From Blastomussa wellsi (lineage: Eukaryota > Cnidaria > Anthozoa > Scleractinia > Plerogyridae), in contig OX393568.1 of NCBI GenBank assembly GCA_947652115.1, positions 9,011,887-9,075,886 of the forward strand: DNA of 64,000 bases, given 5' to 3'. The translations under genes and the position numbers were made by a program. This document shows positions 1 through 64,000 of this stretch, piece after piece. The notes beneath the pieces were generated by a model that worked only from the letters and a program-made list of their open reading frames with translations, was not told the origin of the DNA and ran no database searches. Each line of letters starts with the position of its first letter. The first letter of the stretch is position 1.

Positions 1-449
1 ACAGTTTTGACCCAGGCCTCCAGATTTTTCTCCCCTTCTTTTTGTTTGTCGTACACGTTCTTTACTTTTTGTATGAGCTGCTGCACTTGTTGGTATTTTT
101 GCTCATCCACAATTTCGCCTTGTTCCAGTGTTTGTTTCAGCTCTTCGGTCAAGGCATCTGTCTTCTTCCTCAGTCTCAACTGAGATTTGACTTTTTCCAC
201 TCCCTGCATCAACAAGACAGCATTTTCACTGCATGCTTTGTTGCATGCGCTCTCCTCGTCATCTGTCATGGACTCTGCGTTGGTGATCAGCGAATTGGCA
301 TCGCTTGCCGTTGACTCTGCATCGTCGTCGTCTTCTTCCCATGCGGGCGTCAACACCAGCGTTCCTTTTTCTTTGTATATGTCTTCTTTGTCTATGTCTT
401 CCACCCAGTCTTTCCCTGATGTTGTTTCTTTCGCCCACTCGTCTGACAT
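1..449 (-). CDS. Acidic coiled-coil protein, cut by the window edge (3' part missing)
   Basis: A leftward reading frame starts at an ATG at 449 and stays open for 149 codons to base 1, so its C-terminus is outside the window. The first half is rich in Asp/Glu (a GEEDDDD-like acidic run about residue 40) and Thr/Ser. The second half is rich in Lys, Glu and Gln with heptad-like spacing, so a coiled coil is likely. No known domain is recognised. A TATA box lies about 50 bases upstream on the same strand, back to back with the promoter of the RING cassette array. It shows that the viral element continues to the left. Function unknown. Confidence 0.7.
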   Translation of the reverse strand, partial: MSDEWAKETTSGKDWVEDIDKEDIYKEKGTLVLTPAWEEDDDDAESTASDANSLITNAESMTDDEESACNKACSENAVLLMQGVEKVKSQLRLRKKTDALTEELKQTLEQGEIVDEQKYQQVQQLIQKVKNVYDKQKEGEKNLEAWVKT

Positions 450-497
450 GTTTATCTCTGCTCGATTTGAGTTGATGTATCCACTGTGCTTGCGTTC

Positions 498-506
498 TTT
501 ATATAG
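498..506 (-). promoter_or_regulatory. TATA box of the leftward gene at 1-449
   Basis: Read on the minus strand the site is CTATATAAA, about 50 bases upstream of the ATG at 449. It forms a divergent promoter region with the rightward TATA box at 600-606. Confidence 0.55.
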
Positions 507-524
507 TTGTTGCGATGACGTATT

Positions 525-607
525 TTGTCACGTGGAGGGTGGGTGGGGGTGGGGGGTATCCCCCCTTTTCATTAACCAATCAGGAACCAGCTCCTGGCCT
601 ATATAAG
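525..607 (+). promoter_or_regulatory. Promoter of RING cassette array (palindrome, CCAAT box, TATA box)
   Basis: In order: GTCACGTG (E-box-like) near 528, a G6-TAT-C6 palindrome at 551-565, ACCAATCAGG (CCAAT box) near 574-583, and TATATAAG at 600-607. The ATG follows at 638, so the 5' leader must be very short. The same string of elements, almost base for base, is repeated at 15190-15274 in front of the second cassette array. This implies that both arrays answer to the same factors. Confidence 0.75.
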
Positions 608-637
608 TGGAGACCTGACTTTGTTTGTTTGTTTGCG

Positions 638-1374
638 ATGGCGTTGCCTAGAAGGAGTCGACGATTGGCAGGACTTGAACCGGAGAAAGAGATGTATAGT
701 GACATTTGTTTTATTTGTTTGTTGCCCCTCGATGTCGGTTCGTTGTCGAATTGCAAGGCGTTGGACTGTTGCGGTAAATTCATTCATAAGAGATGTCATG
801 AGAATTTTAGTGCTCGTCCTCGCGTGGCTTGTGGGCATTGTCGGAAACCGATTCTTTGTGCGTCCGATGAATCGCCGGAAGACCCTGAGCAGCATGCAGA
901 GATGGCCCTGCGACGCATCGAACTTTATCGTCGGGAGCGACTTTATCGTTCGTTCCATGCACCTGGAACTGTGTCTTACACCATGGTGAGTATTAGTTGT
1001 GGTGGTGGAGCGCAAAGAATTGTGGGATTGATTGTTTTTTTTTTGTTGTTTTGCAGATACCTCATCCATTTGACGAGGATATTTGGTTGAAGTTATTAGA
1101 GATAGCGGAGCAAATTGTTAACAATAGACACTTGATTGATCGCCATCACCGTGTTGTGATCAGAGGAGAAGTTTACTCGTACCACGAGTTGGATGCGACG
1201 GATGAACTATACATCGAGGAAATTTTGCGTAGGTTTTTTACTTTTTGTATTTTTCATCCGCGATTTATTCGTCGGTATGGGTTTATTCGCACCGTGTGTT
1301 TTCATTTGAATTATTGTTTTTTGGAGAGTGCCGCGTTTTTGTTTTGTAGTAATATGAGTTGGGTATTATTATAG
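638..1374 (+). CDS. RING-finger leader protein, read-through form with cassette 1
   Basis: Exon 1 is 638-985 (116 codons). It carries a RING-type cluster: CFIC near residue 25, then CCGKFIHKRC and CGHCRKP by about residue 74, matching Cx2C ... CxxxxHxxC ... Cx2C. A 71-base intron (986-1056, GTGAGT ... TTTGCAG) joins in phase 0 to exon 2 at 1057. Exon 2 has a constant part, 1057-1228, with a GCGTAGGT donor at 1228/1229. Unspliced at that donor, it reads on to a stop at 1372-1374. The reading gives 221 residues. RING proteins usually act as ubiquitin E3 ligases. The finger and intron are seen; ligase activity is inferred. No ATG further upstream is likely because the TATA box lies at 600. Confidence 0.72.
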
Positions 1375-1418
1375 TTCGGATCATATGTGGTGATTATTTT
1401 CGTTTGTTGTTTTTTTAG

Positions 1419-1573
1419 GTAATTTTATAGCTGAAGAATTGTTAATGGCAGAGAGATATTGCACTGATTTTGTTTTTGAATGTAATTATTCGAGTTATTT
1501 TGATTTTGACTTTTACGAGTGTGATTCTGTTATTTTTTTTGAATCGTTTTATTTTCAATATCGGAGATTGTAA
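1419..1573 (+). CDS. Alternative C-terminal cassette 2 of RING array
   Basis: A pyrimidine tract and TTTTTTAG end at 1418. The following exon is open for 50 codons only if one base is supplied from upstream, which is exactly the phase left by the donor at 1228. The stop is at 1571-1573. The cassette begins with an Asn-Phe pair and is rich in Phe, Tyr, Cys and acidic residues. It has no ATG near its start, so it is best explained as an alternative terminal exon rather than as its own gene. Function unknown. Confidence 0.55.
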
Positions 1574-1595
1574 CCGTTGTCTCTCGTTTTCCTAG

Positions 1596-1804
1596 GTGGT
1601 TTTGTGCGTCACATATGTTTTAATAGATTTCGTACTGCGTCTATTGTGATTGACTTTGTTTGGCATAGAGAGTTTACACCGTGGTTGACTGATGAAAGAC
1701 GACATGAATATGTGATTGAAATGTATCGTTTGCGTGTTAGTTTCATTCCCGAAGAAGACGTGTGGGTTTATGAACGCACTCCCTTTGATCTTTTTCTTAG
1801 GTGA
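1596..1804 (+). CDS. Alternative C-terminal cassette 3 of RING array
   Basis: The acceptor TTTTCCTAG ends at 1595. The exon reads in the same phase as cassette 2 for 68 codons. It begins Gly-Phe-Val and contains the aromatic core VIDFVWHREF. Its stop codon (1802-1804) overlaps the acceptor of cassette 4, so the cassettes are packed with no spare bases. It shares with its neighbours the pattern x-F-(V/I/M) at the start and a later run of hydrophobic and aromatic residues, so they are probably diverged duplicates. Confidence 0.55.
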
Positions 1805-1979
1805 TTTTGTGCAAATGGTTTGCGATAGAAGATTTCCACTTGATTATTTTGATTTTCAATTTACATGGATGGATGGAATGGATGGAATTTTTGGATGGAT
1901 TGAATTTTTTCCTACCGATGTTCTTTTTTTCCGTTCTCTGCGTCATATTTGGCGTATGAGAGAACCATTTAGATTGTGA
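1801..1979 (+). CDS. Alternative C-terminal cassette 4 of RING array
   Basis: The acceptor TTTTTCTTAG ends at 1800. The exon is open for 58 codons in the shared phase and stops at 1977-1979. It begins Asp-Phe-Val. It is rich in aromatic residues (FDFQFTW, WIEFF) and ends in a basic tail. Its first bases overlap the stop of cassette 3. Function unknown. Confidence 0.55.
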
Positions 1980-2010
1980 GAGGCAATTTGGTTTGTTTTT
2001 TTCGTTGTAG

Positions 2011-2195
2011 GTCATTTTATGAACACTGTGTTGCTTGGAAGATTGCAGTCTTTCAATATTGTATTTGAAATTCAATACTATGATCGATTTCGTTATATCA
2101 ATTTCATTTTTGGTTTTCCTATTTTACCTGTTACATTATTTTATGCTAAAATAACTTGGTACGAATGGATGCGAAGACGAGACACGCAATGGTAG
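2011..2195 (+). CDS. Alternative C-terminal cassette 5 of RING array
   Basis: The acceptor TTTTTTCGTTGTAG ends at 2010. The exon reads in the shared phase for 60 codons to a TAG at 2193-2195, followed by more in-frame TAG triplets. It begins His-Phe-Met and holds an aromatic core like those of the other cassettes. It is absent from simple ATG-based gene calls because its frame opens only through the splice junction. No clear poly(A) signal is seen before the convergent phospholipase gene at 2240. Confidence 0.5.
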
Positions 2196-2239
2196 TAGTA
2201 GTAGTTTTTTAATGAAATTGTGTAAAGTTACAACAAAGA

Positions 2240-2578
2240 TTAAAGATGAAGTTTCAACTTAACTTGTATGATTTTTTTGACAATCCTTTCTGTTATGGTC
2301 TTGCGTCCGGGTAACTTATTGATTGCTTTTATCATCTTTTTGTCTGCTTTCCATTTGTCTTTTAAAGTCTTTGCATGATTGTAATCGATGTCGTGTTGTT
2401 TGGCAATTCTGTCCAGTCGATTGATTCCCTTGTCACCTCGTTTCAATCTCTTGGCTAAATGAGTACCGGGTCCCATGAACTGATAACCAGGCCAGTGAAA
2501 TTCTATTCCGATCTTGCCTAATAAACTTTGAATGTCAAATCCTCCTTTTGCGTTAGTCCTCGTCGTCATCGTCGTCAT
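2240..2578 (-). CDS. Parvovirus-type phospholipase A2 domain protein
   Basis: This 112-residue protein contains WPGYQFMGPGTH (a calcium-binding-loop-like GPG) near residue 34 and DRIAKQHDIDYN (the catalytic His-Asp pair HDxxY) near residue 61. Both are typical of the viral phospholipase A2 family known from parvovirus VP1 N-termini and reported in some adintoviruses. In that family the enzyme acts on endosomal membranes during particle uptake. The C-terminus is basic and amphipathic. It is the last gene of the leftward block and its start overlaps the gene upstream by 26 bases. Confidence 0.8.
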   Translation of the reverse strand: MTTMTTRTNAKGGFDIQSLLGKIGIEFHWPGYQFMGPGTHLAKRLKRGDKGINRLDRIAKQHDIDYNHAKTLKDKWKADKKMIKAINKLPGRKTITERIVKKIIQVKLKLHL

Positions 2579-3242
2579 CGTCGTCGTAGTCTAAGGGTCT
2601 GCGTAGTTTTTTTCCTTTGGCCCAATCTTGCCAACCAGGTCCAGGTTTTAACTTTTCTGCTTCGGTTTTTCTTCTTCTTTTTGGTGGCTCTTCATCCTCC
2701 TCCTCCTCATCATCATCCTCGTCGTCGTCGTATGCGGTAGCTGCCTTTGCACTTAGTTTTTCTTTGATTTTTTCGAATCTTTTTTTCAATTCTTTTGCTT
2801 TTTTTGTTATTGCAGGCACGGGAGTGGAAGGTTCCATTTTTGGTTCCTTTTTTGGTTCCTTTTTTGGTTCCTTTTTGATTGCTTGTACAGCAGGTGTTTT
2901 CTTTGTGCTTTTGATGACTTGTTTCAGTAGGTTTTCCAAAGGGGTGTATAACAAGGCGTCTTCGTCGTCGTCGTCGTCATCTTCCCCTGTGGCTGATGCG
3001 GGTCCCGCCCGCAAAGGACCTTGTCTGATTTTTTTGGTTAACCGTCCTATTTCTCTTGCCATTGGTTTGATTTTTTTGACGGCGATAGCTGGAGGAATGC
3101 GTTTGGATTGAGAGATGAGTTGTTTTTCTGCAGACATGCGAGCCGCTTTTTTTAACAGAGCACTCTCTGTCAATTTGCCTTTGTAATGATTTGTCAGTTT
3201 ATCCATCTCGTTGGCAGGCACCATTATTACTTCTTCCGTCAT
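2553..3242 (-). CDS. Highly charged protein with acidic runs and Lys-Glu-Pro repeats
   Basis: This 229-residue protein has three acidic blocks (about residues 87-94, 170-185 and the extreme C-terminus) separated by basic regions. It has a short tandem repeat KKEP near residue 125 and a PGPGWQDWAKGKK stretch near the end. Such alternating charge suggests binding to DNA or to basic core proteins, but no family is recognised. The start overlaps the previous gene by 44 bases and the end overlaps the phospholipase gene by 26 bases. Confidence 0.7.
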   Translation of the reverse strand: MTEEVIMVPANEMDKLTNHYKGKLTESALLKKAARMSAEKQLISQSKRIPPAIAVKKIKPMAREIGRLTKKIRQGPLRAGPASATGEDDDDDDEDALLYTPLENLLKQVIKSTKKTPAVQAIKKEPKKEPKKEPKMEPSTPVPAITKKAKELKKRFEKIKEKLSAKAATAYDDDEDDDEEEEDEEPPKRRRKTEAEKLKPGPGWQDWAKGKKLRRPLDYDDDDDDDDED

Positions 3243-3591
3243 TTTCGTAGTGTTGCTTTAATAAGTCCTCGTAACAGGTTTGCCAGTGGATTGCTTCTTC
3301 CTCCAAGTCTTTGATTTCTTTCTTCCAATTTCGTCTTGCTTCGTTGCACTCGTTGCACAAAGTGACCGTTTTGCCTGGTGGTGTGTTGACTCTTATATCT
3401 TGGCAGGTCGGGCACTTCCTTTCGTCGTTGTATTTGTATGCCAAATGCTCTTGCAAGAGTTTGTCGTGGGTTTTATGGCAATGGTCGATCGTTTCTTGCA
3501 ATTCCACGTTCCTGTCATTGGCTTCTTTCAATAATTTGACGAGCATGGTGTTGGTTTCGTGTAACGCGCTTATCCTTTTTTGCATCGACAT
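3199..3591 (-). CDS. Coiled-coil protein with a four-cysteine zinc knuckle
   Basis: This 130-residue protein starts with a long helical, Leu/Glu/Lys-rich segment (about residues 5-50, likely coiled coil). It continues with CPTCQD ... CNEC (about residues 60-82), a Cx2C-Cx2C zinc-binding pattern, and then a second helical stretch. The role is unknown; a small scaffold or assembly protein is possible. A second ATG six bases downstream could also be the start. Confidence 0.68.
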   Translation of the reverse strand: MSMQKRISALHETNTMLVKLLKEANDRNVELQETIDHCHKTHDKLLQEHLAYKYNDERKCPTCQDIRVNTPPGKTVTLCNECNEARRNWKKEIKDLEEEAIHWQTCYEDLLKQHYENDGRSNNGACQRDG

Positions 3592-3896
3592 GCTTTGAAA
3601 GTGTCTCGTAAACCTGACCAGAATCCTTCTCCCGTTTGAGTTAGCAGATGTTCTCTTCGTCGCTTCACCGAGTTTTTGCGTTTCCCTATTTCTCGCAACT
3701 TTGTTTTATACCTTCCCAGTTTCTTGACCAGTGAGGGTGACACGGGAATGTTCTTTTTTAGGAGATTCAAGACCATTTCGCTGACAGCGTTGATTTGATC
3801 TGAATTGGCGTGCGTTAACATATCTTGCCGTTTGTATCGATTGCTTTCGTTGAGTATGCTTTCCAAGAAAGGTCTTTGACGTATTATCCTCTTCAT
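3570..3896 (-). CDS. Conserved small basic Polinton-type protein (NAVSEMVLNLL family)
   Basis: Starting from the ATG at 3896 the protein has 108 residues. That ATG overlaps the stop of the previous gene in ATGA. It contains NAVSEMVLNLLKKNIPV, then a Lys/Arg-rich stretch and a final LLTQTGEGFW segment. This helical, basic layout with a Gly-rich C-terminal hydrophobic end recurs in Polinton/adintovirus gene sets. The Gly-x-Gly-Phe segment may be a cleavage site of the element's own protease. Its role in the particle is not established. Confidence 0.7.
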   Translation of the reverse strand: MKRIIRQRPFLESILNESNRYKRQDMLTHANSDQINAVSEMVLNLLKKNIPVSPSLVKKLGRYKTKLREIGKRKNSVKRRREHLLTQTGEGFWSGLRDTFKACRCKKG

Positions 3897-4078
3897 ACTT
3901 CCCACGGTGCTGCGCGTCGATTATAACTGCCAGTGACGCCTAATGCTCCCATCCTCTTATACCTTTTATCTTTTCCTAATTTGTAACCTATTTTGGCTGC
4001 GCTTGCGAGTATGGATAGTAGTCCTCCTCCACGCTGCTTCCTTCTTCTTCTTCTTTTTCGTTTGTTTGCTCTCTTCAT
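3893..4078 (-). CDS. Small arginine-rich protein with RGGG motif and hydrophobic helix
   Basis: This 61-residue protein begins with a run of Lys/Arg (RKRRRRRKQRGGG) followed by a hydrophobic segment LLSILASAAKIG. The Arg-run plus GG plus hydrophobic helix resembles adenovirus-like core and membrane-active minor capsid precursors, where the protease cuts at GG. Start and stop overlap the neighbours by ATGA. It is too short for a firm family assignment. Confidence 0.6.
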   Translation of the reverse strand: MKRANKRKRRRRRKQRGGGLLSILASAAKIGYKLGKDKRYKRMGALGVTGSYNRRAAPWEV

Positions 4079-4287
4079 TGTCGTCGTCGTCGTCGTCGTC
4101 TTCGGGTTTGAGATGTCAATCCTTTTCTCACACCGTGATCCACTGCACCTTGTAAGGCACCTAACGCTGCTGACTTTGCTAATGCTTTACCTCCACTGAT
4201 CAAAACTGGAAGAAGTGATGCTAGCGCTGATGCACCTCCTCGTTGACTTATTCTTCGTCTTCTTCTTCGCACTGTCCGTCTGGCCAT
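4075..4287 (-). CDS. Small arginine-rich protein with RGG motif and hydrophobic centre
   Basis: The ATG at 4287 is preferred: it gives 70 residues and a 40-base overlap with the gene before it. A longer form from 4371 is possible but would lie deeply inside the upstream gene. The layout is Arg run, QRGGAS, a small-residue hydrophobic segment (LASLLPVLISGG, LAKSAALGAL) and a C-terminal run of eight Arg. It looks like a sister of the 61-residue protein next door. A DNA-condensing or membrane-active virion component is likely by analogy. Confidence 0.6.
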   Translation of the reverse strand: MARRTVRRRRRRISQRGGASALASLLPVLISGGKALAKSAALGALQGAVDHGVRKGLTSQTRRRRRRRRQ

Positions 4288-4775
4288 CGCGACATGAACT
4301 GATGCTCGTGTTGTTGTGGGCATGCTTTTATGCTCTCTCGGAAGTTGCGACGTTCGTAGTCTCTCACGCATTTGTCTGAGACGGGTGGAGCGAAATCCGT
4401 GATCGTGTCGTCTAGGATTTGCATCTTGATCAAGAATCCGTCCAATTCATCTATCTTGAGACCGCGTGCGTAGGTTCTCAATTCGATCAACGTTTTGTCG
4501 TAGGTGGTGTAAGCGAAACGACACATGTCGACTTTGAAAGAAAACTTTTTGAAATCATTCCATCCTTTGATTATGGTGCCTGCTGCCGACAAACACGCGG
4601 TCACGATGGTGTTTTGCAATACGGATCCGACGACTATCCCTGCTGCCACCACGAGCAAAGCCAATCCGTTCAAACATGCGTGATACCATTTGAAATGATA
4701 AAACATTTGTCGATGACACCACCACTGCTTGTGGTAAAAAGCAAATAATTCATCCAACTTGCGAGATACTTCCAT
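4248..4775 (-). CDS. Two-helix membrane protein (SLATT-like) of Polinton type
   Basis: This 175-residue protein has an aromatic N-terminal segment (WWCHRQMFYHFKWYH), then two hydrophobic segments at about residues 35-53 and 55-70 (LALLVVAAGIVVGSVL; TACLSAAGTII). These are followed by a helical region FAYTTYDKTLIELRTYARG and an acidic tail. The order matches the SLATT-like membrane proteins often found in cnidarian Polinton-type elements. It probably sits in a membrane; partner and function are unknown. It starts four bases after the stop of the gene before it. Confidence 0.65.
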   Translation of the reverse strand: MEVSRKLDELFAFYHKQWWCHRQMFYHFKWYHACLNGLALLVVAAGIVVGSVLQNTIVTACLSAAGTIIKGWNDFKKFSFKVDMCRFAYTTYDKTLIELRTYARGLKIDELDGFLIKMQILDDTITDFAPPVSDKCVRDYERRNFRESIKACPQQHEHQFMSRWPDGQCEEEDEE

Positions 4776-4779
4776 GTTT

Positions 4780-5439
4780 TCAATTGCTGACTCTCGTCGA
4801 AGTGCGACGTACGGCAGGTCTACCGCCGTCTTTGTATGTTGTTGTTATGGTATTGGTGGTTGTGATACCCGCGATTCTTCTTCCAGAAGCAGTTTGTTGT
4901 TGATCGTTGAGTAAAATCTGCAATTGTCTTTGTAAATCGTCTTGATCCATTCGTGTTACTCTGCGTGGAGCATCTGGTGAAGCAAGTGACGAAGGTGGTG
5001 TGCTGCTGACGTCACTTCTGTTGCGTGGTGTTTTACCAATGCTTCTCAAATATCGTCTGCTGGGTGGAGGTTGTGATGGGCGTCTTGGAGTTGTTGTTTT
5101 GTAAGCTGCGGTTGTTGTTCTTCTGCCAGTGGGAGTTCGTGGAGCGGGCGAGGTGCTGCTTCCTACACCCACTGAAGTTCTTGACACATCGGACGATCGA
5201 GGTGTGGATGTGCCTACACCTGGTGCTGCTGGTGCAGCTGGTGCTGGTTGTCCGATTGCTTCGGCAAGCGTTTGATTGAAAGGTGAGAGCTCCAAGAGGA
5301 GTTCTGAAGGATCCAAGATTTGTTGCGGATCGAGTTCGAATTGCTGCAGAATCCCCGAATCGCTACCAAGGGGTGATGTATCCATCATGGCCAGTTGAAT
5401 GAGATCGGGTGAACTTCCTACTCCGATGTTGCTGGCCAT
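4780..5439 (-). CDS. Low-complexity Pro/Ser/Thr-rich protein, unknown
   Basis: A 219-residue protein. The N-terminal 60 residues are acidic and hydrophobic (PSELLLELSPFNQTL). A long Pro/Ala/Ser/Thr/Arg-rich low-complexity middle follows, then a Gln-rich helical segment DLQRQLQILLNDQQQ and a Thr-rich tail. It is probably disordered. No family is recognised; the position after the packaging ATPase suggests a virion or assembly role. The start overlaps the previous gene by 77 bases, the largest overlap in the block. Confidence 0.62.
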   Translation of the reverse strand: MASNIGVGSSPDLIQLAMMDTSPLGSDSGILQQFELDPQQILDPSELLLELSPFNQTLAEAIGQPAPAAPAAPGVGTSTPRSSDVSRTSVGVGSSTSPAPRTPTGRRTTTAAYKTTTPRRPSQPPPSRRYLRSIGKTPRNRSDVSSTPPSSLASPDAPRRVTRMDQDDLQRQLQILLNDQQQTASGRRIAGITTTNTITTTYKDGGRPAVRRTSTRVSN

Positions 5440-5701
5440 ATTTTTTTACCGCTGGCTTTCTTGTCGTCCACGGGTGACGTTTGGCTCTCTCTTCCAACGT
5501 TTGAATTAATTCTCTGAAGTACGTCTCGTTATATGCAGTTACGATATCCCACACTTGTTCCCGCGTTTTACAGTTTTCTACTATTCGTTTCATGGTGTCG
5601 TGATCTTCTTGTATCAATTTTTCCGTGATTAATTCGTCATTGGCCATCTTGTGTAATTCTTTTCGGCACAAGTACCGAAATCTATTCCATTCACGAGTCA
5701 T
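5363..5701 (-). CDS. Small helical protein of unknown function
   Basis: This 112-residue protein starts at an ATG overlapping the ATPase stop by 11 bases. It is predicted helical and charged (KELHKMANDELITEKLIQED) with a basic, His/Ser/Arg-rich tail. No motif is recognised. Confidence 0.62.
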   Translation of the reverse strand: MTREWNRFRYLCRKELHKMANDELITEKLIQEDHDTMKRIVENCKTREQVWDIVTAYNETYFRELIQTLEERAKRHPWTTRKPAVKKYGQQHRSRKFTRSHSTGHDGYITPW

Positions 5702-6347
5702 TGTTGAACTGATAACATCGCATGTATCCTTCTTCTTTTAACAAGTGACTCATGATGCGACAATCGTCTGGGCTGGCAGGATGTAAATCTAACATCATGT
5801 ATCCAAACGGTCGATCTGTCACGCGTCTGAATCGTTCTTGTACCTCTTTCCAGCGTGTAGGAAAAGATTGAAGTAATAGATTCCGGAACCCTAATTGATC
5901 ACGAGGATTTTTAAAAGCCACGATGTAATGTACATTGCGTGAAATGCTCTTTGCGTATTTTCCAGGAGGGAACATGTCTTGACATAAGTATATTACCGTG
6001 ATGTTTCGATGATGGGAATGTTTTGTGAACAAATCCAATACGCGTTTGTCGTTTCCTCCTTCTTCCATCAAATCGTCCATCACGAGTACACCTCCTTTTG
6101 GAAACCATTTTCGTAAATCTTCCGAATCGGGTATTCCTTCGTGAAACGCAATTCCTTGTTTTTTTATCTTGTTGAATCCATCTTGCCACGCACCGTAACA
6201 ATAATGAATCTGGTCGGGCGATTTTTCGAACAGGTTTCGATTGTTTGTCAGAAGTTTGCTGGTGAACACTGTTTTTCCACATCCTGAAGGTCCGACGATC
6301 AATATGCTGGAAGGGGTGCGAAATCTGAATGCTTCTCGTTGTTCCAT
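5691..6347 (-). CDS. FtsK/A32-type genome-packaging ATPase
   Basis: This 218-residue protein has a Walker A motif VGPSGCGKTVFTSKLL (residues about 18-33) and a Walker B motif VLVMDDLMEE (about 86-95). A later NITVIYLCQD segment fits the sensor region. This compact FtsK/HerA-superfamily form is the standard packaging ATPase of Polintons, adintoviruses and virophages and drives DNA into preformed capsids. It begins a new transcript: a TATA-like stretch and the poly(A) signal of the upstream gene group lie in the 49-base gap before it. Confidence 0.88.
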   Translation of the reverse strand: MEQREAFRFRTPSSILIVGPSGCGKTVFTSKLLTNNRNLFEKSPDQIHYCYGAWQDGFNKIKKQGIAFHEGIPDSEDLRKWFPKGGVLVMDDLMEEGGNDKRVLDLFTKHSHHRNITVIYLCQDMFPPGKYAKSISRNVHYIVAFKNPRDQLGFRNLLLQSFPTRWKEVQERFRRVTDRPFGYMMLDLHPASPDDCRIMSHLLKEEGYMRCYQFNNDS

Positions 6348-6378
6348 CGTCTCACAATGAAAAAAAACGCGTTTGTGT

Positions 6379-6396
6379 TAATATATATGTTTTATT
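6379..6396 (-). promoter_or_regulatory. Poly(A) signal of the capsid/protease transcript next to a TATA-like element for the ATPase
   Basis: On the minus strand AATAAA (6390-6395) is followed at once by CATATATATTAAC (about 6379-6390). This is the only real gap within the long leftward block, so it probably separates an upstream integrase-capsid-protease unit from the downstream ATPase-phospholipase unit. Confidence 0.5.
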
Positions 6397-6966
6397 TCAC
6401 AACAAATCTCTTACACCGCTTCCGCGGGAGCTGATACCATTTTGTTTAAAGGGTCTTTTGCAGACTTCGTGCCATTTCAGTTGTTTGACAATCAAAGCTT
6501 TTAACATTTGACCCACTTTGTGATCGTTGGCGACGTAATCGTGTTTCGAAAATTGATTCACAAATTCTTGCATAGTTTTTCCCCTGGCTTTGGCTTTCAA
6601 ATACATCAAGGCGTAATCGCCACAACTTTGACTGAATGGGGACTGTAAACTTTGTTTATTGTTTATCACGTATTTCCAATGTTTGTCTAACCATGCTTGT
6701 ATAGGTTGTGTGGTGCGATAACTGTTCAATGGTAAAGCGTAACTGTCCATCACTTCGCACACGTTTCCTTTGGTCCATATACTTATCCAATGTCGACCTG
6801 GTTTGTCCTGCGGATCTGTGTTGACGATGTAACCTTGTGAAATGTCTTTGCGTGGTTTCTTGGGTAAGAGATCGCAAGCCACTGTCCCGTGAAAGTAGGG
6901 TTTGAGGATGGGATCGGTTTCGGCCAAATGATCCAATTGAACGTTGTTCAAAGTGACCCTTTCCAT
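6397..6966 (-). CDS. Adenain-like cysteine protease (maturation protease)
   Basis: This 189-residue protein carries the Ulp1/adenain triad in order: GRHWISIW (His, about residue 58), VMDSYALP (Asp, about 72) and SQSCGDYALMYLK (Cys, about 114), with a Gln just before the Cys. Such proteases mature capsid and core precursors in adenoviruses and Polinton-like elements. Its ATG overlaps the capsid stop by one base (TAATG). The small GG-motif proteins of this block are its likely substrates. Confidence 0.87.
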   Translation of the reverse strand: MERVTLNNVQLDHLAETDPILKPYFHGTVACDLLPKKPRKDISQGYIVNTDPQDKPGRHWISIWTKGNVCEVMDSYALPLNSYRTTQPIQAWLDKHWKYVINNKQSLQSPFSQSCGDYALMYLKAKARGKTMQEFVNQFSKHDYVANDHKVGQMLKALIVKQLKWHEVCKRPFKQNGISSRGSGVRDLL

Positions 6967-8351
6967 TAACGTTGATACACGTTGTACAATACTGCTTTGT
7001 TGTCGTCGATCTCCAACAGTTCCTCAAATTCTCCGTAGAGAATGATGGTGATGTTGTCTGCGAGTGGGGCTCCGAAATTCAGGATGACTTGTACATCACC
7101 GCTCTGCTTGGGATTCAACACTGGACTGTCCAAACATCCGTTGGCCGTGTTATCAAATACAAACAACGTGCAGTTTTTGCCCTGTCCCCATTCTGCTTCC
7201 CTCACCATATTTCCTTTCTGTTTGCATAGACATCCTGTGGCTTGTAGAAATCTGAAGTAACCTCTCAAATCGCGGGTGCTGTTGTTGTGAATCAATTCCA
7301 AGGTCTCGTAGGGATATTCTTCTCCTCTCACCAATTGACGGATGTTACTCAATGCAAACTTTTGAAAACTGAATGGATTATTTGCGTAGGTGCCGGTGAA
7401 TGCAGTTGACAATACCATTCCCACGATGAGTCGGTTGGGTACTCTGTTCTGGAACAGATTGATGCATTCATAGTGTTGCTGACCCGCTTGCACGTTGAAG
7501 GTCCTTATTTCTCCTCGTACTGTGGGGTAAGTCACGGGTCTCCTGGTCTGTCTTTGTTTTTGTTCCAATTCCAGGTACACGGATGGATTGAGTCTCATTT
7601 GACAAAGGTACAGTCTCACTTTGACGTCATCGCTGTTGAGTCGTACATTCACACCTAGTCCGTTCATGAACACCGTGGGAGAATTGAAATACAACTGGAT
7701 CTGCATTTGCACTCCCGGCACCAATGCTTTGCTCATGTGAAATATTTCGATGTTGGGTGTGAAGCGTAACACGTGTGTTTTACCTCCTGCATATTTGGTC
7801 AGTTCGGCTTTCATGGCTAACACTGCTTCTTTCTGGGTGGCAGACAGAGCTGTGTAATTGGCATGGGGTGTAGCGCTGTCCAGGTTGTTGGCCGTCAGGG
7901 TAGCAGCACAATCAATGGCATTGTACCACCCTTGGGGTTTCAAGATCGTTTCTCCGTCATCTCTGTCATAATTCAACAAGGTTTCCAAGTAAGCCTTGTA
8001 ATGATACGTGTCGGTCTGAGGACTGATCAAAGTTGAATTGAGTTTCATGTTGATCTGCTTGAACAGAGTATGGGCAAAGTTATTGGCTGGGAACATGTTT
8101 TCGGCAGCCACCAAATTATCTCCATTGACTTTCTTTAGACTCAATTCCAATTCGAAGTAACTGCGACTCAAATCGATGTAATCCTCTTGAGGGTCTATCT
8201 GAAATTCGACGGGGTTGATGCCTGTGGTGAACGTCTGAACAGGAACGTAACGTTTACTGGAGATGCTGACATCTGTAGGAGGTACTCGGAAGAGATTCAA
8301 TGCAGGATTTTTCACTCCGGCCGAACCGGTCAATGGGACGAGATCAGTCAT
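6966..8351 (-). CDS. Major capsid protein (double jelly-roll)
   Basis: A 461-residue protein matching Polinton/adintovirus hexon-type capsid proteins in length, position and features. These include an early segment FQIDPQEDYIDLSRSYFELE, a TYHYKAYLETLLNYDRDD segment near residue 115, and beta-rich hydrophobic stretches with a final LYGEFEELLEID. In this family trimers of a double jelly-roll build the icosahedral shell. It lies between a basic core-like gene and the protease with start/stop overlaps on both sides. Confidence 0.8.
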   Translation of the reverse strand: MTDLVPLTGSAGVKNPALNLFRVPPTDVSISSKRYVPVQTFTTGINPVEFQIDPQEDYIDLSRSYFELELSLKKVNGDNLVAAENMFPANNFAHTLFKQINMKLNSTLISPQTDTYHYKAYLETLLNYDRDDGETILKPQGWYNAIDCAATLTANNLDSATPHANYTALSATQKEAVLAMKAELTKYAGGKTHVLRFTPNIEIFHMSKALVPGVQMQIQLYFNSPTVFMNGLGVNVRLNSDDVKVRLYLCQMRLNPSVYLELEQKQRQTRRPVTYPTVRGEIRTFNVQAGQQHYECINLFQNRVPNRLIVGMVLSTAFTGTYANNPFSFQKFALSNIRQLVRGEEYPYETLELIHNNSTRDLRGYFRFLQATGCLCKQKGNMVREAEWGQGKNCTLFVFDNTANGCLDSPVLNPKQSGDVQVILNFGAPLADNITIILYGEFEELLEIDDNKAVLYNVYQR

Positions 8352-8590
8352 CTTCTTCTTCTTCGGCGTCTACGCGTTGGAATGAACGTGCCACCGCGTT
8401 GTTGCCTTTTTATAAGCCTGGACTTTGTAAACTGTTCCACCATGTCTTTCCACGGTAAGCGAGTTCGAGTGGGAAAGATGGTACCACCGCGTTGGCCAAA
8501 CATAATCATCATGTCCAATGGTGAAGGAATGATGGTACCACCGCGTTGAGGTCTTATCCTTTTCACGCGTCTCGAGTAGATTGGATTCAT
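8348..8590 (-). CDS. Arginine-rich protein with three RGGT(I/F)(I/F)P repeats
   Basis: This 80-residue protein contains QRGGTIIPS, QRGGTIFPT and QRGGTFIPT spaced by about 18 and 30 residues, and ends in a run of eight Arg. The repeats are also visible as a repeated 20-base DNA block near 8388, 8480 and 8532. Strong basicity suggests a DNA-condensing core protein. The GG motifs may be cleavage sites for the adenain-like protease. Both ends overlap neighbours as ATGA. Confidence 0.6.
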   Translation of the reverse strand: MNPIYSRRVKRIRPQRGGTIIPSPLDMMIMFGQRGGTIFPTRTRLPWKDMVEQFTKSRLIKRQQRGGTFIPTRRRRRRRR

Positions 8591-8832
8591 GCTCCAAAAA
8601 GATCGTTCAATCCTCGTTTAGCTCTCTTGGTGATTTCGTTCAATACTTTTCGTTTCACAGCTCGTTTGGCACCCCTTTTCGTGCCAGCGATGGCTCCCGA
8701 AATGTTTGGTAAGCTTGTGCTTCCGCTTTTTAAACCTTTCCATCCTTCTGACGCACTTTCTTTGACGAGATCGGTGAAGAATCCACTCCCGTCTTGATCG
8801 GGATGATAACGCGTTAAACTTCCTCCTCTCAT
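8587..8832 (-). CDS. Small basic GG-motif protein (minor capsid/core precursor-like)
   Basis: This 81-residue protein begins MRGGSL, which fits the adenain-type consensus (M/I/L)-x-G-G followed by any residue. It continues with a Gly/Ser/acidic segment and a Lys/Arg-rich C-terminal half. Small proteins of this kind occur next to the capsid genes of adintoviruses and resemble adenovirus cement or core precursors in size and charge only. TAATG overlap with the penton-like gene upstream. Confidence 0.6.
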   Translation of the reverse strand: MRGGSLTRYHPDQDGSGFFTDLVKESASEGWKGLKSGSTSLPNISGAIAGTKRGAKRAVKRKVLNEITKRAKRGLNDLFGA

Positions 8833-9902
8833 TATCGTTTGAAATGTAACGTGACGATGGTCGTGCCTTCACCCAACGTTGCCAAAGGTCCGTTTGTCTC
8901 AGCCACTTGCGTTTCGATAATGTCCAACTCTTCCTTGCGCACGGGAATATATTGAATGTGAAGCGGTTCGAAGTATGCGTTACCTTCTCCTCTTCTTTCG
9001 TAGTTGACTTCACGCAACAGATCTGTCACTTGATTTCCCACCACGGAACTCTGCGCCACATCCGAGTAGACAAACAGCGATCTCATTGACGTGCCTGCCA
9101 CATTTTGATACGCCTTGTTCAAATTGATGAATCGCCAATTGCAATAAACGGACAAGAAAAGCATGGGACCATCGTTCTGGTCTCCTCGTTTATCTTCTTT
9201 TACAATCCACAATTTGAAGTCTACTGATCTATCGTATCTGTTGTATCCGGGAAAAACATCCCATTGACGTCTGTCAGAAGGTGCTTTAGGAATCTTGTCA
9301 TCGGGAAATTCCATCAAAAGATTAGGTCCAAGCTGTTGTTCATCTTCACTCAACCAACCCATTTTCTTGGCAAGAAATGTATTGATCTTGAATGCGGGGA
9401 GGGCTCCTACCTTTGAAGTTCCCTCGTTTGCGATGATCAATTCGTCATTATTCCACTTGAACTTTATGTAATTGCGTTTTTCTTCTTTTTCTTCCAAGTA
9501 ACTGCTTCCCAACAGTGGACCACCGTAGCCTGTTATTCTTTTCTGATCGTAAAAATTCACCATACTTTTCATGAATTCTACACCGTTGACTTTGGAGAAC
9601 ACATTGTTCAAATCGGTGATGTTCGATTTACTCTCACCGTAGGTGTATAGAACGGAACGACCTGTTCCCTTGTTATCTCTGATCCATTCGTACTTGAACA
9701 GGATGGTATTTGGATCATCCGTGACAGAAGGAATAGCTAGTTGGTTGTCTGGCAACGACATACTACTCAATCCCACTTTCCATCCTTCACCCAATCGAAT
9801 GGGAGTTGGTAATCGCACTTTGAAACTGTTGTTTGTATTGTTTGGAAATTCTTTGCGACTGCTGTCATTGGGTAACGTCAAGTAGAACTCTTCAGTCGTC
9901 AT
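8832..9902 (-). CDS. Penton-like minor capsid protein, paralog A
   Basis: A 356-residue protein whose N-terminus FYLTLPNDSSRKEFPNNT and WKVGLSSMSLPD segment are typical of Polinton minor capsid (penton-type) proteins. So are SSVVGNQVTDLLREV near residue 285 and the final TIVTLHFKR. It is clearly related to the gene just upstream: same start pattern, same SSxVGxQxTxLLR and same C-terminal VTLHFK. In this family a single jelly-roll occupies the capsid vertices. ATG overlaps the paralog stop by 11 bases. Confidence 0.75.
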   Translation of the reverse strand: MTTEEFYLTLPNDSSRKEFPNNTNNSFKVRLPTPIRLGEGWKVGLSSMSLPDNQLAIPSVTDDPNTILFKYEWIRDNKGTGRSVLYTYGESKSNITDLNNVFSKVNGVEFMKSMVNFYDQKRITGYGGPLLGSSYLEEKEEKRNYIKFKWNNDELIIANEGTSKVGALPAFKINTFLAKKMGWLSEDEQQLGPNLLMEFPDDKIPKAPSDRRQWDVFPGYNRYDRSVDFKLWIVKEDKRGDQNDGPMLFLSVYCNWRFINLNKAYQNVAGTSMRSLFVYSDVAQSSVVGNQVTDLLREVNYERRGEGNAYFEPLHIQYIPVRKEELDIIETQVAETNGPLATLGEGTTIVTLHFKR

Positions 9903-10917
9903 ACTTGAAATGTAATGTCACGATCGTACTTCCTTCTTCGAAGTGTACTTCTCTTCCGTCTTCCTCTTTCACGTCGATTTCGATAATGTCAATGACTTCG
10001 TCTCGCACCGGTATATATTGCACGTTTTGCATCTCGTATCCACTTTGAGACAACGTGTAGGGAATGTCTCTCAACAAATTAGTGATCTGTACTCCCACCG
10101 TGCTGCTCTGGACGGCAGTCGAGTGAACGAAGAGAGGTCTTTGCTGATGACCGAATGCCCGTTCGTAACTTTCGTCCAAGTACGAAAACACCCAATTGCA
10201 AAAACAACTCAATTGAAGTGCGTCGTTGTCGATTTTGTAAAATTCGTCGTTTCCTTCTATGATGTCAGTAGCGCCTGGCACCTTGTCTGTAGGAAATTCT
10301 TTGCGTAAATTCTCTCCCAACTCGTAAACGGGATCACCATCACCATCTGTTTCTTCTTTGACCCATCCCATGTCTTTGGCCAATTGATATCCCACGAACA
10401 CTTTTGGGTGATTGTTGCCTCCGAAATACGTGTCGATATTATCCAATACAAATTGGTCTTTGTCAGCATACATTTGCGTGTAAAACCTCTTGAATTTCAC
10501 GATGTCGTTACCATCATCGTCTTGGCCTTCTGTCTCATCTTGCCCCAATTGAGCATCAGCAATGTCAATGTTTTCTAGATTCCAATAGTACAATCTCTTG
10601 ATGGCTGTCATTAATTGCGTGCCGTTGGTGATGTTGAACTTGTTCAATACATCTTCAGTGATGAGGAGTCGTTGTTCTGTATAAACTTCATCGTCAACAT
10701 CTTCCAACAAGTCCCATTCGAACCGAAACAGAAAGGGATCCTTGATGAGGACGCGAGGTGGTGCTTTTGGTACGTGAATACTGGTCATACCCACTTTCCA
10801 TCCAGATTCCTTGAAACGCAACGGGTAAGGTAAACGATTCTTGAAGTGATGGGGTTGATTGTCGGGAAATTCCACGCGGTTCGATCGACTGGTGAGTCTC
10901 AGGTAAAATTCCCTCAT
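9892..10917 (-). CDS. Penton-like minor capsid protein, paralog B
   Basis: Starting from the ATG at 10917 (ATGA overlap with the integrase stop), the protein has 341 residues. It shares with paralog A the opening FYLRLTSRSNRVEFPDNQ, the WKVGMTSIHVPK segment, SSTVGVQITNLLRDI and the C-terminal TIVTLHFK. The middle has diverged and is more acidic. Two penton-type genes in tandem suggest gene duplication, perhaps giving vertex and special-vertex or spike-base subunits. The division of labour is inferred. Confidence 0.73.
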   Translation of the reverse strand: MREFYLRLTSRSNRVEFPDNQPHHFKNRLPYPLRFKESGWKVGMTSIHVPKAPPRVLIKDPFLFRFEWDLLEDVDDEVYTEQRLLITEDVLNKFNITNGTQLMTAIKRLYYWNLENIDIADAQLGQDETEGQDDDGNDIVKFKRFYTQMYADKDQFVLDNIDTYFGGNNHPKVFVGYQLAKDMGWVKEETDGDGDPVYELGENLRKEFPTDKVPGATDIIEGNDEFYKIDNDALQLSCFCNWVFSYLDESYERAFGHQQRPLFVHSTAVQSSTVGVQITNLLRDIPYTLSQSGYEMQNVQYIPVRDEVIDIIEIDVKEEDGREVHFEEGSTIVTLHFKYDD

Positions 10918-12050
10918 AGCGATTCCAGAGCTGAACGTTCGATCCAACTGTTATACTTCTCTGGCCATCCTTTCCATTCAACCAACACTTTAGTACCTTT
11001 TCGTTTCAGTATTTTTTCGACTCGAAACAGATCCTCGTCGTCTTGCAGGACTTTTTGCAATTCTTCCTTGTAAAATGTTCCTTTGACAGGCGTTCCGTCG
11101 TATTCGTTGATCTTGTAGGTTGTGACGGGTGGACCTGGTCTGACATCACTCACGACGAAAATTTCTTCGGTCCAGCCTGGTAAATAACTTTTCTTGAACG
11201 TACGGAATTTTTTGTTGAGTCGTACCTTATCACCCACTTTCAACAAAGTACGTCGTTTGGGTTTTTTGCCTTGCAATTTCTTGGCATACAAATTCATCCA
11301 CACTTCGTGTTCGTTCTTCTTGTTGACTTTGTTTGGGGCCATGCCGATACTTCTATGAAATGACGCATTGTATCCCTTCACCAAAGCGGGAAGTGCAGAC
11401 ATGTAATTCAATGTGTTTTTGACGGTAAAATAACGATACATGCGTTCCTTGAAGGTACGATTGAATCGTTCCGCAATACTGGCTTTCGTGTCACCTGCTG
11501 TGGAAAAATGATTGATCTTCTTTCGTTTCATCAATTCAGCAAAGATCTTGTTATAAAATTCCTTTCCATCGTCGGTTTGTAAATTTTGAGGTGTACGTCC
11601 TTTGGCGCGTTTCAGGATTTTTTCAAAAGCTTCCGTCACCGATTTTCCCGTCTTGTTTTTCACGGGTTCTATCCAAGCGTATTTGGACAACGCGTCCAAA
11701 ACGACCAGCAGGTAACGGTTGCCTTTGTTTTGTTTGGCCAAGGTTTGCACTTCCACCAAATCAGCTACCCATTGTTGATCGATATTAAACACCAAGACGG
11801 GAGAAGTAGTGTATCGTCTCCTTCTGGGTTTATGAAGCGTGTATCCCAATTCTCTTTCCAAGAGTTTCTTGACTCTGTTGACAGGTAATTTCTGAGCCTT
11901 GGCAAATCGTTCAATACCTCCCAAACTACCAGGTTCGGTGGGATCGCGGTAATCTTCCAAGATGCTTTGATCCTTGATTTTACCTTTCAAGATGCTTTGA
12001 TCCTTGATTTTACCTTTCAAGATGCTTTGATCCTTCCTTTTACCTTTCAT
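10914..12050 (-). CDS. Retrovirus-like integrase with C-terminal chromodomain
   Basis: From the ATG at 12050 the protein has 378 residues. The catalytic acids are visible in VADLVEVQ (Asp, about 97), LQTDDGKEFY (Asp, about 160) and ASIAERFNRT (Glu, about 194), an rve-family DDE core. The last 40 residues hold VEKILKRKGTKVLVEWKGW, a chromodomain that in related elements reads histone marks and steers insertion. The N-terminus has three tandem copies of a KGK(I/R)KDQSIL unit, an oddity. Polintons use this enzyme to insert with a 6-bp target duplication. Confidence 0.88.
   Translation of the reverse strand: MKGKRKDQSILKGKIKDQSILKGKIKDQSILEDYRDPTEPGSLGGIERFAKAQKLPVNRVKKLLERELGYTLHKPRRRRYTTSPVLVFNIDQQWVADLVEVQTLAKQNKGNRYLLVVLDALSKYAWIEPVKNKTGKSVTEAFEKILKRAKGRTPQNLQTDDGKEFYNKIFAELMKRKKINHFSTAGDTKASIAERFNRTFKERMYRYFTVKNTLNYMSALPALVKGYNASFHRSIGMAPNKVNKKNEHEVWMNLYAKKLQGKKPKRRTLLKVGDKVRLNKKFRTFKKSYLPGWTEEIFVVSDVRPGPPVTTYKINEYDGTPVKGTFYKEELQKVLQDDEDLFRVEKILKRKGTKVLVEWKGWPEKYNSWIERSALESL
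11958..12050 (-). repeat. Tandem 30-base coding repeat in the integrase N-terminus
   Basis: About three copies of a 30-base unit encode a Lys-rich decapeptide. The copies differ at only one or two bases, so the expansion is recent or kept uniform. Confidence 0.7.
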
Positions 12051-12324
12051 TGTCGACGGCTTCACGCAGTGCAAAGAAACTGCGTCTCACGATCGACAGT
12101 CGCATTCTATATATGATGTCGTACCATTCCGTTGCATGTTTCTGTTTTTTCAACCACATCACAAAGGGTACCAATCGAAATGCATTGCATGCCACGTCCA
12201 CCTCGTCAAACAGGTCTAAGGGATTACATTCATTTTCGTCGGGTAACTCGAAGATTTCGTCGACTCTCGACCACACTTTATCACACAAATCACACATGGT
12301 CGTCCACCTGATCTTTTCTTCCAT
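12040..12324 (-). CDS. Small protein of unknown function, first gene of leftward block
   Basis: From the ATG at 12324 it has 94 residues: an MCDLCDKVW segment with two Cys, an acidic middle (ELPDENECNPLDLFDEVD), then a basic aromatic C-terminal helix. No family is recognised. A TATA box lies about 35 bases upstream and the stop overlaps the integrase ATG by 11 bases, so it heads the transcript. Confidence 0.6.
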   Translation of the reverse strand: MEEKIRWTTMCDLCDKVWSRVDEIFELPDENECNPLDLFDEVDVACNAFRLVPFVMWLKKQKHATEWYDIIYRMRLSIVRRSFFALREAVDNER

Positions 12325-12359
12325 CACGATCCACTGCGCTACTCTGTCTTCATCCGATC

Positions 12360-12369
12360 ATTTATATAT
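12360..12369 (-). promoter_or_regulatory. TATA box heading the leftward structural block
   Basis: On the minus strand the site reads CATATATAAATG, about 35 bases upstream of the ATG at 12324. It is divergent from the promoter of the gene at 12564. Confidence 0.55.
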
Positions 12370-12498
12370 GATGGGTGCGCATCACCCCGATTTTTTTGCC
12401 TTATAAGGAGTAGTTGACGCATTTGTAAAGTCCAAAGATCATTGACGTGACTGGTTTTAACGGGTTTCATCAACAGGTTTGACTGCTGGCGTCACTCG

Positions 12499-12530
12499 AT
12501 TCTGATTGGCCGTTTGGTTTTATATAAAGT
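12499..12530 (+). promoter_or_regulatory. Inverted CCAAT box and TATA box for the GRF zinc-finger gene
   Basis: CTGATTGGCC (inverted CCAAT) is followed by TTTTATATAAAG about 36 bases before the ATG at 12564. The stretch CTCGATTCTGATTGG is repeated in the right arm near 23265. Confidence 0.6.
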
Positions 12531-12563
12531 GGAACGATTAACAAATTGTTCATCACTTCAAGA

Positions 12564-13553
12564 ATGGAGCAAGCAGAGATGCCGGAGATGAAGAAGGAAG
12601 AAGAAGAACTGACTGACCAAATACAGTTTTTGCAAAGTGAACAAGGTAACTATATTCATTATCAACCCGGTGACGCATCGCCGACTAAAAAAACAAAAAA
12701 GTCAAACCGCGGCAAAAAGAAGAAGAAGAAAGGAGATGAATCTCCTACACGTTACATGTTGCCTAAAGATTTCCCACCTGCTTCCAACAAGAAGAAGAAG
12801 AAGAAGAAAGAAGTTGTGGAAGTGATGGAAGAGGGTGAAATACCGTCGTACGATGAAGCCATTGATTTTTTCAACAAGTTCTTCCCACAAGCAGAAGTGA
12901 ATTGTCCGATTCACAACAATGTTCCACTTCAAGAAAAAACAGCAAGCAATGGATGGAAGTACCTGGTTTGCGGTGTGGGAAGAGATGATCGTAAAGATCA
13001 TTGTTTTGTCTTGGTGGACAAAAACGACGCCAAAACGTATATCGACATCGTTCGAAATATGAACACTGTGATGACTTACTACTCAAACAACCTGGATAAA
13101 TTGTTGTGTTACTGCGACGAACCGACCATTCTCAGCATCTCCTATTCGCCGAAGAATCCAGATCGCCCTTACTTCCGCTGCAGACGAAACATGTGCAAAT
13201 TCTTTCAATGGGCTGATTTGCTACCGAGAGGAAAAGTATTGGCTTGGATGGAAGGAGGAAAACGTCATCATGGTAACACCCATTGGTCCAGAGATGAACA
13301 AGGTTACCCATTGAGAGGACAAGATTCTCCCTGGTATCACAAACCCACCTACACCGATGTCAATTCCATTCCTTTTGACCAGTCGTTGTGGCTCGAGTGT
13401 CAAAAAGTAAACATCGCGTTCTTGGAACAGAATCAAGAGGTGATAAGTCCTCCAGAAATAAAGGGATGTCACTATACCGAAGAGAATGAACCTGCGTTAA
13501 AGAATCAGATTTACATCAGACGTCTGATGAAGAAGCATGGACTAACAGGATGA
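12564..13553 (+). CDS. GRF zinc-finger protein with Lys-rich N-terminus
   Basis: From the ATG at 12564 it has 329 residues. A charged N-terminus with several Lys runs (nuclear-localisation-like) comes first. A first Cys/His cluster (CPIHNNVPL ... KYLVCG ... DHCF) follows. Then comes a clear GRF-type finger, LLCYCDEPTIL ... YFRCRRNMCKFFQWAD, with the CxC...C...CxFFxWAD pattern near residues 180-218. GRF fingers bind single-stranded DNA in repair and topoisomerase proteins. A role in viral DNA replication or repair is likely. The stop overlaps the next ATG as ATGA. Confidence 0.78.
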   Translation: MEQAEMPEMKKEEEELTDQIQFLQSEQGNYIHYQPGDASPTKKTKKSNRGKKKKKKGDESPTRYMLPKDFPPASNKKKKKKKEVVEVMEEGEIPSYDEAIDFFNKFFPQAEVNCPIHNNVPLQEKTASNGWKYLVCGVGRDDRKDHCFVLVDKNDAKTYIDIVRNMNTVMTYYSNNLDKLLCYCDEPTILSISYSPKNPDRPYFRCRRNMCKFFQWADLLPRGKVLAWMEGGKRHHGNTHWSRDEQGYPLRGQDSPWYHKPTYTDVNSIPFDQSLWLECQKVNIAFLEQNQEVISPPEIKGCHYTEENEPALKNQIYIRRLMKKHGLTG

Positions 13554-14071
13554 AAGAGAAAGTGTGTATGATATTGGACTTGGAGGGATTTTTCGTCAAC
13601 CAGAAATTTCAAGTGCGGGAACTGGGATATTACGCTTGGACAGGAGATCACGGACGATACGCATTTTACGCAAAAGTACCTTGGTACAATTTATCCGCAG
13701 AAGACAAAAGAACTGTTGCCTTTCAAAAATATAACATTCACGGACTGACGTACGATCCAATAAAACAAGAAAGAGGATACGAGTCTCACCAGTTGGAAGA
13801 GATATTATTGAATTTGTATAAGAACAACAAATGCAATGAAAGATATGTAATAGCCTACAAAGGAGGGCATGTGGAAAAAGATTTGTTGAATAGACTTAAC
13901 ATTCAAAGTTTAAACCTTGAAGTGTATAATTGTCCTAAATACGAAATACTAAAATCGAGTGTTGTCGAGCCTTTGCCCGATTGCGGATTTCATTTCAATT
14001 GTTGTAACACTCATTGCAGCATGGTCGAATGTCATGCTTTTTGGTTATGGATGAACACTTACGTAGAATAA
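13550..14071 (+). CDS. DEDD-type exonuclease-like protein
   Basis: A 173-residue protein with MILDLEGFFVN (a D-x-E exonuclease motif I) at the start, YVIAYKGGHVEKDLLNRL (motif II-like) near residue 105, and a Cys/His-rich end NCCNTHCSMVECHAFWLWM. This is a family often seen in Polinton-like elements and host genomes of cnidarians and insects. Nuclease action on RNA or DNA ends is inferred and not all metal ligands can be assigned. AATAAA (14068-14073) overlaps the stop codon, so the 3' UTR is minimal. Confidence 0.62.
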   Translation: MKEKVCMILDLEGFFVNQKFQVRELGYYAWTGDHGRYAFYAKVPWYNLSAEDKRTVAFQKYNIHGLTYDPIKQERGYESHQLEEILLNLYKNNKCNERYVIAYKGGHVEKDLLNRLNIQSLNLEVYNCPKYEILKSSVVEPLPDCGFHFNCCNTHCSMVECHAFWLWMNTYVE

Positions 14072-14106
14072 AATCAGACTTTTTTTCAAACAACATTGTT
14101 TTATTT
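14068..14106. terminator. Convergent poly(A) signals
   Basis: AATAAA at 14068-14073 serves the rightward exonuclease-like gene. On the other strand AAATAAAA at about 14099-14106 serves the leftward small genes ending at 14200. Confidence 0.5.
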
Positions 14107-14199
14107 ACATCTCTTCTAACGTTGAAAAATTTACAAAAGTATTCACTAGCGAGTGCTACATCACAGATATTTTTTTCCTATCATGCATTTACAATGATT

Positions 14200-14484
14200 C
14201 TACAAAATAAAACTCTTAACGAATTTTATACGAGCGAGTGCCGCATCAAGATTCTCACCCAGAAAAACGGTGGTGAAGTTCCACTCCTCAATGTCATAAT
14301 ATTCTCCATATATTGATCCACAGCAAGTCAAGAAAACGCGACCACCCCACTTGGCTGTTATCTCGCCCCATTTCATCTCCTTCACAAACTTCTCGTGATG
14401 GGCGTTGTGCACTCTGTGAAGAGGTTGTGTACACGTAGGAGGTTCCCGGCCACAGACCACACAGCATGAAGGCATACAAGACAT
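14200..14484 (-). CDS. Small cysteine-rich protein
   Basis: From the ATG at 14484 it has 94 residues. It starts with a dense Cys cluster (CMPSCCVVCGREPPTC), then a His-rich segment and FLTCCGSIYGEYYD, so zinc binding is likely. A splice-acceptor-like TTTTGTTTTATTTCATCAG lies directly upstream of the ATG. Longer upstream frames without ATG seem unlikely to be translated. Function unknown. Confidence 0.55.
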   Translation of the reverse strand: MSCMPSCCVVCGREPPTCTQPLHRVHNAHHEKFVKEMKWGEITAKWGGRVFLTCCGSIYGEYYDIEEWNFTTVFLGENLDAALARIKFVKSFIL

Positions 14485-14560
14485 GACTGATGAAATAAAA
14501 CAAAAATGATAACGCAACAAAATACAGAACAACGGTCGATGAAATAGTTCATAAAATCGT

Positions 14561-14815
14561 TTATAAAAATGTTTTTCCGTACATAACAATGTCCGCCTTA
14601 CGAATGGCGTCACGCAGTTGCAAGAGGCGGTTATGGTATTCTTCACTACCTCTGGCAACGCGTGCAAGTGAAACAATGTTTCTCATCAGTCTACGTAAAA
14701 CTTTAACCAGCTTCTTAAATCTTCTGGTATGCCGATTTTCTTTATCTTCCACTAATAATCTTTCACAGCTGACAAGTCTCTCTTTACTTTCACGAAAAAT
14801 ATCCACAGACTCCAT
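14561..14815 (-). CDS. Small basic helical protein
   Basis: An 84-residue, Arg/Lys/Glu-rich, probably fully helical protein (KLVKVLRRLMRNIVSLARV). An acceptor-like TTTTATTTTACCATCAG lies about 30 bases upstream of its ATG, in the same style as its neighbour. No family is recognised. Confidence 0.5.
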   Translation of the reverse strand: MESVDIFRESKERLVSCERLLVEDKENRHTRRFKKLVKVLRRLMRNIVSLARVARGSEEYHNRLLQLRDAIRKADIVMYGKTFL

Positions 14816-14870
14816 GACTCACGAATCACTCAAAGGACAACTGATGGTAAAATAAAACAAAAAATACAGA

Positions 14871-15134
14871 TCAAGGATCTAATTTGTCGAAGGCCTCTGA
14901 CCATCTTAACAAGTCGATCCACAAGGAACGCACTTCAGTTTCTTCGGCAGTGGCATCCCAGGATAATTGCAGTATCCTATCAAGGAACCAGGGGCCGTCT
15001 TCAATTAAATCAACCATTTGTAAATAAGTTTCACCTTCACAATTTTCTTTATGTGCTTCCAGCTTTGATGACATCAATGTGGTAGCTTCTTCGTAGGTGT
15101 CCAGCAACAGTTGCTTCTCTATCCTCTCACTCAT
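14871..15134 (-). CDS. Small acidic helical protein
   Basis: From the ATG at 15134 it has 87 residues and is acidic, with a Trp-rich C-terminal part (LSWDATAEETEVRSLWIDLLRW). It is the first gene of the short leftward group and is divergent from the F-box cassette array. A TATA box (15171-15178) lies about 37 bases upstream. Function unknown. Confidence 0.55.
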   Translation of the reverse strand: MSERIEKQLLLDTYEEATTLMSSKLEAHKENCEGETYLQMVDLIEDGPWFLDRILQLSWDATAEETEVRSLWIDLLRWSEAFDKLDP

Positions 15135-15170
15135 CTTCAAAGGGTAACTGATGGTGTGGGATGGAAAGCC

Positions 15171-15178
15171 TTATATAC
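15171..15178 (-). promoter_or_regulatory. TATA box for the small leftward genes
   Basis: On the minus strand the site reads GTATATAA. It forms a divergent promoter with the rightward TATA at 15267-15274, mirroring the arrangement at 498-607. Confidence 0.5.
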
Positions 15179-15189
15179 ATTCAAAACAC

Positions 15190-15274
15190 GTCACGTGATA
15201 GCAATTGTATGGGGATGGGGGGGTATCCCCCCTTTTCATTGACCAATCAGGAACCAACTCATGACCTATATAAG
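15190..15274 (+). promoter_or_regulatory. Promoter of F-box cassette array and polymerase, copy of the one at 525-607
   Basis: GTCACGTG near 15190, a G7-TAT-C6 palindrome at 15217-15232, ACCAATCAGGAACCA (CCAAT) near 15242, and CTATATAAG at 15266-15274. The stretch from the palindrome to the TATA box differs from the copy at 551-607 at only a few positions. It is the only strong promoter upstream of the polymerase gene on this strand. Confidence 0.75.
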
Positions 15275-15318
15275 TAACTCACTTGCAGCGTTTGCTTCAT
15301 TCTCAAGTTTGACACAAG

Positions 15319-15987
15319 ATGGCAAGCAACGATGACAGAGAGAAGTTATGGAGGAAGAAAGGGCCGATGCAATGGGAGTTTCTTGGAGAAGAAAAAGAAG
15401 CAGAAGAAGAGGTAAGAAGTCATTGGGATGTATTGCCAGAAGAAATCAAAGAAAAGATACAATGGGCAAGTGTAGAAATGCATGTACGGGAACGATTGAA
15501 CACTCGTTGCGAGATTAAGAAGCTAGAAGTAAATGAAGATAATCATTATCTCCATCTACCTGTGACTTTGGCCTTTCAACACTACACATGCATGAAAACT
15601 GTCATGTTAAACAAGAGCAAAACAGAATTTGGAACTTGGGAATTAATACATTTATTCTTGGATCCTTGCGAAAGTTGCGATTTATTCCTCTCTCGTTACG
15701 AAGAAAAAACAAATGAAACGGGACAAATTGAAAATCAAGGAACATTGTATGGTGATTCGGATCGAATTCCTTTCATGAAAACGGATGAACGTTGGTTTCA
15801 TCAAGAATGCATAGATCACACTGACAAACATGGATATTGTTACCTGTGTGCAACACATTTCGATCCGGAAAAGGCATGCGATGACTTTCGTCACTTCTTC
15901 TTTTATCCCAGAGATGAAAAGTACGATGAAATCAAAAAGTTACCGTTTTGCGATGAAGACAAATTGGTTGTTCATTTTCTTGTTTGA
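15319..15987 (+). CDS. Array 2 leader exon with F-box-like/zinc cassette 1 (read-through form)
   Basis: The leader is 15319-15411: 31 codons, charged, ending in an acidic run. It ends at a strong donor GAG/GTAAGAAGT after 15411 in phase 0. Without splicing it continues into cassette 1: SHWDVLPEEIKEKIQW (an F-box-like core LPxEixxxI) near residue 35, then DPCESCDLF and ERWFHQECID (Cx2C ... HxxxC). The reading gives 222 residues. F-box proteins link substrates to SCF ubiquitin ligases. The similarity is short, so the F-box label is a hypothesis; the repeated motif itself is certain. Confidence 0.72.
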   Translation: MASNDDREKLWRKKGPMQWEFLGEEKEAEEEVRSHWDVLPEEIKEKIQWASVEMHVRERLNTRCEIKKLEVNEDNHYLHLPVTLAFQHYTCMKTVMLNKSKTEFGTWELIHLFLDPCESCDLFLSRYEEKTNETGQIENQGTLYGDSDRIPFMKTDERWFHQECIDHTDKHGYCYLCATHFDPEKACDDFRHFFFYPRDEKYDEIKKLPFCDEDKLVVHFLV

Positions 15988-15996
15988 AATTCGCAG

Positions 15997-16476
15997 ATAA
16001 TCAGTCATTGGGATATTCTTCCCGTCGAAATACAACAAAAGATACAATGGAAAGCGGATCGTTTGATGATTGAGACAAAACGCTATCGCAATTTTAAATA
16101 TTGGTTCAACTTGAAAGTTGTATTGGATCAATGTTGTCATTGTGGATTCTTCATAGACATGAGACATCGCATCGATGAAGAAGGAAATTTCAAGAGTAAC
16201 AGATTCGTATTTCGAAAAAAAAGTTACAACGACTTTGGTCGTTACAAATATTTAAATCACATTTGGGACATGGATCGTTTACCTTCTCGCATGATTGAAC
16301 AGAGTGGGGAAAAAATAACATTGTGGAAACAATACATTCGTACCGTGACCGTGGGAGAACGCGTAACATTTTACGACGAAGGATTATGGGTACACCCAGA
16401 TTGCATTATACCCTATCACATTTCTATTCGCAGGGAATGGGAGTCAACCCATGGGATCGATTACCAGACGAACTGA
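15997..16476 (+). CDS. F-box-like/zinc cassette 2
   Basis: The acceptor TTGTTTGAAATTCGCAG ends at 15996 and the frame is open in phase 0 for 159 codons. It begins with the shared core SHWDILPVEIQQKIQW and continues with CCHCGFFIDMRHRIDEEGNF (Cx2C) and a late WVHPDC (HxxC). The first in-frame ATG comes only 22 codons in, so translation as an independent gene would lose the core motif. The last codons overlap the start of cassette 3 in another frame. Confidence 0.6.
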   Translation: MISHWDILPVEIQQKIQWKADRLMIETKRYRNFKYWFNLKVVLDQCCHCGFFIDMRHRIDEEGNFKSNRFVFRKKSYNDFGRYKYLNHIWDMDRLPSRMIEQSGEKITLWKQYIRTVTVGERVTFYDEGLWVHPDCIIPYHISIRREWESTHGIDYQTN

Positions 16477-16796
16477 AACGAATCATACAGCGACAAGCTG
16501 ATCAAATCATGATCAACATCATTCACCATTTACCTTATTGGCCTGATTTGTTCAATTCCTTGGACCCTTGTATTTATTGTCATAGTTTCATATACTATCA
16601 TTCAATGGAAGATCCTCCATCGTATCTATGGCTAAAATCGCGTTTACCTTGGCACTATTACAAAACGAAGGGAAGATATGTATCTGGATGTATTTACGTT
16701 GACAAAATTGAAAACAAAAACAGGATAAAACCAGATGGATGGATACATTGCTATTGCATCGGAAATCACTTTCTATGCTCAAACTTTTCACAGTGA
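16434..16796 (+). CDS. F-box-like/zinc cassette 3
   Basis: The acceptor TTTCTATTCGCAG ends at 16433; phase 0, 120 codons. The core is NPWDRLPDELKRIIQR. The zinc pattern is DPCIYCHSF and GWIHCYC. It is nearly identical to cassette 4 over its whole length, showing recent tandem duplication with a 381-base period. Confidence 0.6.
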   Translation, partial: GMGVNPWDRLPDELKRIIQRQADQIMINIIHHLPYWPDLFNSLDPCIYCHSFIYYHSMEDPPSYLWLKSRLPWHYYKTKGRYVSGCIYVDKIENKNRIKPDGWIHCYCIGNHFLCSNFSQ

Positions 16797-16814
16797 TCAC
16801 ATTTCTGTTCGCAG

Positions 16815-17177
16815 GAAGCTGGAGTCAACCCATGGGATCGATTACCAGACGAACTGAAACGAATCATACAACGAAAAGCCGATCAAATCATGATCAATAT
16901 CATTCACCATTTACCTTATTGGCCTGATTTGTTCAATTCCTTGGACCCTTGTATTTATTGTCATAGTTTCATATACTATCATTCAATGGAAGATCCTCCA
17001 TCGTATCTATGGCTAAAATCGCGTTTACCTTGGCACTATTACAAAACGAAGGGAAGATATGTATCTGGATGTATTTACGTTGACAAAATTGAAAACAAAA
17101 ACAGGATAAAACCAGATGGATGGATACATTGCTATTGCATCGGAAATCACTTTCTATGCTCAAACTTTTCACAGTGA
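16815..17177 (+). CDS. F-box-like/zinc cassette 4
   Basis: The acceptor TTTCTGTTCGCAG ends at 16814; phase 0, 120 codons. It is a 381-base duplicate of cassette 3 that differs mainly in the first 25 codons, while the rest looks identical by eye. Its first 95 or so bases are in turn identical to cassette 5. Confidence 0.6.
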   Translation, partial: EAGVNPWDRLPDELKRIIQRKADQIMINIIHHLPYWPDLFNSLDPCIYCHSFIYYHSMEDPPSYLWLKSRLPWHYYKTKGRYVSGCIYVDKIENKNRIKPDGWIHCYCIGNHFLCSNFSQ

Positions 17178-17195
17178 TCACATTTCTGTTCGCAG

Positions 17196-17612
17196 GAAGC
17201 TGGAGTCAACCCATGGGATCGATTACCAGACGAACTGAAACGAATCATACAACGAAAAGCCGATCAAATCATGATCAATATCATTCACCATTCGCCTTAT
17301 TGGAATGCTTTGGATTCGATCTTGGACCCTTGTATTCATTGTAACACTTTCATTCACACTTTAGGCTCGAGTTACTGGCCACCGTCTCTATGGCACAAAT
17401 GCACTTTACCTTGCTACTATTTCGCAAATGATGGTGACGTAAATGAATTTTACATTGACAAATTCAAACTAGTGAACTTACAACGCACAAGAGAAGTACT
17501 GAAAAATCATTCTGAATCAAAATGGATTCATTTGTATTGCATCGGAAATTACCTTTTATCCTTTCCAATACAAAAAAGACCAAGATTAAAAAGAATGTTT
17601 TCTATCTTTTAA
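17196..17612 (+). CDS. F-box-like/zinc cassette 5
   Basis: The acceptor TTCTGTTCGCAG ends at 17195; phase 0, 138 codons. The first 32 codons match cassette 4 exactly or nearly so. After that the sequence diverges (DPCIHCNTF, WIHLYC keep the zinc pattern). The sharp change from identity to divergence points to recombination or gene conversion between cassettes. Confidence 0.6.
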   Translation, partial: EAGVNPWDRLPDELKRIIQRKADQIMINIIHHSPYWNALDSILDPCIHCNTFIHTLGSSYWPPSLWHKCTLPCYYFANDGDVNEFYIDKFKLVNLQRTREVLKNHSESKWIHLYCIGNYLLSFPIQKRPRLKRMFSIF

Positions 17613-17615
17613 CAG

Positions 17616-18014
17616 ATGAGTCTATGGGATTTTCTACCGGAAGAGATAAAACTAAAGATTTTGTGGATAGCTGACAAAATGGAACGCAAATTGGAACATC
17701 GCAGATTCAGGCACTATTTAAGAGACTATACAAAACCATGTGCCACGTGCGGTTTGTTCTTGGACATGAATCAACGAATAAACAAAAGGGGAGACATCTA
17801 CGGTTCCCCGCGCAATATCCTTGATTTCGAACGCATGCCTAACGTAAAGAATGAATTCGGTAAAGAAGATTGGCATCACCACGAATGCGTAAAAGATCGT
17901 TTTCATCCCATGGTGCAACATTACTTCGAACGTTATAAACATTATCATCGCGAACAAAAGAAGCAAAACAAAAGAAGAAGGAAACTCATATTCACCATGG
18001 CTTTAGCTGATTAA
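17616..18014 (+). CDS. F-box-like/zinc cassette 6
   Basis: The acceptor TTTTCTATCTTTTAACAG ends at 17615; phase 0, 132 codons, and here the first codon is ATG. The core is LWDFLPEEIKLKILW. The zinc pattern is KPCATCGLFLDM and DWHHHEC. The C-terminus is Lys/Arg-rich. Confidence 0.6.
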   Translation: MSLWDFLPEEIKLKILWIADKMERKLEHRRFRHYLRDYTKPCATCGLFLDMNQRINKRGDIYGSPRNILDFERMPNVKNEFGKEDWHHHECVKDRFHPMVQHYFERYKHYHREQKKQNKRRRKLIFTMALAD

Positions 18015-18037
18015 CTTTTTTTTCGGTCTTTTCACAG

Positions 18038-18391
18038 AGTCATTGGAATTTTCTGCCAGAAGAAATGAAACGAAAAATTCAATGGCTTTCGGACAAATCG
18101 TATGTGGAAGACAAACTCAAATACAACCATAGATTTTGGTACAAGTTTCACTTACGATTATCTCCTTGTCATCTTTGCGGTCACTTCGTGAACACGAAAG
18201 ACAGAATAGAACCGTCAGGGAACTTCAAACAAGAGAATGCATACCCTGTCATGTGTAGGATAGCTCATCAGACATTCAATCATCCGTATATAGATCAATG
18301 GGAATATTGGCATGGATATACGGATGAGGGTTTCCTTTTCTTATCAATAATGAGACCTCCCTTTGAACACACGTGTCTTGATTGCAGATAA
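18038..18391 (+). CDS. F-box-like/zinc cassette 7
   Basis: The acceptor TTTTTTTTCGGTCTTTTCACAG ends at 18037; phase 0, 117 codons. It begins directly with SHWNFLPEEMKRKIQW; then SPCHLCGHF and a late HTCLDC. The stop (18389-18391) lies inside the first codons of cassette 8. Confidence 0.6.
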   Translation, partial: SHWNFLPEEMKRKIQWLSDKSYVEDKLKYNHRFWYKFHLRLSPCHLCGHFVNTKDRIEPSGNFKQENAYPVMCRIAHQTFNHPYIDQWEYWHGYTDEGFLFLSIMRPPFEHTCLDCR

Positions 18392-18732
18392 AGAGTCACT
18401 GGGATGCATTACCGGAAGAATTGAAAAGATACATTCAATGGAAGGCAGACATCATGCATGTCAAAGACAAACTCAATCACAACAATCAGATTTGGAAATC
18501 ATTTCATTTTTGGTTTATGGGTCGATGTATATATTGCGATTGTTACCTGAACATGAAAAACAAAATAGACGCAGAAGGCAATTACAAGTGCGAATCAGAA
18601 AAAATATGGAAAAAAAGACAATGGGTAGACAACAAAGAATGGGAAGCAGTATTCAGTGTATATGACGATCCTCCCACAACAAAACATTACTTTCAACATT
18701 GCGATTGCGTATTGTTTTCTCCGCACAGATGA
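18388..18732 (+). CDS. F-box-like/zinc cassette 8
   Basis: The acceptor GTCTTGATTGCAG ends at 18387; phase 0, 114 codons. The core is SHWDALPEELKRYIQW; then GRCIYCDCYLNM and FQHCDC. Its first 40 codons closely resemble cassette 9. Confidence 0.6.
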   Translation: MKSHWDALPEELKRYIQWKADIMHVKDKLNHNNQIWKSFHFWFMGRCIYCDCYLNMKNKIDAEGNYKCESEKIWKKRQWVDNKEWEAVFSVYDDPPTTKHYFQHCDCVLFSPHR

Positions 18733-19028
18733 AGAGTCACTGGGATGCATTACCAGAAGAATTAAAAAGATACATTCAATGGCAGGCAGATCTCATGCAC
18801 GTAAAAGAGAAAAAGAAAATGTGGTCAAAAACATTGAACACTTTCAGTTATTGTCGACGTTGCAGTTTTTTTCTGGAAATGAGACACAGGCTTTGGAAAA
18901 ATGGAGACATACGAGGAAACCCCACATCAATAGACAACACATGGCGAATACCATCCATGTGTCATTTAAATCCCAGTCAATCAGATTGGCACCACAATTA
19001 TTGTTGTCTTGACATGATTGCAGATTGA
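18729..19028 (+). CDS. F-box-like/zinc cassette 9
   Basis: The acceptor TTGTTTTCTCCGCACAG ends at 18728; phase 0, 99 codons. The core is SHWDALPEELKRYIQW; then SYCRRCSFFLEM and DWHHNYCC. The stop codon (19026-19028) overlaps the first bases of the polymerase exon. Confidence 0.6.
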   Translation: MKSHWDALPEELKRYIQWQADLMHVKEKKKMWSKTLNTFSYCRRCSFFLEMRHRLWKNGDIRGNPTSIDNTWRIPSMCHLNPSQSDWHHNYCCLDMIAD

Positions 19029-22000
19029 TGACGACACCATGATCGAGGCGGCCAGTGAATGGGAACGCGGATTTGATTTCATTTTGACTCCACACGTGGA
19101 CAGACGATTGAGACGATTTGATTTACATCACAGAAGTTACACGGCGCGATTGGCACAGCGCGGTGGTGCATTGGTCAACTTGGACAGAGCCGTGTTGCCG
19201 GGACAAATCGAGGAAGCCTTGCAACGCAGCATCAACGAACAAATATTAGAAGACTCGGAAGTACGACCCGACGATCATTTGCTGATCAACATAAACTCGA
19301 ACAGACTGAGAAACGCTTATCATTCAAGACGAGTGCGAGTGCGTGATTGGAGAAACAATGCATTGATCGCTCGCACCGTTTTGGAAGAATTAAGCAGACT
19401 GTTGAACTCCAACGAAAATTTCAGAATGGATGATACGTTTAACTTGAACATTTCTCACATAAAAGCCACCGGGACGGGAAGCGGACGACGAAAAAAACTG
19501 GGAACGGACCACATTGAGAAACTCTTAAACGACAAAAAGTCAGTGATCAAAATCAAAAACACGGACGAACTGTGTTGTGCTAGAGCTTTGGTCACCATCA
19601 AAGCTTACCGCGATCTAGGCAGTAGACACAGCACTTACAAGAGTTTACACATGGGCAAATCCATACAAGAACGACAAGCCAAAGAATTACACGCCTCTGC
19701 CAAAGTACCCGAAGGACCCTGCGGCTTGACTGAAATTCAACAATTTCAGACTTACCTGAAAGAGTACCAGATCGTGGTGGTTTCCGTGGATCACGGTTAC
19801 CAAATAATTTTCAAAGGGCCTGACCAACCCGAAGATAAACTCCTTGTCTTGATCAAAGTGGGAGAACATTACCATGCGTGCAACTCGCTGAAAGGATTCT
19901 TTGGCAAAGCCCATTTCTGTCTAGCGTGCGAAAAATCCTTCGAGCGTGACACATGGAGTCATCACAGATGTAAAGGAAAACGATGTCATGCCTGTTATCA
20001 ATTGAATTGCCCAGATTTCACCACAATAGTCGACAAAGGTACCAAAGCCATGGTTCCTTGCAACGATTGTGACCGCTTGTTCTTCGGAGACGCGTGTTTT
20101 GCTCTGCATAAGAAACAACAAGAAGAAAGCGGGAAAAAAGTGGAAAAAAACACCAAGAACAGTGTTTGTCACATGCATAAGAAATGTAAGAATTGTAGCA
20201 AGACACTGACCCGACACGAAATCGAAATGGGTAAACACGTGTGCGGCTACAGCCAATGCCCTTCCTGCAAACGATACTTGAACTTGTATCAACACACATG
20301 TTTCATTCAGAACCCAAACGAAGAAAAAAGAAAAAAGAGAAAGAGAAAAGCGGACGACACTCAGCCAGAAGAACCTCCCATTTTTGTGACTTGGGATGCC
20401 GAAGCCATGCAAGAAAGAGGAATTCACGTACCCAATTTGATTTGCGCCATGACTTCGAACAGTAACTTGCAATACAAGTTCGAGGGTTCGACATGTGTGA
20501 CAGACTTTCTCGACTGGTTACGAGAAATAGCCATCGACAATAAAGTCATTGCCATTGCTCACAATTTCAAAGGGTACGATTCCTACTTCATTTTGAACGA
20601 ACTATACCGTCAAGGCATCTGTCCGACACAATTGGTAAACGGAAGCAAGATTTTGTCGATGAAAGTTCACGACATTGAATTCAAGGACTCGATGTGTTTT
20701 CTTCAGATGCCGCTTTCTGCCTTCCCAAAATCATTTGGACTGACGGAACAGAAAAAAGGGTTCTTCCCTCATTTCTTCAATATTCCAGACAACCAATCGT
20801 ACGTGGGTCCCATTCCGGCACGCGATTATTACGACCCGGGAGGTATGAAACCAGAAAGAAAAGCAGAATTTGACGAATGGCACAAAAAAATGAAAGAGGA
20901 GAATTACCTGTTTGATTTCCAGGCGGAACTGTTGGCCTATTGCCAATCGGATGTGAAATTGTTACACGACGGATGTAAGGTGTTTCGACAACAATTCAAA
21001 CAAGTGGCCGGATTTGATCCCATGGAAAAATGTTTAACCATTGCCTCGGCTTGCAACCTGTACTATCGCACAACATGCATGCCCAAGAACTGTTTGGCTT
21101 CGGAACCAGTGCGGGGTTGGCACGGAAAAGGAAAACCTCACTCCCAGGCTTCCATCGAATGGTTACATTACATGAACCGCAATGCTACATCGACAGACCG
21201 TGTGACGCATGCCAGAAACGGTGGAGAACACGTGATCCGTGTGGGTAACAGACGACTGCACGTAGACGGGTACGCGGCGTCCACCAATACCGTGTACGAA
21301 TTCTACGGTTGCTTCTATCACGGTTGCCCCACTTGTTTTCCAAACCGATACCAGAAACACACCAAACTGGACGAACGTACCATGCACGACGTGCACGAAA
21401 CCACGCAACGTCGAGCCGATCAGATCCGACACGCAGGTTACAATCTCATGGAAACATGGGAATGTCAATGGAACAATCTCAAAAAACGAGACACGGACAT
21501 TCAAACCTACCTGAAATCTTCAAACTTGACGGAACGACTAGAACCCAGAGATGCCTTTTTCGGGGGCAGAACCAATGCGGTCAAACTTCATCACAAGACG
21601 CAAGAGGGTGAAAAGATCCATTACGTGGATTTCACGTCACTCTATCCCTACGTCAACAAAAACTGCGTTTACCCCATAGGACATCCCATCATCGTGCTAG
21701 AACCAGGGCACACAGATCTATCCGAGTTTTTCGGGCTTGCCAAATGCACTGTGTCACCACCCTACGGGTTATACCACGCCGTCTTACCCTACCGCAGCGG
21801 CGGAAAACTGACCTTCCCGTTATGCCGCACCTGCGTAGAAACGGAACAATCCAAACCCTTAACAGAACGCACCGCAAGTTGCAGCCACACGCTCAAAGAA
21901 AGGCAACTAACCGGTACTTGGTGCACACCTGAATTGGAAGAAGCAGTGCGTCAAGGCTACGTGATCCAACACGTGCACGAAGTTTGGCATTTTCAAAACA

Positions 22001-22986
22001 CGTCCGACACGTTGTTCAAATCGTACGTGAACACTTTCCTGAAAATCAAGCAAGAAGCCAGCGGGTGGCCAAAACGGGTAGGGAACGACACCGACAAACG
22101 CGTGAAATACATCACGGACTATGAGAAAAAGGAAGGAATCAAATTAGAACCCGACAAGATAGAAGAAAATCCGGGAAAACGATCTCTAGCCAAAATGATG
22201 CTAAACTCCTTCTGGGGAAAGTACGGGCAACAAAGCAACAAGACTCAAGTTCAAACGTACACCAGTCCGGCCCTATTCCACAAGTTGTTGGAAGACGACA
22301 GCAAGGAAATAAACGACATCCGCATCGTCAATGAGGAAATGATCGAAGTCGTACACAAGTATCAAAGCGAGTGTGACCCCATTCAAGTGAACATAAACAT
22401 TTTCGTGGCTTGCTTCACCACTTGCTGGGCAAGACTACGATTGTATCAAGAAGGTCTCTCAAAACTGAATCCTCTACAGACTTTGTACTTTGACACTGAC
22501 TCCATCATTTATTCCCACAAAGGAAATGAACCCAGTTTACCATTGGGTGATTTCCTGGGAGAATACACAGACGAATTGAAAGACCCGGATGATCACATTG
22601 TAGAATTCGCTGCTGCAGGACCCAAGAATTACGGGTACCGTACCATGAAGGGAAAAGTAGAATGCAAGGTGCGTGGCTTCTCGCTGAACACACGCGGACA
22701 AGAACAGTTAAACTTTGAAATCCTAAAAGAAAATGTCATGGATGAAGTGACACAACCTTTGGAGGAAAAACAACGGCAGATTCCCGTCTTCAATCCATTC
22801 AAGATCACAAGAGACAATAAAACCAAACATTTAGAAACAATGACCGAAACAAAACGTTACCAAATCGTTTTTGACAAACGAGTAGTGGATCCCATCACGC
22901 TTCACTCTTACCCATATGGCTATCACGAAGAATTCGAATGGGATGAACAAGATGAACTCAATTTGCAAAGTTTATTGCTCTTTTAA
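19024..22986 (+). CDS. Protein-primed DNA polymerase B
   Basis: A 1,320-codon frame from an acceptor (TTGCAG ending 19023) in the phase of the cassette array. The first ATG is at 19039 (1,315 residues). A Cys/His-rich region spans about residues 293-420 (several Cx2C pairs). Exonuclease motifs: TWDAEAM (~450), AHNFKGYDSYF (~507), YCQSDVKLL (~634). Polymerase motifs: DFTSLYPYV (~865), KMMLNSFWGKYG (~1052), YFDTDSI (~1151). The order is that of Polinton/adenovirus-type protein-primed polymerases that copy linear DNA from a terminal protein. No TATA box lies just upstream, so expression probably uses the promoter at 15190-15274 with a 3.6 kb intron. Confidence 0.92.
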   Translation: MDDDTMIEAASEWERGFDFILTPHVDRRLRRFDLHHRSYTARLAQRGGALVNLDRAVLPGQIEEALQRSINEQILEDSEVRPDDHLLININSNRLRNAYHSRRVRVRDWRNNALIARTVLEELSRLLNSNENFRMDDTFNLNISHIKATGTGSGRRKKLGTDHIEKLLNDKKSVIKIKNTDELCCARALVTIKAYRDLGSRHSTYKSLHMGKSIQERQAKELHASAKVPEGPCGLTEIQQFQTYLKEYQIVVVSVDHGYQIIFKGPDQPEDKLLVLIKVGEHYHACNSLKGFFGKAHFCLACEKSFERDTWSHHRCKGKRCHACYQLNCPDFTTIVDKGTKAMVPCNDCDRLFFGDACFALHKKQQEESGKKVEKNTKNSVCHMHKKCKNCSKTLTRHEIEMGKHVCGYSQCPSCKRYLNLYQHTCFIQNPNEEKRKKRKRKADDTQPEEPPIFVTWDAEAMQERGIHVPNLICAMTSNSNLQYKFEGSTCVTDFLDWLREIAIDNKVIAIAHNFKGYDSYFILNELYRQGICPTQLVNGSKILSMKVHDIEFKDSMCFLQMPLSAFPKSFGLTEQKKGFFPHFFNIPDNQSYVGPIPARDYYDPGGMKPERKAEFDEWHKKMKEENYLFDFQAELLAYCQSDVKLLHDGCKVFRQQFKQVAGFDPMEKCLTIASACNLYYRTTCMPKNCLASEPVRGWHGKGKPHSQASIEWLHYMNRNATSTDRVTHARNGGEHVIRVGNRRLHVDGYAASTNTVYEFYGCFYHGCPTCFPNRYQKHTKLDERTMHDVHETTQRRADQIRHAGYNLMETWECQWNNLKKRDTDIQTYLKSSNLTERLEPRDAFFGGRTNAVKLHHKTQEGEKIHYVDFTSLYPYVNKNCVYPIGHPIIVLEPGHTDLSEFFGLAKCTVSPPYGLYHAVLPYRSGGKLTFPLCRTCVETEQSKPLTERTASCSHTLKERQLTGTWCTPELEEAVRQGYVIQHVHEVWHFQNTSDTLFKSYVNTFLKIKQEASGWPKRVGNDTDKRVKYITDYEKKEGIKLEPDKIEENPGKRSLAKMMLNSFWGKYGQQSNKTQVQTYTSPALFHKLLEDDSKEINDIRIVNEEMIEVVHKYQSECDPIQVNINIFVACFTTCWARLRLYQEGLSKLNPLQTLYFDTDSIIYSHKGNEPSLPLGDFLGEYTDELKDPDDHIVEFAAAGPKNYGYRTMKGKVECKVRGFSLNTRGQEQLNFEILKENVMDEVTQPLEEKQRQIPVFNPFKITRDNKTKHLETMTETKRYQIVFDKRVVDPITLHSYPYGYHEEFEWDEQDELNLQSLLLF

Positions 22987-23038
22987 GACTTTGTTTACTT
23001 CTTTGCGAAATACCGCTGTTCAGAACAAGTATTGACAT

Positions 23039-23136
23039 TGAACTCGTTACCAGGTTTTTTGCGTGACATGTGTGAACTCGTTACCAAGTTTTTTGCGTGA
23101 CATGTATTGCGTGACATGTATTGTGTGACCATTAAA
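23039..23136 (+). repeat. Direct repeats after the polymerase and variant poly(A) signal
   Basis: GAACTCGTTACC(A)(G/A)GTTTTTTGCGTGACATGT occurs twice (from about 23040 and 23073), followed by two shorter TTG(C/T)GTGACATGTA-like copies. ATTAAA at 23131-23136 may be the polymerase poly(A) signal. Confidence 0.6.
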
Positions 23137-23330
23137 GTCATTTGAATTCAAATACTGTCTCCTGATTGGTTCATGAGTGATGACGTTTTTGACCTCCAAA
23201 TTTTAAGTTTAGAAAAGTCACGTGGTTGAAATACGGCCTCCTGATTGGTCCATTCAAAAAATACTCGATTCTGATTGGTCCGTTGTCAAACCGTAACTAC
23301 TTACTACTACCGATCTCAGAAGACTAAACG
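23137..23330. mobile_element. Probable right arm/end of the Polinton-type element
   Basis: Three inverted CCAAT motifs (CTGATTGGT near 23161, 23241 and 23271) occur here, the last in CTCGATTCTGATTGG shared with the promoter at 12499. After about 23,310 no element-like sequence is seen. The terminal inverted repeat cannot be confirmed because the left end is outside the window. Confidence 0.4.
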
Positions 23331-24237
23331 CTCGATAAAATTGATACAAGAAACACGCCCTCTACGACACAGAATGGCTTTCTCTAAGAAGATCTACAGC
23401 AGTTTTCAGAGAAGCTGGACTAAGACAAATATCCGTGATAATGAACCGCATCTTGCAACAGTGTCAATTTATTAATAGCCGGGCTCGGCGTCACAAACAG
23501 CAAATGCAAGCTATCAACATCTTCACGGAAAGTCTTCACCCTTCCCTTTGGCAGCGAAGTTATGAGAACTTAAACATATCTTGCAAATATAAATGAGCCA
23601 AAACAAACCGAGCGTACAAAACACATTGAACATTACAGAGGTGTCAAACTACTAATGGTAAATCGTTCAGACGTCTGACCTCTATACATCTGCAGGGCGG
23701 CTACGATGTTATGGCTTCAGTTTGAAGAAAAAAAGCCCCCAAATAATACAGAATATAGTGCCCTTTAGAAACTAATGTGAAGCAAAATAGGTCGGAAGAC
23801 CGAATTAATAAACAGATCGACGGCAAATGAACAAATGTCACGAGCGATCGGTTCGTCCGCATAACGCGCATAAGGCCGTTGGATATGTCCAACTATCTAA
23901 ATTTCCAGCGAAGAATCGCTTCTTAAGGATTGTTCATCGCTCGAAATGGATGTCGAGGAAGACATAGTTGAAATTTAGCCCATGAAAATACAGGCTATAG
24001 TCCTCTGACTAGGAGAAGTTCAAAGCAACAGGAAACTATGTGTAAACAACACGCTAGAACCACTAACTACGTCATCGCCGCTTAATTCGTTCCCAGTCCC
24101 CGGAACCCCCTATTTACGAACTTCAAGCAGCAAAAAAACGGATTTTCTTGCCTTTCCACCGAATTTCTTTTGTCATTTGGAATAAGGGTACAATATACTA
24201 CAAAAGTGTGCAAAAAAAGTTTTACTTCATAGGCACT
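23331..24237. other. Non-coding host sequence, nothing recognised
   Basis: A frame without an initial ATG is open for about 85 codons at 23340-23595 but matches nothing I recognise. The rest shows no gene or repeat that I can name. Confidence 0.4.
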
Positions 24238-25686
24238 TTAAGGGTACTGAACAGGTTCGCGGGTCAACTGTGTGCATTTTTCTTTCTTTTACAAAAAACA
24301 GAAATCCGAAATCTTTTTTCACTCCGGAGTTATTGCGAATTTCCTTTTGTGCGTGACTCATTACGTCACACTTTAAAGGTGTAGAGCTGTCAACACTGCT
24401 AGATCAAACGCGGGAAATTGGCTTCCAACAGAGGGAATTTCCTTTGCTCGCATCGCTAACTTCTGTCGTTGCAGTACAGTTTTGGCTGGAGTTTTTGGAT
24501 GGAGAGAGAAAAGAACAGAAAAAAAGCGAGAAAAAAGTCCTTTGGATTCCGGAATGGTGGATTCTAGGCGTTCTTTATCGGACGAATCTGTTGAAACATC
24601 ACACGACAACAGCGACGAATTCACACTATTATAAAGGAACACAATACTGATGAGCCGATACGCTAAACAATACGGAACTGCTATCCAATGACTCTTAACC
24701 CAAGAATTTTAGAAGGTTCTTACTGCATGCACCGGTACGCGGACAGAAAAAAAGGAAAAGCAATCATAACAAACAAATATTTTATAGATGCGTGCTACAT
24801 ACGTACCCTGCTTCACGCATTTTTGGAGAGCACGCTTTCCCGATCGGCGGTTTGCTCGCGATTTTCGTTCGCCTTTTTTGAAGCCCTTGTACTCTTTGGT
24901 GATCCTTTTCCTCTTAATGGGCCGGAAATTGTTCAGTGTTTTCCCCATCGCGGTCAAAAGCCGCAAGAAATTACTACATTATAATTCTGCCTCAGAATTG
25001 TCGGCAAAGGATACTTTGATCTTGAAATAATATCTACCACCACTTTCCCGCGAGTTTCGCAAGATTGAACCTGATTGGTACATTAAGGCGATAAAGCGGA
25101 AAACCACTTCCCGTAGGAGTGCTATGTTTACGAAACTTTCTTTGCCGTATTTCTCGGCAAAATTTTTCGTGAAGTTTGTCATCTTTGAGCGGCTAGTTTG
25201 CATATGAGAATTCATCGTAGAAGAGTGAAATTTTGCTCAATGGTACATGAATCCCTCTTCTCCAAAACTGTGTCGGGCTTTAGCTTATTTGTTTTGCGTT
25301 TTGAAGATAAAAGTCCAAATGCTGTGTCAATCCGAGAAAAGTACGTGAACAAACTTTGAATTATAATAACTTTTTTTTGAGAGCTAATCTAACGATTCCC
25401 CGACACACTTTTAAAGCCAAACATGTGCTGAGTGGCATGCAGTCATTGTTTACTTCGAAGGGCCAAAATCCGACGCGAGTTTGCCGCACTTATATACATT
25501 GTTCTATTTGCATTTAACTGACTGCAGCTTCTCTGATATTTAATTTCACCAGTTAAAAACATTTCCACAACATTCTAGGTTCTATAATCTTTACAATGAT
25601 GTATAGGTTTAGGCACTTCCCTCAAATTACGCGCGCGTGAGGATCTTTTTGCGCAAAGCACCCGCGAACCTGTTCAGTACCCTTAA
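24238..25686. mobile_element. TTAA-flanked non-autonomous DNA transposon, 1.44 kb
   Basis: The element 24242-25682 starts GGGTACTGAACAGGTTCGCG and ends with the inverted copy. It is flanked on both sides by TTAA (24238-24241 and 25683-25686). A TTAA target duplication fits piggyBac-like elements. Internal frames (for example leftward 24709-24966 with many Lys/Arg, and 24979-25215) are short and unrecognised, so it lacks a full transposase. Confidence 0.7.
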
Positions 25687-27988
25687 GGTCATTCCCCTGT
25701 ATTGCATTGCGCATCCTTACTGCGCACGATTTATTGCGTCATCAGCGCGCGCACCTAAAGAAAACTGCGGCGTTTTCTTTACGGCTTTGCTCGTGAAGGA
25801 GATAAATCGTCGTTTTCTCGTAAACGAGTACGGTGACCTATATTTTTTTACCCTTTTTCTGAGACTAGCAATCACTTTCTTCCTATAGCAGGAATATAAA
25901 CAAATTCCCATTGCAGAAAAATAAATAATCGACGGAACGTGAACTTATTGAACATATATTGTGGCCTCGAGATCACTGCATACTAGTAACAAGTTCAATC
26001 AATGTCGACTGGAAATGCGTGATTTGATAATGAAACATATATTAAATTGTTCCTTGAAGGCGATACAGTATACTAGAGTTTTTCCCTTGTTTTGCTTTCT
26101 CCCTATTTTTTTCTTCACCCATAAGACGTGGCATGAGTTAGTCAAATGAAAACATTTCTGAGGCTGATATTTTAACGAATTATGGGGTATTTTCAAGGTG
26201 CTCCTGCTCCTAAACGAATATGAGAACCCCTCTTTTTCATTAAAAAATTTAAATTCCCTTGCGATGAACAACAAATGGGCAAAGTTTGAACGAAAATCTA
26301 TTGTCAGTTCTATTTTAGGGGATCTTGTCAATATAAAATAATGTCGTTATTAAGTAGTCTCGGTAAAACATATTTTGTTTCTTTTGAACTCATTTGTTTC
26401 TGGCCCCCACCTTCATTTAAGGCCCCCCTTGGAAAGACGTCTCGTTGCTCCACTTAGTTGAGTCTCCTGGCTAACATTTCCGTATTTTGGTTGAGCAGCC
26501 CGGGGGGTGGACGACCGCATTGGTTGTGCCTGTTAACGTGAAATGTTCAAAGCCAAGAGTTTCCTAAACATTGGCGTCGTTACTCATTTTTTATACTCTT
26601 TTACAACTCCAATTTTCATTTTAATTCTGTAAAGATTAATTAAGTGACAAACTGATACAAGAGACGGATGATCATTCTTAGCTTGCTGATAAAAACAACA
26701 GCGGCATGATGAAGGAGGAAGAAAGCAACGCCTGATACATTTATTTGACGAGTCGTCTGTAACAATTCCAGAATCTGGCCTTTTTTCTGATTGGTCATGA
26801 ACCAAAAGACAATATTAAGCTATATCTTGATTGATCTAAATATTTCCAGTAGACAAATTTCATCATGGCGGAGCGAGTTTTTGTTTTTATCTTATTCGTC
26901 CTTCATGTCCTTCCTTCCGCCGCTAGAAAAGATTACGCATGATCAAAGGTTAGTTGATTATGAGAAAGTTAAAAAAATCGTAAAATAGGGATACCTGGTG
27001 GGTTACAACTAACTCCTTTAAACGATCCGCTGATAGTAACTGTGTTGGAATGTGTGGCAAGTATTAGCTAAATACTTTCACGTTGAAACAAATCAAAATT
27101 GTGGGTATTTTTTATGCCTGTTTGCACGACCATACAAATGATGTAAGATTAAAGATTTATCAGACGTGGTCATAAAACTAAAGGTTGTTTGCCATTCCTG
27201 GCTATGAATATTGTTACCGGGTAAATTTCCTAAAGCGATGTACATACAACGGCATCCGCAATTTTCATTTTGTACGTATGTTAAATGTCAAACTTGAGCA
27301 AAATTACAGTGACAAGCTACAGTATTAGTTTAATATAGCTCATAGGGCAGAATGCTGTGACATTCATTAAATATTCATGATCACCGAAGCGCAAATACGC
27401 GCTCTGAAAAGCCCAAAATTAGAGAAGAAAGGGCCATAATTGGCCAAGTAACGTTGATAAAACTTACTTTCCTGATCTCAAGAAAATAAAATCTAAAAAC
27501 CCACGCACGGAATTTTGAAGAGGAATGCTGTATCTACAATTTAAGACCAAAATAAAGAAGATTGAACAAGTGGAAGGAGTATCCTTTTGCACTTGAAAAT
27601 AAGGAAAAATTGACCATTTTTTGTATGGAGTCCGTTTTCCAAAGCGAATTTCTCAAAACTTTTACTGAATTTCGACAACCCACGCACGGTTTAGGAAAAA
27701 TTCATCCTTTCTCATCAAGAATATGCAAAAAGTTTACAAATTGGTCAACGGGAACCACTATCCTTTTCAGTTTGAAAACTGCTGGTTGGATTAGCGTTCG
27801 AAAATGGCGCGTCTTGAGCGAGCGAGCTATTGTTTTAAGCCTTCGATTGAATAACAATGGTTGCCAAGACTAAACAATAGACCATTCATGAAAACCATTC
27901 AGTTGTAAAATTTTCAAGATTACCGCGAATTTTAAAAGTATGTAAAGTAAAGCAGCTGGTTTATTCAAACAGCCGATCATATCGCGCA
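25687..27988. other. Non-coding host sequence, nothing recognised
   Basis: AT-rich, short frames only; no repeat family or RNA gene is identified. Confidence 0.4.
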
Positions 27989-28393
27989 ATGGAAAAAGTC
28001 ATGGAAAACGTCAGCGATCGGGAGCTCTTTTCAGAGCTCTTTGACAACCCGATCAATCCGTTACATGTTCATATTGTGCCTCCATTTGTGAAAGAAAACA
28101 ACCCGATGTTCTATCTTCAAATAAACGGAGAGGCTGCGTTCAAATGGCGAGAAAGTTATGGTCAGCCCTTCAAAGTATTTTGCTTACTCCAACGAAGCAT
28201 CTTGCCCCTTGGATACCAACTTACGGCATCTGCTGAAGAGCGGGTTGGAAAAGCGTTTAGCGAAAGCATCAGGCGATTTTGGCGGAGAATTCAAACAATC
28301 AAGAACGGAAATAAGAGAAAACAATTGAAATCAGAGACATGGTGGACGGCAGCGTTTTTCCATGTTTACACAAATCAAATTGTTGGGAAATGA
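27989..28393 (+). CDS. Hypothetical ORF
   Basis: A 134-codon ATG-to-stop frame with mixed composition and Trp/Phe-rich segments (FRRFWRRIQ-like end). No family, splice sites or neighbours support it. It could be an unspliced host exon or an old transposon gene. Confidence 0.3.
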   Translation: MEKVMENVSDRELFSELFDNPINPLHVHIVPPFVKENNPMFYLQINGEAAFKWRESYGQPFKVFCLLQRSILPLGYQLTASAEERVGKAFSESIRRFWRRIQTIKNGNKRKQLKSETWWTAAFFHVYTNQIVGK

Positions 28394-29528
28394 AAGAAAG
28401 CTGAGTAATTTATACTATTTCATGCGCCGGCAAAGGCTTGCCGACGGATCGAAAGCCGCCAATGGCGATCACGTTTTTGACAAAAGATTTTATTCCGGCC
28501 AATGGTTGTAATAGTTCTAGAATATATTACTTTCATACATTTTTGCGTAGAAACATCACGATTCTTTGCGAACGAGACTCATTTCAACTGATAGTAAAGT
28601 GAAGTAAATCATATCAAACCAGTTGTATCTTATTAAAAAAAATCGAGATAATAACCAATCCAACGCATCAATCGAATGATAATCGATCGTTCGATACCCG
28701 AACGTTCGATATTGTTTGTTTGGCAAAACTTTATTGTGAGCTCCATTATGAATGATTAGAGTTCGCTTGGGCTCGCTGATTGTCGACCAATTCAATAGGA
28801 TTAATTGATCGGCATCAAAGCGAGAGGAAATTGATCGCTTCGTCCGGGCCGCTACTGATTTCAGTAATCAAGCGTTCTTTCACACGGCAACCACCGTTCA
28901 ATAAAAACACGTGAAGTCCAAGGACTATTGCAGGGTTGATTCACTACGAAATATATTCAGAGCTAACAACATTTCGGCTGTGTAATATTTTTGCGCAAAC
29001 TGCACTATACAGCGAATGATTTTTTTTTTTCACGGCACAATCATCCTGCTCGCGCGGCAACAATAAAATTCGCTTTGTTTCCGGGGCTTGCGTTTCAAGT
29101 TCGATTTTCACGAAAACACAACGTTCTTTTGACGAAACAAAACCAAAGCGAAACTTATAATTATACATCGGTGTCCAACTTTCGCGAAACAAACAACGCC
29201 AAGTTTATTCAAACGAAGGGAGAAACAAAAGCGGGTTGTGGTCATTGAAACAAAGGGAGTAACAATAGCGCACTAAAGCTATTGTTCAGTTTGCCGCTAC
29301 GTTCAAGTTAATGAGTATTGCCGCGCGTTCATAGCAACCAATGAAAGAGCTTCTTTCTGGGCTTTCATGAATAGTAATAAGCGTTATGACAGACCTATGC
29401 GTCTTCTTGAACTGTAAGTGAATGTCACAAGAACAATAGTCATTCTACGCTATGTAACATATTACAAACAACAAGCAAGTGCTTTTAAAGCGAATTGACG
29501 TGATATATTTATTATTCTCATCTTTAAG
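28394..29528. other. Non-coding host sequence
   Basis: AT-rich, no feature recognised apart from the acceptor of the exon at 29529. Confidence 0.4.
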
Positions 29529-29764
29529 CCCATCGACTGCGTATCCCTGGCATTGTGGTACCTATTGTTATTGGAGCTGTTCTTTCTGCTATCATCGTCG
29601 CCGTCGTTAAATGCACAAAGATAAGGCGATCAATAACACAAGAAGGCAGTTCCCAGCTTCCACTCCTACTTGAATCTGTTGCGTCTTTCCCCGATGATGA
29701 TGAAGACATGATTGACTTGACTGAAGACAACAACACGGCCCCTGGAACATCTGAGACAGCTTAG
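29529..29764 (+). CDS. Orphan transmembrane and cytoplasmic-tail terminal exon
   Basis: A phase-1 acceptor (TTATTCTCATCTTTAAG) ends at 29528. The exon encodes a juxtamembrane Pro-rich start, one membrane helix (VVPIVIGAVLSAIIVAVV), a basic stop-transfer KCTKIRR and an acidic tail ending at a stop. Its length (236 bases) and entry phase equal those of the terminal exon of the CUB receptor at 49094-49329, so it is probably the last exon of a related receptor. No CUB exon is found upstream in the window. Confidence 0.55.
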
Positions 29765-31924
29765 AAAATAATGAAGTAGCCGCAGACGTGGAACAATAAA
29801 CGACACGATAGCGTTATTGCAAGTTGCCCTAGAAGCTGGAAGTTATCATAACTTGTACCAATTTTCTATTTGAGCTATTCGACCTGATAGGTTCTACGGT
29901 GCATATGCACAGGCTTGCTATCCTCTGTGGGCTTCTTATTAATCTTGTTCCAGAGAGTATTGTTTTAATGGGTTGGACTGTAAAATAAGTAAGGTGTATA
30001 ACGAGCTAAAGACAGCACGGTTACAAATTAGAATTGTCTGCTGCTTAAAGATCCATGGCGCGCGCAACTTGCATTCGACAGACTGGCCAGAGTCCGTTGT
30101 TGGTTTTGCCTTGCCTCGCCCCAAACCTCTCCCTTACATACCGCCTTGTTGTGTATAAAACCGCACCCCCGACTCTTAGAAAAAAGACCGACTACAAGTA
30201 CCCTACAAGTACTCTAGATGACTGGATATTGTCCAAGCTTTTTTGCGTGTTTATGTACCAACACACCACTGAGGACAAGAATCGCACAAGGAAATGAAAG
30301 AGGCAAGACCCAGCGGTTGCGTTAATCCACTCGAAAAGCGAGGTGTGCAAAATTATTGAGGTCCAAATATAAAGCGGCATAAAAACGAATGCAAGTAACG
30401 TTTCTACAAGGGTTTTAAACAGAATTTAATTTCATTTAATTAGAACTTTTTCCCACTATTGCAATTGTAACTTGGCACTTTTCTTATTGCAGATTTATTG
30501 TAATTTTTGTATTATATGTTAATAATCGAGTGAAAAAATAACCTGGAATTAGCGAATCAGGTACCTTAATAAATATAGATTACTTCATAGAAAGTGCGAC
30601 GTGGCCAGTGCGGCGTACGGATTTTTATTCACGAGTTGCAAAACGTTGGAAAACGAAGGAGTGAGGGCAGCGAACGAGTGAGTTTTCCAAAGTTTGCGAC
30701 GCACTTTCTATGCTGTAATTTGTTTATTATACATAACGAGTACCCAACCATTGTAACTTAAAGCGATTTTTCTAGTTAAACGCAGCGCGAGGAAAACAAA
30801 GCTGCAAATGCATTCTGATGGATTTCCGAGCGAGATCTCTTTTAAACAGAAAAGAGAAATTACGGCGGTGACAAGCTATTGTCAACAAGAACTTTTAAAT
30901 AGCGGTATAAAACGCAGTGTGTTTTAGTTTTTAAAAGAAAAACTTTAGTTATCGCGTAGAGAAACGTCGCCATAAGTGAATAAACTGGCGAATTTTTGGA
31001 CAAAAATTGCGATAACACAAGGAGTCGGTTCATTAAACAATAATTACGACGTAAATCCACATTCAAAAGTGCAATATTTACTTTACCCTGGTGTTCCGAA
31101 GAGTGCTTGAATTTTCTCAGAAAGTCCACGGCTGCGTTGTATCAAAGCCACAATGAAAGTTTTTCATTTCTTGGCTTTCCCTTATCGACATTTAGTTTGT
31201 CTTTGCTCCGCCTGAAGAATCATTTTAGCATTTCCATGTCATAACTGTGTTCTTAAGGTGGCTCCGTAGTTATTACGAGCGAATTCGTCATTTCCAAACT
31301 TTGCGTCATAACTTTGACGGCTTCAGCGCGATGGCAATGAAACTTTGGCAAAACTTTCTCCTATCATTCAGTAAAAATATAATTATATTTGATTTAACTG
31401 ATGAAAAATATTTTGATGGACCTACCCTCTTGAAAAAAATCGCATCCAGCAAAAAATTTTGCTGATAAATTTTTGCTAAACTTCTAGAATCAGCACGTAT
31501 TAACTTAATACATATCATAGCCACGTTTCAAGAAAATCGTTGGAGCAGAATTGCGGAAATCTCATGGTCTCTTATATTCAGCTTTATCGTTGTTTTTATA
31601 TTTTCTGTACTTGATGCTCTTTGACGAAACGAGCCACGAACCCAAATTTCTGTGAGAAGCCTCGCCAATGCTTGCTAAGTCAGTGCGAAGCCGATTGTCG
31701 ATCGTCCAACTGTTAAAGGTATTCGCTAGTTCTGTAAACATAAAATGGTCGTTAACCTCCTCACACCTTCAAAGTTGCCTTTTACAATATTTTTCGAAAA
31801 CTATACCCCAATTTTATGTCATATTTCCTCCGTATGAATTTCAAGATATTACAATACTTTTGCCTCGACTTTTGTTGCTTTGCCATGCTGCGAATTTGAG
31901 AATTGCAGTTGGTATTGTAACACA
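29765..31924. other. Non-coding host sequence with a short inverted repeat
   Basis: The inverted pair CATAGAAAGTGCG (about 30588) and CGCACTTTCTATG (about 30700) bounds a MITE-like 125-base segment. Nothing else is recognised. Confidence 0.4.
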
Positions 31925-32790
31925 CTCTGCGATAGGCTCGATTACCAGCCGCTGTTCGGGAACCGGAGCCCGCGCTCCTCCCCGAACTCACGGCTGGACG
32001 CGTGAGAATGCCATTGTTGATTTCCGCCAATCAGGAGGTCGCCTGCTCAAATCGAGCAGGCTACGAAGGCCGCATAAATTATTTCTTCAAAGTAGATTTT
32101 CAGAATGACGGATGCGAAGGAGTGATTTGGTTTGGCGTGTGATCGTATTTTGAAGCGCTTTAAGTCGAGAAAATGAAAGATCCACAGAGAAATATAACAA
32201 GATGAGATTTCTGTTTGATACTTTTAGTATTTGTGGTTGGTTTTAGACCGTAGCCCATGGTGATCGTTTTTGGCAATTCCACACTTTTCCTCCCCGACTC
32301 GTACCTAGTAACAATTGCTTGAAATATTAAAAGAACAATTTAGCTATCACGTTGTTTGAATCGATGACCGAAGAAAGGCCTTTTGCGGCCTTCACTCTTC
32401 CTTGATCTGCTGCATGGCGAAGAGATTTTGTTCGACGCGACAACGCTGGGCGCTTTTCTATTATTCGTTTCAAACTTTTCCTTCGACTGGCGATGAATAG
32501 TTTTTGTATCTTCTCGGAGCTTTTCAAAGAGCTTTGACTTTTCGATGGCAACATCGAAATAAGAGCAAGAACAAGTTGCTGGTATTGGCGCGTGTGTACA
32601 TTTAGGCTTGCTTTTCGAGTCCTAATTCACATCCGGTGACATCTGAGAATGCATTAATTATTTGTTTTTCAAATACGTCACAGACATGGATGGCCGCTCA
32701 CGCGTCCAGCCGTCTCTTCTCGGGGAGGAACGAAGACCGGACTCGAGAGAGCGGCGGAAATCGAGCCTAACTCTGCGACTGATCTGTGGC
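31925..32790. repeat. Foldback element with GC-rich inverted arms
   Basis: CACGGCTGGACGCGTGAG near 31988 is mirrored by CTCACGCGTCCAGCCGT near 32697. Flanking blocks (the accgga/ggagg stretches and the TCGAT/ATCGA parts) are also inverted. The arms are about 80 bases and separated by about 700 bases. Confidence 0.6.
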
Positions 32791-32805
32791 AAAGCAGACG
32801 AGCAG

Positions 32806-33070
32806 TTTTGTTTATGTAATTTTGAATACGAAATTAGCACGTGCGGCAGAATTCGCACCTTTATAAGGGGGCGGCAGAGATATACAACAATATCACAATT
32901 TAAAAGTGTGTTAAAAACATCAAGGCAAACAAAAGAAAATCCTCGTCTACCCTCTCCTCCTGGGGTTGTCAGCGCGCATATCACTGACGCCCCCTTATAA
33001 AGGTGTGAATTATTTGGATAACTGCCGCATGTGCTCATTTGGTATTCAAAATTACATAAACAAAACTGAT
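32806..33070. repeat. MITE-like inverted repeat
   Basis: TTTTGTTTATGTAATTTTGA at about 32808 and its inverted copy near 33040-33065. CCTTTATAAGGGGGC near 32869 is mirrored by GCCCCCTTATAAAGG near 32989. Arms of about 85 bases form a hairpin of about 260 bases. Confidence 0.7.
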
Positions 33071-33669
33071 GCTGATTGGTTATATTTTCACATGTGAAGA
33101 AAGCTATACGCGAAGCTGATTGGACGTATCGCTTTCCTCGCATGTCAAAATATAGCAAATATGTATATGTATTAGGACTACATGCTGTCCGATTTGGAAA
33201 TAATTGGATGATAAATTTGGCAGTCCGAGGAATTTTTTGAATCCAATTATTTTCAAATTGGCCAAGCATATAGTCCTGTTACCTATTAATTATATAGCAT
33301 CCAAAAATATATGAACACGACAAATGTTTCATCCTCCAAACTAGTTTTTCTTGACAATTAATTGGTTGATGGGGGGTATCCAGATTTTTCTTAAATTGGA
33401 CAGTTTGAGCAAAAACTGTCCAATTTATTTTAAATTTGGACAGTTGGTAAAAATTATTAAAAAATGAATCTGTTGACAATAATTCTATTGCAAGGTTTAT
33501 TGCCTAAAATTGTTGTTATGTATATAATAAAGTCATTCATTGTTCTATTTATTTGCCGTTTTTATTTGTAGAGCGTTTTTAACACACACTTTTTTTTCAA
33601 GAACCTCACGCCATCCTGACAATTATAAAACTTAAAAAGACGCCACAATTAAATTACACACATCATTTA
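33071..33669. other. Non-coding host sequence
   Basis: AT-rich; nothing recognised. Confidence 0.35.
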
Positions 33670-33847
33670 GGGCGCGTTTGTTTGGGATATTCCGGAATAA
33701 GAATATATTCCGGCTATTCTGCCCCTGGGAGCAGAACAGCCGGAATGGAAATCCAGGTATTCCGGAATGAGAATAGCTCCCAAACAAACGCTTACTCGCA
33801 TTATTCCAATTATTCTTATTCCGGATTGATCCCAAACGAACGCGCCC
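33670..33847. mobile_element. MITE 1 with TTA target duplication
   Basis: It starts GGGCGCGTTTGTTTGGGA and ends with TCCCAAACGAACGCGCCC. TTA on each side (33667-33669, 33848-33850) fits the three-base TWA duplication of PIF/Harbinger-type elements. Confidence 0.7.
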
Positions 33848-33850
33848 TTA

Positions 33851-33937
33851 GGGTGCGTTTCTTTGGAGTGATTCGGGTCAGGATCACTGATCTGAGATCA
33901 CTCGAGCAAAGATCATCCCAATTAAAGGAACGCAACC
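33851..33937. mobile_element. MITE 2, directly abutting MITE 1
   Basis: It starts GGGTGCGTTTCTTTGG and ends AAAGGAACGCAACC, flanked by TTA (33848-33850 and 33938-33940). It uses the same TTA as MITE 1, so one inserted at the duplicated target of the other. Confidence 0.65.
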
Positions 33938-34002
33938 TTAGTGCCTTCCCAGTCATTTGAATGTAGCTATCGCTTGTAATAAAATGTTGTGTAGAACGCT
34001 GT

Positions 34003-36116
34003 TCAAAGCCGTTCCTCTGATTCACGAAACACCAGTGGCATCGAGTGTTCTTGCTCCAACAATCGAAAACGTTCTTCTTTGTTAGTCCTGTTCGTCATTA
34101 GCAATATGTCGCTCTCGATTCTGCAAAGCCTGTCAGATGAGGATGAACACTTTCTTGCGGCTAATCTTTGTCTCCTACACTTAAAAATCACTGGCACAGC
34201 GATAATGATGAATAGCAATAAAATACCACCAAGAATGGGAAGAAGTAATGCTAACACCATGTTCTCTGCAAAGAGTCAACAAAGTCAGATCTTAATTAAT
34301 AGGTAGTGTGAATATCATATAGTACAAAATGCAAAAGAGATGACTTTTAACACGATGGAGAGGCTTTTTAAACTTGATAAACAGAGGCTCTTCTTTTCGG
34401 GGCGAATTCTTACTTACAGTGCGACTACTGTAACCGGGGTCACCCAGACAAAGTTAACCAATCACAAAGCAGAACGGAAACAATAGATTTCAGCAATTTT
34501 TTAACTTCAGCCAATGAAATGTCGAGTACAGAACAATGAAATTTCAACTTGCTCGTTCGCCAAGAAAACAGCTCGATACAAACTTTGGCTGTATGGCACT
34601 GAGTTTTCAACTAATTTCGATTGCAGCCCTTTTGAACTTGAGTTCTTGTGACAGCAACATTTGGAAGGTAAATATTAGTGATGTTTATGAAAGAGAAGTT
34701 CGAAACAGGGAAAGAAACGCCGTGCCGTTTGTCTCAACTGTGCGTGGCGGAATTCGCTCGTGACAATGTCAAGTTTTCTCTTCTCTACGGCATCAAATGG
34801 AGTTTTGGTAGCACCATTTGGAAAATAAATTCTGAACTGCCTAACGTACCAGTGAAAGCGACGGTCATAGTTTAGTCAAAGTGCGTGGCGTATTCAGTTG
34901 CAAACAACCGCGAAAACACGGCTTGTTCGCCGGCGTGATAAATTTAGTTTTCTGCGCTGTCGGATCGTTGAGTTCTACCTATCGAAAGCGTTAATAGACG
35001 GCTGCATGCAGGCTAGCGTATCGGCCGTATACATCCAAAGTTTCGGCAATTCAGCGAGTTTGAATAAGCACGCACAAAAAATGCTTTGTGATCGGTTAAC
35101 TTTGTCTGGGTGACCGCGGTAACAGTTGCCGCACTGTAATTAGGACTCGCCGGGAAAATCAACCAAATCTTTCCTTTCTTCTTTAACTACGACCTACTAC
35201 GAACTCCAAGTTAAAATTTGATAATGAAATTCATGATTGATGAGAAATACGAAATTTTCCTACAAATCATCTTAACAAAAAGCAAGACTAATTTTTAAAA
35301 TTACTGTAAATCACTACTTTAACAAAGGCCTTCGATTACCTTCGTTCGATTCTACGCCAATAATTTCAGTAATCTTATTAGTAAAGGTACATGCATGTCA
35401 AACCCTTCGATGGACTTGCATCCCATCCAGGGGGGGTGGGAGGAGTAGAAATACTCCTAGTCGCTTCATTCTACAGAAACCGGGATAGCCTTCCGCGGCC
35501 GATATAGGCCATTAGGCTTGTACGAAGACTCACCTTACTATTTGTATCTCCGGCACATTTTCCCTGAATGTTACTCTGATCAAAACCTTTAACGACTTTA
35601 AGCGATTAAAATAGTTTGCGTCTCAGTGTTTTCAGCTGATTGCAGATTTGAATAAGCTTCGCTTCCCTTCCACAGAGTGAGAGAATAGATAGAGATAGAG
35701 ACAGAGAATCGGAAGAAAAACCTCGTAATTATAATGAGCACAGCACCCCGCCATACCTGTGCTTAACATAGCCTCAAATCCAAAAGAGCCATTGTTCGAT
35801 CTGCTGCTTGACTTGAATCTGATCAACAACGCGTTTCCTGTTGAGAAGAAACTAGGCGGCCTCTGGCTGGCGCAAAACCTGCCAATCATTCTGCTAGCAT
35901 TACGTGCACCATCGTACACCTCCAAAATGTCACAGTGGAATGATGTATTACAGGTTCTGCTGGCACATTCACCGAGCTTAAACATGTAAAATGTTACCTT
36001 GATTCTGTATCTATATGGTGCGATAACCGCCCAGGCACATTCAACACCAGGTGGGTACGATTTCGGAAAGTTAGGACTCCTTATCACATCACTAAGGACA
36101 TCGGTCAAGTCTACTT
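34003..36116 (-). CDS. CUB-domain single-pass membrane protein, last two exons
   Basis: Exon A (36116-35757) begins after TTTTTTAG in phase 1. It encodes one CUB domain with SPNFPKSYPPG, CAWAVIAP, DILEVYDG and a SFGFEA end, and leaves at a G/GTATGG donor in phase 1. Exon B (34265-34003) enters after CTTTGCAG in phase 1. It encodes a membrane helix (LLLPILGGILLLFIIIAV), a basic stop-transfer and a Ser/Glu-rich tail ending at a stop. The phases agree. CUB domains bind proteins or sugars outside the cell. Upstream exons including the signal peptide are not identified, so the gene is partial here. Confidence 0.75.
35395..35545 (+). repeat. SINE 3' part, inside an intron of the leftward CUB gene
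   Basis: CGATGGACTTGCATCCCATC followed by AGTAGAAATACTCCTAGTCG matches the tail of the tRNA-derived SINE at 49726-49960 and lacks the tRNA-like head. Confidence 0.55.
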
Positions 36117-36668
36117 CTAAAAAAGAAAGAAGAAACAAGTTCAGAAACACAAACTACTGCACAGGGGCGCGCGGATCGAGCACTAACTTCCAATTATACT
36201 GTGGGGGACGTACGTACTGATTCTAGTACTCTCACTGATGAAGGAGGATATACAAGTGCGACTTAATTTTAAATGGTGGAGAATGGAAAGGAATATTTAT
36301 CAAACGGAAGCACTCCTAGGGTAGGTATCGAGCTTTAGGGTAAAAATCGTATATTTTTATAAGAGTTTCAAGAAATGACCACCATCGCCTGCCTTCTTGG
36401 TCATTATAAACGACTATGCGCCAAACGTGGTGCTGTGGAGACAAACCCCAGCATCAACAGGTAAACAGATACCCAGGGACAGGAGGTGGGGCGCTCTCTA
36501 AAGTGAACTACTGGACCTATACGCGAAAACAGTACATATTCCAGACTGGAGGGACATAAAAGGGTCGGGTTTTCACGAGATGGAGCATACAAAGGGTAGG
36601 AAAACTGGCTTTCAGGTATTTAACTTTTCAAAACACCTCGAACAGTCCATTCATTTAATGTTACAGAT
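36117..36668. other. Non-coding, nothing recognised
   Basis: Short frames only; could hold an unrecognised upstream exon of the leftward CUB gene. Confidence 0.3.
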
Positions 36669-38821
36669 AACCTTTTTGGGTGCCTTTCGGAACATGTTTT
36701 GTACGCGCATAATTTTCGTTTAAACCATGGCCAACTATATATCAAAAAACTTGGAAATTTGTAGCTTCGGTTAGCGCGCGCGAGCCTTCAAACTTGAAAT
36801 CGTTGATGTTCACGTCACTGAATTACCCGCCTCCGCATTATCTCTTACAACAAGACAAACTGCACCATAGATCAGTCAATCACAACTTGATAGGCCACCA
36901 AAGTTTCTCTACAGTAATGACTCTCTGGAGCGTATACACGTGACGTCATCGATTTCTAAAATCCAAAACCAAAGAGCCACCAAACTTTTTATACTCATCA
37001 GGCATAAAATGTGCATAAGATGTGCTAAATTGATATCTGTGTACAACTTTTCAGCTCAACAGCGTCCTTCGTTTGGAAACCAACGCATTTTGAATTTCAG
37101 AGTTATGGTGGTGCGTGACATAACGTTGCGATCATACATACATACATACATACTTTATTGACTTTCCCCAAGGGGGCTTTTCAAAGACAATATTAAAAAA
37201 TATATATATTCCTGTTTACAATTAAAATTAAGAATGAATAAAATAAGGTTCTAAAAAGATTATAAAAATATATATAAATATAAAAATTACAATTCTTTAA
37301 GTAGTTTAGTCCTCAGGCGATTTTTAAAAACAGTGACTGAATCACACAGTTTAAGAGAATAATCTAAAGAATTCCATAAGTTAACTATTCTATAATGAAA
37401 GGTTCTTTGGCCGGTAGCGGTTTTAAAAAGTGGGATGTTTAACAATTGTGAGTTTCTGGTGCTATGACCGCTCACCTCGGCTCGCTTTAAAAATTTTGAA
37501 GACAGGTATTCAGGGGCGTGGCCTGTCATACATTTAAAGGCCATTGTGGCACTTCGGTAATATAGCTGGTTTGCTACAGGTAGCCAACTGAGCTCTTTAC
37601 GAATGGGCGTAATATGGTCATATTTGCGCGCACCGCTCACAATGCGGCAAGCGAAGTTTTGCACAGCCTGCAGTTTGTTAATGTTACACTTCGATGTGTT
37701 TGCCCATACATTAGAACAATAAAATAATTTACTAAAAACTAAAGAGTTAATAATCATCAGGAGTGTACGTTTGTCAAAAACATGCTTGACGCGGTTTATT
37801 TGACCGAGGTGGGACATGCATGAAGAAGCGGTTTTAATTATGTGTTCATCGTAAGTTAAATTAGAATCCAAAATCACGCCCAGGTCTTTAGCAGTGTCTG
37901 TAGGGACGATGTCCTTTCCCATAAAGTCTCCGGGGAGGGGGAGAATTAAAAATCCGGGAGGGAGCGCGGGACATTCATCGCGAACTCTGAATTCCCTTCT
38001 CCCCAGCCTCCACGCGCTTTCTTTTCACCTCTCCCTATTCCCCTTCCCGAAAATGAAAGAGGCCTCTGCGGAGGAGAGAGCTTATCTCGCGAGTTTTAGC
38101 CATTTGAGAAGTTTACGTATTAGGAAAAGTGCTTATATAAATATTTGTTTGTTCAGTACAGGTAATCAGTCGCCTAGATAACCAAAGTAAATTCCGGATG
38201 TTTACGCTATTTCCGGCCGCCATATTGATCTTCCACTGAAGTACACCAATATGGCTGCTCCATACTGGGCTCTGTAAGTTTGTGCGGAACATTTCGACGA
38301 ATATCTGAAATTTGGAATAACGTAAACACCTGAAACTTGGAGAAGTGTATTCTTTATTTATCTTCTATAATATCACAATTTCTTGACTCTGTCCACTGAA
38401 TAGCTTTCGATTTATATTTTGCTGCATACGCTCAATGTATCCAATTGGTTTCTGAGAAAATCGGCTCGGAAGTTGGCCGAAAAGAAATTTTCGTTTCGCG
38501 GCACGCAAATAGGTGTCACAGTAGAAATATTTCGCATATTTTTAAAGCCCGACACATTTTTTGTAGCCTATCAAGAGCTGATTGATATTGTGAAGTTTGT
38601 TTAGTTGTAAGAGATATATTGCGGAGGCGAGTAACTCAGTGAAGTGAACATCGACGGTTTCAAGTTCGAAGGCTTGCGCGCGCTAACCGAAGTTATAAAG
38701 TTCAAAGATTTTTATTCATGGATTCTACATTTTATAACTTTTCCATGGATATATAGTTAGCCATGGTTTCACTGAAAATGACGCGCGTACGAAACATTTT
38801 CTTAAAGGCACCCGAAAAAAG
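36669..38821. mobile_element. DNA element with long inverted arms
   Basis: Arms of about 165-200 bases at 36669-36835 and 38623-38821 are inverted copies. For example CTTCGGTTAGCGCGCGCGAG near 36764 is mirrored near 38675, and GGTGCCTTTCGG near 36679 is mirrored by GGCACCCGAAA near 38808. A truncated LINE lies inside, so the element is a composite. No transposase is found. Confidence 0.55.
37130..37925 (-). mobile_element. 5'-truncated non-LTR retrotransposon (CR1/L2-like)
   Basis: The leftward frame 37922-37287 (211 codons) is the C-terminal part of a LINE reverse transcriptase: AKDLGVILDSNLTYDEHI, FYCSNVWANTS, and the RTKLLKEL end. The 3' side ends in a (CATA)n microsatellite near 37133, typical of CR1/L2-like tails. 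The catalytic YxDD part is lost by truncation at about 37925. Confidence 0.8.
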
Positions 38822-39852
38822 GTATATGAAAGGTGTACCTGTTCTGTCAAAAATGGTATATTAAAGGCCAAGGGTTTAGACCTGGACATAGCTGTTTTGG
38901 ATCTCTACAGGGAACACTGCAGCGTTCGCTTTACCATTTTATGGAGAAATTATACTGGAAACAGCTATGTACAGGAGAGGATATCTCCGGTTTATATTCC
39001 TTTACTAACCTGTAGTGGACTCCAAGGAACATTGGAAAACTGAAACCCAAATAAAACCAAAAAATTATTTCATTATTACATTGAATATAAATATTTCTTC
39101 TGGTATGCAGTCTCTACAGATCATTAGCTGGCGTATGGTCAAATATTTTTAATTAGTAAAAATCTACTACTATACTAATGCAAATGCCGTAATCTGATTG
39201 GCTGAGCTATTGCACACTATCAGCCATTAGAGTGCAGTGGGTGAAGGTCGTCTTCCAAATGGCGACTTCTTCGCGCTTTAGCGAAGTTTCGAAGGAAGAT
39301 TTAGAACTTATTCACCGACACACGATTCGTTTATTATGGTTTTTACTAAAACAATTAGATTATTCGCTCTCGATTTCTATGAGGTTATAGTTGATCACCT
39401 CACGCCGCCCTATCACCAACTATCACCTCACGCCGCCCCTGACTGGTGTATTTTTTGGTATTTATAGATTTTATAAAGTAGTTTATTCCTGAACAGCCAT
39501 AATTCTGTGCGTGTTATGTTTTCTAGTATTTGGGGGAAAATAATTCACGTCCGTCTGAATGTAGCCAATAGGCCATTTTACAGTTCTGTGCTTAGTTACC
39601 AAGCCTTTGAGTGGAATTGAGGCTGAAGGTGACCTTGCATAGATACAAACCCCTTGCTTTTGATATGTAAATCGTTTTGTTGTTATGCTAAATAGCTTCT
39701 GGTCTCTATCATGACAAGGTCACCCTGAGCCTCACTTTCATACAGAGGCCTGGTTACATTTCACAGAACTGTAAAATGGACTATTAGAAGATACGGCAAT
39801 TATTGGCAATGCAGTAGACTGATTATTTTCAAAAGTTTTGCTTGGTGCGTCT

Positions 39853-39883
<31 letters not shown>

Positions 39884-41918
39884 GACTTTATTAAAGTGTC
39901 AGAGTATTTAGCTTTATACAAACTATTTGCGGACACTTTTAGTATGACTTTCTCCGTGTTTACATAGCCTCATCTTAACACTCAGGGGTTTGGAAGAATT
40001 CGCAGTTAATTATGCAATGTTGAAATTTGCGAGAAGAATACTGCGTACCGGTAATCCAACTGAGTGAACTGAGCAATGCTTCCCATTCAACAACCTCGCT
40101 GTGACCGTGTATTAGTCGCACAGTTCTCGATTGTTCAGTTTCCCCCCGGGTTCAGTTTTCCCAATGCACCAGTCATTTGAAAGGGCAAACCGGGGGGTTA
40201 TCACTTCGTTTTCACTCGATTTAGGTTCCCCGTAGTCGAGGAATGCACCTTTTCTCACGGTCAGAAAGGGGCGGAGGGCGATGCTTTGCTGTTGTTATTG
40301 GTGGTTTTCACGTCACGCCAGTATCACGCAAGTTTCACGCACGTAAGAAATAAAATCGCTTACCATTCAATAAATTGAGTCAATAAATTGAAATATCGTA
40401 GAAGACTAACAAATAAACAACGTGCCAAAGTTTCGGAGCTGAAAACAGGCCAGCAGATATATGTTTAAAGATGACTTTTATCTGATGAAGTTGAAAACTC
40501 AATTTTTTTAATTTTAGTTTTTTCTGACGTCTCGTGAAAACCAAGAATTCACACTATGGACGGGGTAACATTTTTTTTAATTTTAGTTTTTTCTGACGTC
40601 TCGTGAAAACCAAGAATTCACACTATGGACAGGGTCACATTTCGCAACCTTGTCGGAGATTTCACTTCAAATAGTTCTACGGCATTCCCGTTATAAGGGC
40701 AGTTATTTCCCCACCTCTAAGTCTAAACGTTCTTTTTTGGCGACACAAGTCATGGGTTATTGGCTACTGAAGGGAAGGGCCAGAGCAGTTCGGCTGAGTC
40801 TATTTTGTACATGTTTTGGCGTTGTGTTCAATAGTTGCTAGTGGGTCTATTACATGGAAATTGCTTATTGTCTCAATCACAACTCACCTCCAAGAAACAT
40901 CACAAGGAACGGCGCACAATTCCCGGAAGAAAGCATTATTTTAGCTGCTTGCATCCATAAAGACCCTGAACCGCCACGCCAGTCACGCGGCGACAATAAT
41001 ATGGCGACAATAATATAACAGATATTTCCCCGGGAGATATTCGGTCGTTTCAGGCAACCACTGCAACCAAAGAGTGAGGCTAGAAAGTTCTGACCTCAAG
41101 GAATGAATGTCGATTATGTAAACTGCAACAAACAAAAAGTATTAAAGCTGACTGAACTCATTCGTTCATTATTTGCTTTCCCATCAAGCTAAATAACCGT
41201 CTCACGCCGACAAGTCCTTTGGGTTTCGTCACGCGTGTGACGAAGTAATGGGAGGACAATTTGAAAATCGCGGGAGGGGAGGGACAATTCTCAAAAAAAA
41301 ATGCCTGCAAAGGAAAATTGTCAAGAAAAAAATTCATACAAGCAGATCACCATCGAAAGAAAAATCCTTCCGTGTCCAAAACAAATTCCTGCAGACAATT
41401 TGGACTAAAAAAATCCACCGTCCCGCGATTTCTAATGGTCCACCCCGAAGGGATGCACCACTAGACAATGTGAAGGGAGAGTCCAAAAACAAAAAATATC
41501 CTGCAAAGCAACAAAATCATGAAAATCCCTGCATTGCAAAGGAACCAAAAGAATAACCTGCATGGGTTGAAAAAAAAATGTGTTTCCAGAAAATCAAACC
41601 CACGCGAGAGCGAGCGCGAAGCGCGAGAGCTCGACTTCTTTTCATTGCTGGAAAACGAATCAAATAGCGCCAGGGTCAACTGCCGAACCGGAAACGAGAA
41701 GCGAACGACTTTGAGATATGTTCTGTATGCCATATCCTTACCAGCGTGCATCATGGGAAGAAAGCCCGGTGAGCAAAGCTGATTTGTCAATAATTACAAA
41801 CATTTTCACGCTAGCTCCCCAACTACAGTGTGCACGATCGACGGACAAGATATATCTGCCAGTTCGGTGACGATTGCAGCTTACTGAGGAAGTCTACACT
41901 TCACACGCTGTAAACGAC
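38822..41918. other. Non-coding host sequence with simple repeats and a MITE
   Basis: Inverted ends AATAGGCCATTTTACAG (39567) and CTGTAAAATGGACTATT (to 39785) bound a 219-base MITE. A (GAT)n tract at about 39855-39882 is followed by GAAGACTTTATTAAAG, a LINE-tail-like end. A 67-base unit is duplicated in tandem at about 40502-40637. No gene is recognised. Confidence 0.5.
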
Positions 41919-44900
41919 ATGCTTGTGGTTTTGACCGCTGGTAAGCTAGTGACAGTTTAATTAATTCGACATGCCGCGGGTTTGAAATTCACGAACTGAA
42001 ACGGGCGCTTAAAAGAGGTTTTCGAGGAAGTGCAGCTTTGGCTCGATGGTTTATCGTTTTAAAAGCAACTGATATTCGCGGGTAATCTTAAATCAGGACG
42101 CTTCACATTCCAGACGAGGATGAAAGACCGATCGAAGGCCGTTGGATCTGGCATTCTGTTATCAAAGATGTTTGCATTTTAATCTGACAGTGAGAGGAAA
42201 TCATGCAGCCAATTAGAACAAAATATAAGGAGTCCGTAGACTTGAAATCATATCCACATTTCCCCTATGTCCTCGATTATTTCGATCTAAATGGTGTGGA
42301 TAGTTTCAACTTCGTGTCGTTAGGATGAAAGCAATCACTTCGTAGCGTGACCCGGGCATGAAACTGACAACCAATTTGCTGGGTTTGTTCGTTTAGTTTT
42401 ACGGAAGCTCATTGAGCCGTAATGTCTGGATTTTGCGACTCAGCGTAAACAAAAACGAATTTTGATTTCGGCGTCAATGTCTGTATAGTTTTAGTATTTC
42501 AATCATGTAGTGATCATACGGATTTTGATATCTAAGATTCACCTTCGATGAGCACCGCTAATTTGCATACAACAACGGTCTTTGGCAGGTGGTGCGTGAC
42601 AGAAGGCTGTTAATTGTTTATTGCCAACTCGGATGTGCTTATGTCAATAATATTTTTATTCTTTTCTTTTAGTTATTTTGTATTCTGCTGAAGTGAACTC
42701 AAGAGGTAAGCATCGTTTTATTTTATATTGTTTTTTTCGAGAAGGGGAGGAAACATTTTTTAATGCAAATAGTTTTCATGGTTCTGGGCGATAAAGAGAC
42801 TGCCGGAATTAGCGAAATAAAAAGAGCTTGTACCGAGGAGAGTTTTGATTTCCTGTTTAGAGACTAATTCATCCAGGATATACACACTCTCGTATGGAGC
42901 ACTCCGGAAAATTTTACAAAGCAATCATTTTTCAGCGCAATTCATATGAATCAATGCTATAAACAGGACAACTCGGATTAATATTAATCGAATTAATATT
43001 AATCCTAATGATTATTATAATCCAGAAATAGATTATTATAATCCATTACTGAGGTTTTAGCCGTGCGTTAATCAATTAGGATTAATATTAATCGAATTAA
43101 TATTAATCCTAATTGATTAATATTAATATTGTTTGAAACAACTGAAATAGTTTTTCCGTGAACTTTACATATTAATATTAATACTTACCATGTCAGTTCC
43201 CAGATAATATTTTCATCCACAAAAGGCGCCAAAAGACGGGAAAAATTCAGGTTCATAGTTGCCATCGTGATGTACTGGCTCCGAACCTCGAAACAGTTAG
43301 TGTCTTTGGGATTCTCGCTATTCCTAAGCAGCTGGTATTTATTCCCTTTCTTCAGGTCCCGTTTTTTGTAAAAGCACATGCCCACGGAACGGATTCGCTG
43401 ACTCAGAGGCGCTTGCTCCTTTTCATTTACTTCTAGGGTCAACGTCGTGGTATCTACCAGCTCTAGCATATGCAAGTGATCGTCATGTGACTGATGTGAC
43501 CAGTGTTATGTCCCGTCAGTCTCGTGTTATGTCTGCAGTGTGCCTGTCATTTAGATCTGTTACATCCGAACATTCACGGGAATTCTATCTGAATTATAGT
43601 AGAGATTAATATTAATCCAGGTGATATTATTAATAACAATCTAATCCTTCCAATTTGTGACGTGCCTTAATCTATTACTGAATTATAATAGTCTATTCCT
43701 AGAATTATAATAAACTATTACTGGATTATACTAATCTCTTACCGGATTATAATAACACTATTATAATCCATTACAATTATAATCCACGGGTTAATATTAA
43801 TCCGAGTTATCCTGTATAAATAAGCGCTTTTCTTTTCTCTTTTGAATTTCTGAAAAGGACTTTTCTTTTTCTCTCGATAGTTTGCAATAGTGAAACAAAA
43901 CTCCTCACAGGATCCCAAGGTCGTCTAAACAGCCCTGATGAGGGTCAATACGGAACATGTTCGTGGTCAATTGTTGTCCCTACGGATCTCCGAATAATAT
44001 TTTATTTTCAATTATACAACATTGCGTACTGTCGAACTTCATCTACGTGCAGTGACTGCACCCGTGTCGAATTGAAGGATAATCAAAACAATCCGCCCTG
44101 GCAAACATACTGCAACTCGAGAAGTGAGGTGCCAGAACCTATCTCTACCAACACAAGCGTTTTGTACGTCAACTTCATTCAAGCGAATGGTGATTCTGGC
44201 AGTTGGTTCACCGCTGAATATGTCACGTGGCCATTTGAAGGAAGTATGAATGAATTATTAATGCTATATGGATATAATAAGATGTTAAAGTAATTTAGCT
44301 GACATTCTATCTACTGGGCAGCAATAAAAGAACAACAACTCAGACAAATATAGCTATAAGGTCAGAAGCTACGTCAAAAACAGACGGAGTTCCCAAAAGA
44401 ATAAGTTTTTACGAGAAAATTCTTGGTCTAAAACACATGCATTGTAAAGTTTTCTTGGCCTCTAAATCGAAGAACTGTTCGAAGAATGCCATCTGATCAA
44501 GAACCATGTTCCCCCATCCCTTCCCGCAAATGAACGAATACGTCTAGTAATTATTAGGCCCGAAAAGTACTCCTGCTCCCACAGCGCATGTTCAAAAGCG
44601 AAGTTTGCCAGATCTCCCTTCTGCTTGGCCGTGGAAAATCTGGGTACGAGACTCTGTTGATTTCTCGTGAGGGATTACGCATTTTTTTTTGTTGTTGTTG
44701 TTGTTTTTTTTTTTGTTTTGTTTTTTTTTTGTTTTTTTCATGTTCGTCATAGTATAGCACCATGTTTTATGGGTCATCATGTTGTATTCTCGACCAAGAT
44801 ACTTTCCTTTTGCACTTCTTTTATTCCCTTAATTAACAACTAGACTAGTTGCCCAAGTTTTCTAGTTAACAATTAGATTATGAGCTCGACATTTCTATCG

Positions 44901-47900
44901 CGTGATAGTTGACGAGGGCGCAGCCCGAGTCAACTATCACGCATAGAAATCGAGAGGGAATAATGTAATTGTTTTAGTATAAATCTACTAGTTGTGGCGG
45001 CTTTTGTCTTTTCTGGAACAGCCTCGACCAGTAAACTGTCTACATCTTCACGGGCATTTCGAAAACGTGAAGAAGGGGCGGCCATTTTGTTGACAACCGC
45101 ACTGCTACGCTACTCACTATCTATCACAGATTAAAGTTCACCACTAAATTTTCTCCGATTCTCGTTGGTCTAAATTAAACACGTGACGCGATAGTGTTCA
45201 TCCGCGAAGGGCACTATCAGCGCATAGTGCCCGTCCGAGGAAAATACCCGGATGGATAGTGCCCGTCCGTGAAGCGGACTTTCGTTAAACAAAAAACATT
45301 CAAACGCTATTTGATTGATCTGCGTTTAGAGTGTTTCTTGCCTGATTTTCGTTTATTCGTACGTTTCGGCTTGCAGCAAAAACTCAAGAAGCTGTTTTGT
45401 GAATCTGCGCGCGGAAGAAAATTTAGTGTTGAACAATAAAGACAATGGAGTGTTTATGTCTCGGAACTATCGGTCTGATAGTTGCACCTTGGAAATTTGA
45501 TGTTCTTAACACTAGCATATTTGTTTTAAATATTTGTTTTAAAAACATCAAATTTCCGCGGGGCAACTATGAGCCGATAGTTCCTCAACAGAAACACTCT
45601 ATTGTTTAAATAGATAGTAGGTAGCGTAGCCAATCAGAGAATGGCATTCGTGATAGAAGGAGAGCAGTGTTTGAAAGTCGTCTTCAAAACGGCTACGTGT
45701 TCGCGCTTTAGCGAAGTTTCGCAGGAAGATTTAAACCTTTTTCGTTGCGAATCTAATTGTTAAATAGAAAACAGTCGGAGAACCAATCAGATTTAAGGAT
45801 TCCCAATAGAACACAGCTGAGTTTCTACTGCAAAATAACAAGATGCCACCGAATAACCTGCTATAGACTGGCATCCAATCTTGGTGCTTAGTGTTACGGA
45901 ATCACAACAGAATTAGTTTTGTATTCAAAAGTCGCCATCGATTATCTTCCGAGACATCTAAAATACCTGTTCTTATGACTGACTATTAAACTGAAGAGCT
46001 AAATAGTAGGTAGGTAGGTAGGTATACTTTATTTAATTAAAAGAAACACGCTAGCCCCAACAACACTCAGCTGGTTTCCATGGAGGGCGTGTTTGTACAG
46101 ACATAAAAAGAGACTAAAACTAATAATATAAGATTAACAATATCGTAGATCATAAAAATTCAACTACTATAAACTAAGTATATATTATAAACTAAGTACA
46201 TTATTAATTACAAATATTCAACTATAACACTAAACTAAGTTCATATTATAAACTAAGTACAAAAAAGTAGAAAATCAACACATGTGGCATGACATGACCC
46301 AATTACGTTTAGATACATTTGTTAAAGTGTAAGTCCAGCTTCTAAAGATTTAGCAAGATGTTATATCTCACTCGCCAACAAACCCAGGCCAGAGTCAGGC
46401 GACGGATTTTTGTTATCAGCTGTTATTGAAAAACCTGTTGTGACTTGCTTTAACCCTATCCAGACGGGGGGGTCGGAAAGTGCCCGCGCTGACTTTGGTC
46501 GCTTATAACTTTTGTATTTCTTTCGTGGTTTCGTTGCAATTGAAGTTACGTAAAACATCGTGCCATAGGAATCATAGGAGTAGGGTAGGGGTAGCTGCTT
46601 CGCCCGTTGCATTTTGATGGCGTGTACGGAACAACTCTTGTAATAGCTTTCATCTATTTCGCTGTTGATGCTGTTCGATTCTTGTTGATGGCATTGTATT
46701 GTTTTTTTTCTTTTTCGCAGAAATCGACTTGACGACAACTTCAAGTGATGAGATTTCCAGCCCAAATTTTCCTGGTAAATACCCAAGGAATTCTTATTAC
46801 CTGTGGTCAGCGGTTGCTCCCGCGGAATATCGCATCGAAATTAAATTTTCTAAGTTTGACATGATTTTCTGCTCCGACTGCCAGTGTGATTTTCTGATAG
46901 TGAGAGATGGTCCTTCCAATCAAAGCAAATTAATTGGAAAATACTGCAGTAATCCAGGTATTGTATATACGTCAGGAAACCACGTGTGGATGGAGTTTGT
47001 ATCAGCCTTGGACCGGGACCACAGAAGTGACAGCATAGGATTCAAGGCTACAGTCTCAAAAGGTAAAAATTTATCAACTCGTTTGTTTGTTTGTTTGTTT
47101 GTTTGTTTGTTTGTGTAAATGCTACCGCATTACTTTTTGGCAGCGGTATCTGCGGAATGGGAGTCACGTGTTAAGGAGAAAGCAGCACGTTTTCTGTTCC
47201 GCACAAGTTCGAATCGTGGTTTGTAGTCTCGGTTCATATTATATATTTTTCTACGGTTTCTTAAGAGCTTGTGCAAGTTCATCGCTCGTTACACCACGGC
47301 AGCAATTTCTAAAGTTACGGAAGGCTCACGGAGCATTGTAAGCTAGGGTTGTGCGATTAAAGTATGGCCGTTTGAGTAATTTACCCAGTGTAGTGATCTG
47401 TGGTACCGGTTACAGTTTGTTTGTTTTTTCTTTGTTTAATAATTTTTGTTTAGGGGTAAGGTTTCATATGTGATAGATTACCGCACACGGTCCCACATCA
47501 TCCAACGTTTGTTTCCCTGCAAAATGTTGTGTTTGGTTGAATTACTTATTGATCGTCTAACAGCCTTTTTTCGAAACGTGGTAGCTTCGGTCCATTAAAG
47601 TACAGTAAAACGAAAGAGAAGTGCTGGAACCCATTGCATCTCAAATACTTCACTAACTCTGCATCAGCACAATTATAATAACGTTAAAATAGGAATCAGC
47701 GTAACGACAGCATCTGATCACATGATTACATAGAAAAGGCGGCAAACTCGGTTACGTGCAGAAAAGAAGTAACATATTAGTCAATATCCAGTATTATTAA
47801 AAACTACATCATTGAACAATACAATTCAAGAATTTCATTGGCTTAGCCATCATGGTATATGAGCTATTAGCATATACTAAAACAGAAGATAGCGTTGTTG

Positions 47901-48418
47901 CCGCGCTCTGATTGGCTGTTCAAACTTGACATATCCTTTGCTATTCACCTCCGAGTAATTCGTGAGCCTCACGCGGGCCCTCGCGTAAATGATTGAGTTG
48001 AATAAATGAGTTAAAATAATCATTTTTGAGCTATCTCACTGTTGTAGTATTATACTAAAACAACTATTCACCTCAGTGTGTGTGGTTAGTGTTGAATATT
48101 TACCTCGCCGCTTTGTGGCTCGGCTAATATCGACCACTAGCCACCTCCACTTTGGTGAATAGTTGTTAAATATACCATGCTCTACAAATATGGCAGGCAT
48201 ACGCGCTAACGGAAAGATCAGAGATTGTCTAATATTGCCCTTTTTTGTGAGTTTGTAACAATTATTCCATTCGCGCTTGTTACATATGAAATGATTATAT
48301 CAAACTCGGCGTTATGCGCCTCTTTGACCATCTGTACTTAACAATTATTCCACGAGCGCGCGTTGGATATGAGATGGTAGATAGCCAACGAGGCGCGTAG
48401 CGCCGAGGTGGCTATAAC

Positions 48419-48453
<35 letters not shown>

Positions 48454-48808
48454 TTTTATTAAAAACGCCCCAAAAATATTGTACAAACATTGCAAAAATT
48501 CATTCTTTTACGCGTACACGTACACATTCGTACGCGTACACATTCTTTTACGCGTACACGTATATACCATTGCCTCTCGACCACTCAAAACTCAGGAAAT
48601 GCAATATACATGTACCATAGCTAGTTTTTAATAATATCTATTATTAAAAACTAGCTATGGTATATTGCATTTCCTGAGTTCTGATTGGTTTAGAGGCAAT
48701 GGTATATGAGCTTATATACCATTGACCTACAAATATGGTAGGTGTACGCGTAAAAGAATGCATTTTTCGCAATGTTTCTACTATATTTTTTGGGCGTTTT
48801 TAATAAAA

Positions 48809-48843
<35 letters not shown>

Positions 48844-48900
48844 GTTATAGCACACTTGGCGCTACGCGGCGTACGCGCCTCGTTGGCTATCTACAATCTT

Positions 48901-48933
<33 letters not shown>

Positions 48934-49329
48934 ATATCCAACGCGCGCTCTTGGAATAATTGTTAATTATCACGGCTTAACAAGAGTTATCGGACAAAGT
49001 CTTTGGTAACACTTCTACTTTTGGTTTTCTGGATATCTCATCCACCTTATAAAGTAATGACTTACTCATACAGATCATTTTTGGTTATTCCAGAAATCAA
49101 GCTTTATGTGATTGTGTTACCCTGTGTTTTTGGAATCCTACTGGTTACCATAGTAGTTGCCTTCCTTGTGTTGATGCGCCGACGTCGCCGGCTCGCCTCG
49201 CCGGGTAATGGGGGTCCTGTGGTACAGATGTCACTTTTGAATGAAGATACTCAGTTGTCTGATTCAGGGCCACACAGTGAAGCCAGTTTGCCGGTTTACC
49301 GTCCAACTACACGGGCAATAAAGAGTTGA
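41919..49329 (+). CDS. CUB-CUB transmembrane receptor (five exons)
   Basis: Exons read as 41919-41940, 42673-42705, 43881-44243, 46721-47062 and 49094-49329. All internal junctions are phase 1 and have GT/AG ends; the total is 996 bases (331 residues). Exons 1 and 2 together encode a short hydrophobic signal peptide. Exon 3 holds a CUB-like domain with four Cys and SPDEGQYGTCSW. Exon 4 holds a clearer CUB domain (SSPNFPGKYP, LWSAVAP, DFLIVRDGP). Exon 5 holds a membrane helix (YVIVLPCVFGILLVTIVVAF), MRRRRRL and a cytoplasmic tail. A cell-surface binding protein is expected; the ligand is unknown. More exons could be missed in the long introns. Confidence 0.75.
42964..43814. mobile_element. 851-bp transposon with TATAAA duplication in intron 2 of the CUB receptor
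   Basis: It starts CAGGACAACTCGGATTAATA and ends with the inverted copy TTAATCCGAGTTATCCTG; TATAAA flanks both sides. Many TTAATATTAATC palindromes fill the arms. A 96-codon leftward frame (43475-43185) reads through GNKYQLLRNSENPKDTNCFEV and LAPFVDEN, resembling a HIRAN domain, so the element may carry a captured host exon. Confidence 0.65.
44860..45780. repeat. Cluster of palindromic MITE-like repeats
   Basis: CGCGTGATAGTTGAC near 44900 is mirrored by GTCAACTATCACGC near 44930. GGAACTATCGG...TGGAAATTTGATGTT (about 45463) is mirrored near 45543-45595, forming a hairpin of about 170 bases. No gene. Confidence 0.5.
46004..46320 (-). repeat. LINE 3'-tail remnant with (GTAG)n microsatellite
   Basis: TAGGTAGGTAGGTAGG is followed by TATACTTTATTTAATT and an AT-rich body. 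It has the same microsatellite-plus-ACTTTATT layout as the LINE end at 37133 and the tract at 39855. Confidence 0.4.
48342..48940. repeat. Two related palindromic MITEs and a spacer hairpin
   Basis: AACAATTATTCCAC ... GTGGAATAATTGTT bounds 48342-48454 and again about 48808-48932. Both are internally inverted around GGATATGAGATGG. Between them a palindrome around AAAACTAGCTATGGTATA spans about 48576-48720. Confidence 0.6.
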
Positions 49330-49725
49330 CGACCCGCCTTGCATTGAAACTGAAGACAAACCTCCGTTAATAGGCGGACGCTTAGTCATTGTCCAAGCCA
49401 CATACAAATACTGCAATTTTACTTCCTGTAAGTGGACTGTTCCCAATGACGTTCTGTTACGGGAGGTTCGACGGTTGTAAATCAATTTCTTTTATAACTT
49501 TGACCATTGCGTCGTATGTCAATTGTATTCTACTATATAAATACGATGGCGGGCTAGGTTTATAATCAAGACTGGGCATTTCAATGCCTGGTTATTTTTT
49601 TTTTCAAATAAGAAACCGGCTGAGCTTTAGGTCGGACCAAACATAGCGACCATTTTCTTAGAAACGTATCACATTGTCAAAATTGTTAGATAAATAAAAC
49701 AGATGTTATTATTTGTCCTGGTGTA

Positions 49726-49960
49726 AGGCACATTGGTCTACTTGTTAGCGCGCTGGACTCTGGGTCAATCCGCGTTCAAGGCCTGGTCGCGTCACTACAT
49801 TGTGTTGCTGAGTACAACAGGCAACTCTCGCAGTGCCCCGCCTTTCCAGTCATGTCTATAATTGGGTGTGAGCCTGCGATGGACTAGCATCCCATCCAGG
49901 GTTTCTAGTTTCTAACACTGCTAGTCGCTTAATTATACCCATCTGATGGTTCACTAGTCC
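49726..49960 (+). repeat. tRNA-derived SINE
   Basis: The head has GTTAGCGCGCTGGACTCTGG (A-box region) and GCGTTCAAGGCCTGG (B-box-like). The body ends with GCGATGGACTAGCATCCCAT and CTAGTCGCTT. The head is degenerate, so it is not a working tRNA gene. Confidence 0.6.
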
Positions 49961-50103
49961 CAACTACTGACCTGTTCTCACTATTTGATTATCATTCGCC
50001 TTCCAGGATAAACGAGGCCATTTTCCACATTTTAGACTAGGTTTTGCACTAGAGGAATTAGCTTTATGTCATTTGCATTTGAAAGCATTCCCCGCATTAG
50101 CCT

Positions 50104-50444
50104 CCATTGCAAGCTAGTGCCAGTACAATACCGGGAATGCGAATATGGCGTGTTGGACTCATTGGTTCCATGATTGCCTGCTCGGTTACAAACTGCTTGA
50201 AAAATATAACATCGATGACCCTGTCAGCTGCGTGCCAACACACGCGTTTCCTTGTATCTGGGCAGTCATCATCGTCGCATTATTTGCTGAGGAAAACAAC
50301 ATCCTGAAGAGGGACGTACAATACCATGGTGTGTTCAAAGATGGAAGTATTAGTTTGCCGGGAATACAAGTGTTTGGAGTCCTGGGCATTATTTGCGAGA
50401 CAATTGTAATAGTTACACAACTCTTAACGTCATATACAAGTTAA
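50104..50444 (+). pseudogene. Ammonium transporter relic with a frameshift
   Basis: One frame reads GLIGSMIAC and then continues in the next frame as GYKLLEKYNIDDPVSCVPTH and CIWAVIIVALFAEENN, which is the conserved Amt region (IDDPV, then the His-containing segment VPTHAFP). It ends with GIQVFGVLGIICE and a stop. The switch of frame near 50175 and missing conserved Gly residues mark it as a dead copy. Other exons are absent. Confidence 0.55.
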
Positions 50445-51334
50445 TGGAATTGCGCATGGCATTACTACAAGAAATCAGTGGCGCTGACCAGCACTAACAT
50501 GGTATAGATGGTTTTCACTCACGTGATAGGGCGGCCATATTAGTGGACTAAACAATACAAAATTGTTACGCAAACGTTGCATAAAAATAGAGTTTAGTTC
50601 CCAAAGGAGAAAAAGTCTATTTTCCTAGTTCACCAACATGTCCGCCGTGACGTCACGTGAAAACGATCTATAACAGACATCAAAAATCTTGTTGAAAAAA
50701 GCTCGTTATGCCGATTCAGCTCGTTACGCCGATTACTAACATCCGACAACAAAAACTTTTGACTTGTCCATCGTACAATTTTCTATGCTGATTATCAAAC
50801 TGTTTGTTCTTATACTGCTGCTATGGTAGCCTTTAATGTGTTGTAAATGATCACAAATAATTAATAGTCAATGACTGGGTATAATTCGTTTAATTCCCTT
50901 ATTGTAGCATGCACCGGTATAGGGAGGTAGTGACGATCCAACAGCTGCTACTATAATTAAGGAAATTATCTTGATTTGTTTAAACGAATTCTCCAAATAA
51001 GTACCAAGAAATTATGAAAGAGCTGCAAAAAAGAATCTGTAAGTTGCGTTTACGAAACCCAGCTGGGCTATACGGAGACGTGCCGCTGGATAGGGTATGG
51101 TTTTTGACCTCTCAGTCCTGAACAGGGAATGAAAGCGAGTCTGTCCTAAACAGGGTATGGATATTAAGGAGTCGTCCTAGACAGTGTGTTGTTTCAAGAC
51201 TTTCACCGAGTTTTAAGCATGTCCGAAGTGAGAAATGTTCATCAGTATGTATTTGGCCGGTCATCAGTCAACATTAATTAGATCATTTTTCAGGAGTAAA
51301 TGTTAGCCCTAAAGTATAAAAAAACGTTTTCCTT
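50445..51334. other. Non-coding host sequence with degenerate minisatellite copies
   Basis: Diverged copies of the CCTAAACAGGGTATGG unit occur at about 51085-51185 ahead of the main array. Nothing else is recognised. Confidence 0.4.
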
Positions 51335-51815
51335 GGTCCTAAACAGGGTATGTGTTTGAGGTTATTTTGGTCCTAAACAGGGTATGTGTTTGATGTTATT
51401 TTGATCCTAAACAGGGTATGTGTTTGAGGTTATTTTGGTCCTAAACAGGGTATGTGTTTGAGGTTATTTTGGTCCTAAACAGGGTATGTGTTTGAGGTTA
51501 TTTTGGTCCTAAACAGGGTATGTGTTTGATGTTATTTTGATCCTAAACAGGGTATGTGTTTGAGGTTATTTTGGTCCTAAACAGGGTATGTGTTTGAGGT
51601 TATTTTGGTCCTAAACAGGGTATGTGTTTGAGGTTATTTTGGTCCTAAACAGGGTATGTGTTTGATGTTATTTTGATCCTAAACAGGGTATGTGTTTGAG
51701 GTTATTTTGGTCCTAAACAGGGTATGTGTTTGAGGTTATTTTGGTCCTAAACAGGGTATGTGTTTGAGGTTATTTTGGTCCTAAACAGGGTATGTGTTTG
51801 AGGTTATTTTGGTCC
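51335..51815 (+). repeat. 34-bp minisatellite, about 14 copies
   Basis: The unit begins GGTCCTAAACAGGGTATGTG and ends GGTTATTTT. A variant with GATG and TTGATCC recurs at 51392, 51528 and 51664, exactly 136 bases (four units) apart, so the array has a higher-order period. Confidence 0.9.
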
Positions 51816-54800
51816 TACAGGGTCAGGGTTTCTGACCTCCAGCGGTACCCCTATACCATCGGGGGGGGGGGGGGGCTGATAACTGAAGTTTTGCATTTTG
51901 CCACGCACTTTTAGTATTTACAATATAAGGCTTGAATAATTAACAAAAGCAACTAACAATCTTCCTTGATAACTAATTTTTTAATGTAATGTCTTTGGGG
52001 ATAATTATTGATTTGCAAGTTATCTTAAAAAATATATCGATTTTATCCAAACTGTATTCTAGGTCAGCATAAGTCATGAAGATTTCTGCCAATGATAAAA
52101 TAGTAACATCAATATTACCTGCTTGCATTAACAAATGAGACTTAAAATATTTTTATTTCTATTTTATTACTTTTATTACTCTATTTCTTTTATTACTAAT
52201 ATTATCGCAATTAATACTACTATCAGAAATTTAAAAATCAACCCATCATATGAAAACATCTATCCGATGGATATCGACAACATTCATAATAAGATAAGAT
52301 AAAGATAATGAATACAAACTACAAACTGTAAGCTAACAAAAGACAGCCTTCTTTTCTAGTGATAATAAAATATAGTCAAAGTAGGTTTCATAAAAGAAAA
52401 CTAGTTCAAAAATTGCTATTTTTTGAAATTAATACCCTTGAATTGCCACTACTTGAAGTGCAGTAGTCCAGTTGCCTCGATCGTCTTTTTTCAATCTGGC
52501 TCAATGAACCTAGCATTCAGGGAACTAAGATTCACAAACACTAACTCATGACCTGCTGATTCAACTGCAATGGCGGATCCAAAGGGGGGGGGGATCCAGA
52601 CCAACCTTCCCTTGTTTTTACTACTTATTCGACGCTGAAATTCTCGCATCGACAAGATCGCTTAATATCACTCAACTGAGTAAAAGTCTGGTCCCTATCA
52701 AAAATTCCTGGACCGCCTCTTAACGATTCATCGGGTCCTCTGTATTCAGGAAAGTATTCGGGAATAAAAAAATAGGGCAACACTCAAAAAGGTTTGTCGT
52801 CAAGTTAATATAAGGTTAACTCGCATTACTTACGTAAGTCTAATAAAAACCACTGGTTGGCTCGGTCAATTCTCGAGGAAGAAATTCCCACCAGGTTTAT
52901 GAATTATCTATGACCATTCTTCTCCATCAGTGTGGCTAACACAAGAATTCTATACCTTGAGACATCAACATAGACACAAACATAGTTTCTTTTACTTAGT
53001 TGCACACTTAGCTATAGTAACGGTGCGTCCCATATATTTGATAAGCAGAGTCTACAGGACGCATCAGCTACTTTCCAGGTGCACCAAGAAAACAAATAAA
53101 AAATTAGGTATGTACATTAAGGAATACATGTTAAACTGAACTAGCTATACTACTATAAAATAGCTAAAAATGTATGAGTATAAAAATGTATATAAATTGT
53201 ACAGATAGAACCTATAAGTAAGATAAGAAATTGTTAAAATAAGTTCACATATGGCAGCTGATGTCCACATCATTTAATGCAGTTCAAAACGCTTTATAGC
53301 AGGCCGAGGATGGGATCGAGTCCGGGAGGCTAATTTCCTTTAGTCTGCGTTAGTTTATTATACATTATCGTTTCCCTTTTCTATCACAATTTTTATCTTT
53401 CTTTTAATTGGCCGAGGGCCCACTCCGTGATCTGCAAACAACTGCCAATAAATAATCATGGCCGCTCATGCATTAGCCTCTCACAATACCGTGTTGCAAA
53501 TCCAAATCCAGAGAGATTGAAATGACAATGAGCGTGGCGGTAAAGTTGGATCACCAAACAAAAGAGGCTAATAAGAAATATTTTATTAATGACAACCAAC
53601 ATGGCGTCTATGAAGTCAGTTGCAAACACAGGAGGTGTCAACTCTTAGTGTCGAAGAGACTTAAGAATGAGAACTGAACATTTCAACTTTACTATATTTT
53701 GTATCGCGTTTGTAGAGAATTTGTTACCATTGCGGTCAGCGGTTTCTGATATCACGATTAGGCTTGCGTGTACCCCACGCGAGAAACACATGGTACTCTA
53801 GTTTTTCATGGCCGCCCGCTGTAGTATTGTATTGAACTCTTTCCCGTTAATATACACTTTATTGGAAAGTCTATCGACTGTTTGATGACTCACTATTATA
53901 ACTCTGTCTTCGCGACACTAAGAAGGGCTGTTTCGGGGAGAAAAACAAAATCTCGGGAATTTTGAGATTTTTGGGGAATTTATCCCAAATATTGGGGACG
54001 ATATTCCAGATTTTCGGGAGGACTTTTATTTACACACGGTATTGCCCAAACAGCGTTTGTTAGAGCTGTCACCCCTCGTGCAAACCAAGAATTGTGTCGC
54101 CGTTTCCACTTTTGAGAAAAATGGCAGCTAATTTTCCAGAACCTAATTCAGCGATCGATTGATAAAACAATTACTGAACTCGGTTGTCGCTAAATATCGC
54201 ACCTTCGCAAATAATTGATCTTCTCGCCACTGCGGTTGTGTTCTACTGGTAGCAGTTGCTATTGTTTTAGGGGCTAGGACATTGTTCCTGTTGTTTGTTG
54301 TATTGTTTTCACGTAGGGTATCAAGCCATTCATGTGAGACCTTACTACAAATCGTGATATCTTTCACAACCTCACAAGTAATTGTCTGTCTAGTTTCTAA
54401 ATGTTTTCCTAAACTGGCTCATCTGCGGGCGACACCAGCCCGTTGTCGAAGAATCTTACATTTTGATTTCCATATTTGTACATGGTCTGGTTCTGAAAGA
54501 GAAAAATAATTACATGGAATGGATATTTAGCCAAAAAGACGTTTTCAACTATCATGACCACCATCCGTCAATCAATCAATTAGCCATCTTTTAAACAAGA
54601 AGAGAACTGGGTACAAATACTTAAAATCGATTGAAACGAAAAATTGAGCCTGGCACGTGAAAGGTCATCAAAATAATGGTTTGGAGGGACAGTCTCCTGC
54701 TCGTTTAGTAAATTGCTAGGCAAGATGAGTACGAGTAAAGATTATTGTATTGCGTTGCGTTGCGTTGCATTGCATTACATTGTATTGTATTGCATTGTAT

Positions 54801-55132
54801 TGTCTAATGAACGCCATCCAAGGAAGTGGATCGTGTCGTCCATTAGCTTATCATCATGACACACCACGTGAACTTTTTCGGCCATTTCTCGGAGACAACA
54901 GCCAAGAGCCCTGTAACCAGGAAGGCTGTTTTTGTTCCCCACTCACAACATATATAAGTTCATAAGTTTGGAAAAGGACGAAATTATATGATAACGGCGA
55001 CTGTATTTCTTGCAGTCTCACTTCATGGTTGGTTCATAATTTCCTCTTTGACAAGAAAGAAAATTATCGGCCTAAAACTGAGAGAGAATCCCATTCACAA
55101 CAAAAACCTTTTTGTCAGCAGCCTCGACATTT
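51816..55132. other. Non-coding host sequence
   Basis: A poly-G run lies near 51860-51875 and an (ATTGT/TTGCG)n pentamer repeat at about 54744-54803. No gene is recognised; part may be the 3' region of the leftward ATPase gene. Confidence 0.4.
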
Positions 55133-58100
55133 TCAAACTATACCCACCTGTTTGCGAACCTTGGAGAGCCCGCGGATGAGCGCTAGCTTCTCACAGCAGC
55201 CTTTCCTGTCTCTAGTGATTCCAGAGGTACAGCATCGTATCTGACGAGGAATAACAACTTTAGGAATGGTGAACACAAGCTGGGCCCAGATCAGCTCGGA
55301 AAACCCGAAAAACAGGCTCCACATCCATTGATCCCACTCCATATCAATCACACGGAACGCGTTTGTAAAGAATTGCACGATGATGATCTGAAAGAGTGTT
55401 CACCATAGTTATATTAGTACATATTATAGTACAGTTCTGGCCCTGTGCTTTGGGTGACATTGAGAGGACAGAAGTGGACTAAGTGGCACTAACAAGAGTA
55501 TTTACTGAAATACCGCCAAACGTAATTAAGTGTTAGCAGTTGGTTTGTTCTTGCACTATTTCTGCTATTTTATGTAAATATTAACTTTATTAACGAATCA
55601 GAGAAACTAATAATAGTTGTACTTTTCCTACAGAGAATTTAGAAAAATAAGAATAATTAGAAAGCATTGTTTCATGGGAAGTGCAATGCAACCTCTTTAC
55701 TGGCTTTGTACAAACACGAAAACCACATGCAAAATAAAGACTCGCACGAAAGAGCCAGAGGCGTACACCAGTTTTTAACGGTCTACGTCAAAATACCAAA
55801 TAAGGTTTACTCAATTCTTATTGGTCAATACCTGAATTCCAAAAGTGGCAATCCAAATGACAATAAAAACAAAGTTGATATCTTTGAGTTTGCCGTACAG
55901 CAATCCATAAAACACGTTTCTGTCCTGCAATCGTCTGCAATTGATCTCATTAAACAGCTGCATGAAAACAAATGTAGTGAACACCATGGTCTTGTGTTGA
56001 GTTGGTCGGCACACGCTGGACTCCTCATATCCATCCCGCATGTCCAGGAAATCAGGAAATACGAACATCAATAAAAACATGACGGCAAGTTGATATATGG
56101 TGTGTAAAATCACATTCTTTAGCAGCGTGCGGGAAATAAGCGGCTTATCTCTGCCATACGGCTTGTGTTTCAGGACATCATTTGATGGTGGATCACGTGT
56201 AAGAGCAACTGACGCTAAAGAATCCATGATAAGGTTTACCCAGAGTAATTGAGTAGCTGATAATGGACTTCGCTGCAAAAAAGACAAAACGCTTAAACGT
56301 AGACGACTAGGAGCTTCTACACTCACATCTTTCATGATAGCTTTTAGTTTACACGATAGTATTCGACAAGTTTCTATATATAAATCAAAACTTTCAAAAG
56401 AGTGACTTTGTCAAGTGAATAGGAAATAAAATATGGGCTGGAAATATTGTCAGCTCCCATTTCTTACTGGAAATTCTTCTTCAATAAGTCTGCTATTAAA
56501 GAGACACTGTCTCGCTAATTACTTAAAAAATTCAAGACACCAAAAACGTATTTACACCATTGGAAATCTACAAATAGTGGTCTGGTCTTGTTAAAAATTG
56601 CCATATCAGTGCAATGAAGCTGTGAAAGGAGTAATATCGCCCTGATACCGCCAGGAGCTTTGGATCTTAACTTGAAAAAGTCAGCCTGACGTTTTCAAGT
56701 TCTATCCTTGTAGCTCGGAAAAATAGCTCAAAACTAATTATGATTCCCACTTCTTCAATAAGTTATTTCATAATTTCCTGTTGGTGTTCTAGTAAACATT
56801 TCCTGTATGAGAAAAACTATTTAACTACTGTATAACTTGCACTCTTTGCAAAAAGTTATACATCGGCGAAACAGGGAGACGACTTGGCGACCGATTCCGA
56901 GAACACCTTCGTGACGTAGAGAAAGACGACAAAAATGCATCGAAACCGGTCGCGAGACACTTCAATCTCCCAAATCATTCTAAGCAACATATGGCAGTCT
57001 GCGGCCTTTCCCTTCACCAAGGAAACACGGAAAGCCGTAAAACTCTAGAACAAAAATTTATTTTTCAAATCGGCACTCTTAATCCTCACGGTATCAACGA
57101 ACGCTTTTCATTCAACTAATTTATTCCGAAGTTTTCACGTTACCAGGCACCAGCCAATAGCGAAGCTCCATCTTTCTGTATATAAAGACACACGACGCAC
57201 AATTCCTTGATTCGCTCCGACGAAGGGCTAACGCTCGAAACGTCAGCACTTGAATCTCTTTACGGTGGCCAATTGACATTATCAACTCAGTTGATAAAAC
57301 CAAATTATATTTGAGTCTTTGTCTTGGTGCCGTATCACTAAAAAAGCCGAAAAATCGTCGTAACATGGAGTTTTCGGGACAAACAAACCCTGCACTTTTG
57401 TCTGTACCTTAAGAAAACAAAAAGTCTCCTCAGTTTCTGAAAGAAATGCTGCAGATTCATACAACAAATTCGACTGACGTAGCCCTACAGAGATACGTGT
57501 GCTGCCTCTGGTTGGTAAGATTACAGAAACCAAATATTGCATGACTACGTCATCAGAAGTGTCTCATACTCTCAAATCTCGCTCATCTTGTGGGTTGCCG
57601 GAAGATAGGCGTCGGTTTCTGTTTTCTCAGGTCACTCCTCAGTGTACACGCTCTTTGATTAGTTGATTGTAGAACAATAAATTTATCAGGCATTTTTTCC
57701 AAATGTGGAACTCAAGGCCCACAAAGCGACACGTTAACCCTGATTGTAACTATGAAATTAACGTTTTAATGCAATGCTTTTCTTTTAAACTAAGATCCGC
57801 ATTGTAATTAACCATTGTGTCAGTTAGCAGAACAAGGTAATTAAAACTAAGACTAACCTTGGTGACGCAAGCTCCAACAATAACAACGATGATGGCAACC
57901 CACGTGACTGTGAACTGGAATTGGAGAAACTTGAGGATGCTCTCGTATAAGTTGCGTCCCCATTTGACAGATTCAACAATACTGGAAAAATCGTCATTTT
58001 GTAAGATAATATCTGCTGATTCCTTAGCAACATCTGTTCCAGACACTCCCTGCAGTTATAAATCATTAATTAAAGAGCAGTTTATGGGTCAGCTAAAGGA

Positions 58101-61100
58101 TCCATTTCCTAGGCTGACTGAGTAGTATTTTATTCTTTATTGAACGACAATCCCTATATTTCACTGGTGATAACGTTTGAAAAGATTTCGTCATGATAAC
58201 ATCAGTATTTCTGCAAAAAGAGACCCAAACTGTTTTGAAGTGGTTACCATGGTAAGTCCTACGTCAGCGCTTGTCAGAACTTTGTCATCGTTCACTCCAG
58301 ATGCGGTTACTGCAACCACCTCTCCGCCAGGACTGGACCTGATGCGCTTGATAAGTTCCAGTCTCTCTGCGGGCCCAGCAGTGGCGAGGATACGCAGCTC
58401 ATTTGGCCACCACTTGTCAAACGTATCTTGATTGATCTGAACATGTTGAAGTGTGAAAAGTAACTGAGTTATAGAATAAATTGTATAGAATACACAGGAG
58501 TTAAAAAGTAGGTAAAAGGATACACTGGATCTTATACTTCTATAATCCAAGAGAAAACGTGTTTTTGACTGTTCATAAGAAAACGAACAGTTTCGAAAGC
58601 AAATTGTTAGTCTGCAAATAGAGTATTTCATTTGCAATACCAAAGGATAATTAATAAAGTTTTTTTAATTCGTTGGGACAGGAGCATAGTATGAATATCT
58701 TGTTTGACTTTCTAACTGCAAAGTCGGCTCAGGTACCTCTTAAATAAGCGAGCCATTCAAAACAATCTTAGCAGTGATTTAAGGTAATCAATCGATTGAG
58801 GTTTTTGAGCTGTTGGGATAAATGTTCGAATGTCGGTTCGAATGTCTCTGGACTCACGAATAGATTATTTCCAGTATCCAGCAAACAAGTGTATTCAAGC
58901 AAATGCGAAGCGCCGCGACATGAGCCGATCGTTCGCATTGTGCGTGCAAATTTAACACTCAGTCTGTTTCGAATCAGTAACTCTCACAAAAATCGCTTGA
59001 TACATTTAAACAAAGATATTATTTTGAATCGGCAAGAATAAATTACCTTGAATTCTACGAAAATTCTGGGAGCCGTGCGAAGCAAGGGGTTGAAGCCTTG
59101 AATTATTGAAGATCGATTGAAACTCTAATTTCATCTTTACCTTGTTCTTCGCTGCAAACTCGCCGATCGACCAGACCTGGCCATGAAATTTGTTCGCTGA
59201 AGTGTTTAGCGTACACCGCCGAGAACTTTAAACGCATTTTCCAGCTCAGAACGAAGCCACAACTCGACACAGGGCGAGCGATACGCTTGCGATCGATGGC
59301 CTGGAATGACGTCACAAAATGTGCTGGACCCAGATCCTTTTGACCGATTCTTTGACTCGGTCATGCTTTTCAAAAGAGCGATTTTTCACGACTTTGAAAA
59401 TTCATAAAAAATCGCGGTTTCAACCGAAAGAAAAAAATTTTTCGGCATTATGATCAGAGAAATGCCAATATTTCTTTGGAACGTAAAACATTTTTGGGGT
59501 TATAGGCACTTTAAACCAACTTTGAACAGTCAGATTCAATCCGCGCAAAGTTATTTATATAGTGTTTTATTATTTATATTTATATTATAACACTTACATT
59601 TTAGCGCTTGTTTTTACATATTTTATCGTTGGACATTCTCACGCCCTGATTTGTACTTATATATGTATATTTCATTCGCTTTTTCAACAACTTGAAAATG
59701 ATCTCAGAGAGATCGAAACGTCGTTTTTTATCGCTAGTTTTTATTCTGAAATGTGTTTCGAAAAAACTACTTATAAGAATCTTACTTACGTTCTTAAAAA
59801 CTTTGCTGTCGCATCCATAAAAAGATAATTCTTTGAGTGGCCATTCCGGTGTTGGTGACAGGAGTCCAATCTTGGATCCAAATGATCCGGCGGCACTCAA
59901 ATTATCCCCAGTCACCATACACACTTTGATGCCTGCTTCATGTAGATCCCATAAAGCATCCGGCACCTATATTAAAAAAGAACACTTCAGGCTTACTATG
60001 TTCTAGACGTGATCATAACGGCCATTTAGTTGCTTCGAGTCGCTCAGTTTTTCTTATGATACAGGTTTTGCTTGTCTCTAAGAGAATGCAATGCATTTAT
60101 TTACTAAAACCAAGCTCCTGGATTTAATCCAGAGCGGAAGATTATATCTGAGCGATTCTCGAGAGTAACGTTGGTGACGAACAAGGACAAGTTGTTCATG
60201 ATGTTTCCTTACGCGTGCAAACGAGGATACATAAAATCAAAAATCTTTTTTGTGTCTCGGCCACAAAATTTGTGTCCGCAACAATGTTGCGCGCGCGGGC
60301 AAACAGGGAAATATCTGTGTGTGCAACAATGTGTCCTCGTTTCCAACCGCCTTCAGGATGTTACTAAAACGAGGAATGGGGAATAGGGAATGGGAATTTC
60401 AAATTGGAAAACTGAAATGGGAAATTGAAAATGGTAAAGTAAAAAACTGGTTGACTGTAAATAAGACATGAAATTCTTTCGTTAATGTGTGATCAGATTT
60501 GCATATACCTTTAAAGAACTATAGATTAGAAAGAATTTAAGATTTTTCTCTTGATCGTACGCGGATCGAAGAATAAAAAATTAATGAATTGAATATAAAC
60601 TCCGGAGGTTTAGAAAATAAATTCCTAGCAATATAAAGTAAAAAGGAAATACTGGACAACGATTTTTTGGGGGTTTTCAGTACAATGCTTTTAAGTTACC
60701 GTGGCTTCACTGTGGCTGAGTCACCCGGTAGTTTCAAAACACCGACCCACCGGCAGTCCGATATTTTGAAAGTTCGAAATATCTTAGCTTATCCAAAATG
60801 TGTGTTAAGCGATTCAGACGAGCGCCATAGATTTTAAGGCGACTAGAGAATTGTTCACAAACTCTAAGCCGAACAAGCTTTCACCGGAAACTAATGCAAA
60901 TTCCCGCAACAGGTTCGATGTGTCAAGTAACGCAAGAACTGTCACGCAGGCGAAAAGCCATTTCACCGAAAAAATGGTGTCAAAATTCATGGCCCAGCAC
61001 AAACGAAGGGTTGGATTTGGATTTGCTCTGTTTGGGTAAGCGCTATCTAAGACAGCTGCTAAGGCATTCCCATTAGCAAATAAACTTTATAAAAAGTTTG

Positions 61101-63458
61101 GGCTGCCGGTCATTTAGCCACAGCGAAAATAACAGGTGTACACAATAAATCCAGACAAGTTACAATGCCTTTCAATGGATTCGAAAAAATACTGCCTTGG
61201 GCTCGTACAGAGATCATTTACAGAAAATATAAAATATACATTTCAAACTACTCCGAGAAAATGTTATTTGGGTAATCTATTTCCCCTTGGATATCTTCCT
61301 TTTGTGTGAAACAGAACGCGCGACGGCCAAGAAAATTAATTTCGTTGTTTTCTCCTACACAGGAATTTGTCGCTTTCTCTTTGCTGTTAATCCTGTGCTG
61401 TTGCTGCCGAAAGCCAGTATTAGTTTTTGAAGTATAGTGGCCATTTGTACCGTAAAATTACCCTGAAAATAAATAACGCGGCTGTGGAAAAACACCATAG
61501 CTGTGACAAACGTACGAGATGGGCCGATCATTTCATGATCAGTTTCGCTTTAAAATTATCAAAAACGGCCATGGAAAAGCCTGGGAAACCTAAAACAAAA
61601 TACGCATAATTTAATTTAACAGAAGCAGAAAGACATAAAAAGTAATACAATACTTGTACTTTTTAAGATCGAATGCTCTGTCGGCCTCGATATTTTGTAA
61701 GGCTTGAGAAGGCGGCCAAACTCTCACTTATTTAATCATTCGGTCACTTTGGGAATTTCTCCACTTATTCAGTGAACTAAAAGAAAACAGTACAGTTTTC
61801 CAATTTAAAGTCGAGTTGAATCAGTGTCTGTATTCGATCGAAACAAATGCGAGAAAACTGAGCTACTGGGGAAGACTTACTGTAAGTTGTTTCACAGCAC
61901 TGATGATCTGATTTAACAAAACCTGACTATCTGTTTTAAAACTGCTTGAAACTAACTCACCTTGATGAATTCCCTTTTAATTTTAAGTTGCAAAGACTTT
62001 TTATTTGAGAAAAACAAAAGAGAACTTCGAAGTTTGTATGTCGTGCGCGCATTAGTAAAACTTCAACATTCGATCCGCTTACTGCGATGAGAAGAAAATA
62101 AATCTTTGCACTGTTTTTTTAAGAAAATATCTATAGTTCTTTAAAGTCTGCACAATAATACTCCACATTACATGTACCAAAATATTTCAGTATTTGTAAT
62201 TGACAATAAAAATAGTGTCATTGCAAATTTCCCATTTTCAGTTTTCCCATCTCAATTTCCCATTCCCCATTCCCCATTCCCCATTACTCGTTTTAGTAAC
62301 ATCCACCGCCTTTATGTTATTGTGGTTAGTTTACGAAAAATGTCACCATCCTTTGTTTTCAACTAAAGTTTTGATTGCATAATTTTGTTCCAAGTGAGTA
62401 GTAGCACTGGAAGTGATTTAAGGTACCTGTTTACGAACAGTTTCATCTATTCCAACAAAACCAAGAAATGTAAGATCTGACATGGTTTCTTCGTTATCCC
62501 AATCGTTTTTTCCTGAAAGAAAATATAATTATAACAGAAGTGGGTCCATGCGTCACGTGTTACACAATTCCCGGAGAACGACTGAAAAGCTCGCATCTAA
62601 AACGGATGATTTCGGTGTCTTTAGACGGAAAAATTAAAACCCTTAGGTAAAACGCTTAGTAATGGAATAAAGAAGGAGTCACATTGCCTAATCTGAGTAA
62701 AATAATCTACATGTGTTTTCCATTTCAATTTAGTTCAGCTAGACTGAATCTACAAACCTTACCACTATTTGCTGGAAAGTACTTAGACGCCAAACAAAGA
62801 ACTTCAAACTGCTTTCTCTTTTCCAGGTCATCAATTTGTCCCCTCGTATTTTGTCTATCCCGTTCCTCAAAAGCCCTGGTATCAAGTGAAGTAAGCGCCA
62901 TTCGACTACATCGAGGCAACACATAGCTGGGCGCTCCCTTACAGTACAATTTATAGGCCCCACCATCCTTCAGGTGAATGACAACTGCTGTATACTCTTG
63001 ACTCGAGGGTACCCCTCTGGGGCTTGCACGCTTGTGTATCATTGAATCTTCAGGATATTCGTCTCTCCAAATCTGGTACGTTTCACCCAATTCAAGAACC
63101 AGCTGCAGAAGCGCGCCATCAGTGCTTTCACCAATATGTTTAGGAAGGTTGTCCACATCTTCTTCCTAGGAATAGAGCGTAAAATTCACGAACCTTTATT
63201 TAACAAATAAAAATTTCAAGGTATGTATTCTCATGATACGTTCATTAAACTCAACAAGATTTTGAGAACACGAGAGTAAATATTTACCTGAATGTTTGAT
63301 GCATACTTTGTGGTAACAGCGATCCCTCTACAAATTTCTTCAACAAAAGCCGGTTCTTTGAAGTTGTCTGCTTTATATCTCTTCAAGTTCTGAAACCTCT
63401 TAAATGTTTTACCGCCTAATATTCCTTCTACTGCACGTTTTCTGCTTTCAACTTCCGC
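55133..63458 (-). CDS. Plasma-membrane-type Ca2+ ATPase, C-terminal half (eight exons), catalytic motif altered
   Basis: Exons in transcription order: 63458-63288, 63165-62763, 62512-62427, 59966-59790, 58436-58248, 58049-57858, 56272-55832, 55387-55133. Phases agree and give 637 codons plus stop. They encode the nucleotide-binding domain ([15 protein letters not shown]), the MVTGDN segment, the hinge, and membrane segments 5-10 ([29 protein letters not shown]). This matches P-type IIB pumps, which export Ca2+. The A domain, first helices and DKTGT phosphorylation site are not in the window. The normally invariant TGDGxNDxPAL hinge reads [11 protein letters not shown], which loses the Mg2+-binding Asp. 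The tail is short, without a clear calmodulin-binding region. Confidence 0.78.
56832..57119 (+). mobile_element. Penelope-like element fragment: GIY-YIG endonuclease end
   Basis: A frame without ATG is open for 95 codons to [23 protein letters not shown], then [13 protein letters not shown], a Glu near [10 protein letters not shown] and [10 protein letters not shown]. This is the GIY-YIG domain at the C-terminus of Penelope-like retroelements. It lies in antisense within an intron of the ATPase gene. Confidence 0.7.
57215..57246 (+). ncRNA. Degenerate hammerhead-ribozyme-like motif of the Penelope element
   Basis: CCGACGAAGGGC ... GCTCGAAACGTC has the CGACGA and CGAAAC-GTC layout of the tiny hammerhead ribozymes in Penelope-type elements, with one core base changed (CCGA for CTGA). 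A related GATCTCAGAGAGATCGAAAC sequence lies at about 59700-59720. Confidence 0.35.
60347..62313. repeat. Inverted-repeat-flanked insertion in an ATPase intron
   Basis: CCGCCTTCAGGATGTTACTA near 60347 plus a run of GGGAATGGG-type repeats is mirrored by TAGTAACATCCACCGCC near 62297 plus CCCATTCCCCATT repeats. The arms are about 85 bases; the interior of about 1.8 kb shows no gene. Confidence 0.5.
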
Positions 63459-63893
63459 CTACAGAGGAATTGGCATTAATATAAGAGTCGTTTACCACGT
63501 GTTGTTTCAGTTTCAACAATAACCTTCCTTCAAGGTTTATTAACCATTCATTTCTTAAGGATCAGCATTGTCAAACAGACATGTTCAAGCACGGAGAAAA
63601 ACGAATTTGTCGACTACAGGATAATATCTTTAATGTTACAAAGTTTCAGTACGCCGGAGCTGAAAGTGACTCAGAAGAGATAATCCACTAAAATAAAATT
63701 CTTTAATCACTACGGGTAGAGTATTCTACACAGAAAATAAGCCCATGTTTTGAAATTAAATCAGTCGCTTGTTCGGACCACACCTTAACCTTAAGTTAAG
63801 TCACTCTTCAAAACAAAAACACAAATCTCTTATTAACCAATTTGTCGATACACGCCTTGCAGACCTATCTACTAACTTGTTCCAGCTACTTAC

Positions 63894-63988
63894 ATACTCA
63901 TCCACTGTGTCAATACCCACAAGTCCAAGCAATGTCAGATTAGACGTCACCTCCATTTCGTTGTCCCACTGTGGTTCAACTGTTTCCG
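63894..63988 (-). pseudogene. Misplaced duplicate of a Ca2+ ATPase exon
   Basis: Acceptor TTCTTATTTTAG and donor TAT/GTAAGT bound an exon (phase 1 in, phase 0 out) encoding WDNEMEVTSNLTLLGLVGID. The same position of the pump is encoded again by the exon at 62512-62427 ([19 protein letters not shown]). In protein order this segment should follow, not precede, the exons at 63458-62763, so it belongs to a tandem copy upstream or is a stranded duplicate. Confidence 0.65.
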
Positions 63989-64000
63989 CTAAAATAAGAA

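What the first reader, a model, noticed from the sequence alone, without database searches (positions are those of the whole stretch)
15319..19028. Nine interchangeable F-box-like/zinc cassettes behind one leader exon
A 31-codon leader ends at a strong donor (after 15411). Eight further units each start right after a pyrimidine-CAG acceptor (ends 15996, 16433, 16814, 17195, 17615, 18037, 18387, 18728), all in phase 0, and each opens with an SHWDxLPEE(I/L)KxxIQW core followed by Cx2C and H/C pairs. Most have no ATG before the core. This is seen in the sequence. The reading as an alternative-3'-exon repertoire giving one leader many C-terminal target-binding modules is inference, and I know of no description of such an array in Polinton-like elements.
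Basis: partly seen in the sequence, partly recalled or inferred. Interest (0 to 1): 0.95.

Follow-up and report, generated by a model that had tools for sequence, protein, structure and literature searches.

The report
One viral start, nine swappable exons
In a virus-like mobile element repeated many times in a probably coral genome, one promoter-like site and one short protein start sit in front of nine related gene cassettes and the element's DNA polymerase gene, and RNA splicing is predicted to join that one start to a different cassette each time, which would give one gene many versions of a viral protein.

Summary
A 31-codon leader (15319-15411) ends at the array's only strong donor; eight further units open in phase 0 right after pyrimidine-rich CAG acceptors. 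Unit 1 continues in frame from the leader, so unspliced RNA would encode it. The element is Polinton/adintovirus-like and multi-copy. Over 26 array-bearing loci, 174 of 176 unit or PolB starts follow YAG; 37 of 37 leader ends found genome-wide keep GT; unit number varies from 5 to 9; 81 of 150 unit copies have no in-frame ATG before the core. A divergent family (about 40% identity) keeps leader, donor phase and 9 of 10 acceptors. Best reading: one promoter, one coding leader exon, mutually exclusive acceptors, nested mRNAs ending after PolB; closest to adenovirus E4. There is no RNA evidence, and no retrocopied leader-cassette junction was found. Eight of nine units pair Cx2C with Hx2C, so zinc binding is likely; F-box membership is not shown. 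The units' dN/dS is about 1.7-4.6 times PolB's.

The parts
15267..15273 (+). TATA box (TATATAA) about 52 bp upstream of the leader ATG, predicted promoter; the window has no further TATATAA on this strand up to the end of PolB
   Evidence: a TATAWA lies roughly 48-66 bp upstream of the leader ATG in all 20 copies that have both leader and PolB
15319..15411 (+). Shared coding leader exon (predicted), 31 codons, acidic C-terminal end
   Evidence: in 20 of the 26 array-bearing loci; divergent version in L041-L043
15412..15417 (+). Splice donor GTAAGA, predicted
   Evidence: 20 of 20 copies; GT follows 37 of 37 leader ends found genome-wide, GTAAGA 36 of 37; only site at 8/9 consensus or better in the window's array
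15412..15987 (+). Unit 1, continuous with the leader if the donor is not used
   Evidence: Open frame 15313-15987
15997..16476 (+). Unit 2; acceptor ends 15996
   Evidence: CAG in 22 of 22 copies; sequence just upstream of the AG varies by indels
16434..16796 (+). Unit 3; acceptor ends 16433, inside the end of unit 2
   Evidence: CAG in 20 of 20
16815..17177 (+). Unit 4, recent tandem duplicate of unit 3 (381-bp period); acceptor ends 16814
   Evidence: (97% identity), 67: CAG in 2 of 2
17196..17612 (+). Unit 5; acceptor ends 17195
   Evidence: CAG in 17 of 17; no ATG before core in the open frame in 15 of 17
17616..18014 (+). Unit 6; acceptor ends 17615; ATG directly after it
   Evidence: CAG in 21 of 21; ATG after the acceptor in 21 of 21
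18038..18391 (+). Unit 7; acceptor ends 18037
   Evidence: CAG in 23 of 23; no ATG before core in 22 of 23
18388..18732 (+). Unit 8; acceptor ends 18387, overlapping the end of unit 7
   Evidence: YAG in 19 of 19; no ATG before core in 19 of 19
18729..19028 (+). Unit 9; acceptor ends 18728; first codon ATG or ATA in different copies
   Evidence: YAG in 24 of 26 (exceptions: L022 and a fragment in L025); ATG after acceptor in 13 of 26
19004..19023 (+). Predicted splice acceptor of PolB, in phase 0 with the leader donor
   Evidence: CAG in 26 of 26 copies
19024..22986 (+). PolB-type DNA polymerase, last predicted exon of the unit; own ATG at 19039
   Evidence: PF03175, E 8e-40
23131..23136 (+). 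Candidate poly(A) signal (ATTAAA) after PolB, possible shared 3' end; an AATAAA follows at 23807
10914..12086 (-). Polinton-type integrase with chromodomain (places the array in a Polinton)
   Evidence: PF00665 E 1.6e-13, PF00385 E 7.8e-5 (just under its cut-off)

Best explanation
This stretch of a Polinton carries one TATA box, one 31-codon coding leader ending in one conserved donor-like GT, nine tandem paralogous cassettes and the DNA polymerase gene, and the leader is predicted to be spliced to one cassette (or to the polymerase) at a time. If the donor is skipped, the frame runs straight into cassette 1; if it is used, the leader would join in phase 0 to the CAG acceptor of any of cassettes 2-9 or of PolB, and each cassette's own stop codon would end the protein. 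The mRNAs would be nested and share a 3' end after PolB. The donor lies at the homologous codon boundary of unit 1 (GTA AGA AGT CAT TGG against ATA AAG AGT CAC TGG in unit 8), so swaps would be seamless, and a cassette duplicated with its acceptor could work at once as a new alternative exon. The cassettes likely make small zinc-binding proteins with an F-box-like N-terminal helix, in my guess adaptors against host factors. Shown: anatomy, conservation, phases, copy-number variation, selection figures. Inferred: use of the splice sites, nested 3' end, protein function.
For: Donor kept in 20 of 20 copies; GT after 37 of 37 leader ends found genome-wide by a pattern that does not ask for GT but does ask for an exact leader end and TGGRA 6-18 bases on. 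Only strong donor in the window's array. YAG at 174 of 176 unit/PolB starts (7 fragments lacking their 5' end were dropped, BLAST pieces under 60 nt not used, 6 loci without units left out), although bases just upstream differ by indels before unit 2. Phase-0 pyrimidine-rich YAG before the core in 8 of 8 units against 3 of 61 background Trp codons. No ATG before the core in the open frame in 81 of 150 unit copies: 19 of 19 U8, 22 of 23 U7, 15 of 17 U5, 12 of 22 U2, 12 of 26 U9, 1 of 2 U4, none of U3 and U6. Frame offset U1 to U2 is 0 in 9, 1 in 10 and 2 in 1 copies and also varies for U6-U7 and U7-U8, against read-through. Divergent family, 36-42% identity: leader, GT at the same phase (GTAACT, GTAAAT, GTAACT), CAG at 9 of 10 unit starts found. 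In the array-less 64% subfamily PolB lies directly behind a 5' sequence that matches the one before the L041 leader (29 of 34 bases, 0 of 500 shuffles); its motif occurs only at these places in the 8 sequences checked. In 12 of 12 PolB relatives chosen for a GFDF motif the protein starts upstream of the window's PolB ATG, and the window codons between acceptor and ATG align with their acidic motif. dN/dS in the same eight copies: 0.22 PolB, 0.37-1.02 units.
Against: No RNA data. No leader-cassette junction copied back into the genome at zero mismatches; the search for a leader-PolB junction did not complete. No homologue of the cassettes among the 172 and 149 word-sharing candidates drawn from 5.8 billion proteins or in IMG/VR, so conservation is shown in one genome only. 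Unit 6 (21 of 21 copies) and unit 3 (17 of 20) have an ATG after the acceptor and could start alone. Most neighbour pairs other than U1-U2, U6-U7 and U7-U8 keep one main frame offset, and U9-PolB is the same in 25 of 25. 22 of 166 units have premature stops; the divergent family is decayed, one of its 10 unit starts has CAA, and L042 lacks the TATATAA box. The window leader's own 5' sequence does not match the array-less one beyond chance (70 of 500 shuffles reach the score), and L043's match is weak (5 of 500). Some listed PolB models (P0002, P0005, P0007, P0008) start downstream of the window's PolB ATG. PolB could also be reached by termination-reinitiation: a stop/start overlap at unit 9/PolB is fixed in 26 copies. 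U7 shows dN/dS near 1.
Confidence: 0.8

Rival explanations
1. The acceptors are spliced-leader trans-splice sites: the array is a polycistronic RNA cut into single mRNAs by a host spliced leader carrying its own AUG, and the 31-codon leader plus unit 1 is just the first gene.
For: Every unit after the first has an acceptor, and 81 of 150 unit copies lack an ATG before the core; phase 0 at all units would fit an AUG-bearing leader.
Against: It does not explain the coding leader's donor at the same phase, kept in 37 of 37, 20 of 20 and in the divergent family. The named PolB relatives in the list are from stony corals, and anthozoans are not known for spliced leaders (recalled).
Confidence: 0.07
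2. Each unit is an independent small gene with its own promoter and start; the acceptors are coincidence or relics.
For: Unit 6 has an ATG right after the acceptor in 21 of 21 copies, unit 3 in 17 of 20, unit 9 in 13 of 26.
Against: No ATG before the core in most copies of units 5, 7 and 8; no TATATAA after 15267 in the window's array while some other genes of the element have one, though TATAWA words do occur inside the array; ATG and ATA interchange at unit 9; 174 of 176 YAG kept.
Confidence: 0.05
3. Only PolB is made by splicing from the leader; the cassettes between are a decaying, largely unexpressed paralogue array inside the intron.
For: dN/dS of units is high (0.37-1.02 against 0.22 for PolB) and 22 of 166 units carry premature stops.
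Against: 144 of 166 units are open; the first 22 codons of U2, U8 and U9 are at 0.07-0.21, although those of U1 are at 0.96; W, LP, E, I, CxxC stay invariant among units mostly 21-39% identical; the acceptors are kept.
Confidence: 0.07
4. PolB alone is translated by termination-reinitiation after unit 9, not from its own splice form.
For: Stop/start overlap TGATG, then a short frame whose stop overlaps PolB's ATG, present in 26 of 26 copies; the element has another stop/start overlap at the ORF pair meeting at 13550-13553.
Against: The PolB acceptor CAG is kept in 26 of 26, and codons upstream of the PolB ATG align with the N-terminal motif of the 12 relatives compared. It leaves the cassettes unexplained.
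Confidence: 0.2

Closest known systems
Adenovirus E4 transcription unit
   Same: A common 5' leader exon joined by alternative splicing to different 3' splice sites (PMC7851563, passage seen); [quoted passage not shown]
   Different: Here the leader is coding and would give the start codon and 31 residues to every product, and the acceptor-led exons are tandem paralogues of varying number, followed by the DNA polymerase
Adenovirus E2B (terminal protein and polymerase)
   Same: A viral DNA polymerase belongs to a shared transcription region (passage names pTP and Ad-pol as E2B); that a small shared exon supplies the start codon is recalled, not seen in a call
   Different: No cassette repertoire between leader and polymerase (recalled)
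Drosophila lola / mod(mdg4) type genes (recalled)
   Same: Common 5' exons joined to many alternative zinc-finger 3' exons
   Different: Host gene with a large common BTB part; here a 31-codon leader in a mobile viral element and no sign of a poly(A) signal per exon in the window
Poxvirus ankyrin/PRANC F-box proteins
   Same: Duplicated viral gene family; truncated two-helix F-box (PMC9414399, passages); the unit 6 core gives a sub-threshold PRANC match
   Different: No ankyrin match, F-box-like core at the N-terminus, no significant profile match

Membership tests
Polinton / adintovirus | Retrovirus-like integrase with C-terminal chromodomain | tested here: met
   PF00665 E 1.6e-13; PF00385 E 7.8e-5, just under its cut-off
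Polinton / adintovirus | Viral type B DNA polymerase | tested here: met
   PF03175 E 8e-40; the 120 relatives listed of 1326 found are 44-71% identical. Protein priming itself not tested
Polinton / adintovirus | Adenovirus-type protease and packaging ATPase | tested here: inconclusive
   Peptidase_C5 E 7.8e-4 and Pox_A32 E 2.1e-4, both just under the cut-off
Adintovirus in the strict sense (PMC11071296, passage) | OTU-like domain at the N-terminus of PolB; Hexon recognisable by BLASTp | tested here: inconclusive
   Pfam found only DNA_pol_B_2 in PolB and nothing in the 465-aa ORF at 6966-8369; no direct comparison with adintovirus Hexon was made
Polinton / adintovirus | Terminal inverted repeats | tested here: inconclusive
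   One search found none of 60 nt or more at the element's ends in 1-40000; element-like ORFs run to the window's left edge, so an end may lie outside
Viral common-leader alternative splicing (adenovirus E4 type) | Sequence signals for one promoter and one donor facing several acceptors | tested here: met
   Sequence level only, all sites predicted:
Viral common-leader alternative splicing (adenovirus E4 type) | Observed spliced mRNAs | not testable with these tools
   No RNA data; no retrocopied leader-cassette junction found
F-box proteins | Match to the F-box profile | tested here: not met
   no F-box family match for the 9 units at E up to 10 (the program's filters drop most matches above about 0.1)
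F-box proteins (poxvirus PRANC, two-helix) | Match to PRANC or Skp2 F-box; Skp1 binding | tested here: inconclusive
   Unit 6 PRANC E 0.2 (0.066 for the core alone), 1 of 9 units; Skp2 chains E 3.3-3.4, 2 of 17 sub-threshold hits; Skp1 binding not testable
Four-ligand zinc modules | CxxC followed by HxxC | tested here: met
   8 of 9 units, expected 0.12 by shuffling; unit 7 has CxxC...CxxC
Four-ligand zinc modules | Known zinc-finger fold | tested here: inconclusive
   Two models with mean pLDDT 70 and 65; Foldseek best E 1.5, several PHD/RING entries, none significant

The most novel reading that the evidence does not exclude
A mobile DNA virus stores a repertoire of host-targeting proteins as interchangeable exons: one promoter and one coding leader serve up to nine zinc-containing effectors and the viral polymerase, the choice is made by splice acceptor, and the repertoire grows and shrinks by duplicating an exon together with its acceptor. 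This would be an exon accordion in which each duplication is expressed at once, tied to replication because the polymerase is the last exon.
Probability: 0.45. Interest if true: 0.88.

Novelty: new variant of a known kind. Interest (0 to 1): 0.74.

Why it matters
Viral gene families usually grow by duplicating whole genes (recalled). Here a duplicated piece would need only an acceptor, a frame and a stop to become a new product of an existing promoter, so diversification is cheap and each product excludes the others. It would extend adenovirus-style leader splicing to Polintons, proposed relatives of several DNA virus groups, put the polymerase under the same splice choice, and give a fast-changing orphan protein family whose host targets can be sought. 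RNA-seq of the host could test it directly.

Tried and rejected
Read-through or frameshift along the array: not supported, since the frame offset differs among copies for U1-U2, U6-U7 and U7-U8; for the other pairs one offset dominates. A second coding leader upstream (donor-like AAGGTAACT at 12646): by hand on the sequence it is not in phase with the next ORF; rejected. Retrocopied leader-cassette junctions: none among 37 leader ends, exact pattern only. Separate 3' exons with their own poly(A): not supported in the window (one AATAAA, inside a coding frame); other copies have 1-3 AATAAA not examined. CD47 Ig-like Pfam match of unit 8 (E 0.0062, below its cut-off): treated as chance.
Full report
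What was checked. The window is part of a 368 Mb genome of 124 contigs. It holds a Polinton, adintovirus-like: integrase with chromodomain, PolB, and sub-cut-off matches to an adenovirus-type protease and a packaging ATPase. The PolB matches that carry a name in the list come from stony corals (Oculina patagonica, Porites), so the host is probably a coral or close kin; this is inference. The genome has many copies of PolB: 40 matches, some of them pieces of one copy, 76-100% identical plus five at 64%; only the best candidates were scored, so counts are lower bounds.

The array in the window. ORFs and sequence confirm the leader 15319-15411, the donor GAG|GTAAGA and eight units opening in phase 0 behind CAG acceptors. 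Unit 1 is the in-frame continuation of the leader through the donor. PolB also opens in phase 0 behind a CAG acceptor ending at 19023. The units are mostly 21-39% identical in protein, except the recent copies 3-5 (97% and 70% in DNA over 300 nt). W, L, P, E, I, C and C are invariant. Eight of nine have CxxC then HxxC, where shuffling expects 0.12.

Copies. I fetched 31 stretches: 30 upstream of PolB matches that reach the PolB start to within four residues, and one (L039) that lies on the 3' side of a copy. No unit motif was found in six of them, L029-L033 and L039; the first five belong to the 64% subfamily, L031 and L032 being short and partly N. The other 25 plus the window gave 26 loci; 20 have both leader and PolB. 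Unit order is largely kept and the number varies: 5 to 9 units counting fragments, 4 to 9 by the full-length rule. The donor is GTAAGA in 20 of 20. A genome-wide pattern that does not ask for GT found 37 leader ends, all followed by GT, 36 by GTAAGA, and no spliced junction; it covers junctions to cassettes but not to PolB. At unit and PolB starts YAG stands in 174 of 176; seven fragments lacking their 5' end were dropped. The bases just before the AG vary, with insertions and deletions before unit 2, while AG and phase stay.

Why splicing. Many cores lie in frames that have no start codon: no ATG between the previous stop and the core in 81 of 150 unit copies, that is 19 of 19 of unit 8, 22 of 23 of unit 7, 15 of 17 of unit 5, 12 of 22 of unit 2, 12 of 26 of unit 9, 1 of 2 of unit 4 and none of units 3 and 6. 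Unit 6 has an ATG after the acceptor in 21 of 21 and unit 3 in 17 of 20, so those two could start alone. Units 1 and 2 stand in different relative frames in different copies (9, 10 and 1), as do units 6-7 and 7-8; the other pairs keep one main offset. The leader donor is the only strong donor in the window's array; over the 20 copies one other site of that score, AAGGTAAAT, occurs in 6 and another in 1. In the window the array has one AATAAA, in a coding frame, and no TATATAA beyond the one before the leader; other copies have 1-3 AATAAA that I did not place. One promoter serving all, with nested mRNAs ending after PolB, is the simplest prediction.

Deep conservation. Searching the genome with leader plus unit 1 found loci with 36-42% identity over both parts. 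Three were read. Each has the leader motif W-K-GPM (GPM is EPM in L043) with WEW, and a GT at the same phase (GTAACT, GTAAAT, GTAACT). L041 and L043 also keep a TATATAAAG box upstream; L042 does not. Of 10 unit starts that my patterns found, 9 follow CAG; the tenth follows CAA. L043 shows a PolB-side acceptor followed by an acidic stretch IEDDDDDDE; that of L041 runs into a stop. These copies are decayed.

Where the array sits. In the 64% subfamily PolB follows its 5' sequence directly. That sequence matches the one before the L041 leader at 29 of 34 bases (0 of 500 shuffles reach the score); L043 matches weakly (5 of 500) and the window's own leader upstream region not beyond chance (70 of 500). 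The motif TTGGTCTTGAG occurs only before PolB in L029, L030 and L033 and before the leader in L041 and L042, among the eight sequences checked. The reading is that leader and cassettes lie between the PolB promoter and the PolB body, shown through the divergent family. In 12 of 12 relatives chosen for a GFDF motif (11 of the 120 listed proteins and the 64% copy) the PolB protein starts upstream of the position of the window's PolB ATG, and the window's codons between acceptor and ATG (IDDDT) align with their acidic motif, as expected if PolB takes its start from the leader. Other listed models, such as P0002, P0005, P0007 and P0008, start further down. A stop/start overlap at the unit 9/PolB border leaves reinitiation open for PolB.

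Selection. In the same eight copies dN/dS is 0.22 for PolB and 0.37-1.02 for the units, with 6-8 copies per unit. Over all copies the first 22 codons of units 2, 8 and 9 are at 0.07-0.21, those of the others at 0.34-0.96; whole-unit values run from 0.36 to 0.98. 22 of 166 units are broken. So the units are constrained, unit 7 least, but change fast, as host-interaction proteins often do; the last step is inference.

What the proteins are. No homologue was found. Structure models are poor beyond the first 20-30 residues (mean pLDDT 70 and 65), where a short helix and a long helix flank the LP turn. That resembles the two-helix F-box of poxvirus PRANC proteins described in PMC9414399, but the only profile signals are sub-threshold. 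F-box membership is therefore not claimed; 'works like an adaptor with a zinc module' stays a guess, about one in three.

Comparison. [quoted passage not shown] The present unit would work like E4 but differs in its coding leader, its tandem paralogous exons of varying number, and the polymerase as last exon. The listings of my paper searches and the passages read showed no report of this in Polintons. Hence: new variant of a known kind. The missing piece is RNA.

Noticed in passing
window 12564-14071: The GRF zinc-finger protein ORF ends in a TGA (13551-13553) that overlaps the ATG of the next ORF (13550), a stop/start overlap that suggests coupled translation; by eye the second ORF resembles the N-terminus of an Oculina patagonica gene model fused to PolB (P0003).
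   Followed up: partly
window 19026-19042: Unit 9 stop overlaps an out-of-frame ATG, and the resulting 4-codon frame ends in a TGA that overlaps PolB's own ATG; present in the 26 copies compared.
   Followed up: partly
L029, L030, L033: The 64% PolB subfamily shows no array; in L029 the ATPase-side genes lie just upstream of PolB on its own strand, unlike the window, and three PolB copies with equal scores lie close together on contig C12 around 9795340-9811190, with stretches reading N.
   Followed up: no
L033 about 2250-3360: Long low-complexity stretch of GCTGTTTTCTGTTGTT-like repeats between two PolB copies.
   Followed up: no
   Followed up: no
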